Shown here: piece by piece, positions 1 through 64,000 of the stretch
Layout of the letters: every line of letters starts with the position of its first letter
Numbering within the stretch: position 1 is the first letter of the stretch
The notes under the pieces: generated by a model
The model's input: the letters and a program-made list of their open reading frames with translations, nothing else
Database searches by the model: none
Told to the model about the DNA's origin: nothing
Source: Dryococelus australis
Lineage: Eukaryota; Arthropoda; Insecta; Phasmatodea; Phasmatidae
Direction of reading: 5' to 3'
Length of the DNA: 64,000 nt
Assembly: GCA_029891345.1 (NCBI GenBank)
Contig: CM056994.1
Location: 61,039,251-61,103,250, forward strand
Made by a program: the position numbers and the translations under genes

Positions 1-57
1 GTGTTTCAGCTGGTTGACAGAGCAACATAATTTGTTAACTTATTTTGTTTTGCAGGG

Positions 58-300
58 GCCGCGGTGGCTGAGCGGTTAGCCTGCCCGCCTCCCACCAAGG
101 AGAACCAGGCTCAATCCCCGGCCGGACCACTCCCGGATTTTCGCCAAGTGGGAATAGTACAGGGCGATGCCGCTGGTCCACGGGTTTTCTCGGAGATTTC
201 CCCGGTTTACTCCATCTCTTAATTCTGGCGCTACTTCATACTCACCTCAATCACCCTCGTCGGCTCTCAAGATCTCGCTGTTAAGAGGAGGATGTACTGA
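58..300 (+). repeat. tRNA-derived SINE, copy 1
   Basis: The head resembles a tRNA gene: a pol III A-box-like GTGGCTGAGCGG at 64-75 and a B-box-like AGGCTCAATCCCC at 107-119. A non-tRNA body follows (GGGTTTTCTCGG, then CTCAATCACCCTCGTCGGCTC and a GTTAAGAG tail) that recurs at 12288, 29897, 35440 and, inverted, 57983. The spacing of the boxes and the repeated body support a SINE. Retrotransposed copies are normally inactive; this one has a diverged B box. No clear target duplication was found. Confidence 0.8.
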
Positions 301-661
301 AACATTTTCTGTGAAATTGGCGTTTGCGCGAATACTGTGTCTCGGTAAATAAATGTTCTGCAAATACGACTTATTGTCAGAAAATATTAAAAACCTTTAT
401 CGATGCCCCTATTTTTTTTATTTTTGTCTTATTAAGTTATTCTTGGAGAAAAAAATTCGTGAAAACGGTCAAATATTGCATTTATAAAGCTTTCCTATGG
501 AGTTTCCTTAAAAGCGCGTTTTAACTGGGCGAGCGAGCATTGCCGAGCGAGCGAATGTTTGTTCGCTCGGCCAGTGTAAGCACAAGACGAGCGAAAGTTG
601 ATGTTCGAGGGTGCTCCGGCAGATAGGGCGAGCAAACGTTCGCTCGGGACGTTCGGTCAGT

Positions 662-742
662 GTAAACGGCTTTTGCAAACGAGCGATAGTAAACGGCTTT
701 TGCAAACGAGCGATAGTAAACGGCTTTTGTAAACGAGCGATG
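662..742 (+). repeat. 27-bp tandem repeat, three units, Harbinger subterminal
   Basis: Three head-to-tail units begin GTAAACGGCTTTTG at 662, 689 and 716. Each contains ACGAGCGAT, matching the CGAGCGA words in the termini. Subterminal tandem motifs of this type often serve as transposase binding sites; that role is inferred. Confidence 0.85.
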
Positions 743-1580
743 ATTCATTTGGCGTGTTCGCTCGGTGTAAACAGTGCTCGAGCTAGTCGGATCTTTTTGC
801 GAATTCGGTGTTTGATATGGAGTTGTCGAAGGGAAAAAAAACCATTGAATTAATTGAAATGTACAGAGGTTCACCATGCTTGTGGGATCCTCAGCATCCC
901 GAATACAAGAAGAATGCTGTGAAAAATGATGCTAGGATAACAGTAAGCGTCACTGTTGGCTGTACCGCCATTGGAGCAAAAAAGAAAATGGAATCTCTAA
1001 TGACGTCATTTAGACGAGTACGGCAGAAATCACAGATGCAAAAATCGGGCGCAGGAGCTAAAGAAAGCTACAACAGCAAATGGTTTGCATATAAAAGTTT
1101 GCTTTTTTGATGGAATGATACAAAGGAATAGGAACGGATGATACAATGAACGTAAGTAGACCGATAAACATATTACAACTAAGTAGTCTAATTATTTTGA
1201 GAATAACATGTGCATGGTACAAGACATGTCACTACCAAAGTGTATGTTCACGCAGTACACACTACATAAATGTTACTTGTAAAGACACATTATTCGATAT
1301 AGTTAGCTAAATTGAAAATAAATATGTAAAAATGTTTCAAACTACTTAAATACATTGTAATTACATTGTTGCTTAACGAACTCCATATTAACATCTACAG
1401 TTAGAACAACACACATTATTTTTACGCTATAACATACGTGTAGACATTATTTAAGGACTGATATTATGACAGTATCGAGTTATTTACAGCGATAGGCACA
1501 AATAAGCAGTTCTAATGCACTTAATTACAGTGCACTTTATATCCTTATGTTTAACATACATTAATAAAAGCATTCGTATC

Positions 1581-2449
1581 TCAATTCACCAATTTTTTCC
1601 AATGCAGTTTGTGTACATAATTCACATACTGAGTAAAAATATGTCGTACGTTTCCTGCAAAATTTGATGCTCTCCTAGCAATAGGTCTGAAAGGAATAAA
1701 GGATGCCATTTCACCTTCAATCCCTACAGTTGTGTCAACTGAGTGTAATCCTTCGACTGTATACAATATTTCATGAGGTGCATACGAAAGTGATCTTTTC
1801 CTTAAGAAATTGTGCAGATACACACACGTCATAATAACTAACGTAGCATAACGTCATAATAACTAACGTAGCATTTTGCGGTTGCAAAAGCATAGGCTAT
1901 CGAAGAACTCTAAAAACCGATGGCTTTATCCTAAACGTATATTCTATAACACGCCTTGGTATGCAAAGTCTGTAATTATATATTCTCTTTGGACTATTTT
2001 GCTCGTGTGTACCTGGGTAGGGTTTCATTATGTTACTTTGTAAGGTGAAGGCATCGTTGGCAAAAAAAAAAAAAAACGTACGGCACATTTTCATCAATAC
2101 CGGGCAAAACATCATCAGGGGGCAGATTTAGATCACCATTGTGAAGTACAGTTTTCCTGAAAACCCCACCATCTTATATGCGTCCTTGTCTTCCAGCATC
2201 TACATATATGAAATTATAGTTTGCGTCTGCAATAGCCATCATAACTATACTGAAATAATTATTATAATTAAAATAGTCAGTACCACTGTTTATAGGGGCC
2301 TTAATAATACAATGTTTACCGTTCAGCGCCCCTAAACAATGTGGGAATCCCCATTTGTTTAAAAATTCTTCAGAGATAGATAACCATCCCTCGTGTGGCT
2401 GGGGTATCTGTAAAATAAAGAAACCAAACACACTACGGAATTTCAACAC
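1581..2449 (-). pseudogene. Harbinger DDE transposase, fragmented
   Basis: Read on the minus strand in three frames. 2449-2174 gives WGFPHCLGALNGKH, the first catalytic Asp region with Asn replacing Asp in GALDGKH, followed by SGTDYFNYNNYFSIVMMA and DANYNFIYVDAG. The second catalytic Asp region is changed here (AGRQGR where GxxGRxSD is usual). 2115-1897 gives ANDAFTLQSNIMKPYPG, then KRIYNYRLCIPRRVIE. 1832-1581 gives CVYLHNFLRKR and the C-terminal tail. The order matches DDE_Tnp_4 transposases. The N-terminal helix-turn-helix part is not recognisable upstream of 2449. Frame changes and altered catalytic residues mean it is not active. Confidence 0.85.
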
Positions 2450-2996
2450 ATAGTTAGCATGCTTTATTACTTCGGCGTCATCCTAAAACCAAGTGACCCA
2501 AAAGTTGTCTATTTATCCCCTCCCCCCAACTCATTTTTTATGAACTGTTTTGTGGATACCGGCAACAAAGGAAACCCCTCTCCACTGCCTTATCGTTGCC
2601 AAGTTTCATTCAATACTTTACGTCTTCTGTAATTTCCAGTGCATGTAAAACGACTGTAAGATTTTTTATTTTCTAAAGCAGCATTTTTAAGCATTGCGTT
2701 ACCGCAGACATATGTCGCCAGTAACTGACTAACGAGTGACTTCTATTGTTGTGGTTAGGGTGACAATCGGATGTACAGTATTTCTGTTTGTGGACGGCTA
2801 TTACAATCACACGTAATCACAAAGAAACCAGGATGTAAGCTATAAATACTGCTTAAAGGGGTATTGGTAATATTACTTGACGGAAAGAAAATATCTCCTC
2901 TTCTACCATGTACTGAGTAGTGAAGTAATACCCCCCATCGGAGAGTCACATGATTTTAGGATGGTCGCCTAAGAAATCAAAATGTTGAAACAGTAT

Positions 2997-3035
2997 CTTA
3001 TATATGTATACAGATAGTTATATATATGTGTATAT

Positions 3036-3094
<59 letters not shown>
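2997..3094. repeat. TA/TG microsatellite in Harbinger intron
   Basis: Imperfect (TATATG) words run into a pure (TA)n tract just before the MADF exon 2 acceptor. Confidence 0.95.
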
Positions 3095-3097
<3 letters not shown>

Positions 3098-4712
3098 TTA
3101 AATTAAACATTCTTGTAATTTTATACAGACTAGCGAATCTACTAGCACGGTGAACTTGAACAATACTTTAGAACATTCATCTGCACCAAACTCGCAGCAG
3201 ACTGTATCTGCCGTGTCTACAGAGTCTACGCAAGGAACGTCCACAGCAGTACAAGCACCAAGAAAGAGAGTGGTGGAGGACCCAAGAATTCAAGCAGCAA
3301 TGCAAGTCACGTCATCACTTTGAAAATGAAAGGAGCGCGATGCAAGTGATATTTTTGGCGAACATGTAGCGGCCAAACATAGGACATATAGCGAACACGT
3401 CAAAAGTGTCGTCGAGCGTGAAATAGGTAATATATTTTTTAATGCTGATATGGGCATGTACAATACTCTTGGATCTCGACCACAATCATATTCCATTCCA
3501 ACATTTTCACCCCACGATTTACATTGTCGTGAACCAGTAATACAGCCGGAAATGCAAGTACAATCACTTTTGTCACCCTCTTACACAACTACAGATTCAA
3601 ACAGCAGCAGTCATTCCATTATTTCGCTACAATCCGCATCACCACATTCATCAACCCCATTCGTTTCTTATATAAACAGTTGTGATCCTCAGGTTAACAC
3701 AGATGCCATGATGTTATGAACTAAGATACATCTATCATCAACAGAAAAAAAAAAACAATGATATCTGGTATTTGTTGAAATACGTTTTGTCTTAAATGTG
3801 CGTTGGTGTATATTAATTTTGACGATTTTCATACGTTTTACATATGACTACTTGCATACTTTGTATTAAAAGTCTATATATTTCACTTATGTCATTACAC
3901 GGAATGATTTTAGTAGGTATTGAACTGCAACACTTGTATTTCAACAACTGTTTAGCAATAATTGTTCTATTAAAAATTTAATTTGAAATAAATGGCTGTA
4001 CAAAGTTTTCAGTTTGTTTGTCTTTCGTTAATATACTCCCGTAGAGATGATATCGGATCTTGGCATACTTCCGGTATTATCTTGGATATCGCTGTTTTTG
4101 AAATCCTGAACAGGAACATTAAACTTGCATATGAGTCGCCGGTTGCAACATACCGTAGTGTTACCGCTAATTTCTGACGAGTTGATATTGCTTCGCGACA
4201 GTTAATGTCGTCCTTTTTGATTTTATCATCTATTAGTTAGAAGATGCTCAAAATCGCCGGCGTTGAGTCTACCAAAGTTCTGGTAACTCCCATCCTCAGG
4301 TTGTGAACTCAACTCGTCAAGAAAGACGGCTGCATTTTGCATAGTCCTCTTTATTAAAAAAATTCTATACTCACATTCTTCTTCTCTTCCGGTGCTTTTT
4401 AAACAGTAAACCGATTACTACAAATGCAGCACGAGCAAAAATTAATGCGCCATTGTCGTCAATTTCGGGATGTTTCCCCCAGTAACTTTTGTTCTACACT
4501 GGCGCTCGTTCGCTTAGTGAAAACAGCAGTTAATATTTCTTGCCTGAACGAGCGATCATTCGTTCACAGCAATTTCCTCACTCGCTCGGCTAGTGTAAGC
4601 GGACATAACTTCTTCCTTTCCGAACACAGACCAACCAATCGTTCACAACGATTCGTTCGCTCGCTCGGCCAGTGAAAAAGGCGGCTTAAAGCGGCATGAG
4701 AAAAGCACAAGC

Positions 4713-4915
4713 ATACGGACGTAGTTTAATCTGTGGGCTTTCATCGCGTGTAATGAAGTCCTACTGTTACATCTATAATTAGCACAGCACAGCGTCACGA
4801 CGGAAACACTGAACGCCTTGCGCGTAGGAGCGATGATGCACTCGACGCGCGTGTTAGTGTCGCCCGTATCGCTCCCTCGCTTCTTGACCTTGGGCGAGGG
4901 AGTTCATCCCACTCT
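4713..4915 (+). repeat. Dispersed repeat, left arm of a 200-bp inverted pair
   Basis: Starting near ACGTAGTTTAATCTGTGGGC, this segment matches the reverse complement of 7187-7372 closely, including the uninterrupted stretch around CGTCACGACGGAAACACTGA. The tail (AGTTCATCCCACTCTTAA) resembles the SINE tail CTCTTAAGAGCC. It may be a second SINE family or the termini of a decayed DNA element; no A or B box is evident. Confidence 0.8.
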
Positions 4916-5415
4916 TAATTTCGAATTTTCTGAAGCCGTGCTTAAGTTTTTTTTGTTTCGGGCTATTCCTACACCTCACGCAAACAAATCTAACTAGGTC
5001 AAGAAAATTACACCAAGGGGATAAAGCCGACCGTATTTGTGTGCACTCAGTGTAATATTATTTTGCATGACAACTATTTCTTTATAGGCATGACCAACTG
5101 TCACATTTCCTTTCCGTTTTATTCATGTCATATTATTTTAATTTGTAGAAAAAATATGTGTAAAATTTAACCAAAAATAAGATACTTTTACACTTATAAC
5201 AGCATAGAATGCTTGTAATGCATGATATATTTAGGAAAGAACGAAAAAAATCGTGCATAGGGCGAATTTTGAAATCTTTGATCAAAAAGTGTGAAGAGAG
5301 AGCGAATAGGAGCGGTTTTCGGCTGAGTGACAACAGAACGGCCCGGTAGAGTGTGTGCCGTCCCACAAACATCTGGTTTTCAGTCTTCGGTAACAGCAAT
5401 AACGACGCACTACCT

Positions 5416-6229
5416 GGGGCCTATTTCCTAAAAGTTACAATTCGACAGGTGCCAGATGACAGGAAATTGTCAGACATGTTTACAGTCCGACAAATGTGTG
5501 TTTCATAAAAGTTGGCAAGTTTACATATTTGTTATGACAAATTTGTAGAATTGTATGACGATTTGACAAATAGTTGTTTCACAAACGTTTTGAGCTGACA
5601 GGTAAAAATCCGCGACAAATGGGTCAAATATTACACTACAGACTGTTTTATGAAACAGATAAGTTTGATCACTCGGTAACATATCTACAAAATTTGTAGA
5701 ATTGTCTCTGCAGAAGTGACAGGAGAGCTTTCCTATGTAACTAGTAATTTATATTGTTTATATAGCACGGCAGTGCAATTGTGTTTCAATATTGTGTGAA
5801 TTAAATCATTGCTTGCCAAGTAGCATAACCTTTTCCTCTCGGATAAGGTTTAATATAGCAATCTTATCCACATTACTCGACATTCTGCTGCTAGAGTAAA
5901 CACGGTTATGTGAGTGGAATTAAAACTTACCGCTTAATTACTTGTTGTAGGAATCGAGTGTTCATGAACCGCATATAAGGCTGTGATCGATTATCGTTAG
6001 CGCACTTGAGAGCTATCTAGTGTGTAATAAATGAAACTTACGGTTTGACATATAACTGTCACGTTTATGAAACAGTTTACACAATTTACACTTTTTTTTT
6101 CCTGTCAAATAAGGGAAACTTGTATTATTTATGAAATATAACATTGTCATGAAATATTGACAAATTTGTCATATTTGACATAATTGTCGTATGTGTCACA
6201 CCTGTCACGTTTTATGAAATAGAGCCCTG
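5416..6229. mobile_element. Non-autonomous DNA element (MITE), 814 bp
   Basis: The left end GGGGCCTATTTCCTAAAAG and the complement of the right end (CAGGGCTCTATTTCATAAAA) form imperfect inverted termini, each followed by GACAGGTG. The interior is full of TTTGACA/TGTCAAA words in both orientations. No ORF is present. I could not find a target duplication, so the superfamily is open; ends starting CAGGG or CTGGG would fit hAT. Confidence 0.7.
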
Positions 6230-6389
6230 ATGTCTGTGAGACAGCTAATAGCATGGCCAGAGCTGCGCACTCACCCCACCTTTTTTTTTTATAATGATGA
6301 TCGCCCTGCTTTCTCACACTGAGACATGCCCATACATTTGATGGGCACTATATAGGCAGCTCTCAACAGCTGAGGCGAGGACACCACGA

Positions 6390-6390
<1 letters not shown>

Positions 6391-6466
<76 letters not shown>

Positions 6467-6493
6467 ACACACACACACACATATATATATATA
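6391..6493. repeat. TA and CA microsatellite
   Basis: A (TA)n tract runs to about 6464, then CAACACACACACACAC and a further TA run. Confidence 0.97.
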
Positions 6494-6499
6494 TCAGTT

Positions 6500-7140
6500 A
6501 CCGGCAATGTTCGCCATGTTCCCCACTGCGGAGATACGGTCGAGCGTATTTCAGCGCTGTTTGAATTGGTCGGAATATGTTTGATCTTGGCCAGATACCA
6601 TGGCCGGCAAATGCTACTCCAAACTGAAATACCGAAGTATTAGCTTTTTTTCTCTCTTCAATTTTTTTTTTGCTCTTTTAATTAAATAATTTAAGGATCT
6701 TCGTAAGTAAGTTTTCCTAACATTGTTCCTAATGTCTACAAACAGCACGTTTCTATTATATCGTGTAGGTAGTGTGTGCTACAATGCACAATGGGAGGGT
6801 TTTTAACGATGAAATCTACGAAAAATAGTCTCAAAACTATCTACAAATTTCTCAGGGGAAAATTTTCTCTTTCGCCGTCTTTCACATGCTGTATCTATTT
6901 CTCTCATCCCCCTAATCCCTTTTTGCATACGCACAGACATGTCATCGTCCCCAAGCAACGAACCCAGATATCGCCCAAGAAGACATATCACCTTCGTTTA
7001 CGAAGAAAACTCGGTACAACCATACAGAAACTGGGTGAAGTGTATTGCATACTTTATTTTAGATTTACGTATTATGAGCCCTAATTGGGATTTATGTGCA
7101 TATGTACATGTCAGAATAATACCTTGCAAAAAAGAATACG
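6500..7140. other. Spacer, no gene seen
   Basis: Unique-looking AT-rich sequence. Short open frames on both strands show no family motif, codon pattern or splice context that I would defend. Confidence 0.5.
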
Positions 7141-7142
7141 GT

Positions 7143-7372
7143 GAAGTGAAGAGATTTGGACGGCTCTTAAGAGTGTGATGGAGCTGCGCGTCCAAGTTCA
7201 AGAAGCGAGGGAGCGATACGGGCGACACTAGCACGCACGCCTAGTGCCTCATCGCTCCTACGCGCAAGGCGTTCAGTGTTTCCGTCGTGACGCTGTACTG
7301 TGTCAATTAGATCTGTAACAGTGGAGTTTTATTGCACGCGATGAAAGCCCACAGATTAAACTACGCCCGTAT
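7143..7372 (-). repeat. Right arm of 200-bp inverted pair, joined to a SINE-type tail
   Basis: The minus strand repeats 4713-4915. Beyond the matched core (7187-7372) it continues into CTCTTAAGAGCCGTCCAAA (about 7157-7178), the conserved tail of the tRNA-SINE family in this window. This links the repeat to a SINE tail shared by otherwise different heads. The left arm keeps only the start of that tail. Confidence 0.75.
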
Positions 7373-7379
7373 CTTTGTA

Positions 7380-8420
7380 CATACCTCTTGTCGCTCAAGG
7401 AAACTGCATAGGCAAGCTTTATTAATGCTATATTTGACCATTTTCACGATTTTTTCTCTCCAAGAATACGACAAAAAAAAAGGGGGCATAGATAATTGTA
7501 TTTTGTCTTTTATGACAAAACGTCGTATTTTGCAGAACACTTATTTACCGAGATACGCGTATTCGCGCAAACAACTATTTTACAAAATACGCGGTGGTCC
7601 ATCTCATTCTTAATCATGAATGGATTATAGCTAGAGTTATCAGACGTCCTCTTTTACCTGGACATGTCTTCTTTTTGAGACATTGTAAACTGTCCGGCAG
7701 GGTTTTACAAAAAACTTTAATGTCCTCTTTTCCAATAAAATTGAAAGACAGCGAAGCTTTACTTTTTTTGCGGGTTTTTAAAAATATGTCGTTAAACATT
7801 TAGTAACGGCACCAACGAACCTCCGGCATCAGTGTAAGATTTATGGAGAATATTGCGTAAGTATTTTATCTTTATCGGCTGTCATATTTTTCCGTCGCTG
7901 TTTTTTGTTTTACTTGTCTCAGTTGAGAAGTAAATAATATATTCAAAATCCCATGATTATTTGCCAGGAAATAGAAACATGTTATAACAAACAAAATTGT
8001 CAAAGAAATACGATCGAAGTGTTACATGAATCTGAGCTGTGCGAAAGTGATTGTGTGGATTAAAACAATCGTGTTGAGTGCTTATGCACGACTGGGATTT
8101 GAGTGAATACTTCTAAATTAGTTGCTTGAGAAATATTCTGCAGTACCTACAAAGTAAATTGAATTGACTTTCATATTCAGTGAAAATGATTATCACTTAA
8201 TCTGGTTGAAAAAAATAATTTGTTTTACTTAAAAGCGATACGGAAGCAATTTTCGGATACAATTTTCATGTAATAGATTTTCAACTGACCTGCGACTTAA
8301 TGTATTGATTCTGTATATCTCCATTGTGAAATTGTGTCCGGTTTCTTAGGACCGTTTTCTTGCAAGTGTCCTTTTATATTAATGCCATTTTCTTGAACAT
8401 GCCCTCTTTTTGAGTACCAC
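7380..8420. other. Spacer with paired CCTCTTTT-type motifs, possible old DNA element
   Basis: No gene seen. Near 7645-7745 lie GTCCTCTTTTACCTGGACAT and GTCTTCTTTTTGAGA, and near 8335-8415 GTCCGGTTTC, GTGTCCTTTTATA and GCCCTCTTTTTGAG. Such words suggest subterminal repeats of a decayed element; ends and duplication were not found. Confidence 0.3.
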
Positions 8421-8658
8421 ATGTTCAAGGTAAAGTGAGCACTTTTGAGATCCTAGTTACTTTTTCCTTTCAGCCTTTTTTTTATTCTTTAATCACCTTT
8501 TAAAATAAAATTTACCATGTAAGTAATACATACAGTATGTACCTACATTCTACCACACTCGGAAGTTAACGTCTTACGCTAAAATAAAGTATATTTATTG
8601 ACTATTAGACCAAATGAGCAGGTTTTCAAAAGTGCTCACTTTACTGCGAACAGCCAAT
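8421..8658. mobile_element. GTTCACGGTAAAGTGAGC MITE, short class, copy A
   Basis: The left terminus TGTTCAAGGTAAAGTGAGCA and right terminus (TGCTCACTTTACTGCGAACA) are inverted copies of the family end. About 238 bp, no ORF. It lies 63 bp from copy B. Confidence 0.8.
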
Positions 8659-8721
8659 TATAACGAGCATGGAGGAACTCGCGTGCCCAGACGTCTGTTG
8701 GGCACTCTACATACTACATTG

Positions 8722-9139
8722 TATAAAGGCTGTTCACGATCAAATGAGTACTTTTGAAATCAACCTTAGAAAAAAGCTACTGCCTCTACCTGCATATATT
8801 TTAACGGACGCACTCAGTGACATGCGCCCAGTAAAGTTGGAAACTATAGATGGGAAATAGTTCCGTAACTTAACGTCAAATAAAAAGTGTTTTGTACCCA
8901 TTTGTGATAACTTAAATTATTTATTTCGCTTTTTTTTTTATGCATCGAAGTGTAAAAATGACCAGTTTTTATTTTCTTTTCTTATAATTTCACAGTTTCA
9001 CATGACCGACGCATGAATAAAGTGATGAGGCCCATGCCAATGCTAATTTTACATCAGGCGGAGATATACACAACGTACATACAAAGTAGAACTTAAGCAG
9101 GGCTTTCAAAAGTGCTCATTTTACCGTGAACAACCTATA
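8722..9139. mobile_element. GTTCACGGTAAAGTGAGC MITE, long class, copy B
   Basis: Termini TATAAAGGCTGTTCACGAT and CCGTGAACAACCTATA are inverted. About 418 bp. The interior (CCAGTAAAGTTGG, GGCGGAGATATACACAACG) is shared with the copies at 10771 and 29382. Ends of the form TA(TA)GG fit a TA-targeting, mariner-like MITE. Confidence 0.88.
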
Positions 9140-9453
9140 GCTAGAAACACATGTGCGTGCGCTTTCTTGAATAGTCTATTCGCGGTTTTTTCACCCTCTT
9201 TAAATCAAACCTTTGAAAAATCTCCCCACGTATGACGTGTTTTGTTATTTCCAACATATTCCATATATCACAAGCGTTTTATACTTGGGTTCATAAAAGT
9301 TACTCTTTTTTAATGTAAAATTGAAATGTTATTCATATTTTATTTATAAATTATAATGCTTCATTTATAAGTAGTTTGAATAAAAAACAGCGATAAAACA
9401 CGTGTGTTGGTAGCGCCTAGTAAGAAATACGTAATTATTATACAAAATACTGA
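9140..9453. other. AT-rich spacer
   Basis: About 310 bp with no recognisable gene, repeat terminus or conserved motif. Confidence 0.5.
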
Positions 9454-9693
9454 TATAGACTGTTCACGGTAAAGTGAGCACTTTTCAAAGCCTTCTCATT
9501 TCGAATAATACTAAATAATTGTATTTTATTTTAACCTTAGACGTCGACTTCTGAATGCGGGGGAATATGCACACTCTGTTTACTACTTGTACGGCAATAT
9601 GCATTTTAAAAAGTTGTTAAGAGGTACAAAATGGCTGAAAGAAAAAAGTATCTAGGGTCTCAAAAGTGCTCAGTTTACTGTGAACAGCCTATA
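9454..9693. mobile_element. GTTCACGGTAAAGTGAGC MITE, short class, copy C
   Basis: Termini TATAGACTGTTCACGGTAAA and TTTACTGTGAACAGCCTATA are near-perfect inverted repeats. 240 bp, no ORF. Size and ends match copy A. Confidence 0.88.
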
Positions 9694-9699
9694 CACTGA

Positions 9700-10030
9700 G
9701 TGCGCACGAATTCGGCGCGTTGTCCTTTGGTGTCAATTTCCAAAATTAGTTAAACTTAGTTTGCACGAGGCGGAGGAATATCCCGGAAGCAGACTTTTTG
9801 CAGAGCTTCAAAAAATTCTGAAGTAACCGTGAATGGATTATATACTCAGATTTACCTTCGTCGCCGGATTGCGAGAACACCGTTCTAAGGGGAGAAGCAG
9901 GCAGATTAGATAAGCATGCAGAATCGTGAAGGCGAGGTGAAGCTCTTACTGAAAACGTCGTCGATCGATTATCTGCGTCTGGCTTTCTGAACACTTCCTC
10001 TGGCGCCAGCTAGCTTTACTTTATTAGTTA
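9700..10030. other. Possible isolated exon, strand uncertain
   Basis: Both strands are open over parts of this less AT-rich stretch. On the minus strand a frame from about 10012 to 9860 gives DADNRSTTFSVRASPRLHDS and NLPASPLRTVFSQSGDEG, ending at GACGAAG|GTAAAT, a good donor. On the plus strand a frame from about 9694 to 9825 gives PKLVKLSLHEAEEYPG and SRLFAELQKILK before a stop. Neither matches a family I know. At most one is real; it could be a host exon or chance. Confidence 0.3.
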
Positions 10031-10770
10031 ATTTATTTTAATTGACCTACCCTTGGTAGCTTGTTACTTACCGAATACTTTGTAGTACCGTCTTATACGA
10101 TCACAAAACTACGGTCTTTGGATTTGTTTATCGATGTATTTTGTAGTTGCGAATTGCTAAGCTTTTAAAATCTTCCACGTGTCTGTTCGATGCAATCATA
10201 CATTTGCCGAGAAAAACATCTTACAACGTGCAATGAAATCTAAGAATTTTTAAAACAATACTTAGATGTTTTTCATGTTATTTTTTAAACACGAGTCTCC
10301 TGTTTGTCATACTACACGTACACATCATCCAGTAACACACCGCAAGAGGGAAATATGGAATTTGGTGGCCAGTTGTTAAACGTGGAGATGGGAAATTTTT
10401 CTTTTGAATCACAGTTAAACCAATGTGCTGCCGCATTTTTCTATGTAGAAACGTGTACAAGAGACTCAATACACCATCAACTCCAAACTATGATCAACTC
10501 CGATTTTCTTAAAGGCGTAGATACGTGTTTTTATTCTTAGTCGTACTTTCTTTTTGTTTTGTCATGGTGGTCGGTCTGTAGAAGGCAATGGTTCACTTTA
10601 AAATTAGTGGTTGGCAGTCGGAATAGTTCCTGTCGTTGGCGTTTCAGTGCAAACCTGACTTGCAAATTCGTGCGTGCAGGTGTCAAATGATCTCACACAC
10701 TGAGAAATGGACTAAGTGTATACTAACTAAAGCTGAGCACTCGTACTTGCGGGGCTTGCAGCAGCCTCAG
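10031..10770. other. Spacer, no gene seen
   Basis: AT-rich with a 78-codon open frame at 10304-10540 (plus) that has no family signal and overlaps a similar frame on the other strand. I treat both as chance. Confidence 0.5.
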
Positions 10771-11192
10771 TAAAGGCTGTTCACGATAAAGTGAGCACTT
10801 TTGAAATCAACCTTAGAAAAAAGTCACTGCTCCTACCTGCGTATATTTTAATGGGCACACTGAGTGACATGCTCCCAGTAAAGTTGGTAACGATGGATGG
10901 GAAAGAAGTTCCACATCTTAACGTCGAATAAAAAGTGTTAGGTAACCATTTGTGATAACTTAAATGACCTCCTTCGGTTCCGCTTTTTTTTTTTAGGTAT
11001 AAAAATAAGCAATTTTGTAAAATATTAACTTTTTCCTAATAATTTCACAGTTTCACTCGACTGATGTATGAATAAAGTGATTAGGCTCATGGCAATGTAA
11101 ATTTTGCATAAGGCGGGATAATACACAACGTGTATACAATTAGATCTTAAGCAGGGCTTTCAAAGGTGCTCAGTTTACCGTGAACGGCCAAT
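10771..11192. mobile_element. GTTCACGGTAAAGTGAGC MITE, long class, copy D
   Basis: Starts TAAAGGCTGTTCACGATAAA and ends TTTACCGTGAACGGCCAATA. About 422 bp, with the same interior as copies B and E, including AAGGCGGGATAATACACAACG. Confidence 0.88.
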
Positions 11193-12287
11193 AGTTAAAA
11201 ACTACCTCCCCCTTTCAGCATGCCAGGATATTTTTTAATGGATTCTTACTTCGTAAGTGTGGCAGACACTATCGGGGTGGGGGTTACATCGGAGTGCTCC
11301 TTTCTTTTTAACCGTAGTCTTTCCACCATTGCCGTGCCCGCACGTCTCGCCTCGCCCGTTTTTCAGGCGTGCAGGAAGCTACATTTTCTTTTCATGTGTA
11401 TACCTAGCAAGCCATCGTCTCTCATACGATGACCCATCACCCACCATGATGAAAATGTCCAATTAATGTGACATATATTTTGCTATATTTAGCTGTTTGT
11501 GTGTGTGTGTGTGTGTTTCGTCGTGCGGTGGAATGCATCGCCAAAGTATGCTAGCCATACAGCTTTGTCCTACGAACGTTTACGTTAGCAAGTTGTTACG
11601 GTTTAGCAACCGCCTGGTCGCTGCCAAATATACTATAAATCAATTGCGGTGTTCCCTTCGATGGTGTTGTAGCCATGTTTCGCTTCTTGTTGATAACTTT
11701 GGGTGCAGTTATTTTTATATCAGTTAGTGTATTCTTTTTCGTAGCAATGCGAAACCGACTCGTTTTCCGTTCTCTTCAAAAATACTTGTACATATTTATA
11801 ATATTTCTAGCGATACACAATGAAAGGGGTTTCTTAGCAAGAAACTTAAGTATTAATATAAATTCCTGAATAGTTATATTCTTTCTTCCCAAACTGACAT
11901 TTCGTTTACTTGAGATCAATGTCCTATGTGCCCACCTAAACTATACTGTATATTCTCGTATTATTGAGCTATATTGCCATTTTTCAATGCCATTAACTAT
12001 GCAAATATTAACAATAGTTTATTGTTAGAATAATTTATTTCAAATTTATCGGCAGAGAACACTGGGACTGTTACTTAAAAGTGCGCTAAATAATAGTTGA
12101 TTAAAGCGTTTAATTTACCAAAGTATTTAAGTTCTAAAAATTATAGTTTATCTGTGAGTTCAGTGCAGTCATGATTAAAACCATGAATTACCATAAACTT
12201 GCTAAGGCAAAAATAAACAAATAAATACTGTAAAAAAGTAATAATTTGCATGTTTGACAGTGACTTTACCTAACTGTTCTGTATTCT
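11193..12287. other. Spacer with GT microsatellite
   Basis: No gene supported. A (GT)n run lies at 11494-11516. A slightly GC-richer patch at 11260-11370 has two overlapping open frames without family signal. The rest is AT-rich. Confidence 0.5.
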
Positions 12288-12425
12288 AAGATGGTCGCGG
12301 GTTTTCTCGGGAATCTGCTGTTTCCCCCGCCCTTGCATTCCTTCGCTGCTCCATCCTCACATCAATTTAACCTCATCTGCTCTCAAGACCTCGTCCTTAA
12401 GAGCCGCCCAAATCTCTCAACAACT
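12288..12425 (+). repeat. SINE body fragment, headless
   Basis: Carries the SINE body words GGGTTTTCTCGG, CTTCGCTGCTCCATCCTCA, GCTCTCAAGACCTCG and TTAAGAGCCGCCCAAATCTC but lacks the tRNA-like head. This is a 5'-truncated copy in the same orientation as copy 1. Confidence 0.8.
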
Positions 12426-12508
12426 GTATTCTTAGAATTATTCCCCCAGCGATCAAGGAACAGGAACTTCGGTATAGCATGTTTCACATTGGCTATGCTA
12501 ATCACGTC

Positions 12509-12659
<151 letters not shown>

Positions 12660-12789
12660 CTAGGGGTTAGACCGTGACCATGTTTTCTGAATGGTCACTT
12701 GCATAGAATAGTTACGATGTTAAAATATTTTTTAATCATACAAAGGTTGAAAAAAAATTATGTGAAATTAACTCAACATTGGATATAGT

Positions 12790-13018
12790 ACTATTCACTA
12801 AGTCACTGCGGCCCCACTTGGAATTACTCTATCCACTGGGTCACTGCGACCCCCCTTGGAATCTCTCTATCCACTGAGCCACTAAGGCCCCATTTGATAT
12901 ATATATATATATTCACTTGGCTACTGTGGCCCCACTTGATATAGTTCTATCCACTAAGCCACTGCGGCCCCACTTGGAACCGCTCTATCGACTGAGCCAC
13001 TGTGGCCCCACTTGGAAA
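12790..13018 (-). repeat. A-box minisatellite, array 1
   Basis: About six units of 35-45 bp. On the minus strand each reads like GGGGCCGCAGTGGCTCAGTG then GATAGAGCGATTCC, a tRNA 5' half with the A box TGGCTCAGTGG. Units vary between GATAGAGCGATTCC and GATAGAACTATATC. Confidence 0.85.
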
Positions 13019-13447
13019 TTAACTCAACATTGAAAAGAGACATTTAAAGTAAACAAAAATGATATTCCACTACCTTCATATCTCTATGCAATAATTTCTA
13101 TGCATAAATACAAAACTTTCATAGGAAAAAAGTAATTTAAAAAAATGAGTTTTAGGGTCAAAAGTCATGATTGCCTGATCTGATCTTGCTGAAATTCGAA
13201 TTTGACCTGTATTTGCCACTGAGGATTCTCTCTGCAAAATTTGAAGAACTTCTGTTGAGTTTCAAGGGACTTGAGAAGTATTAAAGACGGCGGACAGACA
13301 GAGACAGTCTGTTCATTTTATAGGACTAGGGCCCAGCCCGTGGCTTTTTTTTTTGTATTGTCACGTGCCTAGAACAATTACGATGTTACAAATTTTTATC
13401 ATAGAAATACTGGAAAAAAAAAGTGAAATTAATTTAGCATTGGATGT

Positions 13448-13709
13448 AGTTCTATCCACTAAGCCACAGCGGCCCCACTTGGAATCGCTCTATCCACTGA
13501 TACACTAACGCCCCACTTGGAATCGTGCTGGCCACTTGGCAACTGTGGCCCAATTTGATATATATCTATCCACTGGGCCACTGTGGCCCCACTTGATATA
13601 TTTATATCCACTAAGCCACTGCGGCCCCACTTGGAATCGCTCTATCAACTGAATCACCAAGACCCCACTTGGAATCGCTCTAACCACATGACCACTGTGG
13701 CCCCACTTA
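13448..13709 (-). repeat. A-box minisatellite, array 2
   Basis: Second array in the second higher-order unit, about seven units of the same tRNA-like motif, same strand. Several units have changes in the A box. Confidence 0.85.
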
Positions 13710-14139
13710 TTTAACTCAACATTGAAGCGAGAAATTTAGAGTAAACAAAAGTTATATTCCAGTACCTTCATATCTCTATGCAATAATCTCTATGCATTAA
13801 TACAAAACTTTCATAGGAAAAAAGTAATTTAAAAATGAGTTTTTAGGGTAAAAGGTAATGATTGCGTAATCTGACCTTGCTGAAATTCGAACTTGACCTG
13901 TATTTAACACTGAGGATTCGCTCTGCAGAATTTGAAGAACTTTTGTTGAGTTTCAAGGGACTTATAAGTATTAAAGACGGACAGACAGAGATCGTCCTAT
14001 TATATAACTAGGGGACCCAACCCATGACTTTTTTTTGTATTCTCACGTGGCTAGAACAGTTAACATGTTAAAAAATATGGTTATCATACTAAGACTGAAA
14101 AAAAAATGTATAGATATACGATGTGAAAATAACTCAATA

Positions 14140-14236
14140 GTGAAGCTACTGCTGCCCCATTTTAAATTTCTCTATCCACTGGTGGGCCACTACGGCCCCA
14201 CTTGGAATCGCTCTATCCTCTGAGCTACTAAGGCCC

Positions 14237-14282
<46 letters not shown>

Positions 14283-14424
14283 ATCCACTTTGCCACTGTG
14301 GCCCCACTTGATATTGTTCTATCCACTAAGGCACTGCGGCCCCACTTAACATAGTTCTATCCACTGAGCCACTAAGGCCCCACTTGTAATCGCTTTATCC
14401 ACTGAGCCTCTGTAGCCCCACTTA
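14140..14424 (-). repeat. A-box minisatellite, array 3, with TA tract
   Basis: Third array, about six units, interrupted by a (TA)n run at 14239-14281 that occupies the place of the short TATATA spacer seen in array 1. Confidence 0.85.
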
Positions 14425-14547
14425 ACTCAACATTGAAGCGAGACATTTAAAGTAAACAAAAATGATATTTCCTTATCTTCATATTTCTATGCAATATTCT
14501 CTATGCATTATTACAAAACTTTTCATAGGGAAAAAGTAATTAAAAAA

Positions 14548-14885
14548 CGAGTTATTAGAAAATTTAAGCTAAAATCAAGTAAATTTCTTGTTTTCAAGCT
14601 GCTTTTTCATGTTTCTAGAAACGACAATTTTCAATTAAAAAAACAAGCAATTATCATCGAAAATCAAGCAATTTAAGCTCAAAATCAAGCAAATTTTCCA
14701 GTATTCCATTAAATGGCAGTGCAAAACTTTTCTTACAATAAAACAAGCAATTTTCATCAAATATCAAGTAATTTAACCCCAAAATCAAGCAAATTTACCA
14801 TTTTTTCTAAAATAGCAGTTCAGATTATTCGCTCTCAAAAACAAGCAAATTTAATCTAAAATCAAGAAAAATAAGCTAAAAACTA
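14548..14885 (+). repeat. Polinton-1 left terminal inverted repeat
   Basis: Built from repeated words of the type AAAATCAAGCAAATTT separated by 10-60 bp. It is the inverse of 28430-28775, sharing CAAGCTGCTTTTTCATG-like and AATGGCAGTGCA-like landmarks in the same order. Confidence 0.88.
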
Positions 14886-15479
14886 TTGAAATTATTATTT
14901 TTTATAGTTTATATTCGAAGCTCTACTAATGTTTTTAAAACTTCTTCTATTTGCTCTAGATTTTCACCAATTTCTCGAAGTTCGTATTTATCGTCAATGT
15001 TATCTAAGAGTGATAATTGTAAGCTGTGTAAGTTTGAATGAAATTTGCGAGCCATATTTTAAATATCTTCAGATGCATTATCTAATATATAGGAAGGTGG
15101 TATTGAACCACTACCATCACCTTTTGAAATTTTAGTCAAACTGCATGGAAACAAAGGCATTTTTATTTATAAAGAAATTAGATTAATTAAGAGAAAGAAA
15201 AACTCATTTAGAATTATGAAAAAGATTTTTTATTAGAACAAATAGTTCATCTATATTTCTAAAAATTCGCAAAACTTTTAAATGTAAGCACTCAACTTTA
15301 AGTCTAAAATATTGTATTAAAATATCGAAACATTTTGTGGATTCTTGCATTTAATAGTATTAACATTTTATAAATCTCCAGTAATTCTTTCTTTCAAATA
15401 ATCATACGTAAGATTTCTTTTACTAATTAGAACAATATTACAAACTGTATCTGCTTGAACTTTTTCATTAAAATCAACA

Positions 15480-16445
15480 CTAATTTTTATACTTGTTTTT
15501 CTTAACTACAGTAGTTTTTCTATAGAAACAATCTATAACATAAAACTGTCTTCGCCCCCAAAATGAATAGTAATTAATATCACCATAAAAATTTACAGTT
15601 GGTTTATAATAAAGTTCATTATTTCTATAGTTGGTATTTAGTTTCATTTCTGCCATTTTTAACATAAATATTTTTTACATTAGAATGATCAAACATAATA
15701 GCGTGTTTATGCTGTTGAGCATGATTTCTTCTATTAAGTTGAAAACCCAAAATTATAAAATCAGGCATATCAAATTTTAAATTATTAAACTGATCTTTTA
15801 TATCAAAGTTAAAAACAGTCGAATCATCAGAAACTTCTTTTTCTAAAAATTGCCAATAATCAAAACTAATAGGAATTTCTGGATCTTTGTATATTTTTTC
15901 TTTGATTGCAATGGTTGTGTTAGATTCATATTCAACAATAGGCCACAATAAATCTCATTGTTATCACGAATAAAACTAAACAAATGTCTTACAGATACAT
16001 CATTTCATTGGTTTTATCACAATAAACAGTTTTAACTTTATCTTCTATATGACTAGAAACAGATCTATCTCGATATATATTATCAACACCAGTAAATTCT
16101 AAATAATTTTGTTCACTTGGTGATCGTAATAAAGCATTCATCATTGTTGATGTTATACCAGGATTATCAACAGCTTCAATAATATTTCCATGTTTTGAAA
16201 TTTCTACTCTAGAAAACTGAAACGGAAAAAAGTTAGAACAAACATCAACATTACCTTTTTCATCATATTCTGCCTCAGCTCCAACCTTATCTCTCTTTAG
16301 TAGACTAAATTGCTCATAAACATAAGCATCATTTGGAAAAGCAACCCATCTTCTATAGGAATATCAAATTCAATTCTATTATTGTAAATATTTAAATTCC
16401 CCCTAGTTTGATCAGTTGGGGGAAAAATTTGTTTCTCGAAACTCT
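15480..16445 (-). pseudogene. Polinton double-jelly-roll capsid-like protein, broken
   Basis: Minus strand, read in at least three frames. The N-terminal part contains RIEFDIPIEDG and FPFQFSRVEISKHGN followed by AVDNPGITSTM. The C-terminal part contains FDMPDFIILGFQLNRRN then FDHSNVKNIYVK and YWGRR-like residues (YSFWGRRQFYVIDCF). This order matches the double jelly-roll-like domain of Polinton-associated capsid proteins in insects (DJR-like family). About 320 codons survive, shorter than a typical 400-450. It faces away from the plus-strand virion genes across a roughly 120 bp gap. Stops near 15950 and between the two C-terminal pieces show it is not functional. It is probably the major capsid-type gene of this element; a minor capsid role is possible. 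Confidence 0.65.
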
Positions 16446-16562
16446 CAATACTTTTATAACTCGTTTTTATAAGACAAAAATTTATATATAAATGATGAAA
16501 TCATAGGGAGTTTCTCGAGTTAAATTACTCATTGAAAGATATAAAAAAATACAAAAGGCGTC
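16446..16562. promoter_or_regulatory. Divergent intergenic gap between capsid-like gene and DUF8207 gene
   Basis: About 117 AT-rich bases separate two divergent starts, including a TTATATATAAAT stretch at 16487-16498 that could act as a TATA element. Promoter activity is inferred from position only. Confidence 0.3.
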
Positions 16563-17580
16563 ATGAAAAAGAATATGAAAAAAAATAAGAAGAAAGAACA
16601 ACCATTAATTGATGAATTACGAAATATCAGTAAAAAAAAGTAGAAAACGTAAGTGAAGAAAACAACAATTTAATAACAGCAACATTAGTTCCTGTTGCAG
16701 TAAAATTTTTAGATTATCCGCCAACACCAGAAGATACAACATTCGAAAGACAATTATTCTCAGAACAAAAATCTCCTAATTTGGAAGAGCAAATGGAAAT
16801 CGTACCACTGAAAAATTTACCACGTGCATCGTCTACTACAAATCTAGGAACAGAAATTTCTAAAAGAATTAATGTTATTGATGAAAAATTTGGTTTACAT
16901 GGAGTTGGGCAAGATTTTTACATTGGTAATACAAAAGTATTGATAAATAATGATACACAATTTGTTAAGGATAAAGAATATGAATAAATGGAAGGACATT
17001 CTAATTTGTTAACAGAAAATTCATCAGAAGCTCTTGTGGGTAAATTTGATGATAAGGACTATGAAAACTATGCAGAAATGGTTAAAACAACAAATACTAC
17101 ATTCCAAGAATATAATCCTAATAAAAAAAGTAGCTTCGAGTGGAGGTTCGCAATACATAACTATAAAAAAACTAATTTATAATAATTACATAAGACATCA
17201 AGATCAGAGCCAAACACACCCAAAAGAATGATTTCTCCAAGAACTCCTAGATCTGGAGAAGGCATAAAAATATACAATAATTTACCAAAAGAATATGTTT
17301 GGATGGATGATGCAAGAAAATTGGTTGATACATTATTAGTTCTGATGAAGAAATTGCTGAAAATAAAAATTTTTACAATGAAAAAGTAAATTTTATGAAT
17401 ATGTCAAACAATAAATTTTCTTATTTCGTTATAAACAATCCTAAAGGAATTCCATATCTTATAAGAGTTTTAAATGTAATTCCACAATCATTTTGGAATT
17501 CTGAACATTATTGGCAAAAGTATTATAAATTGGGCCTTAAACAATTTACATTTACCCGAAATGCATTTGCCAGCTTATAA
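16563..17580 (+). pseudogene. DUF8207-type Polinton protein, broken
   Basis: Begins MKKNMKKNKKK, a lysine-rich leader, then after stops runs through IDEKFGLHGVGQDFYIGN and VKDKEYE, a stop, SNLLTENSSEAL, and DKDYENYAEMVKTTN and YNPNKKSS. Further on are GEGIKIYNNLP and VWMDDARKLVDTLL. The central block has the order seen in DUF8207 proteins (Y/F-G-hydrophobic, IG..., ...Y.E-L-NY..., N-P-K) found near capsid genes in insect Polintons. The distal frame (17395-17580, NNPKGIPYLIRVLNVIPQSF) appears to continue the same coding region after a frame change. Function unknown; a virion protein is plausible from position. Confidence 0.6.
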
Positions 17581-17830
17581 TTATTGTGGACCATTTACAA
17601 AATTAAACGAAAGACTAGAAAGAGGAGACTCAGGAATAAACAAATTATATGAATCGTGTAAATATCACGATATGGCTTATAGAGACCGTAAAGATTTAGA
17701 ATCTAGACATAATGCTAATAAAATTTTACAAAAAGAAGCAAAAGAAATTATGTTAAATAAAGATGCTACAATTGGAGAAAAAATTGCTTCTGTGGCTGTT
17801 GCTTCAACTATCTTTAAAAAAAGAAAATAA
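17561..17830 (+). CDS. Parvovirus-type phospholipase A2 domain protein (Polinton-1)
   Basis: An 89-residue open frame with no internal stop. It contains the calcium-loop type motif PAYNYCGPFTKLNERL and the catalytic helix motif CKYHDMAY, with the His-Asp pair intact, then RHNANKILQKEAKEIM. This layout (YxGP, then HDxxY about 25 residues later) is that of the PLA2 domain of parvovirus VP1, which breaks endosomal membranes during entry, and of related domains in insect Polintons. The ATG overlaps the end of the preceding frame by 20 bases. In a normal gene the domain may be fused to neighbouring virion modules (hydrophobic GG-rich segment), as the second Polinton here suggests. Membrane lipid hydrolysis is inferred from motifs only. 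Confidence 0.8.
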   Translation: MHLPAYNYCGPFTKLNERLERGDSGINKLYESCKYHDMAYRDRKDLESRHNANKILQKEAKEIMLNKDATIGEKIASVAVASTIFKKRK

Positions 17831-17859
17831 GGATGGGGAATTAAAATGTTTTATTAATT

Positions 17860-17902
<43 letters not shown>

Positions 17903-17906
17903 ATTA
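17860..17906. repeat. TA microsatellite inside Polinton-1
   Basis: (TA)n with one TG interruption, between the PLA2 frame and the next small gene. Confidence 0.97.
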
Positions 17907-18318
17907 ATGAAGATAGCAAAAATAACATCCGATATTCTCTTTGAGAAAATAAAAGATTTGGGCATAGATAAATTTTTAACAAAAGATCAAATCGAGGGAA
18001 AAATAAAGAAATAAAAGAAGGTAAAGTTTCAAATTAACTTTATCACTACCAACAGTCTAAAAGGTGGCCAAAGAAAAATCTGGAAGTGGTTTACACCATG
18101 GAGGAATTATTCCTATTATACTTACTGCTTTAGATACATTTTGGGCCTTAGCTGGAAGAGATAGTGCAATTTACAATTCTGTTGAACAAACTAGAAAAAA
18201 TCAAGAAGAATTAGAACAACAGAAACACAATTTGGCTATGAAAATAAAGCAGGAAGCGGTTCAGTTGCAAAAAAGAAGGGAAGACCAAAAACATTTCGAA
18301 TATATACCCACTATCTAA
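17907..18318 (+). pseudogene. Small hydrophobic virion-type protein (minor capsid/pVI-like), broken
   Basis: A 35-codon frame (MKIAKITSDILFEKIKDLG..., 17907-18014) is followed in another frame by SGSGLHHGGIIPIILTALDT, FWALAGRDSAIYNS, then a charged helix EELEQQKHNLAMKIKQEAV. The second frame has no ATG; its first usable codon is GTG at 18064 after a stop. The pattern of a glycine pair, a hydrophobic helix, then a Q/K/N-rich helix ending HN.AM matches the small membrane-active proteins that follow PLA2 in Polinton virion modules and are compared with adenovirus pVI/pX. The usual GLYLKPY tail is not seen. Assignment by position and composition. Confidence 0.5.
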
Positions 18319-18713
18319 TATCGATATTGAAAATTATGTAAAAATATTAAATGTAAAAAATTTCAGAAGTTTATATGATTGATGAATAACCAAAAAATAT
18401 GCACAAAACTGAATGTGCTGTGGTTAATTTCGACATTTCAATAAATCCTGGTATGCATTGGTTTTGTTATTTTAAAGAAAATAATTCTGTATACTATTTT
18501 GATTTATTTGGAGGACATATTCCTAATAATTTAACTAATTATTTCAAAAACAGAAATGTTTATTACAATGATGATAGAATTCAGAATTTTGATTCAGTTA
18601 TATGTGGACATCTGTGTTTAATTGTATTACATATTTTTTCGAAAGATTTTAAGTTTAATGATATAATTTCTTTGTTTTTAAATGACAGATATATTTGGGA
18701 AACCATACTTTAA
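18307..18713 (+). pseudogene. Adenain-like cysteine protease (PRO), near-intact
   Basis: The leader LSNIDIENYVKILNVKNFR then SLYMID (18307-18383) lies one frame away from the catalytic part, which starts MHKTECAVVNFDIS at 18399. That part has the catalytic His in INPGMHWFCYFKE, the acidic residue region VYYFDLFGGHIP, and the catalytic Cys in SVICGHLCLIVL. These match the adenovirus-type (C5-like) maturation protease found in Polintons, which cuts virion precursor proteins. Length, about 130 residues, fits the family. Only the join after the leader is broken, so this is one of the best-preserved genes in the element. Confidence 0.8.
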
Positions 18714-18745
18714 ATTAAGTTTTTGACACTAGTGCTTATGCTTAA

Positions 18746-19306
18746 AAAAAAGATGTTGATTTAAAATACAAAACTGTTGCTTCTGATTACGCTTTAAAAA
18801 CATATGTAGTTTCACAATGCGATCCGGATGTTTTTGATTTACAAAGTAAACTAAGCACCTGCTTTGATTATACAAAATCGTATGTTTCTTTTTTAGGGCA
18901 TAGAATTGTTATTATAGATGATCCTAGAGATGATAAAGATGCAGTCAATAAAAGATTTTTTAATAAACAAATAACTGATTATGCTTCAAAAGAAGATATA
19001 CATTTACAATTCAGTAATACTATTGCTGATTATATAAAACTAATAAATAATGCAAAATACAATATCATTGTTATCACTTTAAAAGATAAATTTAGCAAAG
19101 TTTTTGTTTACACAAAATATTACGTTTCTATTCAAAATTGTAGAATTAATAATATGGCTGATCCTGTAGCTGGAAAAGATGTAATCAATAAAAGATATTT
19201 CGATAAAGAAATAGCTGATAAATTGCAAAATTTAAACAAGCCAGATTTGAATTATTGTAATACACTAGTTAACTCGAAAATTGAAAAATGCAAGGAAGAA
19301 AAATGA
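18746..19306 (+). CDS. Fibre-like structural protein with 80-residue repeat
   Basis: An uninterrupted 186-codon frame that starts after a stop and has no early ATG, so its true start is lost or lies across a frame change. It contains two copies, 240 bases apart, of a segment with the pattern YTKxYVS....RI....DP....KD..NKR.F.K.I.D: first around DDPRDDKDAVNKRFFNKQIT, second around ADPVAGKDVINKRYFDKEIA. The DAVNKRY-type motif is typical of repeats in phage tail fibres and similar fibrous virion proteins. Predicted role: trimeric fibre or spike of the Polinton virion; inferred. It sits directly after the protease in the virion gene block. Confidence 0.5.
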   Translation, partial: KKDVDLKYKTVASDYALKTYVVSQCDPDVFDLQSKLSTCFDYTKSYVSFLGHRIVIIDDPRDDKDAVNKRFFNKQITDYASKEDIHLQFSNTIADYIKLINNAKYNIIVITLKDKFSKVFVYTKYYVSIQNCRINNMADPVAGKDVINKRYFDKEIADKLQNLNKPDLNYCNTLVNSKIEKCKEEK

Positions 19307-19387
19307 TATATATTTTATTTACCTGCAAAGTGGAATAAATGTAATAATAATTTTCACTTAGATAAGAATATAATTTTCTTTACTTTT

Positions 19388-19609
19388 TTGATGGATTGTA
19401 ATGTTTATAAAATAATTACTGTTAATACAAATTTACCTTATGATACTGTGATTGCTATTAAGGGATCTCAAAAAATAAATTACAATAAGCCTTCTGATGT
19501 TAACATAGGTGATATTTCAACTTTTAAAATAAAAAAAATAAATAAAATATCTGAATATAATAATGGTTTGATAACTATGATAGGAAAATTCAGAAAATTT
19601 AAAGATTAA
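19388..19609 (+). CDS. Small hypothetical Polinton-1 ORF
   Basis: 73 codons, ATG to stop, no internal stop: VYKIITVNTNLPYDTVIAIK, then DVNIGDISTFKIKKI. I do not recognise it. Beta-strand-like alternation of hydrophobic residues. An upstream short start (MIYILFTCKVE) at 19304 is followed by a stop. It lies between the fibre-like gene and the integrase region. Confidence 0.4.
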   Translation: MMDCNVYKIITVNTNLPYDTVIAIKGSQKINYNKPSDVNIGDISTFKIKKINKISEYNNGLITMIGKFRKFKD

Positions 19610-19628
19610 TTATTTTTATTCTCATTAA

Positions 19629-19798
19629 ATGGAGAATACTTGGTGTTTGAAGTGCAAAAAGTCACTAAAAGAATAATATAAAAACTCAAAATACTAAAAT
19701 GGACAATTAGTTAAAAAATGTATATGCTCGATATGTAATTCTAAAAAAATCAACATTTCTAAAAAAAAAGTTAAATGTAAGAAAAGGAATAATCAATG
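19629..19798 (+). pseudogene. Small zinc-binding ORF (DUF5679-like)
   Basis: Begins MENTWCLKCKKSLKE and, after two in-frame stops, shows QLVKKCICSICNSKK. Two CxxC pairs about 30 residues apart, with a K-rich context, fit the small treble-clef DUF5679-like proteins that precede the integrase in Polintons. Role unknown. Confidence 0.5.
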
Positions 19799-20696
19799 AA
19801 GTATACAAATCTGCACAAAAAAAATTCCAAGAAGAAAATAAATTTTGTATAATATTGGTGATTTATGGCAAATAGATCTTGTGGAGAGGGATACCGGAAA
19901 TTTAAAAGGCATATCGCATAAAAACAATGGATACAATTATATTATAACCATTATTAATGTTTTTCAGAATATGTACATGCTAAAACCAATTAAAGATAAA
20001 AAAAAAAGCTAAGAATGTAGCAATTGCTTTAGAATCTATATTAGTTAAAAGAAAACTACGAAATATTCAACGTGATAATAGGTCCGAATTTTATAATAAA
20101 ATATTTAATGAACTTATGCAAAAATATAACATCAATCACTATTCTACATTCAGTGAACTTAAAGCCAGTTTGTGGAAAGATATAATAGTACGATGAAGAA
20201 AAAAATGTGGATGAAATTTGCTTTAAATGGCAATTACAAGTGGGTAAATTTATTAGGTGATTAAGTGAAAGAATATAACAATACAAAACATAGTACTATT
20301 AGTATGAAACCAATTGAAGTTATAAAGACCAATGAAAAAAATTTAATGGAAACAAATTTAGTAGACATGATCACTAAACCGAAATACAAAGTTGGCAATA
20401 TTGTCCACATAAGCAAGATTAAATGAATCTTTGAGAAGGGCTATACAGCAAATTCGACAACAGAATTATTTACCATTTTTGAGGTTTTTAATGATGTACC
20501 AAATTACAAACTGAAAGATGACAAAGAAGACAAAATAAAGGGTAGTTTTTATGAATACAAAATTATGAAAACAGACTATCCAAATGAATATTTGGTTGAA
20601 AAAGTCTTAAAAACAAAAGGTGATCAAATTTATGTTAAGTGGTTAGGTTTTGATAACTCACAGAACTCTTGGATTAATAAAACAGATGTTTTGTGA
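19780..20696 (+). pseudogene. Polinton-1 integrase with C-terminal chromodomain
   Basis: Retroviral-type DDE integrase in pieces. First Asp: DLWQIDLVERDTGN, followed by NNGYNYIITIINVF. Second Asp region: RNIQRDNRSEFYNKIFNE. Glu helix: VERYNSTMKKKMW, reached after a frame change. Then YNNTKHSTISMKPIEV and KYKVGNIVHISKIK. The C terminus carries a chromodomain: NEYLVEKVLKTKGDQIYVKW then LGFDNSQNSW. Chromodomain-bearing integrases are standard in Polintons, and the chromodomain may steer insertion to certain chromatin. Stops at several places, including before FEKGYTANSTTELF, show decay. Gene ends at TGA 20694-20696. Confidence 0.88.
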
Positions 20697-21097
20697 ATTT
20701 AAATAGTTTGTGAAATAAAATATTTTTATCTAATTAATCATTTCAAACACAACATAAAATGGGTTTTAACATTCATTTAATGCTTATAACATGCATTCAA
20801 CATTCGTTCATCATTTTTTCATAATTTGTTCAATGTTTGTTCATAATTCATTCTGTCCATTTATCATTTGTTCATCGTTTGTTCAACATTCATTCCATTC
20901 ATTCATCATTCGTTAATCATTTGCACAATGCACATTTATCCTTTGGTGAGCTTTTTATTTTAAGAAATTGTAAAAAGGCTTACAAGCAACCTAATGCCAG
21001 GGACTTTATGTTTTAGGTTTATGGGTAAGTTAATACCTCGCCAGTGACCTAATTTTTCTGGCCTTGATTAGCACCATCAAAACTCCTATTTGAGAGA

Positions 21098-21150
21098 CCC
21101 CTCACTTCACCATTGGCCGGTCAATTTTTTTTAGTGCAGAAGTGAGGGGG
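21098..21150. terminator. Hairpin with 11-bp perfect stem and T-rich 3' side
   Basis: CCCCTCACTTC at 21098-21108 pairs with GAAGTGAGGGG at 21139-21149, 30 base loop, then GTTTTAATTTTTA. It lies between convergent genes. Could be a 3' end signal or a small structured RNA; function inferred. Confidence 0.4.
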
Positions 21151-21416
21151 TTTTAATTTTTATTTCTTATGGTACTCCCGACTTATATTGTGGGGGGCCT
21201 TTCACTATATGAATCACTCCACCCTATACATTTGATATGCTACAGTGTAGCATAGAGAGCATTTTTTTGGGTTAGAGATTTACAAATAACATTTAATTTG
21301 CATCAGTACTTTAACATTGCTGTATGAGCAAGAGAAAGGTTTTTGACTCAAATATGGAATAATTTGGTGATATGTAATAATGCAAATATGGGCACCTAAT
21401 ATTTACACTATTAAAT

Positions 21417-21493
21417 TATCCTCTCCAACCAGGGTTTCGAACCCACAACTTTTGAGTTTGAAATCAAATGCCTTGCCCCTGAGCCATAATGAT
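21417..21493 (-). tRNA. tRNA-like element, degenerate
   Basis: On the minus strand: A box TGGCTCAGGGGC (complement at 21475-21486), an anticodon-arm-like TTTGATTTCAAACTCAAA, and a perfect-looking B box GGTTCGAAACC (21433-21443). The best anticodon reading is TCA, but the anticodon loop is 8 bases with the best stem, the T stem keeps only three good pairs, and the acceptor stem does not pair well. So this is a tRNA relic or tRNA-like promoter rather than a working tRNA. It is unlike the SINE heads in this window in its B box. Confidence 0.4.
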
Positions 21494-21719
21494 TAAACAA
21501 GCATGGCAATGATAAAAAATCTTCAAGTGGTGACTTATTCTCACCACAAGTAGATTGCTTCATTTCAAGAGTTGCACCACCGACTGTTCGCTATACCACA
21601 ACTTGATAACAGCATTTCCACAATAAACTTCTTCCTGTGGTGGTAAGAGTATGCTGAAGTGCCTCTTCAGGAAGTAGATAAAGAATTCTTGTGTACAAGA
21701 GAAACTAGACAGAGTTACA

Positions 21720-22390
21720 TCATAAAAAGTTGGAACAGTCTCTATACTTACCACTGTTCATTTTTCTACTCAAATCTATTGTGATAAAACCATAGTCTTT
21801 ATTCCAAAAGTTTGTACAAATCTCTCTAAATTTCTCATAAGACATGTCTACACCAAAAAAACATTACAAATATTTCTCAAGTTTGAGCTATCTTGTCTGA
21901 ACATACATAGAAGAATTGCATTATCTCTTACTAATTGTTTATGTCATTTTGAATAAGTCTGTGCCAAATAAAATACATCAAAATTTTTATGCCTTCCCAT
22001 AGTAAAATATTCGTAGATGACATCCTGGTTTTCTAAAATAACATCATCAATTGCAATTACAGATTCATCTTCACACTGATTTAAAGGAATCATTTCATCA
22101 TTATTATAAAACAAGTATGCCATTTTTCTTCAACTTTTGATTTTTTAAGTACCCAATCATAATCATTCTGTACCTCAATATTTATTGTTTAAACTTTTGA
22201 GCAAATATATGATCTATTAAAATTTTGCCACCCTGGCTTATAAATAAAATTAATCATCAACTTGGTTTTTCACAATTACTATGCCCAACACTAAGCCTAT
22301 TATGTTATCAGGAAATAATTCACCATGCTGTTTATTTTTAGACTTTTCTTTGGAAATTATAACATCAACACCACAATTAACTTTTTTCAT
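21720..22390 (-). pseudogene. Polinton-1 packaging ATPase (FtsK/HerA, A32-like)
   Basis: Starts MKKVNCGVDVIISKEKSKNK at 22390. The phosphate-binding loop is lost: where GxSGxGKT is expected the frame reads LGIVIVKNQVDD. Then, past several stops, KSLNNKY, KMAYLFYNNDEMIPLNQCED, the Walker B segment ESVIAIDDVILENQDV, YEYFTMGRHKNFDVFYLAQT, LVRDNAILLCMFRQDS and YGFITIDLSRKMNSGKYRDC. The series is the standard Polinton/virophage ATPase order, which drives DNA into capsids. Decayed, with the key lysine region gone. It ends at a TGA (21720-21722) close to the usual family C terminus. Single minus-strand gene between plus-strand blocks. Confidence 0.85.
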
Positions 22391-22499
22391 TTAATCATAT
22401 AATTTTTGTAATAAATGGATAATAAAATGTTTAAGTTAACAAATAATAGTTCTGTTCTAAGGAAAAACTTCATAATAATATAATCGATAGTTAAAAATT

Positions 22500-23102
22500 G
22501 ATTGCTTTAATTAGTCTTCATGCGACATTTTTAGCTTCTAATACAGACAACAATAATATAACAATTGAAAAAATGCATCATGTCATAAAAATGAAGTTAT
22601 CGCTATTCCTAAAGACAATATGATATTGAATCTTTAAAGCAGACTATAAATACGATTGACCCATTTTAAACAAATAACATTGAATTTACATCAGACAATG
22701 TGAAAAATAGAGTTGTGGTTAAATCTGAGTTTGATATTAAACTTGACTATCGATTATCTTATATGCTTGGCTTTGATAGAAATATGCTTGTTGAAAAAAA
22801 CAAAGTTGTTGTCGGTACTAAGCTACATAATTTTAATTCATTTAAAACAATAAATGTTCATTGTAATTTAGCCTTTGGAATGTTTATAAAACATGATTAA
22901 TCTGATCACTTAGATACAGATATAAATGCAAGTTTTCCACCAAAAACTAGTTTGGTTCAGAGATTATATTAGTTATGAGCCCACAAATCCAATTTTTTAT
23001 AGAATAGATAATGAGGTGTTTAATTCCATTGTTTTAGAAATTAGACATGAAAATGGTAAACTAATTGATTTTGATGATTCTGATATTGACATTGTTTTGT
23101 AA
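22500..23102 (+). pseudogene. Penton-like minor capsid protein (PX type)
   Basis: Clear part: FDIKLDYRLSYMLGFDRN, then NSFKTINVHCNLAFGMFIKH, a stop, a proline-containing FPPKTSLV loop, YEPTNPIFYRIDNEVFNS in a shifted frame, and the terminal HENGKLIDFDDSDIDIVL. This order (LGF..., ...I.V.C-L..., PP..., ...Y.PL/PI..., D..G..-DF) is that of the single jelly-roll minor capsid proteins of Polintons. The first 65 codons are only loosely readable. Needed at capsid vertices in related viruses. Broken by stops. Confidence 0.6.
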
Positions 23103-23149
23103 ACTGAAGACATTTAAATGATTATATAATTATATTAGAAAATTTAAAG

Positions 23150-26100
23150 GGCATCTATGCTATAGACCCCCATAAGAAGTATAAAATGTTTCTTTCAGAA
23201 ATAGATGGGAATTTATCCCACCTCTCATTAATAAAGTTATAAATGTTGATATCCATATGGTACTGTATCTATTTTATTTGTAGTACAACTCTTTTGTTAT
23301 CGTTAGGGCTTAATGCAATTTTATTAACTTCTACTGTATATATTTCATGTTTTTCACTCCTTAATAAATTCATTGTTCTATATTCTATTTTCTCTTTCAA
23401 CAAACAATTCCTATAGTCCTCAAATGTAATTCTCTTGTTAACATCACATTTCTTTAGTCGTTTTGATATTTTATTTTCTTTATTATCAATTTATAGCATA
23501 CATTTCTGCTCTTAAAATAACAAATTATATGATTGTTTTCCCATTATATTCATATTACATATAACTTTCTTATTTAAATGTGAGATGTTATAGATATTGC
23601 CATTTTAATAATCACTTATATAACATTTTTGTATCGTTTTCATGTCTTTGCAAAAATCTTCCTTTTTTATGTTATAAAAATGTACGAATCGGTGTCTTGA
23701 TAGCACATTTCTATCTTATCGCCATATTATGGTTTCATTACTATAAAATGAAATTCTTACATCAATTCTTTTGTAATGTCTAAAATTGATATGCCAACAT
23801 AAATAGGCTTATTCAATTTTACGCTTGTTTTATTCATATGCATGGCCGCAAGATTCTCATTAAATATATTACTTGTTTTAAAATTTGGCCTTGCTACTAA
23901 TTGTTCACATTTTTCTGCATCTGATATTAATTTGATGTCTACTCTGTTTCTTATTTTTTCCATTGTTTTTACATAAAAAGTATTATTCATCAGCTTATAA
24001 AAACTTTTTCAAAGTCATTTTTAGCATTAATTCTCATCACTGTATTTAAATCTATATACTTTTTCAGCCAATCAGACTTATCAAACATTAGTATTCTATG
24101 TATTTCAGGAAGTTTTAAATGATTCTTTAGACACTGTTTTAAATTATGATAGTACAGTACATACTTTTGTTTATTAAGTAAAGGTGTTAACAATTTGGAT
24201 TGATTTGATACTGGAACTCCCTTATTTTCTGGACAAAATGGTAGATATTTATGTAACTTATGTAGTTTTTCTGGATATTCTAAATCAACTTCTAATATAT
24301 AACCATACTCAAAATCATCCTCCAAATATAATATTTTTTCACTCCAGTAATCTAAATCAGATAATGTATAATAAACCCAGTCGAAACCACCATATGGTAA
24401 ATATTATGACGTTGCCCAACCATATAAATTATTAGCATCAAGATATGCTTAATAGTTGGACTCTTCATTTGGATTAAAATCTTCTAAATATTTGTTATTG
24501 GCTTTAACATATCGCTTAAAACATTGCGATATTACACCTCTAATTCCTTTTTCTACCATTAAAATCATATCATAATTGTGTACTAAATGTACTGGCTGTT
24601 TAGTCATTTTTAATATTGCATCCCAAGATAATCCGTGTGCTGTAAAATACCATGCAAGACCTAAGTCATATGCATTTATACATGTACTTCAAAAATTTTC
24701 GAATACATCTGCTAACAATAATATATCACTTTTTTAAATATGTTGTGATATTCTCCAAGATTTTTTATATTAAATTGATTCCATACACATTTTGCATGTT
24801 CATAATCATCACCAGTTATATCAGATTAATTTTATTTGATGTAAAATTCACTTTTGGTGGAAGTATTATTTCTTCAAATTTCTTCCAACTATCCATATAA
24901 TCGTATGGATAAACACCTTTCCTAATTAGTAAATCTACTTGATCTTTTGGAAAAAATTTCTTGGGTATGTTTCATTTGATTTTTGGTTAAGTTAGCTGAT
25001 AATTTATCTAAATACCTGGCCATAAATTTTAATGTGTATAAAATTTCATTTTAAAATTTTCTGTGTTTTTCCCTAATGTAATAAACTTTTCTTCATTATT
25101 CGCGATTAAATCTATATTTTTGTCATCATATCCTAACTCTTAAATAAATAAATGAGCATCATACACAGCTAAATAATGAAAATTAATTGGTACAAAATTG
25201 GGTAATTTTAATTGTAGATTACAATTTTTACATACAGGTTTAATAAATTTTCCAGTTATATGATCATGATGACATACATTTTTACTGTCCTCCGTATATT
25301 CTCATTCGTCATAGCACATTTTTTTAGATTTATAAGTAGCATTTTCTTCTTTTGTTAGTGGACACATTGGTTAAATTTCTTCTACTTCCCTTTTTATTGA
25401 TTGTATAAACATCTTATGTGCATTTGGAACTTGACATACTACTAGTGGCTTATAATCACCATAACTAGATACAATATAATAGCGAAAGCCAGATGCTTCG
25501 TGTGATTGATATTTCATTGTATATGATTCGTTGTTTAACTTTAAATCAATGGTATTTATTTGATCATTAGTTAGATTATGTCTTTCTTTAATTATCGCTT
25601 TATATAGCCATTATCAATATCATCTTCGGTTAAAACCGGATCTTTTTCAATAAGGTTAAATTTACTTAATTCTCTTTGGTTTGGTTTAGTGGTTGAAATT
25701 TTCTTTAGAAATTATTCAAAATCGGCATATATTGTGAAAGGAACCTTCATTGTATGTTTATAATTTTTGAAAGATATTTGCTTTCCTTTCGAAGGCAAAG
25801 TGATTCTTACTGATTAATTTTTAGAGCAGTCTTCTGTATGTTTATTTAATTTATCTTGAGAATAAAAGCAATGAAGACACATATCACATATATAAGTTTT
25901 ACTTTTATGATTTTTTTTGTGCCGAAAGTAGTTTCGATAAATCTATTATCCAACAGTAATGTGAGTTTTTATCATCTTTGAAATAGAGTAAATTTATATT
26001 TTTCCTTTTTAATTTTTGTAAGTTTTAGTGGATATACTGTAGACTCATCTTAAATAGAGTACACATTTATAGGTATATCAATTCGATTTTCTATTTTTAG

Positions 26101-26600
26101 TATGTCATCAATTTTAATAGGATATTCATAATTATCTATTAGTTCATCGATATTAAGCCCAACATTTTTATATTTAGTTACTCTGTCTGCATTTTTTTCT
26201 ACTGGAAACAATGCTGATTTTATTGCCCAAAGAAAACACTCCTGATCATCATTTTTTCACATTAATGAATGCTTTTTTATTCTTAATAACTTCTGGTCAT
26301 TCAATATATGATGCACCATTTCATGGATTATATTTATTTATTGATAATTGTATCCCAATTATTCTATATAAAGTCCATCCGGTGCCTCTTTTTTTAAATC
26401 CAGATAACTGTGTAATTGTTTCTTGTTTTATGAATTTGTAGATCCTTTTAATGTCTCCTTCATTCATTGTTGTATAATTGAGTGATTGGAATGTAAATAA
26501 TTCTACTTGATTAATCTCTTGCTTACGACAATTGGTATATAATTTAATACTGGTTTTCACCCCTTAAATTGTCTAAGATTATTGTGTATTATCTCAAGTA
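23150..26600 (-). pseudogene. Protein-primed DNA polymerase B (pPolB), broken
   Basis: About 1100 codons on the minus strand across many frames. From the N terminus: LSGFKKRGTGWTLYRIIGIQ; a zinc finger YICDMCLHCFYSQDKLNKH; exonuclease motif I, TIYADFE; a second Cys/His cluster KNVCHHDHITGKF; DSWKKFEE after RKGVYPYDYM; YGYILEVDLEYPEKLHKLH; RILMFDKSDWLKKYIDLNT; KNDFEKVFIS; VKTMEKIRNRVDIKLI; NKPIYVGISILDITKELM; the palm catalytic motif MCYQDTDSYIF; and near the end RSEKHEIYTVEVNKIALSPN. Polintons replicate themselves with this enzyme using a protein primer. The DTDS active-site residues survive although the frame around them does not. The C terminus is near 23270-23150. Confidence 0.88.
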
Positions 26601-26776
26601 CCTTATTTTTTTTTACTTAAGTTAAAAAAATGATTAGGCTGTACTCAAAGGAATCCTCAATGTGATAAGTTGATGTTCTACCTTTAAAAGCTTTATTAAC
26701 TCTGTAATTTTTATTGGTTCTCCTATTTCTTATGTTAACAAAAAAAATTATTATAGAATGGAAATATTTATTTTAA

Positions 26777-27190
26777 TTATTTTTTATCTTTGGGGTATAA
26801 TTCATTTATATTTGCATCAGCCAAAGGTAAATTTGTAAAATTGTTCTTTGTTGCCCATTCAGATATTCCCCTACCTATATTTCTAGGCTTAACAAATAAA
26901 TAATTTGGGAATGTAAATGTTTCTTTTAATTCATTTCTATCTTTTGAATATAGTTGTTCAATATTGACATATGAAAATGGTAAATTTGCAAAGTCTCTTT
27001 TTCTTTGCAAGTTTATAATAATGGTATAATAGCTGTAATTAAATCGTCTCTCCTTAGAGTATACCGAAGCATAATTAAATCATCTTTCCTTAGAGTATGC
27101 AAATATCTATTTTTTTTTAAATTTCTACCTATAATTCTTAGCTCCCACACTGTCTTCTCGCCCAACTCAACTACAAGATTGTTCACTGAC
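26777..27190 (-). pseudogene. SAP/Rho-N-like Polinton ORF
   Basis: The start MSVNNLVVELGEKTVWELRI is followed by IGRNLKKNRYLHTLRKDDLI, a helix-extended-helix pattern like SAP or Rho-N nucleic-acid-binding domains, then a frame change into 77 open codons with two similar segments, NLPFSYVNIEQLYSKDR and NLPLADANINELYPKDK, about 45 residues apart. It sits just upstream of the polymerase on the same strand and could have been its N-terminal extension; some Polinton polymerases carry such a domain. Family assignment is tentative. Confidence 0.4.
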
Positions 27191-27359
27191 ATTTGTGATT
27201 GTTTATTTATAAAGAGAAATATTTATAAAGCTTTTAAATTTTATATAAACAATGAAGAGCTATACAAATAGTACATTTATTTTCAAATGAAATCTATAAA
27301 ATGTTTAAATTATTGATAATAAGTGAAATCATTTTAACTGTGTAACTTATATTTGGTTG

Positions 27360-27835
27360 TGTGTTTAAAGGTGTCCCTTCTCTTTAAGTTCAGTAAATTT
27401 CTTGTTGAGACGATACTTCTTATTATATTTACAAATGCAATTGTTACATATTGTTCTAAGTTTGTCCTTATTTCCTGTATGAACTGAAAATAATTTTATA
27501 TATTTATTCTCATTACATATTCTACATGTTTTTGTTGGTAATTATCACATCGAATTTCATTTAGAAAATCTACTGACACATTGTGTGATGTAGTATTGCT
27601 ATGCTCTTTGAGAGATGCAACACAAATGTATTTTCAACATTCAAACAATAATTCCTCTCCTTTTAACAAAAATTTATTTTTGGTGTCAATGACACTTTTT
27701 TACAGTTGTTATAAAGTCTATCCTTATTTGTTTAATAGTAGTAAAATTCTTCTTTATTTAATACTTCACCACACTTTTTACATTGCTTAAATATGGTATT
27801 ATTTTCCGTTTTAATTGTCGAGCAGCGATTCCATT
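27360..27835 (-). pseudogene. Multi zinc-ribbon Polinton ORF (endonuclease VII-like ribbons)
   Basis: A start codon at about 27833 (MESLL) is followed, after one frame change, by FKQCKKCGEVLNKEEFYY and NKDRLYNNCKK, then a poorly kept middle repeat, then TCRICNENKYIKLFSVHTGN with KLRTICNNC. The repeating CxxC...FY....KD.L...C..C pattern is that of zinc ribbons in endonuclease VII-like and related phage proteins. The nuclease core is not visible, so a DNA-binding role is all I infer. Its leader is an inverted copy of the leader at 28067-28105. Confidence 0.45.
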
Positions 27836-28105
27836 TTGTGTTTATTTAAAAGGAAAAAAAATTGTAATAATGAAAAAAATGCATTCTAATAAAAATAAAA
27901 ATAGTAATAAAATTAAAAGTAAAATTAAAAATAAAATAAAATAAAATGAATAGTAAAATTAAAATTAAATAAAAATTAAATTAAAAATAATAAAATAATA
28001 AATAATATAATGAAATTATAAATAAGATTAAAATAAAAATAATTTTTTTATTATTAAATTTTTTTCCTTTTAAAAACACATAAATGGAATCGCTGCTCAA
28101 CAAGT
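27813..28105. promoter_or_regulatory. Inverted leader repeat and AT-rich divergent promoter region
   Basis: Two divergent genes begin with nearly the same 45 bases. The minus-strand copy (27862-27813) and the plus-strand copy (28067-28105) both read TTTTTTTCCTTTTAAA..ACACA..AAATGGAATCGCTGCTC. Between them are about 200 bases of AAAATAAAAATTAAA-type low-complexity DNA. A duplicated promoter/leader giving bidirectional transcription is the simplest reading; an origin or recombination site is possible. Confidence 0.5.
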
Positions 28106-28362
28106 TGAACTATTCATTTGAATTGACTAAACTACATTACCCGGAAAAAAATAAAAAGTACGATGCTACCAAATTTCATCTATACGAATCTAAATTTGTG
28201 GAAAAAATTAATTGTATTCTAGGTGGTAAATATAAAATTACTTTACCAGATCATTATGTAAATATACTTGATGGAAATGCTTTAAAATTAATACATGGGA
28301 AACAAGTTTATGTAACATATAAAGGTTTAAAAGAAACAAAAGATGGAAAACACTATGCATGA
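28084..28362 (+). CDS. Hypothetical Polinton-1 ORF next to right terminus
   Basis: 92 codons, ATG to TGA, no interruption: MESLLNKLNYSFELTKLHYP, KFVEKINCILGGKYKITLPD, and LIHGKQVYVTYKGLKETKDG. I do not recognise it. Charged, no membrane segment. It starts within the duplicated leader and ends 65 bases before the inverted terminus, so it is the outermost gene on this side. Being intact in a decayed element, it may be short enough to have escaped mutation. Confidence 0.45.
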   Translation: MESLLNKLNYSFELTKLHYPEKNKKYDATKFHLYESKFVEKINCILGGKYKITLPDHYVNILDGNALKLIHGKQVYVTYKGLKETKDGKHYA

Positions 28363-28429
28363 TATAGAATTCTCTTATAATGTAAATATTCTATTATTTT
28401 TTATCTATCAATTATCTTTTTTTAACATT

Positions 28430-28775
28430 TTATTTGATTTTAACTTAAATTTGCTTGCTTTTAGCTTAAATTAGATCGTTTTTGAGAATGAAAAATTCGA
28501 ACTCATATTTTGGAAAAATGGTAAATTTGCTTGATTTTGGGGTAAAATTTCTTGATTGTCGATGAAAATTGCTTGTTTTATAGTATGAAAAGTACTGCAC
28601 TGCCATTTAGTGAAATATTGAAAAATATACTTGATTTTGGGCTTAAATTGCTTGATTTTCGATGGAAATTGCTTGTTTTTAAATTGGAAATTGCTGTGTC
28701 TAGAACATGAAAAAGCAGCTCGAAAACGAGAAATGTGCTTGATTTTAGCTGAAATTTGCTTGATTTTGATCGTTT
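28430..28775 (-). repeat. Polinton-1 right terminal inverted repeat
   Basis: Inverse of 14548-14885, with the same AAATTTGCTTGATTTT words and the same spacing of the CTGCCATTTAGTG and CATGAAAAAGCAGCTCG landmarks. Similarity drops just after GCTTGATTTTGATCG. Confidence 0.88.
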
Positions 28776-29381
28776 TTCCATCGAATTTCAGATTTTGAGT
28801 TTTAATTTTTTCTTGTTCTTTCGTTAAATATAATTTACTTTTTTTCGTACTTTTGGTGGAAATTACCGGAAAAAGTAGGGTGAGCCAGGACCCACATTAT
28901 ACATTTACTATTATATAGGATAGGATACAAATTTTACTAATGGCATACTTGAAATTGTGGGCCCCTGGGAAATACCTGTGAAGTCATCTCATTCTATGAG
29001 GTTAGAATCAAGTTTTCGGGAGGCTCTTGTTGAATACGAGGATGTGTTCTAATAGTTCGAACTCCTTCTTTGTCATCTTGCCGTGAACAGCATTACGTGT
29101 GAATCACACATGTAACAACAAATTTTTGCAAGTTAAATACTAACTTTTGGAAGATGCTAGAGGGCGTATCCAAGTATGTGAGGTAAGGGGGACGTAATAA
29201 AAAAAAACTGAATCTGACTTTTAATTTGTTCAAAAATCTATTATTTAAAACATTAAACTATCTATCTCCACTAATACTCTTCTTATTTTCAGTGAGCGCA
29301 ATATTTAATGTCTATCTCAATTAAAATTAAGTCATTATCAGTGTCAATACATTGGCTATAGTCACTTAGTTTACACTCATT
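28776..29381. other. Spacer, no gene seen
   Basis: AT-rich, no repeat terminus recognised. The expected continuation of the third 680 bp tandem unit is absent. Confidence 0.5.
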
Positions 29382-29805
29382 TAAAGGCTGCTCACAATAA
29401 AGTGAGCACTTTGAAATCAACCTTAGAAGAAAGTCACTGTCCATGCCGCATACATTTTAACGGGCGTACTGAGTGACATGCTCTCAGTAAAGTTGGTAAC
29501 GATGGAGGGAAAATAGTTCCATATCTTAACGTCGAATAAAAAGATTTAGATAACCATATGTGATGATTTAAATTATTTCTTTGGCTTTCTATTTATTTGT
29601 TGTGCTTTAAAGTGTGAAAATGACCAGATTTGGAGAAAACATTTTTGCTAATAATTTTAGAGTTTCACTTGATCGACGCATGGACAAAGTGGCGATGCCC
29701 ATGACAATACTAATTTTACACAAGGCGGAGGAATACACAACGTGCATACAAGTATATTTTATGCAGGGCTTTCAAAAGTGATCATTTTACTGTGAACTGC
29801 CTATA
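29382..29805. mobile_element. GTTCACGGTAAAGTGAGC MITE, long class, copy E
   Basis: Starts TAAAGGCTGCTCACAATAAA and ends TTTTACTGTGAACTGCCTATA. About 424 bp, colinear with copies B and D 20 kb away. Confidence 0.87.
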
Positions 29806-29896
29806 CACATATTCAATCCATCTACTGTAAACATTCTAAATGTCTTACACTCATGCATACAGTTCAGTAGTCCCGCCCGTCAGTCTCATTCTCCAG

Positions 29897-30240
29897 TGGG
29901 CCCACAGTGGCTTAGCGGTTATCTTGCTCGCCTCCCACCAAGGCGAAAAGGTCCAATCCCCGGCTGGGCTGTTGATCGGCGGGTTTTCTCGGGGTCTCCC
30001 ATTTACTCCAACCTTTCATTCCAGCGCTGCTCCATATCACCTCAATCACCCTCATCGGCTCTCAAGACCTCGCAGTTAAGAGCCACCCAAGTCTCTTCAT
30101 TCACTCACTCGCTCTCCACTGCACCGATGCTCGTAGTCCGTAGACTTCACTCCCACTGGTCACTCTCGCCGCCACTCATCGCCCTTGCTGACTCGTCACT
30201 TCGCTGTCTGTCACTCCTAGAGCTTGAGGTCGCACAATCC
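29897..30240 (+). repeat. tRNA-derived SINE, most complete copy
   Basis: A box CAGTGGCTTAGCGG, B-box-like GGTCCAATCCCCGG, body GGGTTTTCTCGGGG to GCTCTCAAGACCTCGC, and tail TTAAGAGCCACCCAAGTCTC followed by CACTCACTCGCTCTCC. It abuts the gypsy LTR. Confidence 0.82.
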
Positions 30241-30255
30241 TACACTCTCTAGAAA

Positions 30256-30490
30256 TGTCGGTGAGAGAGGCAAGGGTAAAGACCAGAACATTATTTAAAA
30301 AATATCGTCAGAAATTCAATCTACTTGAGGTCAGGAGCCTGCGAGTCGTGATAGGCTTCTCGCAGTTGTTTTCCAATTGTAAATCTTCGTGTGCACCTCG
30401 GATTACCGCTCGCCTGACTTCCACAGGTTCCTTCGCTCGCTCGAGCAGTATAGGAGCAAGGGAAGAGATGCAGACCGGCTAAATGCAACA
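30256..30490 (-). repeat. Gypsy 3' LTR, 235 bp
   Basis: On the minus strand it begins TGTTGCATTTAGCCGG and ends CTCTCTCACCGACA, standard TG...CA ends. It is preceded by the purine tract GAGGAGGGGGCAG, which overlaps the pol stop codon. The partner LTR is missing, so borders rest on TG/CA and the tract. Confidence 0.75.
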
Positions 30491-30501
30491 CTGCCCCCTC
30501 C

Positions 30502-31715
30502 TCAAGTCTGTTCGTCCCGAACAGACTCTACAACATCCAGACCTTCGTAGAGTACCAGTCGGTCGATGTGGACAACCTTCGGGTTAGCCCAAGGGCCTTG
30601 ACGACAAATCCGAAAGACCACATCAGTGATCTTCAGAATCCTATAGAGGCCTTGGCAACATTTTTGTAGCTTCGGGCAGTACCCTTTTCTCCTCTGTGGG
30701 TTGTACAGCCACATAAATTGTCCTTCTTGAAATACCTTGCCCGACATTCTGCTATCATACCGCGTCTTCATCCTGTCGCTATTTACTCTGAGGTGCTGTC
30801 GAACAAAATCATGAGTGTCATCATGTTTGTTACGTAATTCGCTGGCATAAACTTCCTCTTCTGTCGGTCGGCCAAACAGAAAATCACAAAGGGGGCATAG
30901 CTTTTTTCCAAACACCATTCTTGATGGTGTTACCCTTGTAGACTCGTGAACTGCCGAGTGGTAAGCAAGAAGAAACAATGGCACCTCTGAGTCCCACTCC
31001 TTTTGGTTGTCTGTCAAAAATATAGACGTGTACCACTCAAGACCGCAGTTAAGCCTCTCGACCATTCCATTGGACTGAAGGTGCAGGGGCGCAGTCTTAA
31101 TATTTTTCATCCCAAGAGTATTTGTTACATCCTGGAACACAGCAGCTTCGAAATTTCTCCCCCAACTGGAATGTAGTTATAGTGGCACCCCAAACCCCGA
31201 AAATGCAGTTCAAGTGCATCGGCCAAATTGCATGCTTCTAGGTTTGGGAGGGAAATGATCTCATGCCACTTAGTAAAGCCATCTTTGGCCACCAATAGAT
31301 ACCGATTACCACTCTTTGTGACAGGCAATGGACCAGAATGTCTACTGCCATCCTGTCGAATGGGGCTCCAACATTGTATTTCTTGAGGTGACTTTCTCCC
31401 ATGGTCCTTGGTCTCTTCTTCGCTTTGCAGGTGTAGCACATTCGGCACTACTTCTCAACATCCTCCTGGCAATAAGTCAGCAGTATCTTAGTCGAACTCT
31501 GCCAAGGGTGTTATTAACATTAAAGTGACCACATGCTGCAGCATTGTGCAGCACCTTTAAGATTCCAGGAATTCTTCATTCTGGAAGGCCCAGCTGTATG
31601 TGTGTTTCCCGTTATTACATCTCCAGTTCCTGTAAAGTGCGCTATTATTCAGTATGAGGGATTTTCAGTGTGGCCAGAATACTTTGACTGTTGTGCTCAG
31701 GCTGAATATGTCTTC
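30502..31715 (-). pseudogene. Gypsy integrase region (3' part of pol)
   Basis: From upstream: SLSTTVKVFWPH and ALYRNWRCNNGKH, zinc finger region with HNAAACGHFNVNNTLGRV, YNVGAPFDRMAVDI then GPLPVTKSGNRYLLVAKDGF and TKWHE (first Asp), a lost second Asp segment (YIPVGGEISKLLCSRM replaces the usual SDQG...FES), then 212 uninterrupted codons: LHLQSNGMVERLNCGLEW (Glu helix) and a GPY/F module with FMWLYNPQRRKGYCPKLQKC and KVVHIDRLVLYEG. The stop at 30502-30504 touches the purine tract. The open 212-codon stretch shows moderate age. Integrates cDNA in active relatives. Confidence 0.9.
31708..31715. repeat. hAT target duplication, left (ATGTCTTC)
   Basis: Matches ATATCTTC at 33264-33271 with one difference; 8 bp is the hAT duplication length. 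The gypsy frame is continuous across it: WEDIS on one side and EDIFSLSTTV on the other. Confidence 0.8.
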
Positions 31716-31791
31716 CAGTCGGGCTCGTGGGTTTCAGCACAGGTAGGGCTGCACAGTGATACTGAATATTTGAAAAAAAAAAAGGGGGGGC

Positions 31792-31852
<61 letters not shown>

Positions 31853-33263
31853 TAATGAACTACAAAACAATTTATTTTTCAAATGTGAAAACAAGCATTA
31901 CAACATTATAGTTTTGTGCGAAAGTGACTTCTTGTTCCATAAAACAGAAAAGGTAAACGTGATGTTGAATGCCATCAAACTGGAAAGAAAATGGAAAATA
32001 ATTTTATGAGAAGACAGCCTCAACGAAAGTTTAACGAAAGTCTTAACATTTCATCAAGTTTTTCATTAATATGCATTTTGAACTAAATACTTGCACACAA
32101 TCAACTAAATTCAATTAACATTGTGAATTCAAACTTGCCTATTGTCATTAATAGCAATACAGTATAACAATATGTTCCCAAATATTTTCTTAAATTACAC
32201 GTAAAAGAGTTATTGATATGGACGGATTGCGTAATGAAGGAATAAATGTTGGAATAAAATTCTTGAACTTAAAAAAACAGCTTCTGGCAACATTTCAACT
32301 AAAGTCTCAAGTAATTATTTCAGTAAAATTTTAGTAATAAACATAGACAAATGCTTAGACAAACAAAAAGTATAATTTTTACTCACCTAAACGAACATAC
32401 GAAAAGCACTTAATATTCAGTGAACTTATAATTTCTATTTCGCTTAGATTATCATTAACTACTCGCATCTATTACCGAAATCGGCAATAAAATATATATT
32501 TCTTCTTTATCGCTTCAGTATACGGGATTATTAAAATTTGATGGCGCATGAATAACTCAGGTTTACGTTTGCACCATCCTTTTTGAAAAAGCCTGTATTA
32601 AAATTTTTGTCTAAAATTTTTGCTATCGAAAACTTGTTTTATTGGTAAGAAATTATTTTTAACATGGTAATTTCCTTTCTCATTCCTTATGTCAAAAGTC
32701 ATTTGTCCTGCGTCAAAAGTCATTTGTTTTTAATTGCATTTTTTTTCCCCTTCAGTGATAAAATGTAAACTCGCCACATTTATTCTGTTCATGTTATAGT
32801 GAAAATGCCATAACTACAAAACTCTAAATGCTTCACTTCACGCGTGAATTAATTACCAGCTTGACAATACAAAGCACTCCAGTTGCTCGTCCCACGACAG
32901 CCTGTAAGGGCTGACAGCGTTGCAGCCCATGTGCACCCGTAGGGCTTGACACCCTCCTTTACCTGCTAGCCGCATTCCACGAACCTGCCACCGGTGTGCG
33001 CATACGCTAGCGAGGCCAGAGGGGCTGTCTCCGCAGCAACCCAGCCTAGCTACATAAACACATGTTGCTCACATGCTCAGTCGAGGGGATCGGCGTAAGA
33101 TAGTTGGCAGAGTAGAGAGCTCAAAGCGATCATAATAAGGTTTCTTTTAAATTGAGAGTAGCTGCCACATTAGGAATTGTTTACTGTAAATCACAAATAA
33201 TTCGGGGGGGGGGGGGGGAGGGCGAGCTACAGCCCTGCAACCCTATAGCAGAAACCGCCACTG
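31716..33263. mobile_element. Non-autonomous hAT element, 1548 bp, inside gypsy pol
   Basis: Ends CAGTCGGGCTCGTGGGTTTC (left) and the complement of the right end, CAGTGGCGGTTTCTGCTA, are imperfect inverted repeats with the hAT CAGTG start. Both are followed inward by GGGCTGCA/GGGCTGTA. No transposase is present. Inside are (A)n(G)n, a GA microsatellite, a 15-G run and AT-rich filler. Confidence 0.82.
31792..31850. repeat. GA microsatellite
   Basis: (GA)n of about 55 bp directly after A11G7. Confidence 0.98.
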
Positions 33264-33271
33264 ATATCTTC

Positions 33272-35110
33272 CCAAATTGGTCGACAGCCAGCTTGTTTCC
33301 ACTCTAGTAAGGGATGCAAAGTGGAATCATTTAGCTGATCTTTCCTAATACACTTATCACTCCAGCTAGGTGACTAATAAAAGAAACAGAGCCTAAAATT
33401 ATGGTGTTCCATACTCTAAGCGATTCGCCACTCCTTCCTTCTTGGCATTCACAATGATAACAGAATGGTTCACATGGCCTCCTAGAAAGAGCATCTGTAT
33501 TGCTGTGAAGGCATCCATATCTGTGATATCTTTCAGTCATATTCTTGAAAATGCTGTATCCACCGAGCTATTTGACCTATGGAGTTCTTGAAATTAAGTA
33601 TCCAGTGCATTAAAGCGTGGTCGGTTCTTGGGATTAAACATTTGCCATAAAGGTAGGGGTGAAAGTGTGAAATTTCTTTCACCATGGCCAGAACATCCCT
33701 GCATTTAGCACAGTAATTTTTCTTGGGCTTATGCAATACTTCACTGAAGTATTCTAGTAGCCTATCCTTCCCATACTGAATTTGAGATAACACAGCTCCA
33801 ATGACTACATCATAAGCAAAACTATCCAAGATGAACGTACCCTCACTTTTCGGAAATCCCAGGACTGCGAAAGATATCAAATTACCTTTACCTTTCCAAA
33901 AGCAAATTCTATAACACTGGTTCAATGAAATGTATATATTTTTGTCTCAGTCAGTTCATGTAGTGGCTTCGAGATCGTGGCGAACCCAGGTACAAATCGA
34001 TGGTAGTATGCATATAATCCCAGAAAACTCCGCACTTCATTTCTGTCGGTTAATGTCGGCCAATTTCTTATGGGTCTTCTAGGAGTCTGTTTAATCTCTG
34101 CGAGAAGACGTCAAGAAATTATTTTCTTTTGTAATATGTGGCACTTCTTAGAAACTAGTTTCAAGTTGGATGTGGCCAATTTATAGAATAGAGAGTCTGA
34201 GCATGATAGAAGTTCCTTTATGTCAAAACAATGTCTTCAAGGTAAATCTGACAGATATCTAGGAAAGACTTTTTCCATCAAACATTCGAAGGTGGCAGAG
34301 GCATTACGCAGCCCAAAAGGTATAACTCAGAACTGCCTGTTTCATTTCCCTTGGATAAAAAAAAATGCAGTCTTCTCTTAGTTATCTGTGGCCACTTTGC
34401 ACTGTCAATACCAACAATTCATGTCCAAAGTAGAAAACCATTGCGAAACAGCCAGGTAGTTCAGTGTGTCATCTATCTGTGTTAGTGGAAAAGAGTCTTT
34501 CTTTGTTACATTATTATGCTGGCGATAATCCACACTAAACCTCAGAGAGCCATATTTTTTCTTAACAAGTGCAATGAGAGAAGACACTTTACTAACTGAC
34601 TAACTAATTAATTTTCATGAAAATTCTCTCAACTCTTTCATACAAAGCTAATAAAAGTCGTCTTAGTGGCTGCTTTGTGGGCCTGGCTTCTCTTGTACCA
34701 GTGTGATGGCAGGTTGTATTAGCCTTACCAAGCCTTACCAAGGTCATTTAGTCCATACGAGAAAGCATCCCTAGTTCTCTGCAGTAATCCAGAGACAGCT
34801 TTCGCCTGTCACCAGTTGAGATTTCTTTCGTTCTTACTAGCAGTTCTTCCAGTTATTCTGACAGAGGACATTCATTTTATTTTACTCTACTTCTGGAACA
34901 TTTAGAAGTACCTGTGTGGCCTGCTTACTAACTCCTATCGCGGCCCCCTTCTCAAGACGAACGGCACTGTCGGACAAATTAATCATTATAACTGGCAAAC
35001 TGTCATAGTTTAAAGAGAGCAAGGTTCTTGCTACAACGACACTGCCTGGAAGAAAGTTACGAAATCCATTTCCTCGAACATTGTCACGATGTAACAGAAT
35101 GGCCAGTCAG
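33272..35110 (-). pseudogene. Gypsy protease-proximal, RT and RNase H region
   Basis: From upstream: GFRNFLPGSVVVARTLLSL and LEKGAAIGVSKQ (spacer before RT); RT motif LVKKKYGSLRFSVDYRQHNN and FPLTQIDDTLNYLAVSQWFS then TLDMN; a broken fingers/palm part; NWPTLTDRNEVRSFLGLYAY and FVPGFATISKPLHELTE; RNase H GTFILDSFAYDVVIGAVLS, YFSEVLHKPKKNYCAKCRD and RTDHALMHWIL; connection NTDALSRRPCEPF. The usual YxDD box is not readable. Frames change at least four times. Order and motifs are standard Ty3/gypsy. Confidence 0.88.
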
Positions 35111-35372
35111 ACATTGTAATGGTGGGGCTGCAGATGGAAAGGATACTCTCTGAAATTCGTACTTACACTGAGAGAAAGAGGTTTGTTCGAGCCAACAGAG
35201 TACTAGTTTTTTGTATAGATATGGCCAAAAATATATTTAGTCGTCCTAAAAAAAATATCCTGTTGAGTAAACAAAACTTGAAAAGAAACACATTAAGCTT
35301 TGTTCATCTTACAAAATACACTCTTGAATAAACATACCCTCTACGTTTGACCAAAAAAATTTAAACTGTATT

Positions 35373-36560
35373 TGTATTATGAGGAGCATGGGACAATGGC
35401 TGCTGGCTGAGGATTCGAAGATTGTCTGCCAACTCGGTTGACATCTCGGCTCTCAAGACTTCGATGTTAAGAGCCGTCCAAATCTCTTCACTGGCTCAGT
35501 CGGTTGACGTCACAGCCGGTGTCGCGGCCAGTGGCCTGAGGGAAACCTCGTTATGGACAAAATGATCAGTTTTACCCAAAAATCTTTGAATGATTTTGCC
35601 AAAAAGTCACATTTGTCCCCCAAAATTTTCCAAATAATTGAAAAATATCCCGATCAAGTCCTCAAATGAATAAAGCGGATTTGAGGCTGCTCGGTGCGAG
35701 AACCAAAATGTCCTCAGAGCAGCAAGTGGATTCAGGGCTCCTAGAAGAATCAGTCACAAAGTTCTCGGAGCAGTAAAAGCAGATACAAAGCTCTGAGCCA
35801 GGTCCAGCGAATCAGACGGATCAGCAGTCATGGCTCCCTCGCCCAGCCAACATCCTGCACCCCTCACACAAGCTTCCCCCCTCCTCTCACCCTCAACCCC
35901 TTCCCCGACTACCCTAACTGCCCTACCCTACCAAATGTAAAAAATCGGGGAAAATATTATAAGTACTAAAAATTTTAAAATGAAGCATTTATATTAAACA
36001 ATTGTATAAGGATCTAAAAAAAATCCAGATAATGTTATTTAAATAATACATTTCCGAAAAAAAAATTCTTTAAATACTCACATGTAGTCTTTGTCACCAT
36101 TACTTCACCAACCTCAGGGCTCGACTCTCGTACAGACGGTGGAGCGCACAGCCCACTCCTGATAGGATAGTCAGCATGATGACTGATCCCACAAAATTCA
36201 TTGGCTCTTTAGTCGGTAAGCCTCCATCTCACCTCAATATTTCATTGTCTATATAGTCGGTCAATCTACCGACCCCCTGCCCCGATAAATTATAGGTTTT
36301 ACATAATTAATGATCCCGCCACTCACACCGATCAATTGTATCATCTGTTGACCACTAGATTGTGCTGTTAACCCATATTTTCAGTATTGGACACAAGAAT
36401 GTGCTGGTTATTCGTGTTTTAAACATCTACCACCAGAGAGCTCCCTTGTCGCCCATTTACAAACTTGTTAGAGAAACACAACCCCCCGAAACTTTGGGTA
36501 CATATAATTAATATATCCTGTTTGACTAATAATATTTAATTAAAATTTTTTTTTTAAGTT
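35373..36560 (+). repeat. Polinton-2 left terminal inverted repeat, about 1.2 kb
   Basis: Matches the reverse complement of 57310-58538 along its length; landmarks include GTATTATGAGGAG at the tip, TGGCTGAGGATTCG, GAGCCAGGTCCAG, AATCCAGATAATGTTATT, CTATATAGTCGGTCAATCTA and GTGCTGGTTATTCGTGTTTT. A SINE tail at 35440-35500 is an insertion absent from the other arm. Confidence 0.85.
35440..35500 (+). repeat. SINE tail inserted in Polinton-2 left terminus
   Basis: GCTCTCAAGACTTCGATGTT then AAGAGCCGTCCAAATCTCTT. Flanked by CGGTTGACATC (before) and CGGTTGACGTC (after), which look like a target duplication; the opposite arm has only one GGTTGACTTC. Confidence 0.7.
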
Positions 36561-37082
36561 TCATATAAATCAGGAAGCTTTCATAATTTAATTTTTCAAT
36601 AAATAAAAAACACAATTTTAAATATATTTATATTTGCAAAATTACACATATGTATAATTATTTCATTGCAATGTTTTTCGAAGGCAAGAGGACATAATAT
36701 CATATTGTAAGTGGATGGTATACATGTATCCTTAGCTGAAAATGATTTACCGAATCCAGTTTCCAACCAGAACTCTTAATCACCACTTCTTATTCCTCGT
36801 GGCATACCTTCTTTATGCTGTTTTTAACACTCTATTCAATGTCGTATGCATTATAGATACATACATTCGAGGTCTTGAATGCCTTTCTACATTGTTTGTA
36901 CTGGTATGGCTCTGGTTTCGGGTAGGTACATTCTAACCCTACATTAAAATTGAGAGACCCACTCTTTTCTATGTTGGTTTATTAAATTATTTTTATAGTC
37001 GGCAGAAATATGCAAACATCTTCTTGTATACCCAACGAATTCCTTGTGACACATATCTTTGGAATACCAAAAATTTACAACA
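36561..37082. other. Spacer between left terminus and satellite
   Basis: AT-rich, no gene or repeat recognised. Confidence 0.5.
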
Positions 37083-38975
37083 CAAGCCAACAAAAACCAA
37101 CAGAAATGTCAGTGGTTTCTGCTGTGTGGAATTCTTATTCTAATATATTTTTGGTGGTTTCTATTGTTTTCCATTGATGATCCAATAGCTTTTATTGGAT
37201 TCCAGTGGTTTCTGTTGGATATAAATATAGTGGACTAAGGAAATTTCAGTGGTTGCTGTTGGTTCCTGTTGTCAGAAAATTCTGTAACTATTGGTTTTAT
37301 TTGTTTTCTATTGGAGTACAACAATTTCAAGTGAATTAGGTTAGTTTCTGCTGTAAATTAATCTGTTGGTTTGTGTTGTATTCTGGTAGTTTCCATTGAC
37401 TTCTGTCTGTTGGTTTCTGTTATAGCATAGCCTGTTTGCTTCTGTTGTATTCTAGCGGTTACCACTGTTTTCTGTTGTGCTGTAGGCTAGTGTTTTCTGT
37501 AAGACTCAAGTGGTTTCTGTTGGTTTTTGTTGTGTTCCATTGGTTTCTGTTGTTCTGTAGTCTGTTTTGTTGTGTTCTAGTGGCTGCCACTGGTTTCTGT
37601 TCTGCTGTATTAGGTTGGTTTTTGTTGTATTCTAGTGGTTTCTGTTGTGTTTGGTTGATTTCTATTGTGATTTAGTCAGTTTCTGTAGTATTCTAGTGGT
37701 TTCTGTTGTGTTTCATTGGTGTCTATTGTGTACTGCAGCCATTTGGTTTATATTATTATAGTGGTTCCTATTGGTTTCTGTTGTCTTTTGTTGGTTCCTA
37801 TTGTGATGTATCGAGTTTGTTACTGTTGTATTCTAGTGGTTTTCATTGGCTACTGCTGTGTTGGTTTCTATTGTACTTTAGCCAATTAGTTTATGTTGTG
37901 TTCTAGTGGTGTCCAATGGTTTCTATTGTATTTTGTTTCTATTGTGATAACTCGAGTTAGTTTCTGTTGTATTATAGTGGTTTTAAATGTGCAGTGTTTG
38001 TTAATATTGCTGTATTTTCATTGTTTATGTTGTGTCTTATTGGTTTCTGTTGTGCTGCAGTGCTCTCAATTATTTTTCATAGTGTTCTGTTTATTGCTGT
38101 TGTTTTCTGTTGGTTCCTGTTTTGTTCTGTTAATTATTGTTGTGTTCTGTTGGTTCTTTTCCTTTTTTATTGTTTCTGTTGTGTTCTGTTGGTTCCTGTA
38201 GTGTTCTGTTAGTTCCTGTAGTGGTCTGTTGGTTCCTGTTGTGTTCTGTTGGTACCTATTCTGTTTTTTGTTCCTGCCATGTTCTGTTGGTTCCTGTTGT
38301 GTTCTGTTAGTTCCTGTTGTGTTTTGTTCATTTCTGCCTAGTTTTATTGGTGTCTGCTGTGCCATAGTGCTTTAGGTTCTATTGTATTCAGATGGTCTAA
38401 ATTGCACTATGTTGTTGTTTTCTTGTTTTATTGTGCTGTAGTCAGTTTGTAGTTTCTATTGGGTTATGTTGTGATATAGTATGATGTTTTCTGTTATATT
38501 CTAGTGTGTTTCATTGGGTCTTGGGTGTTCCATTGGTATCTGCTTTTTTGTTGTATAGTTGTGGATTCCATTGGTTTCTGTTGTGCCAGTTTTTTTATTA
38601 TTTTGTATTCTTATTGTTTTATTGAATTTATTGTGTTGTGTTAGTTTCTATTGTGCTGTTGGCAGTTGGTTTCGGTTGTATTTTAGTGGTTTCCATTGGT
38701 TTGTGTTGTACTATATTTTGTTAGCATCTATTGCATTCCTATTCTTTAAGTTGCTTTCTATTGTGTTTTGTTGGTTTCTATGATGCTGAATGTGTTGACT
38801 TTTGTTGCCTTTCCTTTGATATCAATTGTGTTAATATATCTTTTGTTGGTTTCTTTTGAATTTCCTGATTGCTTCATGGTCTTCTGTTGTATTCTGTTAG
38901 TTTTCATTATATTTCATAATGTTGGTTTCTGATAAAATTTATATTGTTTATTTTAGTTTCTGCCGTTTTTTGTGA
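37083..38975. repeat. Degenerate satellite, T/G-rich arm
   Basis: Almost entirely words such as GGTTTCTGTTGTGTTCT and CTAGTGGTTTCCATTGG, strongly diverged, unit 10-13 bases with no stable register. The strand is the reverse of 39010-40812. Open frames here are compositional (Phe, Leu, Val, Cys only). Confidence 0.9.
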
Positions 38976-39009
38976 TTTTCTGTTCTATTTATAGTGGTTT
39001 CCTGAATGC

Positions 39010-40812
39010 AATAAGATTCGACAGAAAGCAACAAAATACAACATAACCTAAAAAAAACTAATGTATATCACTAGGAATTCATTAGAAACCAACACAGTGA
39101 CATGAAAAAACAACACACAGCACAACAGAAACCAATACAAATTACTGGGACTACATCAGAACACAGAATAATGAAATGTTACAGAAACCAACAATGTGCA
39201 ACAGAAACCATTGGAAACCACTAGAAATACAACAGAAAACCAAAATATTCAAAAAAATTTATGTAGAGCACTAGGATTTTATTAGAAACCACCACAGTGA
39301 AATGAAAAAAAATAATACAACACAAGAGAAACCAATAGAAATTACTGGAACTACATCAGAACACAACATAATTAAATTCTACAGAAACCGACAATATGCA
39401 ACAGAAACCAATAGAAATCACAAGCAATAAACAGAAAACCCAAAATACATCAGAATACAACAGAATGAAATGCAACCGAGGCCAACAAATTGCAACAGAA
39501 TCCAAGGAAACCACTCGAAATACAACCAAAAACCACAAAACACAACACAGACCAATAAAAATTATTGGAACTATATTAGCATACAACATAATGAAAAGCG
39601 ACAGAAATCCACAAAATACAACAGAAACCACTATAAATACAACAAAATACCTCAAAATACTAAAACAAAACAATAGCAATTACTAGGACTACTTCAGAAT
39701 ATAGCAGAATGAAATGTGACAAAAACCAACAAAATATAACAGGAACTAATGGAAATCACTATAAATACAACAGAAAACCACAAAGCACACAAGAGCAATA
39801 GAAATTACTAAAATTACGTGAGAATACATCTAAATGAAATGCGACAGAACAATCTAAATACAAAATAATCCAATGGAAACCACTAAAAATACAACAGAAT
39901 AGCACAAAATACAACAGAAACCAATAGAATTTACTGGGAATACATAACAATACAATGAAATGAAATGCGACAGAAACCAACAAAATACAACATAAACCAA
40001 TGGAAACCACTAGAAATATAATAGAAAACCACAAAAAATATCAGAAAACAATAGAAATTACTAAGACTACTTGAGTATACAACATAGTGAAATACAATAG
40101 ACACCAACAAAGCAATGGAAACCACTATAAATTCAATAGAAAACCCCAAAACACATCAGAAACCAATATAAATTACTGGGACTACATAAGAATATGACAA
40201 TTAAATGCGACAGAAACCAACCAAAGCCAACAGAAACCAATGTAAACCACTAGAAATAGAACATAAAACCACAAAAAACATCAGACACCAATAGAAATTA
40301 CTGGGAATATATCAATACAAAATAATGAAATACGACAGTATCCAACAAAATAAAACAGAAACCAATAGAAATCACTAGAATTACAGTAGAAAAAACAACA
40401 AAAATCAATTGATATTACTAAGATTACGTCAGAATGCAACAGAATGAAATGCATCAAAGACCAACCCAATACAACAGGCACCAGTGGAAACCACTAGAAA
40501 TACCACAGAACATCACTAACACAACGTAAACCAATAAAATTACTGGGCTTTCATCAAGATACAACAGAATGATATGCAATAGAAACCAACAAAATACAAC
40601 ATAAACCAATGGAAATCACTATAATTACAACAGAAAACCACGAAAAACCACAGAAGTGAAATTGGAACAATAGAATGTCATCAGAAACCAACAGGGCGAA
40701 ATACAATAAAACATACATAACAGCAGAAATAAATGGAAAACACTGGTATTAAATAAGAATACAACAGAACGAAATGAAACCAACAAAGTACAACAAAAAC
40801 CAATGTGTGCTA
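39010..40812. repeat. Degenerate satellite, A/C-rich arm with 113-130 bp higher-order period
   Basis: Words CAACAGAAACCAAT, GGAAACCACTAGAAATAC and ACAGAAAACCACAAAA recur. A landmark like CAGAATGAAATGCGACAG recurs at about 39463, 39588, 39703, 39833, 39957, 40084, 40197, 40323, 40440 and 40567, intervals 113-130. This is the inverse of the previous arm, so the pair could fold into a long hairpin RNA. Confidence 0.88.
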
Positions 40813-41039
40813 CCAGTTATAAAACTCTCCACTTAAGTTCACTCTAAAAATGTATTTAAAGGGATAATTACCTGTATAAATTCTGTCCAGATAAATAAAA
40901 TCACTAACGATTCATGTTTTCTTTCAGGTATTAACAGTATTTGAATATTTTAATATTCTAACATAAATTACTTTCTGCACACATTTAAAAATGAAAATGC
41001 TACTACTTCAAAAACTAATTTTCAAACATTTTACATCAG
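40813..41039. other. AT-rich interruption in satellite
   Basis: About 230 bases without satellite words; a solo remnant of something else, not identified. Confidence 0.5.
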
Positions 41040-41312
41040 CTTAAGTCACAACACAACAGACACCTACAGAAATAATCAAAAACCAAAGAAAACCACTGGT
41101 AATACAATGGAAAACAACAAAGTTCTACAGAAACCAGTTTAAATCACTAGAATACTACAGAAAAATCAACTGGCTACAACACAATATAAGCCGAAAAACA
41201 CAACAGAAACCAATTGTCTACAGCACAATAGAAACAAAACAAAACACAACAGAAACCAATATGAAACAGTACAAAGCAACAAAAACCAACTGGGTTTATC
41301 ACAACAGAAACC
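41040..41312. repeat. Satellite, A/C-rich, second block
   Basis: Same words as the preceding arm (ACAGAAACCAATTGTCTACA, CAACAGAAACCAAT), with a local period near 45-60 containing CTGGCTACAACACA. Confidence 0.85.
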
Positions 41313-41599
41313 AATTGAAGCATGACAGCATCCAGGCCCTCCAGGCAAATTTGCCACACCATGTGCCCACCGCAACTCCAACCAGTACGTGCAATCTGCG
41401 CCATATAGTGAAGTGTAGGGTGTGTGTTAGGAGCAAGCCAGTGCAATGTTGTGCAAGCTGTGTGCCCCCCACTACCACAAGGGAAAGTGGGGGATATATT
41501 GAGTGACTCAATATACAGTTTTTGTAGGCCTAATTAAAATTCAATCATTTGTTGAAAATAAAAACCCATCACAAATGGGGACACAAAGTAGGCCCCTAC

Positions 41600-42600
41600 A
41601 TAAATTTTCATACTTTTATATTTTTGTTTACATTAGTGCATGTGTTATCAGCTCACATGTTTCACCCTCATTTGATGCCATATTAAATCAATTTTTATTA
41701 TGTGTTCATAAAGGTAATTGGATGTATTGGGTTTTATATGTTCATTGTTCATTACAAGTGTTATGTTTGTTTTCATTTTACAATCATTTTCTGGCACAGA
41801 AAGTAGTGACCGATAGGTCGCGTTCCACCAATCTGGAATCACACGGGCCCTCCGGGAACGAGTTGCAGCTGAGCACTCCAAGGGAATGGTGCATCGTGCA
41901 CGCTCCGAGTGGCCTTCAACTTTTCGTTATCACCAACCATGTAATTCGCAATTGACTTAGTTTATAGGAATCTCATGCATTTCTGTCACCTGGAGATACC
42001 ATCCCTTCCTTCCCAGTGCTTGCATCGTTTGGGGAAGTTTAACTTTTCTCATTAATTGTATTTTAGGCTTCGTGCCTTTTTACAGAGCAGCCATTCTGGC
42101 AAGCAACAACCAGAGACCATCTAATTTAACATTCGTGTGAGAATAATTCCATGATTGTTTGCCAACGATGCCTTTTATTTCAAGCACTGACTTCGGGCGT
42201 TTCTGGGCATGGGTCCCCTAGAACCCACTTCACGTAAATCTACATCCATCAGTCACTAATGGGTATAATCAATTAACAGTGTTCTCTTTTTAATATGTGT
42301 GGGTCAGCCTGGGTAGGCCCACAATACAATGCACATTAGTACTAGGTCTTCAAGTGAGAGGTATGCACCATCATTTCACTGGGGACTACATACGTCCGGG
42401 CATTCGGCCCGAAGCACCCTGGGATTAACCACATCAACAGCAGCAACGTTTCGGCACCGCCTGTCGATGATACTTGGTGCCTAGTCCGGTATTCCAATTC
42501 GCCAATTTTCCTTAATTATGTGTTTACCACCCCTCAAAAATCACCTTGGCTCGACCGAACATATGGCATAATTTCTACCCCCTTCCTATGACATTGACCA
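41600..42600 (+). repeat. Unnamed dispersed repeat, copy 1
   Basis: Shares ordered, diverged blocks with 51912-52770 and 61060-61790: AAGGTAA followed by TGTTCATTGTT; a CATCGTGCACGC..CTTTTCGTTATCACCAA block; CACCTGGAGATACCATCCCT; GTGCTTGCATCGTTTGGGGA; AGGCTTCGTGCCTTTTTACA; GTGTGGGTCAGCCTGG; and CGTCCGGGCATTCGGCCCG. It sits inside the satellite (41313-42600 is free of satellite words). Not identified. Confidence 0.65.
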
Positions 42601-43190
42601 CCATCACAATGGAAAACATTAGAATACAACAGGAACCAACTGGTCACAACACAATAGAAAACAAGAAAACACAACAGAAACCAATGTAAAATACTAGCAT
42701 ACAATAGAAACCAATTGGCTACAGCACACTAGAAACCAACAAAACAAAACCGAAACCAATGTAAAATCCTAAAATACAACAGACACCAACTGACAACACC
42801 ACAATTGAAACCAACAAAACACATCAGAAACCAAAAAGAAACAACTTGGACTACATCAGAATACAACAGAATGAAATGCAACAGACACCAACAAAATACA
42901 ACAGAAACCCATATAAACCTCTCGAATTCAACAGAAACAAACTGGCTCTGGCACAATAGAAATAAAAATTACACAACAGAAACCACCATAACATAATAAA
43001 AACCAATGGAAACTATTAGGTAACAATAAAAATAACAGACATCAACCCAACAGTACCCAACGGAAAGAGGCTAAATCCCACAGTATATACAACACAAGTT
43101 ACAACAGAAACCAAAAGCTTAGACCTAGAAACCAACTAACAAAAAATTTATGTTGTGTTTTCTGTTGGTTTCTGTTGCATATTTTTGGTA
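42600..43190. repeat. Satellite, A/C-rich, third block with terminal flip
   Basis: Satellite words resume at 42607 and run to about 43140, then flip to TTTCTGTTGGTTTCTGTTGC at 43160-43180. The array thus begins and ends with short stretches in the opposite orientation to their neighbours. Confidence 0.85.
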
Positions 43191-44995
43191 GTGTTATTTC
43201 AGCACAAACACATTAGCACTTGGTTTGCCTATAATATAGAGAGGTTGAGATGCTTGCTACATCCTGTAAAACAGGGCGATGCAAGAAACATCACGTATCA
43301 AAACTCAAAAACATAAGCCGTTCCAAACAAACCAGAAATTTTGAAGAGCAGTTTAAATGCAAAATATCTCTTTAAATTACAAAAACACACATTGTATGGG
43401 AAAAGCTTTCTAAATTCGAACATATTTTAAAATAATATTTTTTTAAATTCATGCAAAATACCAAAATACAAAAAACACTACTATTTTTAGACTGACTAGA
43501 ATTATACACGTTTCTACAATCCTCTAAAACCGCATATAAAATACACCTTGAGGATGAACACCATTTATAGATCTGACTCCAAACATTTCTTGCTTATTAA
43601 AACTCTAAAATGAGTACATTTTTGGCTATTCATTAAATAACATATTAAAATGTTTCACTACCTCAGTAATTCTCATATGGCTGAAATGAAAATAGAGTAA
43701 TAAAACAACCTTAATATATCCTTCATGATAGAGCATGAATATTTTGACTTTGGCATTCATTCTAAAGAATTTGTACTTTACTCAGCATGTGTTCAATAAA
43801 ACTCGTGAGATTTCTCTCAAATTCCCCTTTCAGTGTAACTGTGAAGTGTTCCCTATATTTTACAGTTTCTTTATACATAGCAATTTTATTTTATTCCAAG
43901 GTATGTGCAAAACTAGGAATACTGGGGTTTCCCTTGTTAATGCAGCTATATTTCATTTTCAAGAATTTTACATGACATATTTGACTGAAATTGCCAAGGC
44001 TGAGGCAAACATAAATTTTAAGCTAACAGCCCTTTATCACTAAAGGAAACTGTTCTACAGGTTCCATATTTTTTCTTTTGTAGTGAATAGCCATCCCAAA
44101 TCATGTCTGTGCCTATCAGATAAATACTTCTGTCTACATGGGCAACAAGACAGTCCATTTCTACATTTACCTGGCCTGATAGGCCCTACATACATTTGAG
44201 GTTTTACTTAACTTGTGACGATCTGAATCCCAGCAGCCGAGTCTCTGAAGACCAGTCAGCTGCAGCGTTAATTTATAGTACATTTGGCAGGGGAAACACC
44301 CTACTACTTTCGGAACAAACTATCTTTTTTTTTATTCATACCTACCACCTCCACATCCCACCTCCTTCTTTTCAACCCTCTGCGACTCCCTCTCGCCTTA
44401 CCCCTCCATCCACTCTCTGTTCCCAGCACCCCTTTTATCCAACTCACTGCACATTTCAACTTGAAATTGTGTGTACATTCCCAGGTCCATCTGTGTAAAA
44501 CCCTGCAGGTTTCGATTTCCCAGGTCCATCTGTGTAAAACCTTGCAGGTTTCGACCTGCATCAGTATTAGCTCAGTACATAAATAGGTCATGTAACATTT
44601 ATTTAAGAAATTGGGATTATTTCAAATGTTTCATTAAGAAAAATGCTAGTCTAATGATTAGGGGTAAGAAAAAAACAAATACATGGTTTTACACACACAA
44701 CTTCTGGTACAGATAGATACATGAATGCCATTACACAAAAATAAATCAATCGCAGTTCATTATTTTTAAAAATATGATCTTCTAAACATACCTTGACGTG
44801 ACCATTTCTAGTTATAGACCATCGATATCTGGTCCAAGGACAAGGCACACTATTTTTGCAGCAGCTGTACATTCCTCAATACACATGTCTAATCAGGTTC
44901 TGACATTTCACAGATGTGTCGCTCCTGGTCGTCGTAAGGTTTTTGTCAACTTGTGCAGCAAAGGACAGACATAATATAACTAAACGTCAATGATT
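43191..44995. other. Spacer within Polinton-2, with a 38-bp tandem duplication
   Basis: No gene supported. Two copies of TCCCAGGTCCATCTGTGTAA followed by AACC(C/T)TGCAGGTTTCGA lie at 44479-44516 and 44517-44553. Open frames at 43735-44043 and 44196-44498 have no family signal. Confidence 0.5.
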
Positions 44996-45010
44996 TCTTT
45001 TTCATCTTTG

Positions 45011-45313
45011 CTAAAGTCGCTCAGACATTTTTTTCTCCTCGAGTCCCACCACATAAATAGGTATTTGCAGGTACTGCATTTTCAAGTCGCGTAGCACATT
45101 CCCCACTTTATCGTCTGGAATATTTTCTTCATCCCACTCAACCAGTCGTTTATTTTGTGCTCTTCTCGTCCAAGAGTTTCCACGAATAAAGGGGGCGGAA
45201 GGAGTGCATGCATGTTTTCCCATCGTGGTCGTAGCACACTGCGATCTCTTTGAGCACAAAGCCACTCTGGCTCTAGAAGCCATGCAGATTACAGTACATA
45301 TTATGCTGTCCAT
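45011..45313 (-). pseudogene. TE-associated ORF of unknown function
   Basis: One minus frame is open for 100 codons and ends LKMQYLQIPIYVVGLEEKKM then SERL. A second frame upstream gives GFVLKEIAVCYDHDGKTCMH then SFRPLYSWKLL. Joined by order, GF.LKE...D......F.P...W.LL ... IYV.GLEKK..L.R is a pattern I associate with a short, unnamed protein family seen repeatedly next to insect mobile elements. No catalytic residues are assigned. Possibly part of Polinton-2 cargo. Confidence 0.3.
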
Positions 45314-45399
45314 ACTCTAAGACGACTAAACATATATTGTGAATGACCCATACTGTTTATATCCACCGCAGCACTCACCAAAGTACCTTCACGGCTTTG

Positions 45400-45761
45400 T
45401 CTTGACAATTGTACGATGCGAGCCAGTTGTGAATTATTAGGCAGAAAGCATACATGTGAGCAGGAACTCTTCCATGTATCTGCATTACTCGAACTTCAGC
45501 ATCGTTCCGACGGAATCTGGTTTTGTAAAGTCGATATCTTCGTTGCATCTGATGACATTGTTCAGAGTGATGTGTGCCAGCATCAATGCTCCCGAGACCG
45601 TTTACCTGCAGCGCACCACTACATCGCCACAGCAAGCATCCACACTCCGCAATGTTTTGTCCCACAGTGCCACGGTGCAATAGTGCGACGTGTGTAGTGT
45701 AGTGAAATGTAGTGTAGCCAAGTGTAGCAAATAGCACATGGGGAGCCCAGAAAGGGTTCAT
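45400..45761 (-). pseudogene. Penton-like minor capsid fragment (Polinton-2)
   Basis: On the minus strand LAHITLNNVIRCNEDIDFTK then PDSVGTMLKFE, a stop, and CCGGYK a little further. The segment N..I.C...IDFT.PDSIG.LLGFE followed by P.GYK is the hallmark of PX-type minor capsid proteins in insect Polintons. Other frames over the same bases are longer but lack family signal. Short match, so tentative; it would be the counterpart of 22500-23102 in Polinton-1. Confidence 0.45.
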
Positions 45762-45862
45762 TGGCTCATGCCGTCTAACCCCTAAGCAAAGGGAACTGCG
45801 AGAGATGCTCCTACTAGTTTTTATTCCATAGTATTTTGTTTATGTAAATGTTTATTGCAAGG

Positions 45863-46065
45863 TGTTTTGCAATTCATACAAAAACTTTGCTGGACAACCA
45901 ACGATAGAGTTCGTCACTAGGAAACTTACCCCGACACCACCTTGAGTTCCACTGATCTTCAGAGGGTGGCATGCACTACTTCCAAGACCAAGTATTCATG
46001 CGCCCAATCACAGAGTCGACTGACACTTATGTACATAAATGTTTATTTACATAGAATACTGTCCA
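45863..46065 (-). repeat. BEL 3' LTR
   Basis: Ends TGTTTTGCAATTC (complement, ...GAATTGCAAAACA) and matches 51710-51911 across CTTTGCTGGACAACCAAC, GATCTTCAGAGGGTGGC and AAATGTTTATTTACA, with roughly 15-20 percent divergence by eye. Confidence 0.85.
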
Positions 46066-46129
46066 TTACCGCCCACTGAGACCAGCCGAGGTCTCCAAGA
46101 ATTTAGTCACAATGCACATTCACTATGGA

Positions 46130-49100
46130 CAGTAAATTACAACTGGTGATAAGACACTACTGAACTGGCAAACAGTACAGCTTATGTACAGGTTTGCACA
46201 GATGTCCCTTCTGCCTACATAAATCCACCACTCGAATAATGTCATCCTTTCCAGGGTGGAGTTTGACGACCCTTGATAAGCACCAGCCCAGGGGTGAAAC
46301 ATGCTCTTCTCCAACCAGAACTAGCTCTCCCACAGGGAGTTGTAGTTGCTGGATTGGCTACTTACCTCGGGGTTGTAGTTGCTGGAAGTATTCTTTATAC
46401 CAGTGTATCCAGAACTGGTTGGCTATTCCGCATATCAGTTTTAATCTTCTGGACAAACATATATGGCCATCATCAATCTCTTTGTAAGACTGGGGCACAG
46501 CAACAAGAGGCATACCGATGAGGAAATTCCCGGGTGTGCGTGCTACCATGTCACATGGATCAGAAGAGACAGGCGTTAGGGGCAGTGAATTTAGGACATC
46601 CTCAACTCGAGTGGTGAGTGTCATCAGTTCCTCGAGTGTCAGAACTTGATTGCAGATTGTACACCTGAAATGACAATTGGCTGATTTAACTGCCACTTCC
46701 TAAATCCTCCCCGAGGAGGAGCTGCAGGAGGCAGGAAATGAAAACTGATTTCATGAGGCAAAAAAAAGTTTTCCTGTAGCGGGGATTTGAGCAACTGCTT
46801 ACAAGACTGATGAAGTTGCCTTGAAGCACCAATAAAGTTGGTGCCACAATCGGAATACAGACTAGTACATAAACCTTGTCTTGACACAAATCGAGTAAGA
46901 GCAGTAATGAAGCTATCTGCAGCCAGATCGATGTGGATAGCTTTCATGCAAAACATATATGAAGATAGATAGGTATGCCTCCTATGCCTCCTGGGTAGCA
47001 CAACGACACAGCTTATTAATTAGAATGGAGATCGGTCAAACATACTCCACTCCAGTCGCACAAAATCTCCAGCAGGTGTGACTCGTTCAGTGTGTATGTC
47101 AGCAATTAGTGAAGTACTGTTCGCAGGCCAGCACCGGAAGCAACATATGCATTTGAAGACCCTAGGCTGTATCAAGGATCAAGCTGACAAAATCCAAAAT
47201 TGTTGAGACACAAGAGATTGCAGTAGTTGCGGTGGAGCATGTAGGTACTTTAAGTGATGATAGTCTAACTAAATGTCAACAGCAGTATGGTCTTTTGGCA
47301 ATATGATAGGATGTTTTGTGACATACTCAACATTTGAATTTGACAAACTCCCGCCCACCCTGATCACACCCTGCTTATCCAAAAACTGTGTCAAATTCTG
47401 CGATAGCATGGAACAAGATTTTCCCCCTTTTGAATTGTTTCAAGACATCTTCGAAACATGATGTTTGAATACATCTACACACTATGGAAGTTGCTTGTGA
47501 TGATAGGATTTTACTGCTAGGAGGTTGCCTCTGGCAGTGTTTCACAAAACGCATAACATAGGTCATGACTCGAACAAGTTTTGACCAAGACAAGAATTTC
47601 TGAAAGCATAGAAGCTCTTCAGGAGGATTATGTGTGCTCAAAAGAACCAACTGGGATGACTTTAGTTCTGGGATATCTGAAGTCTCATTCACTAGTCATA
47701 GTGGCCACTAGTCAGGTGGGTCCATTAACCATTCAGGGTCATGCCACCAGAGGGCATGATAACTTAGTTCGTGGGGAAGCAGACCACGAGAAGCACAATC
47801 TGCAGTATTGTCTCTAGAAACAACATGTTTCCAACACTGAGGTGGAACCTATTCCTGGATTCGAGAAACTCTATTTGCGACAAAGGTTTTTAACAGGTAG
47901 GGCTGAGTTTTGATCCAGGTGAGAGCTACCCTAGAGTAAGTCCATGCATGACTGGCAGTGACTGTTAAATGTTGGGCGAGGTAGGCATGACAATTGTGCA
48001 TCAATTTTGCCAACAAATGAGCACCACACAGATCAAGTCAAGAAAGTGAAACTTTTTTTAGTGGAGCTTCCGAGATTTGGCCAATATGAGATGTATGCAA
48101 AAATTCCCATGAGCATCTCTACATCTCGAATACACGACAGCTGCATAGGCTCAATCATATGCATCTGCAAAGCTATGTACCTCTACACAAGCTGCATCAG
48201 GACAAACAAAACATGGCATACCAACCCATTCCTTGGGTCCACAACCACTGCAGCAAAATTTTTACCCACACTACTGCTGGAGACAACAAACCCATGGGGT
48301 CATAAATACTAGCTATCTGTGACAAAACAAAATGTTTGGTCGGAACACCATTGCAGATATTTAAATAGCAAAAGGAAACATCAGTTGTTGGACTCCACTG
48401 AAGTTCCAAAATATTCACTACAAACTCAGATAAGAAGTTAAGTACTTTGGGATTATCACGATTTGGTAGAGGAATGCCATCCAACAATTGAGGGTGGTTA
48501 CTTGGCCATTTTATAAGTTGAAATCTACCCATTTGTAAGAATTCAATCAACTGATCCTTTAGAACAAATGCTTCCTCCACCAATGAAGCACCAGTTACAA
48601 TGACATCTACAAAATGTGATTCTGTAGAGCATTTTGTGCCAGGGGATAATGGAGACCCTCATCAATGGCCAACTGGTGCAAGGTACGAATCGCCAGAAAT
48701 TGAGATGGTGTGAGTTCATAGGTTACAGTATTAAGATGGAACACTGCAAGTGAGAGATAGGGGTCTTCACACCACAGAATAAGTTGATATGGTTGGTCAT
48801 CCTCATGGATTAGAATCCGAAGATACATTTGCTTTATGTTGCAAGAAAAAACAACATTATAGAGCCTGAACAGTATTATGACATCGCATATCTCATTTTG
48901 AAGCTTGGGTCCAGAGAGAAGAGTATCATTTAGGGATACACCATTTGAAGTCCTAGCACTACAATAAAAAACCACCCTCAATTTAGTGGTTGAACTAAAC
49001 ATTTTGTACACACCAGTGTGTGGGATAAAATATTCAGAGGTTTCTCGTCTTTCCACCTGTTGGGTGGATTTTGACATAGGGTTCCATATGACCCGAAGTA

Positions 49101-51011
49101 GCATAATCAGCCATGAAGTCTTTGTACATTGCTTTCATATCAGGTTGAGAAGCGAGTTTGCACTCCAGAACTTAAAATCTGTTTTCAGCATTTACATATG
49201 AATTTCCGATACTCTTGAATGGGAGGCGAACTTTGTATCTATCCAATTCATCTCGAGAGTGAGTGGCCATGAAGTGGGTCTCACAGAAGTCAGCATCAGG
49301 TTGTTTTGCAACTACACGAGGGTGTTCCTCAATTTCCCAAAACTGTTTGAGAATTGAGTTTATTGAGTTTTCAGTCCCCATAAACATGGAAATCAGCTCT
49401 TGATCAGAGTTGGCTTTCAGTTTTCTCCAAGGAGCATCCATCAGAATTTAGACTCCAGCACAACAGGCATGTGCTGACCTAGTTCAAGTCGCCCACTCAT
49501 ACAAACTTGTGCATTGATTCAGCACCCAGCAACATGTCAATGGGACCAGGTTTGCCGAACTGAGGATCAGCTAATGGAAGAGACCCCAATTGGGTATGAC
49601 TACATGGATCTACAGTTGCTCATGATAGGTTGCTGGTGATTTTAGAGACCATGAAAAGAGAGTGAGTGAAGGAACATTTAGATATAAAAGAGGATGGGAT
49701 TTTAGAACTGACAGCTCCTTTTAAGTTGGCTATACCATGTACGAAATCACAGACCCTTTCCTTGACCTTTTGAACAGGTAAAGACAAGACATTTGCAGCT
49801 GCATCTGTCATGAATGAGGCCTGAGCTGCACTGTCCAGTAAGCAGTGAATCACGTTGAGTTTACTGTCAGCATCGTACACAGTTACCAGGGCAGTAGATT
49901 ACAACACTGAAGTACAACTACGAGCTGAAGAGACATCAACAAATGGTTCAGTCTCAACATCAGCATTTAAAGTGTAATTTTCAACATGTGTCACTGGATT
50001 AGGCCTAGACTGACCATCAACACGAAGTTGAGTATGATAACTCTGTTCGAAAACATGTATTGGCTGAGGAACATGATGCTACAGTATACGCTGTTCCCAG
50101 GCACTTGAAGCATAGTTTCTTGCTGTGAGCTATTGACTGTCTTTCTGAGGATGAGTCATTAACAAATTCGGAACATTTATACACTGAATGAGTGGTCTGC
50201 TGACAAACAATACAGAATTTTAACTGATAGGGCTCAGAATTAGTTATAAATACTGATTTGGGTGGTTGTATTACATGAGTTATTCTTTGAGAGTTGGTCT
50301 TCTGGGATACTTGACTGGTGCTTGTTTTTAATCTTATATCAATGGAATAGTCCATAGTAGAGACCCTTGCAAACAGAAACTCTACAAGTTCTGAAACCTA
50401 AGGCATATCACCAGTCCACTCTGCATGCGAACTTTCAAACAGAGTGCGTAGTTCTATGCCCAACTTTCTCATCAAGACTGTGACAAGAACATGATTTTCC
50501 TCAGTTACATTACAGCCTAATCCCTTGAGGGGTTGTGCATTTTCATTGAATGTGCTGATGAAATACCTGATGGATTTGTGATTTGTGTTGTTGACAGAAT
50601 ACAAATCGAATATTCTTTTTATGTACAATGTTGTCAGCTTTCTCAGATTTAGGTACTGCAATGTAAGAAGTTCCCATGCCACAGGATAGTTGTCAGAAGA
50701 AATTGGGAGATTTTGTTTTACCAAATTAAAGCTTCTCCTGTGAAGCATCCAATTAAATATCGAAACTTTTCAACATCAGCCAGGCAACGATTGTTGTGAA
50801 TGGTGGCCTGATACAACTGCGAAAACATAGGCCAGTCTTCCCAATGACCAGAAAAATTAGGCAAATATGTCTTGGGACACCTTATATTTGCAGATAGACT
50901 GCCAACAAGTGGAGTTGATTCACTATGAACAACATGCCTACCCAAAAACGAAGCCGCGATATCACGAGTGTCCGACACTAAAATAAACAACTCATTATGT
51001 TTAAAGGTCAA
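46130..51011 (-). pseudogene. BEL/Pao gag-pol polyprotein, broken
   Basis: In order on the minus strand: gag YLPNFSGHWEDWPMFSQLYQ and DVEKFRYLIGCFTGEAL (51011-50718), NYPVAWELLTLQYLN (50748-50398); zinc knuckles FCIVCQQTTHSVYKC and LCFKCLGTAYTVASC (50355-50017); aspartic protease CLLDSAAQASFMT, where the catalytic DSG has become DSA (49880-49620); linker RYKVRLPFKSIGN (49441-49172); reverse transcriptase STTKLRVVFYCSARTSNGVS, LNDTLLSGP, CNIKQMYLRILIHEDDQ (49104-48607); KWPSNHPQLLDGIPL and SIYDPMGLLSPAVVW (48583-48197); RNase H with PPQCWKHVVSRDNTADCASR (around 47800); integrase MKAIHIDLAADSFITALTRF, YSDCGTNFIGASRQL (47001-46639), then LNSLPLTPVSSDP and TPGNFLIGMPL (46696-46358), and VVKLHPGKDDIIRVVD near the end. 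The YVDD motif is not readable. Many stops; inactive. Confidence 0.9.
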
Positions 51012-51709
51012 AATATTTTCATCAAAGTCTCCTGAAGTGGGTCCGACTGCAGTGAGATATTACATACTGAATTTACAGTACTGTCAATTGTCTCAAGTTG
51101 TACGCCAAACATGTTTACTTCATGCACAATTTCCACATTAATAAGTGGAGCACTTGCTAATGACTGTATATACTAGCTGACGTGCAGTAATTTTGTTTCC
51201 TGAAGTTTCAGTAAAAATGCCTTGAAACCCATATTGAAATATCACTACAATGAAGCAAGCGATAAACGGTACAGAGAAGACAAAGCTGTAACCTATTGTG
51301 TCGCAGCACAAGTGAGGTTATGCACATCTGGTTAGGCAGAAAAAAAGGAATATCCGAGGAAAGAGAAAAACTATTATGTTGAAAACACTACTTGGACATA
51401 CCCTGGCTAATTGAAAGACACACGAAGCAACAAACCCAACTGAGAAGAGAAAATTGATAAATTACTCACCAACATGGCGAAATAACATGCGACTGAGTGG
51501 ATCCCTCGTAAATGGTGAAATGAGGGCAGATATCTTGTTTCTTCCCAGGATGCCTGAACAGAGAGTTTTTTCTGCGGTAGCATCGGTACTTGATTTACGA
51601 GCGCAGGAGATTCCAATTACGTAACACATACAATCGAGTGACGAAATAGCAATATGCAATCGCTGATCGGTATCACATGTGAAACTATCCGACCCTGGAG
51701 GACCAAAAA
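51012..51709. other. BEL 5' untranslated region and gag start
   Basis: Between the 5' LTR and the first readable gag motif. TTTTTGGTCCTCCAGGGTCG (minus strand) follows the LTR and may hold the primer site. The first part of gag is not readable. Confidence 0.5.
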
Positions 51710-51911
51710 TGTTCTGCAATTCTTACATAAACTTTGCTGGACAACCAACAGTAGAGAGATCGTCACTATGAAACCTTCCCGACGCCATCTTAGGTTTTAC
51801 TGATCTTCAGGGGGTGGCGTGCACTACTTCCAGGACTGAGTATCCATGCGCCGAATCACTGAGTCCACTGATACATGCACACAAATGTTTATTTACAAAG
51901 AATACTGAAAA
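51710..51911 (-). repeat. BEL 5' LTR
   Basis: Minus-strand start TTTTCAGTATTC; TG ends would put the border 2 bases further out (51913), overlapping the CAAGG duplication. Matches 45863-46065. Confidence 0.85.
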
Positions 51912-52770
51912 CAAGGTAAGTACTTCATTCCACGTGTTCATCCTAATTTAATTTTTCATAATTATGAAAGGGTCGTGTTTATGTTTTAATTGAGGCAGAG
52001 TGTTTTATTATGTATTAATTTTGCAGGTGTTTCGTGTTTTTATGTGATTTAATGTAAGTGGGGCAAAACATAGTCCTCGTGTACTGCGCTAACCCGCCAA
52101 GCTGACAGTGCATGCCCCACGGAGGTATTCAGTAGTCAACAAGTACTCACAGGGGTCGATTCATGTCGGTGTCAGCACACACCAGGCGGCATTCATCTTT
52201 TGTCTTACCAATCATTTAACATCGCAATAGTAATAACGCATTGGAACTTTGTTTATTTAGCCACCTAGAGACACTAACCCTACTTCCCCCATGCTTGCAT
52301 CGCCTGGGGAAGTCCAAAACTGTGTATGTAAGAGTTTATTGGCTTTGCACCTTTTTGCAGTATCATCCATGTCGGCGGGCTAAGCCTGTCAACCAAGTGT
52401 AAAGTGTCTCTTCAGAGAAGAGTGTGATGTTTAACTGCTTGTAAAGGCTACGTCTGGTAAGAAACCAGGTGTTTTTATTTAGTGCAGAGCCTTTGGGTAT
52501 GTCAGAGAATGGGACAGTTAAAAGCCAGCAAAATATTTCATCACCTTTATTCAGCGCCATTGTGAACGTAACCACCCCAGTAATTCAAGCAATCAGTATT
52601 AGGCATGTGGGTCAGCCTTTAACAGGCTCACTGTTTAGGAAACCAGGTAATTATTCTATGTGAGGAGTACTAAATCAACACAGGAAAGTTACATCCGAGC
52701 GTACAGCCCACATGATCTCTGCTTAATTTTCCTAATGCATCGCTTTTGTACACTGACACCACGAACTGGG
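51912..52770 (+). repeat. Unnamed dispersed repeat, copy 2 (right half)
   Basis: Continues from about 45780-45862 across the BEL insertion. It shares CACCTAGAGACACTAACCCT, ATGCTTGCATCGCCTGGGGA, GGCTTTGCACCTTTTTGCA, CATGTGGGTCAGCC and TACATCCGAGCGTACAGCCC blocks with copy 1. A 70-codon minus frame at 52363-52575 (WFLTRRSLYKQLNITLFSEE) is open but unassigned. Confidence 0.65.
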
Positions 52771-53335
52771 TATGGCCTTAGGTAGAGGCCTTGGCCATTA
52801 TTTCACCATGGTGATAGCTTCGATATTTCACTGGGTCTTTCGGCCTCGGGTAGCTGCTTCTGTTCGATGCTGTGTTGACAGCTTGGCTTTGAGTATGACC
52901 CCTTGTTCTCAGAGTGCAAGCAAAAGCAAATACAAAAATCTGCCAGTAGTATATGCTTTCTAGGCCTTGCATTCCTTTTTTCGCTTTTGCCATTCTTTTT
53001 GTTTTACTTGTGCCATCCTCTTGCTTTTTGCACCCTTGTCTTTTTTCACCTTGGACTCCAAAATGTCGAAAATGCCCCATGCTCCAATCTTATAGAAGTC
53101 CGGTGTCTGGTGCCAGATGTATTTAGTCAACCCTTTGCACGCATATCTTATCTGCCTGGTACTGTTCTTGTACATCCTTGTTCAGGAAGTAAGCGATGCT
53201 GTGTTCCTTACACACCTCTCCCAGTGCATTGATGCACATGCTGCCATGCTAGTCTTTTAGCTATCTTTTTTCCTGTCCCTAATAACTTGTATCCGGGAAT
53301 GTGCAGCTCAAATGATAGATTGTTGATCATTGTAT
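52765..53335 (-). pseudogene. PLA2 and minor-capsid protein of Polinton-2
   Basis: On the minus strand: FELHIPGYKLLGTGKKIAKR (the calcium-loop region, with the usual YCGPG changed to LLGTG), then LGEVCKEHSIAYFLNKDVQ and QYQADKIC. The catalytic His remains but its partner Asp is Ser (EHSIAY for EHDIAY). A lysine-rich linker follows (KSKRMAQVKQKEWQKRKK), and at the far end GQGLYLRPYPVRG, the glycine-tyrosine-leucine-lysine/arginine-proline-tyrosine tail of Polinton pVI/pX-like minor capsid proteins. So here PLA2 and the minor-capsid module look like one gene. The Polinton-1 copy has the two split by a microsatellite. Broken by stops and not catalytic. Confidence 0.65.
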
Positions 53336-53393
53336 TTGCGATCCCACTTCCAGCTACAGTCTTACTTCTGAGAGACATTATCATTTCTGTATC

Positions 53394-54110
53394 ATGGAGA
53401 TTGTCAAGCAGGGTGTTGGTATTCCCTTACAAATTAGTGCGAAAGATGCCGAAGTCTCCAGTGGCTCTCATCACTTCGAGCTTTTTCCTGGTACCATGAG
53501 TTGTATCATTGTGGTACCATCCAATTACAGTAAGACATGTTTACTGTTGAGTTTAATGGAGGATCCAAAAAGCCTTTAGGTTTAAAATGTATACCTGTAC
53601 TTGAAATATCCCCAGCAACCAAACAACCAGTGTCTGGCATATGTATTGCAGGCAATAGATGGTGTGGGTTATTTCCCATGCTTTGGAAATGAAGCAGCCT
53701 GGCCTCCGAGCAAAGCGCTGCCAAACTCGGTGTTCGTCTTCGATGGCATAGCATGCAAGAAACAGAAGTGTATTGAGGAGTACTTTAGCATGTGAAGGCA
53801 TGCGAATATGGGCAGTGTGTACCTTGGTCAAACATATTTGTGCATACCCAAAAAACTGCTTCATAACAATGTGAATGTTTTGGTGCTGTTTCGCATGGAC
53901 AATGTGAATTGGTTAAATGTGTTATGATGACAACATAAATATGGACATGACATTAGATTTTATGTGTGCCTTGCTGGAACTACAAATATAGATTTTGGGG
54001 ATCATAAATGACAGGCCTCAATACAGTCTCTCACGTGATCATTGTGACAAACTTCTAGAGGCAATAGCTATTGTAATGAGGAACAACTTTTACCAGAGAA
54101 CTGATGTCCA
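53394..54110 (+). pseudogene. Polinton-2 packaging ATPase
   Basis: Starts at ATG 53394. SHHFELFPGTMSCIIVVPSN leads to the P-loop position, read here as VPSNYSKTCLLLSLM (G lost, K-T kept). Then FGNEAAWPPSKALPNSVFVF followed by DGIAC (Walker B, second Asp changed to Gly), KCIEEYFSM, RHANMGSVYLGQTYLCIPKK, and NNVNVLVLFRMDNVNW. After stops, NINMDMTLDFMCA and CWNYKY. Same family as 21720-22390 but only distantly alike, so the two Polintons are different lineages. One stop near 53577 and one near 53793 interrupt it. Confidence 0.8.
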
Positions 54111-54309
54111 GTGACGCCCCATTTAGATGCTAGACATATTTGTATGACATGTTATGATGTCCGGCAGGTTGGCAGTTAGTGTTGCTCACAACAACACCAG
54201 CATTCTACCTCCCAGGAAACAGTGGTGTTTCATGTAGTACTTGAGGGATGTTGGAAATAATAAATAGGTAGATGTTTGCAGGTTGCAGAACTTTACTGAC
54301 TACCTATTT

Positions 54310-55200
54310 AACATTTAGATATGTAAACCTAAACAAGGTGCACAAAATGGTGGCGTTCGGCTTGATTACAGATGTCGCAATGCCAATACATTGCCTAGCC
54401 GACCATCTCGCAAGTGCAAAGAGTGGTTGAAACCGTGTTGCATGCCACCTGTATTCATTATATGAGAACTTAGCAATGCTCCACAGGGGTAGAATACACA
54501 CAACTCATGATTTGGCCTCACAGAAAGAAATCGACTGGCATGAAGTCAGGTGACAGTGGTGGCCATAGCATGTGGTCGCCTCTCTTAATCAACTTATCAC
54601 CACATATGTCGCTGAATTATTGGCGAACACAATGACTGAAATGGGTGGGACACAATCATGTTGAAACCACATGTTGATTTGTGGGCTCAGCTGTAGAACT
54701 TCTAGCAGCTGGGATAGCTCATTTGCCAGAAAAATTATATGCCTGGCCATCTAAACAGGCTGGAAGGATAAAGAGGGACCAATAACTTTTTCGTGGACGA
54801 TGCCAGCCCACACATTCATTGCAAACTGTTGTTGGTGATGTGTGGCCATTACTGCACGTGGATTTTCTTCAGCCAACATGTGGCTGTTGTGGGTGTTTCC
54901 ACATTGAGGTGTGGCTGACCATATTGTGAACGATCGCCCATGGGCTTGTGGATGGGTTCGCCTCAACTCTGTCCAGTACATTTTCTTAAAATGTGGCATA
55001 AGACCACCTCTTGCACTGGCAGCCTTCATGTGGTGAATGGAAGGTCTCATACTCATGCAGTCGCTGATGTAGTCGCTGGAACAGTGTGTGATTGGCAGCC
55101 GTCTGTTCGGGAAGTGTTCCTTATAAAGATGTGCTGCTATTCACCCATATCCTCTAGTTCCACCATACAGCATATACATATTCGCCAGTTCTGATAATGA
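54310..55200 (-). pseudogene. Tc1/mariner-like (ITm) DDE transposase, broken
   Basis: On the minus strand: an N-terminal segment like GGTRGYG...YKEHFPNRRLP (helix-turn-helix region), THNSHMLAEENPRAVMATHH and QFAMNVWAGIVHEKVIGPSL (open 101 codons, 55056-54751), MWFQHDCVPP where HDGAP is usual (second Asp kept), LIKRGDHMLWPPLSPDFMPV and DFFL (third catalytic Asp), then HHFVHLV near the end. The order fits the arthropod family with WAGI, QHDGAPxH and PxRSPDLxPLDFFLWG blocks. Inverted termini were not found. Confidence 0.75.
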
Positions 55201-56261
55201 CTAAGCATCCATGACTAGTGTGGTGTATGAAGGCAGTTACGGTGAGCACACAACTCTTTCAGCTCATACAGCAAGAACAATGCAGGTCGGTGTAGCGGAA
55301 TGTGGTGGGGGAAGAACGCAATGAACTGCACACAGCACATGCAGTCCAATGTTGCTTTCAGTCTTTTGATAATGCCTATCTTTCCGGGACAGAAGCCTAC
55401 CTCTTTTGGACAGAGGTGAGGCTCTGTAACCTGTCCTCGCATTCACTAGCTTCAGATTACAGCAGGCATGTGAAAACGAGTGACCGCAGAATGCCTACCT
55501 CCCAGGCACATGGAACTATTTTCCAACGATGCCTGGCATCTCAATGGAGCTTCAATGGACATCCACTCTCAGAGAAAAGTTGTTCCCCATTACATTATCT
55601 ATCGCCCCTAGAATAAGTTTGTTGCAATGATCTTGTGACAATATGTATAACAGCAGGTACCGACATTGTTTCGATCAGTTCCTCATCGACCATCAAGAAT
55701 GAGTTACAATACATCGAAATTCGATCAGAGTAGCCACAAGCTGCATCTTGACAGAAGCAAAGATGTGGCGTACGAAACACCTCTTGCCCTGTCTCATACC
55801 AAGAAACAATGATACTTGTGATGCTGGTAGAAGCATAATTCGGAATGTTGGCAAACCTGAACGATCTGAAAATGCTGCCACTGAACATTTTGCTCTCGAA
55901 ATCGGTAATGGCATTATCTCGGAACCTCAAATAGTGTTGTCTAAACAAAACCAATTCTTTGAACTTACTTGTCTGAACTTGGAGCGAAGATGGATCACAT
56001 AAAGACAGAAATAGTTAGCAAATTGTGATAGTCATAGACATGCATGTGGCGAGTGTTCAAATGCAAATTACCGACAGACTGAATGTGCAATCAGCAAAAA
56101 ACGAAAAGTCTCTAAAAGGGCTGAAAGATTAAATAGAGCATACATTCACTACTACGACTACTGGTCGCTTTGCAAAGGGTCAGAAATTACTCGCACACCA
56201 ACTATAATATTTACATTTTTGAAGAACCAAAGGCATGAGGCTACATATGATAATTCGGTTG
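55201..56261. other. Polinton-2 unassigned region upstream of integrase
   Basis: Contains long open frames on both strands (for example 55595-55954 minus and 55302-55616 plus) with no family signal. IKNELQYIEIRSE in a plus frame near 55690 could be capsid-related but is too short to call. The last part may hold the integrase N terminus. Confidence 0.4.
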
Positions 56262-57115
56262 GGACTTGCCTATGAACTGCATGCAGGCGCAACATGCAAC
56301 TCCATCATCACAAGGTCTGGTTTTTGGGATGAACGACCTGTTTCAAGCCAACCTTGTCAACATGACACTGTACACTCGAGTCAACAAGGGCTACAAATGC
56401 ATGTTGAGAGTCATCGGCGCACATAGCAAATTCGCCCAGGCCAGACCGGTCTAGTCGAAAAATGTATGCAATGTCACAGAGGCCATGATGGATGTATTTA
56501 GCGAAAGCCGCACCTCAACTAATCTGATAACCGACCAGAGCAAGAAATTCTACAATGTGAAACTGATGAAGAAATATAACATAAACCATTAGTCTACCTA
56601 CAGAAATCTCAAAACATCTATCGTCGAGAGTTTCAACAGCACTCTGAAGGACAAGATGTGGAGGCATTACGTTGCGATAGCAACTACAGGTGTTTGGAGT
56701 TAATGCCGAAACTCGTGTGCATGTACAATTCTACCACTCATTCTATCATTCGCATCAAGCCTGAAGACGCCAAGGACGACTCGCTGCTTCGAATAGTGTA
56801 CTCCGGCCCGAAGAGGGAGGAACAACGCAAGCCTAAATCCAAGGTCAGTGACCTGGTTCACATCTCTATATATAAAGGCATCTTCGAGAAAATGTTTACA
56901 GTCAATTAAGATTCCCAAACTCTTTTGTTTGCGACATGTATGAAACTACACACAGAGGACCCACTATTTCGAAGATCTGATCAACACACCCATTCATGGT
57001 AGTTTCTACACCGAGGAAATCCAGCCGACGAAGATTCCTGTTGTGTATTTGGTCTAGAAGATGCTGAAACGATGTAACAGAAGTGCGTATATCAAGTGGT
57101 GAGGATTGTCTGCCT
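56262..57115 (+). pseudogene. Polinton-2 integrase with chromodomain
   Basis: GMNDLFQANLVNMTLYTRVN has Asn where the first catalytic Asp belongs (QADLV). Then KGYKCMLRVIGAHSKFAQAR, NLITDQSKKFYNVKLMKKYN (second Asp), STYRNLKTSIVESFNSTLKD with KMW (Glu helix), YNSTTHSIIRIKPEDA, KSKVSDLVHISIYKGIFEKM, DLINTPIHGSFYTEEIQPTK, and the chromodomain trace VVYLV.KMLKRCNRSAYIKW. Sequence differs strongly from the integrase at 19780-20696 yet the architecture is the same. It ends about 195 bases before the right terminal repeat, a common Polinton arrangement. Confidence 0.85.
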
Positions 57116-57309
57116 GCTATAGTTGTTGGATCACTGTAGCAGACATTGAGAGGTGAACTCACCATGGAAGAGGACTATATAAATATGTAACTTTTATTCA
57201 GTGGATTATTTGTTTACCCATTTTGCTGTAAGGGATTTTTTAAATTAAACTAATATCAAATACATGTTTTAATTATTTTAAAAAAACCTCTTGTGGAAAA
57301 ATAACTGCT

Positions 57310-58538
57310 TTTTGCAAGATTGAATCTAAAAAAAAATCAAATTAAATAATATCACCAAAATAGGAGATATTAATTATATCCAACAAGTTTGAGGGCTTCA
57401 TTATCAAAAGTTTTGCAAGTGAATGACATTGGAGTTCTCTGGTGATAGATGCTAAAACATGAATAACCAGCACACTCTCATGTCTAATACTGACACAATC
57501 TTGTTATTATTCAACACACATTATGATTGATTGATGTGGGTGGAGGGATTGTTTGTTATGTAAAATCTATGATTAATTGGTGCGGGAGCAGCGGTCAGTA
57601 GATTGACCGATTATATAGGCAATGAAATATAGAGGTGAGGTGGAGGCTCTCCGAGTAAAGAGCAAATAAAAATTGGTGGGCGTCAGTCGTCTGCTGGTCA
57701 CCATGTTGAGAGGAGGTTGTGTGCTTCACCATTTGTACATGAGTCGAGCGCTGAAGTGGGTGAAGTGATAGCAACAAACACTAAATGTAAGTTTTTAACA
57801 ATAATTTTTTAACAAATTTAATATTTCAATAATGTTATCTGGATTTCTTTCAATGTCTATTCAATTGTTTTATATAAATGCATACTTTCAATTCTGTAAG
57901 AACATTTAATATTTTCCCTGAATTTTTCACAATTGGTAGGGTGGGGTGTTATTGGGAGTAAGGGCTGGGGATTGAGAGGGGAGAGTTGAGTGAGTGAATG
58001 AAGAGATTTGGGATGCTCTTAACATCGAGGGCTTGAAAGCCAATGAGGGTGATTGAAGTGAGTATGGAGCAGTGCTGGAATGAAGGGGTGTGGGTAACAG
58101 GAGATCCCTGAGAAAACATGTAGACCAGGGGAGGGTTGAGGGGTGATGGTTATGAGGGGGTGCAGGGTGATGTTTGGGGGAGGAGGCTATGTCTGCTGAT
58201 CTGCTTGATCCACTGGACCTGGCTCAAAACCTCTAGTTAGGTTTTCCTGCTCTGAGGATTATGTGATTCATTCAGCTTGCTGCTCTGAGGATTTTTTGTC
58301 TCTCGCATCAATATGCCTCGACTCTGCTTTGCCCATTAGACGACTTAATCAGGACATTGTCCATTTTTTTTAATTTGTGGGTAAAAGTAGATTTTTTGGC
58401 AAAATCATTAATATCTTAAGTGTTTTTTGAGTAAAATTGGTCATTTTGTTTCTAATATAGCCGTCCAGACTGTGAAGTCAACCTAGTTGGGAACGAATCC
58501 TCAGCCAGTTGCTGTAGTACCAAACTCCCCATAATACT
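57310..58538 (-). repeat. Polinton-2 right terminal inverted repeat
   Basis: Reverse complement of 35373-36560. Contains an extra SINE (57983-58128) that the left arm lacks. Tip reads AGTATTATGGGGAG on the minus strand; AG is the usual first dinucleotide of Polinton termini. Confidence 0.85.
57983..58128 (-). repeat. SINE body inserted in Polinton-2 right terminus
   Basis: Minus strand: CATGTTTTCTCAGGGATCTC, CATTCCAGCACTGCTCCATA, CAATCACCCTCATTGGC, TTAAGAGCATCCCAAATCTC. No tRNA-like head. Confidence 0.78.
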
Positions 58539-58934
58539 ACTACTATTGACAAAATTTAATTATAGCGTAAAGCACATAAGGGAGATCGATAATGGAGTTG
58601 CGGATTTTTAATACTGCGTGCCTGATGACAAATTTATTGTAACTAGTGAGCCCCAGGTGATAATAGTTAAAGGGATCATGCAACAGGATCAAGCCTCCAT
58701 TTTACAGTATTTTCTCCAAGCTTACTTGAAGTTGCAAGAACATCAGGGGGCCAATCGCAATTGGCAGAAGATTAAAGTAAATATTTCGGCAGGAAACAGA
58801 AATAATTCTGAAATATGTAAATTTTTAATTTGATTTTTTGATCCAAAATATCAGGTATTTAGTATTTTCGTACAGAAGGTGTTAAGAGTGCCAGTTTTTC
58901 AATATTATCTCATTATATTGTGATTATTTAGGGT
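58539..58934. other. Spacer with one open frame
   Basis: A 71-codon plus frame at 58618-58833 (QQDQASILQYFLQAYLKLQE) has no assigned family. It lies before the integrase remnant below and could be part of the same retroelement. Confidence 0.4.
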
Positions 58935-59850
58935 AAAACAAGATGGTAACACGAATTAGAGCAGTATTTAATTGGCCTGGGATGACCAGAGACAGCGAGG
59001 CATTGGTAAAAGGGTGTGAAGAATGTCAAAAGGTGAAATCTATAAATAACTATGCATTTATAGTACAAAGATCACTCAGTTTCCTTGGGAGTGTGTCTAT
59101 TTAGATGCTTTTGGACCTCTTCCCCGGACAAAGGCTGGTTTTACTTCTGTGTTGATAGCTGTTGATGGTTTTAATAAATTCATTTTTCTTTTTCCACTGC
59201 CTTCAATTGAAATCAGTAGAAATTCGTATGGTTCTGGGACAGATATATTCCTCATATATTTAACTCCTCTATTTCTTGTGAAAAAATAATTTAATTTACT
59301 ACACATCAATTGAAATGAAAAATTTAGTATCCTATAAGTACAAAGATTATATGGACTATTTACTCCCTATTATCCCAAGGCAAACTCCTTAGAATGCTAC
59401 AACAATAACCTTAAGGCAATTTTAAGAGCATTTTAGACAGGCCCTCATAAAGAGTGGTATACAGTGTTATATCAATTGTCTTTTGCTTTCAATAATGTGG
59501 CTAATGATTCCACGAAACATGTTTCTGCTGAAATTTTTCTTGGCCAAAGTTTGTTTCATCCATTAATACATGCATGGGGTTTACATGAGTTTTGCTAAGA
59601 GGCTGTGGACAAAAAAGATCTTGATGAGGTTTTGGAGGATGCTGGGAAGAATTTTCAGATGTACCATACCATCATTGTTTAGTATATAGTCATAATAAGA
59701 ACGCTGGGACAGTTACTTTTTATGTCGATGATAAGATATTATTAGAAGCTCATTATCTTATCTCAAGGACAGCTCAATTTAGTGCTAAATTGGCCCCAAA
59801 ATAATTGGGCCCTTTCATAATTAAGTGGTTTTTGTTTTTGACACCAGTGA
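58935..59850 (+). pseudogene. Ty3/gypsy-type integrase remnant
   Basis: Plus strand: RIRAVFNWPGMTRDSEALVK and GCEECQKVK form the end of the HHCC zinc finger. Then in another frame YLDAFGPLPRTKAGFTSVLI and AVDGFNKFIFLFPLPS (first Asp). After a gap, TPYYPKANSLECYNNNLKAI (Glu helix), KEWYTVLYQLSFAFNNVAND and EIFLGQSLFHPL. Near 59770, RTAQFSAKLAPK and GPF, the GPY/F-type module. Not Polinton-type: no chromodomain, and the FWPLP/GPLPR form is retroviral. Different strand and sequence from the gypsy at 30-35 kb, so a separate insertion. Confidence 0.7.
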
Positions 59851-59935
59851 CAGTGTTGTTCAAAGATGAATATATGTATATAACACTGTCCAACTTTATT
59901 TGATCAAACTTAATGGAAGAAGTTTGATGGAAAAA

Positions 59936-60123
59936 TTTGACAGTGTGACAGGGGCTTTTCGATCAGAATGGTTCTTGCAGGAGAAATATGAAATTCGTTG
60001 TTGTGCAGGAAGGTCGAGTGTTGCTGAAAATATGGCATTGGGAATACACACGACTGTTGAGAAATTAATAGTTCTGAACTATGCCAGTCAAGAAGTTACT
60101 TAAACCCCTGTCACAGTGTCAAA
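59936..60123. mobile_element. Small palindromic element (MITE-like), 188 bp
   Basis: TTTGACAGTGTGACAGGGGC at the left is nearly the complement of AACCCCTGTCACAGTGTCAAA at the right. Interior has one open frame with no family. Could be a MITE or two chance-paired copies of a short motif. Confidence 0.5.
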
Positions 60124-60125
60124 CG

Positions 60126-61059
60126 TCTGCCTTCAACTATATTTGACAATAGAATTTGAAGACAAAATATGATCATCATATTTTCCTTCCAACACATGTT
60201 ATCAAATAATCTTGAATGTGTTTGAAAATGTGTCACACTCTAAAATATTTTTACTGGGAGAATTCCTGTGAACACCAGTGTCCACGAGTGTTGCTCTTAC
60301 TGTTTGTACCACTGCAGTCAGCTAGTCCATCTAATGCACATCAGGGCGACTAGAACCACACAGAGTACGACAATGTCAGTCGGTGAGAACGGCAAGTTTC
60401 ACATCCTCATTGACATGTTTCACATAACTCCAAATGACCGTCTTACCTAATGTATTCCAAGAGGTAACTCTTGGGGGAAATTAGCAAACTGTCCGGAATG
60501 GTGTCCCCATGAAGCCACAGCCATTAGTGCACCAGAAATTGTAGGGAGTGTCAGATCTGCTCGCCCCGCGACACCCAAAGCCTCTTCAATGTGCACAACA
60601 TCGACAGACCTGGTGGCATTCTTCGAAGTGCCACATGATCCCAAGTGGCATCAAATAAATGGGAATAGCATTGCAGTAGAATACCCAGTGCAATTTACAC
60701 GTGAAAGTGTAGCATCAGTGTGTTTTCTTTGTTGGTAGCGAAAACGGTGCAACACTTGGTACACGCTTGTGCTAAGAGGTTCGTTCATCAATATAGACGT
60801 AAAATGGCGACCATTTTGTCGGAATAACCGGAAGTGAAATCCCATGCAACAACTTTTAAGCAGAAGTGCCATGCACTCCACAAATCACCTCTATTCCGAC
60901 GATCTTGGAAATTTTCAATAATGTGTTAAATGTTATGGTGATTTCATATTTCTAATTCAGCAGACTACCTAAAAAGGCTAAGTTTCTTTAATTATTATTT
61001 ATAATGGGGTGACACTCCCCATCAAAATAACTACTTTAAACACAAAAGTACTTGTTAAA
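60126..61059. other. Spacer, no gene seen
   Basis: Frames at 60268-60450 (plus) and 60447-60881 (minus) are open but show no family motif. Confidence 0.5.
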
Positions 61060-61790
61060 TAACAGGGGTGTCATCAACATGTTCCACGTAATCAATGTTA
61101 ATTTAGTGCAGTGTTAAAATTATATGTTCTCAGTGCTTCATTCCATTTCACAGTGCAGCATTTGACGTCGGCTCACACACTTGGTGCGTAAGCCGACACC
61201 ATTTCTCCACTTCGACTTGAGCACTCGAACGGGTCAGTAGCACCATGAGTTTGCTCTGAGCAATCACCCTCGGCACCTTCATGTAGGCTCAATAATTGTT
61301 TAATTCTGCAATGGATGTAACTAACTGGAACCTTTTTGTTTTATGTGCCAAGAGTAGTCCTGCTACTCCCTCACTTCATGAGGGCATAACTTATCATGTA
61401 AATCCATACACAACTCCAGTTGTCTTTCTTCCGCATATGGCCATTGGCGGGCCACAAGTGCCGAGTCTGCTTCATTCAGAGAATAGTATCCTCATTATGT
61501 AACCATTTAAATGACGTAAAATATATCCACTTGATCCATGAGTATTTATTCGTTGTCCCTCAGGATGTTTAGGGCCCTACACCCTTTTGTAGCATACCCA
61601 GGTACACATGCATATATTTTTAGCATGTGGGAAGGCTAAACAGCCTCTTAAGTGTAAGAGTCAATGTAATCAAGGTGTACGAGATGGCCTTAAACAGTCT
61701 TGTGACAAGTAACAAAGTGTCGTGTGGTATGTGCTGTTAAGTTTGCAAGTAACAGCAATCAACCAGCAATCAATAGGGCTTCAGGGCTCC
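61060..61790 (+). repeat. Unnamed dispersed repeat, copy 3
   Basis: Most diverged copy: ordered matches to copy 2 include GTGCGTAAGCCGACACC-like, GGCACCTTCATG...CTCAATAATTGTTTAATTCT, GATGTAACTAACTGGAACCT, and GGGCCCTACACCCTTTTGTA. Same strand as copies 1 and 2. Confidence 0.45.
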
Positions 61791-63579
61791 TCTGGGCCAT
61801 CGACCAGTGACCCTCATTACTATCTCACTGTGAGCTATGGCACTGGCAAATTTTAGTAGCTCTGCCCCCTGCCTGAAGTAATAGGTGGGCCAGACTACAA
61901 CATCTACAACCCTGGATCTTTACCACATTGTTAGAATGTAATTTGAATTATTACTTCTTAAATCATTTAATGGCGAGGTATTGCTTTTGTTTTTTTCATG
62001 CAGTCCATTACAGGAAGAAATGCAAGGAATGTAGTTTTTTTTTTTTTTTAATTTATTTTGCTGCCTAGCGGGGTATCGGCGCTGTTAAAACCAAATGCAG
62101 GTATGCCGATTTGCTGTTAGTGGGGTGGTCACAGGGTCTCGAACGTGAGTTATAATATTCGGTGAGTGCCAGCTAACTAACAAGGACGATCCGTTCGAGT
62201 TAACACGAGACTCTTGAGGTGGGCCATGGTCAAAAAGCCTGGCTAAATGACCCTGTGTCCCCTGGCGTCTGAATACGGAGATGTTACATGACTGCTGTAG
62301 ACTTTTATCAATTGCAAAAATAAATACTGGAACTGGGATATTGTGGCTCCCCAACATGCCTTTCATACATTGCAATACACTTCCAAGAGAAATACACATT
62401 GAACACTCATAGAAATACATTATGGTAAACACGTGGCAGGTATTGGGCGGAAACAAAGGTCTGTCGACCTAAAATCTCCTCAGCGAGCGAGAATAATTGT
62501 AGACTGACGCATCAGTTCAATAAAACTGTAATTATTCAAGACTCATGATGAGATGGTACAAGGTTGAAACAGATGGGCATGCGGCACAAAGCCCCACGCT
62601 GGATGATGCTGCAAAATGGTGTAGGCGCTGTTAAAGAAAAATTATAAGTACTAGTTATACTGGAGGTACCCTGAGTTGTCTCCAGATGGTAAAATACTGG
62701 GAAGTGCATAAAGGGAAATAAAAATGTTCCAGTGTAATTAAAGTGTATTGTAATTAGTTAATCATTGCAAAAGTTGCTTCACCTCCGAGCAGCGAGACAC
62801 TCGACCTGCCTATATGCCCGTCAAACCATCACTAACGAGGGTGGCATGGCATGGCGAAGCCTCATTAGTGACACCATGCTAGAACAGAATATCCCTTGCA
62901 AAAAATTAATGTGGATGATATGAGAGATAACACTTGATGATACATACATAAAATTGCTGGTATGCAATACTCTTGAAAACAAAATAAACAAAACATATAA
63001 CATTTTAGTTTACTTGAGTTTTATATACAAAATAACTTTTGTGAAATAAGTCTCTCTGTTCCCTAAAAGAAAGAAAGACACACAAACACACTGGAAATTA
63101 AAAAAGGAACATATTGAATTAATTTGGTACACTCTACAAATTAATATTCAACTTCTGAAAAATACAATAAAATAATTTTTGTCATGCGCTGTCCGAAGTG
63201 CGCACATTGCACTGCAAACATCAACAATACATTTTTAGAGATTTAATCAATTGTTTTATAAAAAGGGCTCACTGCAAGTCTAGGACTTCCCTTAATTTTG
63301 TGTGTACGATGCACTAAATACTTTTGCAAAATATTGTCGGATGACTGAGATCCACCTGCCCTTGTCGTCGCTATTTGGCACTGTAACAGCTATGTGGATT
63401 TAATTAGGAGTCGCGGTCAGCATCACTTTACTAAATTGAAATTTTATTTAACAGAAGTGTAACTCCAGAATGAAATTTAATGTCTCTGAGTTCGTAATAT
63501 TCGGTGCAATGTTCCCTTAAAAAAGTATTCATACCCAGAAAGATTCTACTTTCTTCACAATCTTCTTCGTGTCCAGTAA
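61791..63579. other. Spacer with one 123-codon unassigned frame
   Basis: A minus frame at 62085-62456 is open for 123 codons (VLQCMKGMLGSHNIPVPVFI) but I see no family, and it crosses repeat-like sequence. GGCGCTGTTAAA occurs at both 62069 and 62625 in the same orientation, hinting at an old repeat. The rest is AT-rich. Confidence 0.4.
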
Positions 63580-63960
63580 TAATGGTTCGTTATTTTAGTT
63601 TCTTGACGTCCACTTTTGCCGTGCACGATTCTGATTGGCGGATGCACAGTTGCACCATCTTGGTTCGAAATTCGATCCTAGATCGGATATAGGTTTGTTC
63701 GGGTGACCTGAGCTTTCTACTACTTCTGCTCATTTCCTGCTCTTTTCTTGCTCCTTTTCATTTTGAGCATTCGTTTGACCGGAAGTGTTTTTTTTTTTTT
63801 TTTTTTTGGATGGCTGTTCGGGCATCAGAAGCACTGCTTCTTTTCTCACAAAGAGCAGGAACTTTCTGCTCTTGCTGTCGAGGAAGAGCAGAGGAGCAGT
63901 GAGATCGAGAGAAAATAAAGGCGCCAAATTGGAGTGTTTATAGTATAGACAACGAGATAG
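63580..63960. promoter_or_regulatory. Possible host promoter at window end
   Basis: Within 60 bases: a GACGTC core at 63605-63610, an inverted CCAAT box (GATTGGCGG) at 63633-63641, and CACCATCTTGG (YY1-like on the minus strand) at 63653-63663. Local GC and CpG are higher than in the surrounding spacer. A 20-T run lies at 63788-63807 and GGCGCCAAATTGG at 63920-63932. Site matches are by eye; the transcribed gene would lie mostly outside the window or in the minus direction. Confidence 0.3.
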
Positions 63961-64000
63961 TGCTAGTTTTGCTTCGAAATATTTTCTGTCACGTTTATTT

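Follow-up and report, generated by a model that had tools for sequence, protein, structure and literature searches.

Within the 64 kb window (the whole stretch of DNA that was analysed), a pair of Polinton-type long terminal inverted repeats encloses three gene remnants: a chromodomain-bearing integrase of retroviral type belonging to the Polinton family, an ATPase-like gene and a PLA2-type gene (Table 1). Between the two arms also lie a tandem-repeat tract, a BEL/Pao retrotransposon and an inverted-repeat DNA transposon. The locus, referred to here as the relic, shares the window with a neighbouring Polinton.

Table 1. Features of the relic and of the neighbouring Polinton (positions in the window).
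Feature	Position	Strand	Evidence or remark
Neighbouring Polinton	14557-28760		Arms 14557-14892/28427-28760, 84%
Left terminal inverted repeat	35367-36560	+	blastn and local alignment; outer end TGTATTTGTATTATG
Tandem-repeat tract, 10/20-bp based units	37300-43000		Later; two opposite orientations
Nested BEL/Pao LTR retrotransposon, decayed	45863-51907	-	LTR pair and Pfam; ends approximate
PLA2-type (capsid-like protein) gene remnant	53126-53426	-	Two overlapping pieces, two frames
ATPase-like gene piece	53682-53921	+	35% identity to neighbouring Polinton gene; one in-frame stop in matched part
Nested inverted-repeat DNA transposon	54031-55638	-	Arms about 144 bp, 79%
Integrase remnant (rve type) with C-terminal chromodomain	56254-57147	+	Profile search and match to neighbouring Polinton
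Right terminal inverted repeat	57310-58544	-	blastn and local alignment; outer end (reverse complement) AGTAGTAGTATTATG

The initial annotation had described inverted arms of about 1.2 kb, and these were found within a few bases of the limits it gave, with outer limits at 35367/8 and 58543/4. The pairwise alignment that it proposed as a check was run, and the arms match: in their main part, 35557-36608 aligns locally with 58449-57267 at 80% identity over 978 ungapped columns, with a score of 566. As a control, stretches of 1.3-1.4 kb from the window were paired at random 200 times; in 17 pairs the two lay less than 3 kb apart, and these were dropped. Among the 183 that were scored, the best value, 397, belongs to the neighbouring Polinton's own arm pair, and the next is 95. 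By blastn, the arms match in three segments: 35884-36553 against 57985-57328 (72.7% counting gaps, E 2.8e-96), 35557-35883 against 58449-58138 (68.4%) and, on the far side of the left arm's insert, the outermost 35368-35417 against 58543-58494 (78%).

One short interspersed-repeat insert is present in each arm, at about 35446-35502 on the left and about 57977-58131 on the right. The left insert is flanked on both sides by copies of CGGTTGAC, and the repeat recurs in the window at about 170-287, 12301-12417 and 29983-30120. At E up to 1e-3, all other matches of the arms within the 64 kb window, one of them 26 exact bases long, fall within the two inserts. SINEs had been claimed for the locus, and the inserts themselves stand, one per arm, but SINE-like is a loose descriptive label; no tRNA was detected.

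The right terminus of the relic, AGTAGTAGT, fits the Maverick end motif 5'-(AGT)2//(ACT)2-3', which is the commonest among vertebrate Mavericks (PMC8097293, available in part). The left terminus is a decayed (AGT)n, now TGTATTTGT, and the conserved motif is thus found on one side, the right. In the inward direction, the outermost bases on the right (58544 to 58530) and on the left (35367-35381) agree at 12/15 positions. Intact vertebrate Mavericks are described as having inverted repeats of 46-1447 bp and 6-bp target duplications (PMC8097293, available in part). No clear 6-bp duplication is present at the motif-based ends of the relic, where the flanks, TTAAAC and ATTGAC, are alike at 3/6; among 16 symmetric end choices, flank agreement is at most 5/6, and this best case lies in an A/T run, 6 bp beyond the motif.

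The integrase remnant stops about 160 bp short of the right arm and consists of five stop-to-stop pieces in two frames, separated by stops. Of 734 candidates from a single-frame search with 55954-57100, one was retained: an integrase of 354 aa carrying the Pfam domain rve (PF00665; E 5.2e-6). A profile was then made from 30 of 120 listed relatives of this protein (which has 2311 in all) and run against the window's stop-to-stop pieces. Five pieces at 56254-57054 (+), in order, cover profile positions 58-306 with E from 8.5e-8 to 0.3. The same profile also picks out the integrase of the neighbouring Polinton, and comparison with that element lengthens the match as far as 57147, taking in the chromodomain. 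The reversed window, searched with the profile, gave nothing at E up to 1, and the top piece scores 29.1 bits against at most 4.6 bits in 20 shuffles. A Gypsy integrase at 30505-31176 scores just 6.7 bits (E 0.54) with it. This integrase lies in a decayed Gypsy-type retrotransposon at 30502-34600 (-), which retains RNase H, reverse transcriptase and integrase pieces. A direct Pfam scan of the frames of the integrase remnant gave no rve match. The conserved Asp/Asp/Glu residues of the integrase core are catalytic; the remnant has kept the second Asp and the Glu, but Asn stands in place of the first Asp.

Over 80 aa, the ATPase-like piece corresponds to 21869-22108 (-) of the neighbouring Polinton (E 4.8e-9). 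Its score is 55.8 bits; the highest value among 30 shuffles was 33.1, and the two flanks gave 34.7 and 33.9. The gene probably reaches from about 53500 to 54030. Both the piece and its counterpart are taken by us to be putative ATPases from their motifs; a Pfam scan of the two matched no model.

The PLA2-type remnant was recognised through an ORF of the neighbouring Polinton, 17480-17827, which is itself a Pfam Phospholip_A2_4 protein (E 3.5e-12). One piece matches this ORF by blastp at 43% over 35 aa (E 5e-5) and the second by phmmer (E 8.5e-4). At 19.5 and 15.6 bits, the pieces compare with a best of 10.4 bits in 60 shuffles and with 7.3 bits for the next-best piece of 28761-64000. With whole X-masked frames, the match has E 0.02, and the matches at 40136-40495 (E 0.004) and 62910-63155 (E 0.02) to the neighbour's frames were discounted as chance or low-complexity. 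The PLA2-type match stands out piece by piece only; in the whole-frame comparison it is no better than those chance matches. A direct Pfam scan of the remnant gave no match. Insect Mavericks with PLA2-bearing capsid-like proteins have been described (PMC5803895, available in part), and the PLA2 domain is named in a figure legend of PMC3671162 (available in part).

Four Polinton-type gene remnants had been proposed from the sequence. Three of these are the genes described above, and the fourth was absent both from the Pfam scans and from the comparison with the neighbour. Six-frame Pfam scans of 36500-57998, which are weak on worn genes, gave no DNA polymerase B, major or minor capsid protein or adenovirus-type protease, nor did polymerase, capsid or protease remnants emerge when the region was set against every frame of the neighbouring Polinton. 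The Pfam result is weak evidence of absence, since the same scans also missed the integrase, ATPase-like and PLA2-type pieces, and loss of the polymerase by decay is indistinguishable from true absence. Two fourth-gene candidates from the comparison with the neighbour's frames, 44279-44461 (E 0.005) and 53992-54111 (E 0.044), were rejected as chance or low-complexity matches.

Searches in wider collections were also made. Ten pieces, seven from the relic and three from the neighbour, gave only two weak matches in PHROGs (E 0.067 and 0.3), both to families whose function is unknown. A protein search aimed at the capsid and started from the neighbouring Polinton retained none of the 1363 candidates scored. 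Among viral contigs, the integrase alignment led to a single locus, which was read as a Gypsy-like pol gene and set aside. The ATPase-like piece led to two loci, matched over 33 aa only and read as phage DNA; when the ORFs of these loci were compared with the neighbouring Polinton, none matched at E 0.01, and the left arm of the relic gave a single low-complexity match (E 0.018). Viral contigs searched with the PLA2 piece and with a polymerase piece gave none, nor did phage records searched for the integrase. A Gypsy-like integrase piece at 59083-59517 (+), just outside the right arm, matches the Gypsy-like pol from the viral-contig search.

The initial annotation had spoken of a 23 kb Polinton. 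The distance between the arm ends bears out the figure, but it measures today's span rather than the length of the element itself. Most of the 23.2 kb is later material: the repeat tract (5.7 kb), the BEL element (6 kb) and the inverted-repeat transposon (1.6 kb). Roughly 9-10 kb could be Polinton, and the remainder at about 43.0-45.9, 51.9-53.0 and 55.6-56.2 kb has no recognised content. The 6 kb satellite seen earlier is confirmed as the tandem-repeat tract at about 37.3-43.0 kb, in which the units at about 37.5-38.3 kb run opposite to those at 39.0-43.0 kb, with weak inverted pairs as the result. The nested BEL retrotransposon is likewise established, by an LTR pair (45863-46061/51710-51907, 83.6% identical or 86.7% ungapped) and by Pfam matches to Peptidase_A17, DUF1759 and DUF5641. 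What had been called a Tc1/mariner relic is an inverted-repeat transposon, but Pfam and PDB sequence searches neither confirmed nor excluded the family; its ORF at 54751-55140 may resemble Tc1/mariner.

The relic had been called older than its neighbour, and the divergence of the arms agrees. Kimura distances of the relic's arm segments are 0.232, 0.257 and 0.253 (the third value from 70 columns), compared with 0.148 for the LTRs of the nested BEL element and 0.164 for the neighbouring Polinton's arms. Since its arm divergence (0.23-0.26) exceeds both that of the neighbour (0.16) and that of the nested LTRs (0.15), the greater age of the relic is supported, and a BEL element younger than the arms is what the nesting demands. 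The arms of the inverted-repeat transposon are at a distance of 0.242, a value that is not comparable because arms of this kind may already differ when the element inserts.

The neighbouring Polinton has Pfam matches to Phospholip_A2_4 and adenovirus protease and a sub-threshold match to DNA_pol_B_2, with an integrase and chromodomain at about 19.8-20.7 kb. To its left, at 12659-14558, are arrays of 38-bp repeats with a 1.2 kb direct duplication (77%). The two Polintons share a related integrase with chromodomain, an ATPase-like gene and a PLA2-type gene. However, protein identity in the matched stretches is just 25-47%, in line with the earlier statement that the relic's genes are only distantly like those of its neighbour. 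The neighbour's arms are shorter (about 0.33 kb), less diverged and without match to those of the relic; no (AGT)n end was seen in them by eye, and the gene order differs.

With vertebrate Polinton/Maverick elements as described in the available part of PMC8097293, the relic has in common the inverted repeats, the (AGT)n end motif, the integrase, a putative ATPase and a decayed state that is usual among copies; coding capacity has been lost in 96% of the 3,511 vertebrate Maverick loci reported there. It differs from them in that a target duplication is not visible, the integrase faces outward, and polymerase, major capsid protein and protease were undetected. Sf Maverick 1 and 2 (PMC5803895, available in part), likened to the relic by description only, also have an integrase with a chromodomain and a PLA2-type protein, as well as an ATPase, to which the relic's ATPase-like piece would correspond, but unlike the relic they have a recognised polymerase.

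The relic is very probably a Polinton/Maverick that was inserted long ago and is now dead, worn and overlain by later insertions. The end motif, the Polinton-family integrase beside the right arm and the ATPase-like and PLA2-type pieces between the arms all support the Polinton reading already made in the initial annotation. The relic is filed under Polintons because of its ends and integrase, and not for a full gene set. An element with inverted repeats of about 1 kb and (AGT)n ends would have been inserted by its own integrase and later fallen silent, after which its genes would have gathered stops and frameshifts. The DNA polymerase, major capsid and protease genes may have been lost or worn past recognition. 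Short interspersed repeats, the BEL retrotransposon, the inverted-repeat transposon and the expansion of the tandem repeats would then have been added on top. We infer that arms and genes arrived as one element; a way of life based on integrase and protein-primed polymerase is presumed by analogy with the known family.

An unlikely alternative to a single insertion is a composite of at least two Polintons, in which the PLA2/ATPase block and the integrase with the right arm came from separate copies and were joined by later rearrangement. The strands would suit such an origin: the PLA2-type remnant is on the minus strand, the ATPase-like piece on the plus strand and the integrase on the plus strand towards the end, an arrangement that is unlike both the neighbouring Polinton and the usual two inward-facing modules (PMC8097293, available in part). 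A transposon and DNA without recognised content also separate the blocks. However, all the pieces lie within one matching pair of ends, and other module orientations have been described for Mavericks in the same source. It is very unlikely that the arms are an independent repeat family or foldback element that by chance flanks Polinton gene debris of other origin: no target duplication is demonstrable and much of the interior is without recognised content, but the right end has the Maverick (AGT)n motif, the integrase lies close inside one arm and the 64 kb window holds no gene-free copy of an arm.

As a dead Polinton, the relic is an ordinary sort of genomic fossil, though one that is easily missed, and it leaves the understanding of how Polintons work unchanged. 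The case shows that elements of this class are recoverable from raw sequence even where most of the span is later material. The presence of both elements suggests that at least two Polintons, only distantly related to each other, have entered the genome. We tentatively propose that the relic may represent a separate lineage, with (AGT)n arms of about 1.2 kb, an outward-facing terminal integrase and a PLA2-type capsid-like gene, and with no direct relationship to the younger Polinton, which lies 6.6 kb away. If so, two independent invasions would be recorded in one neighbourhood.
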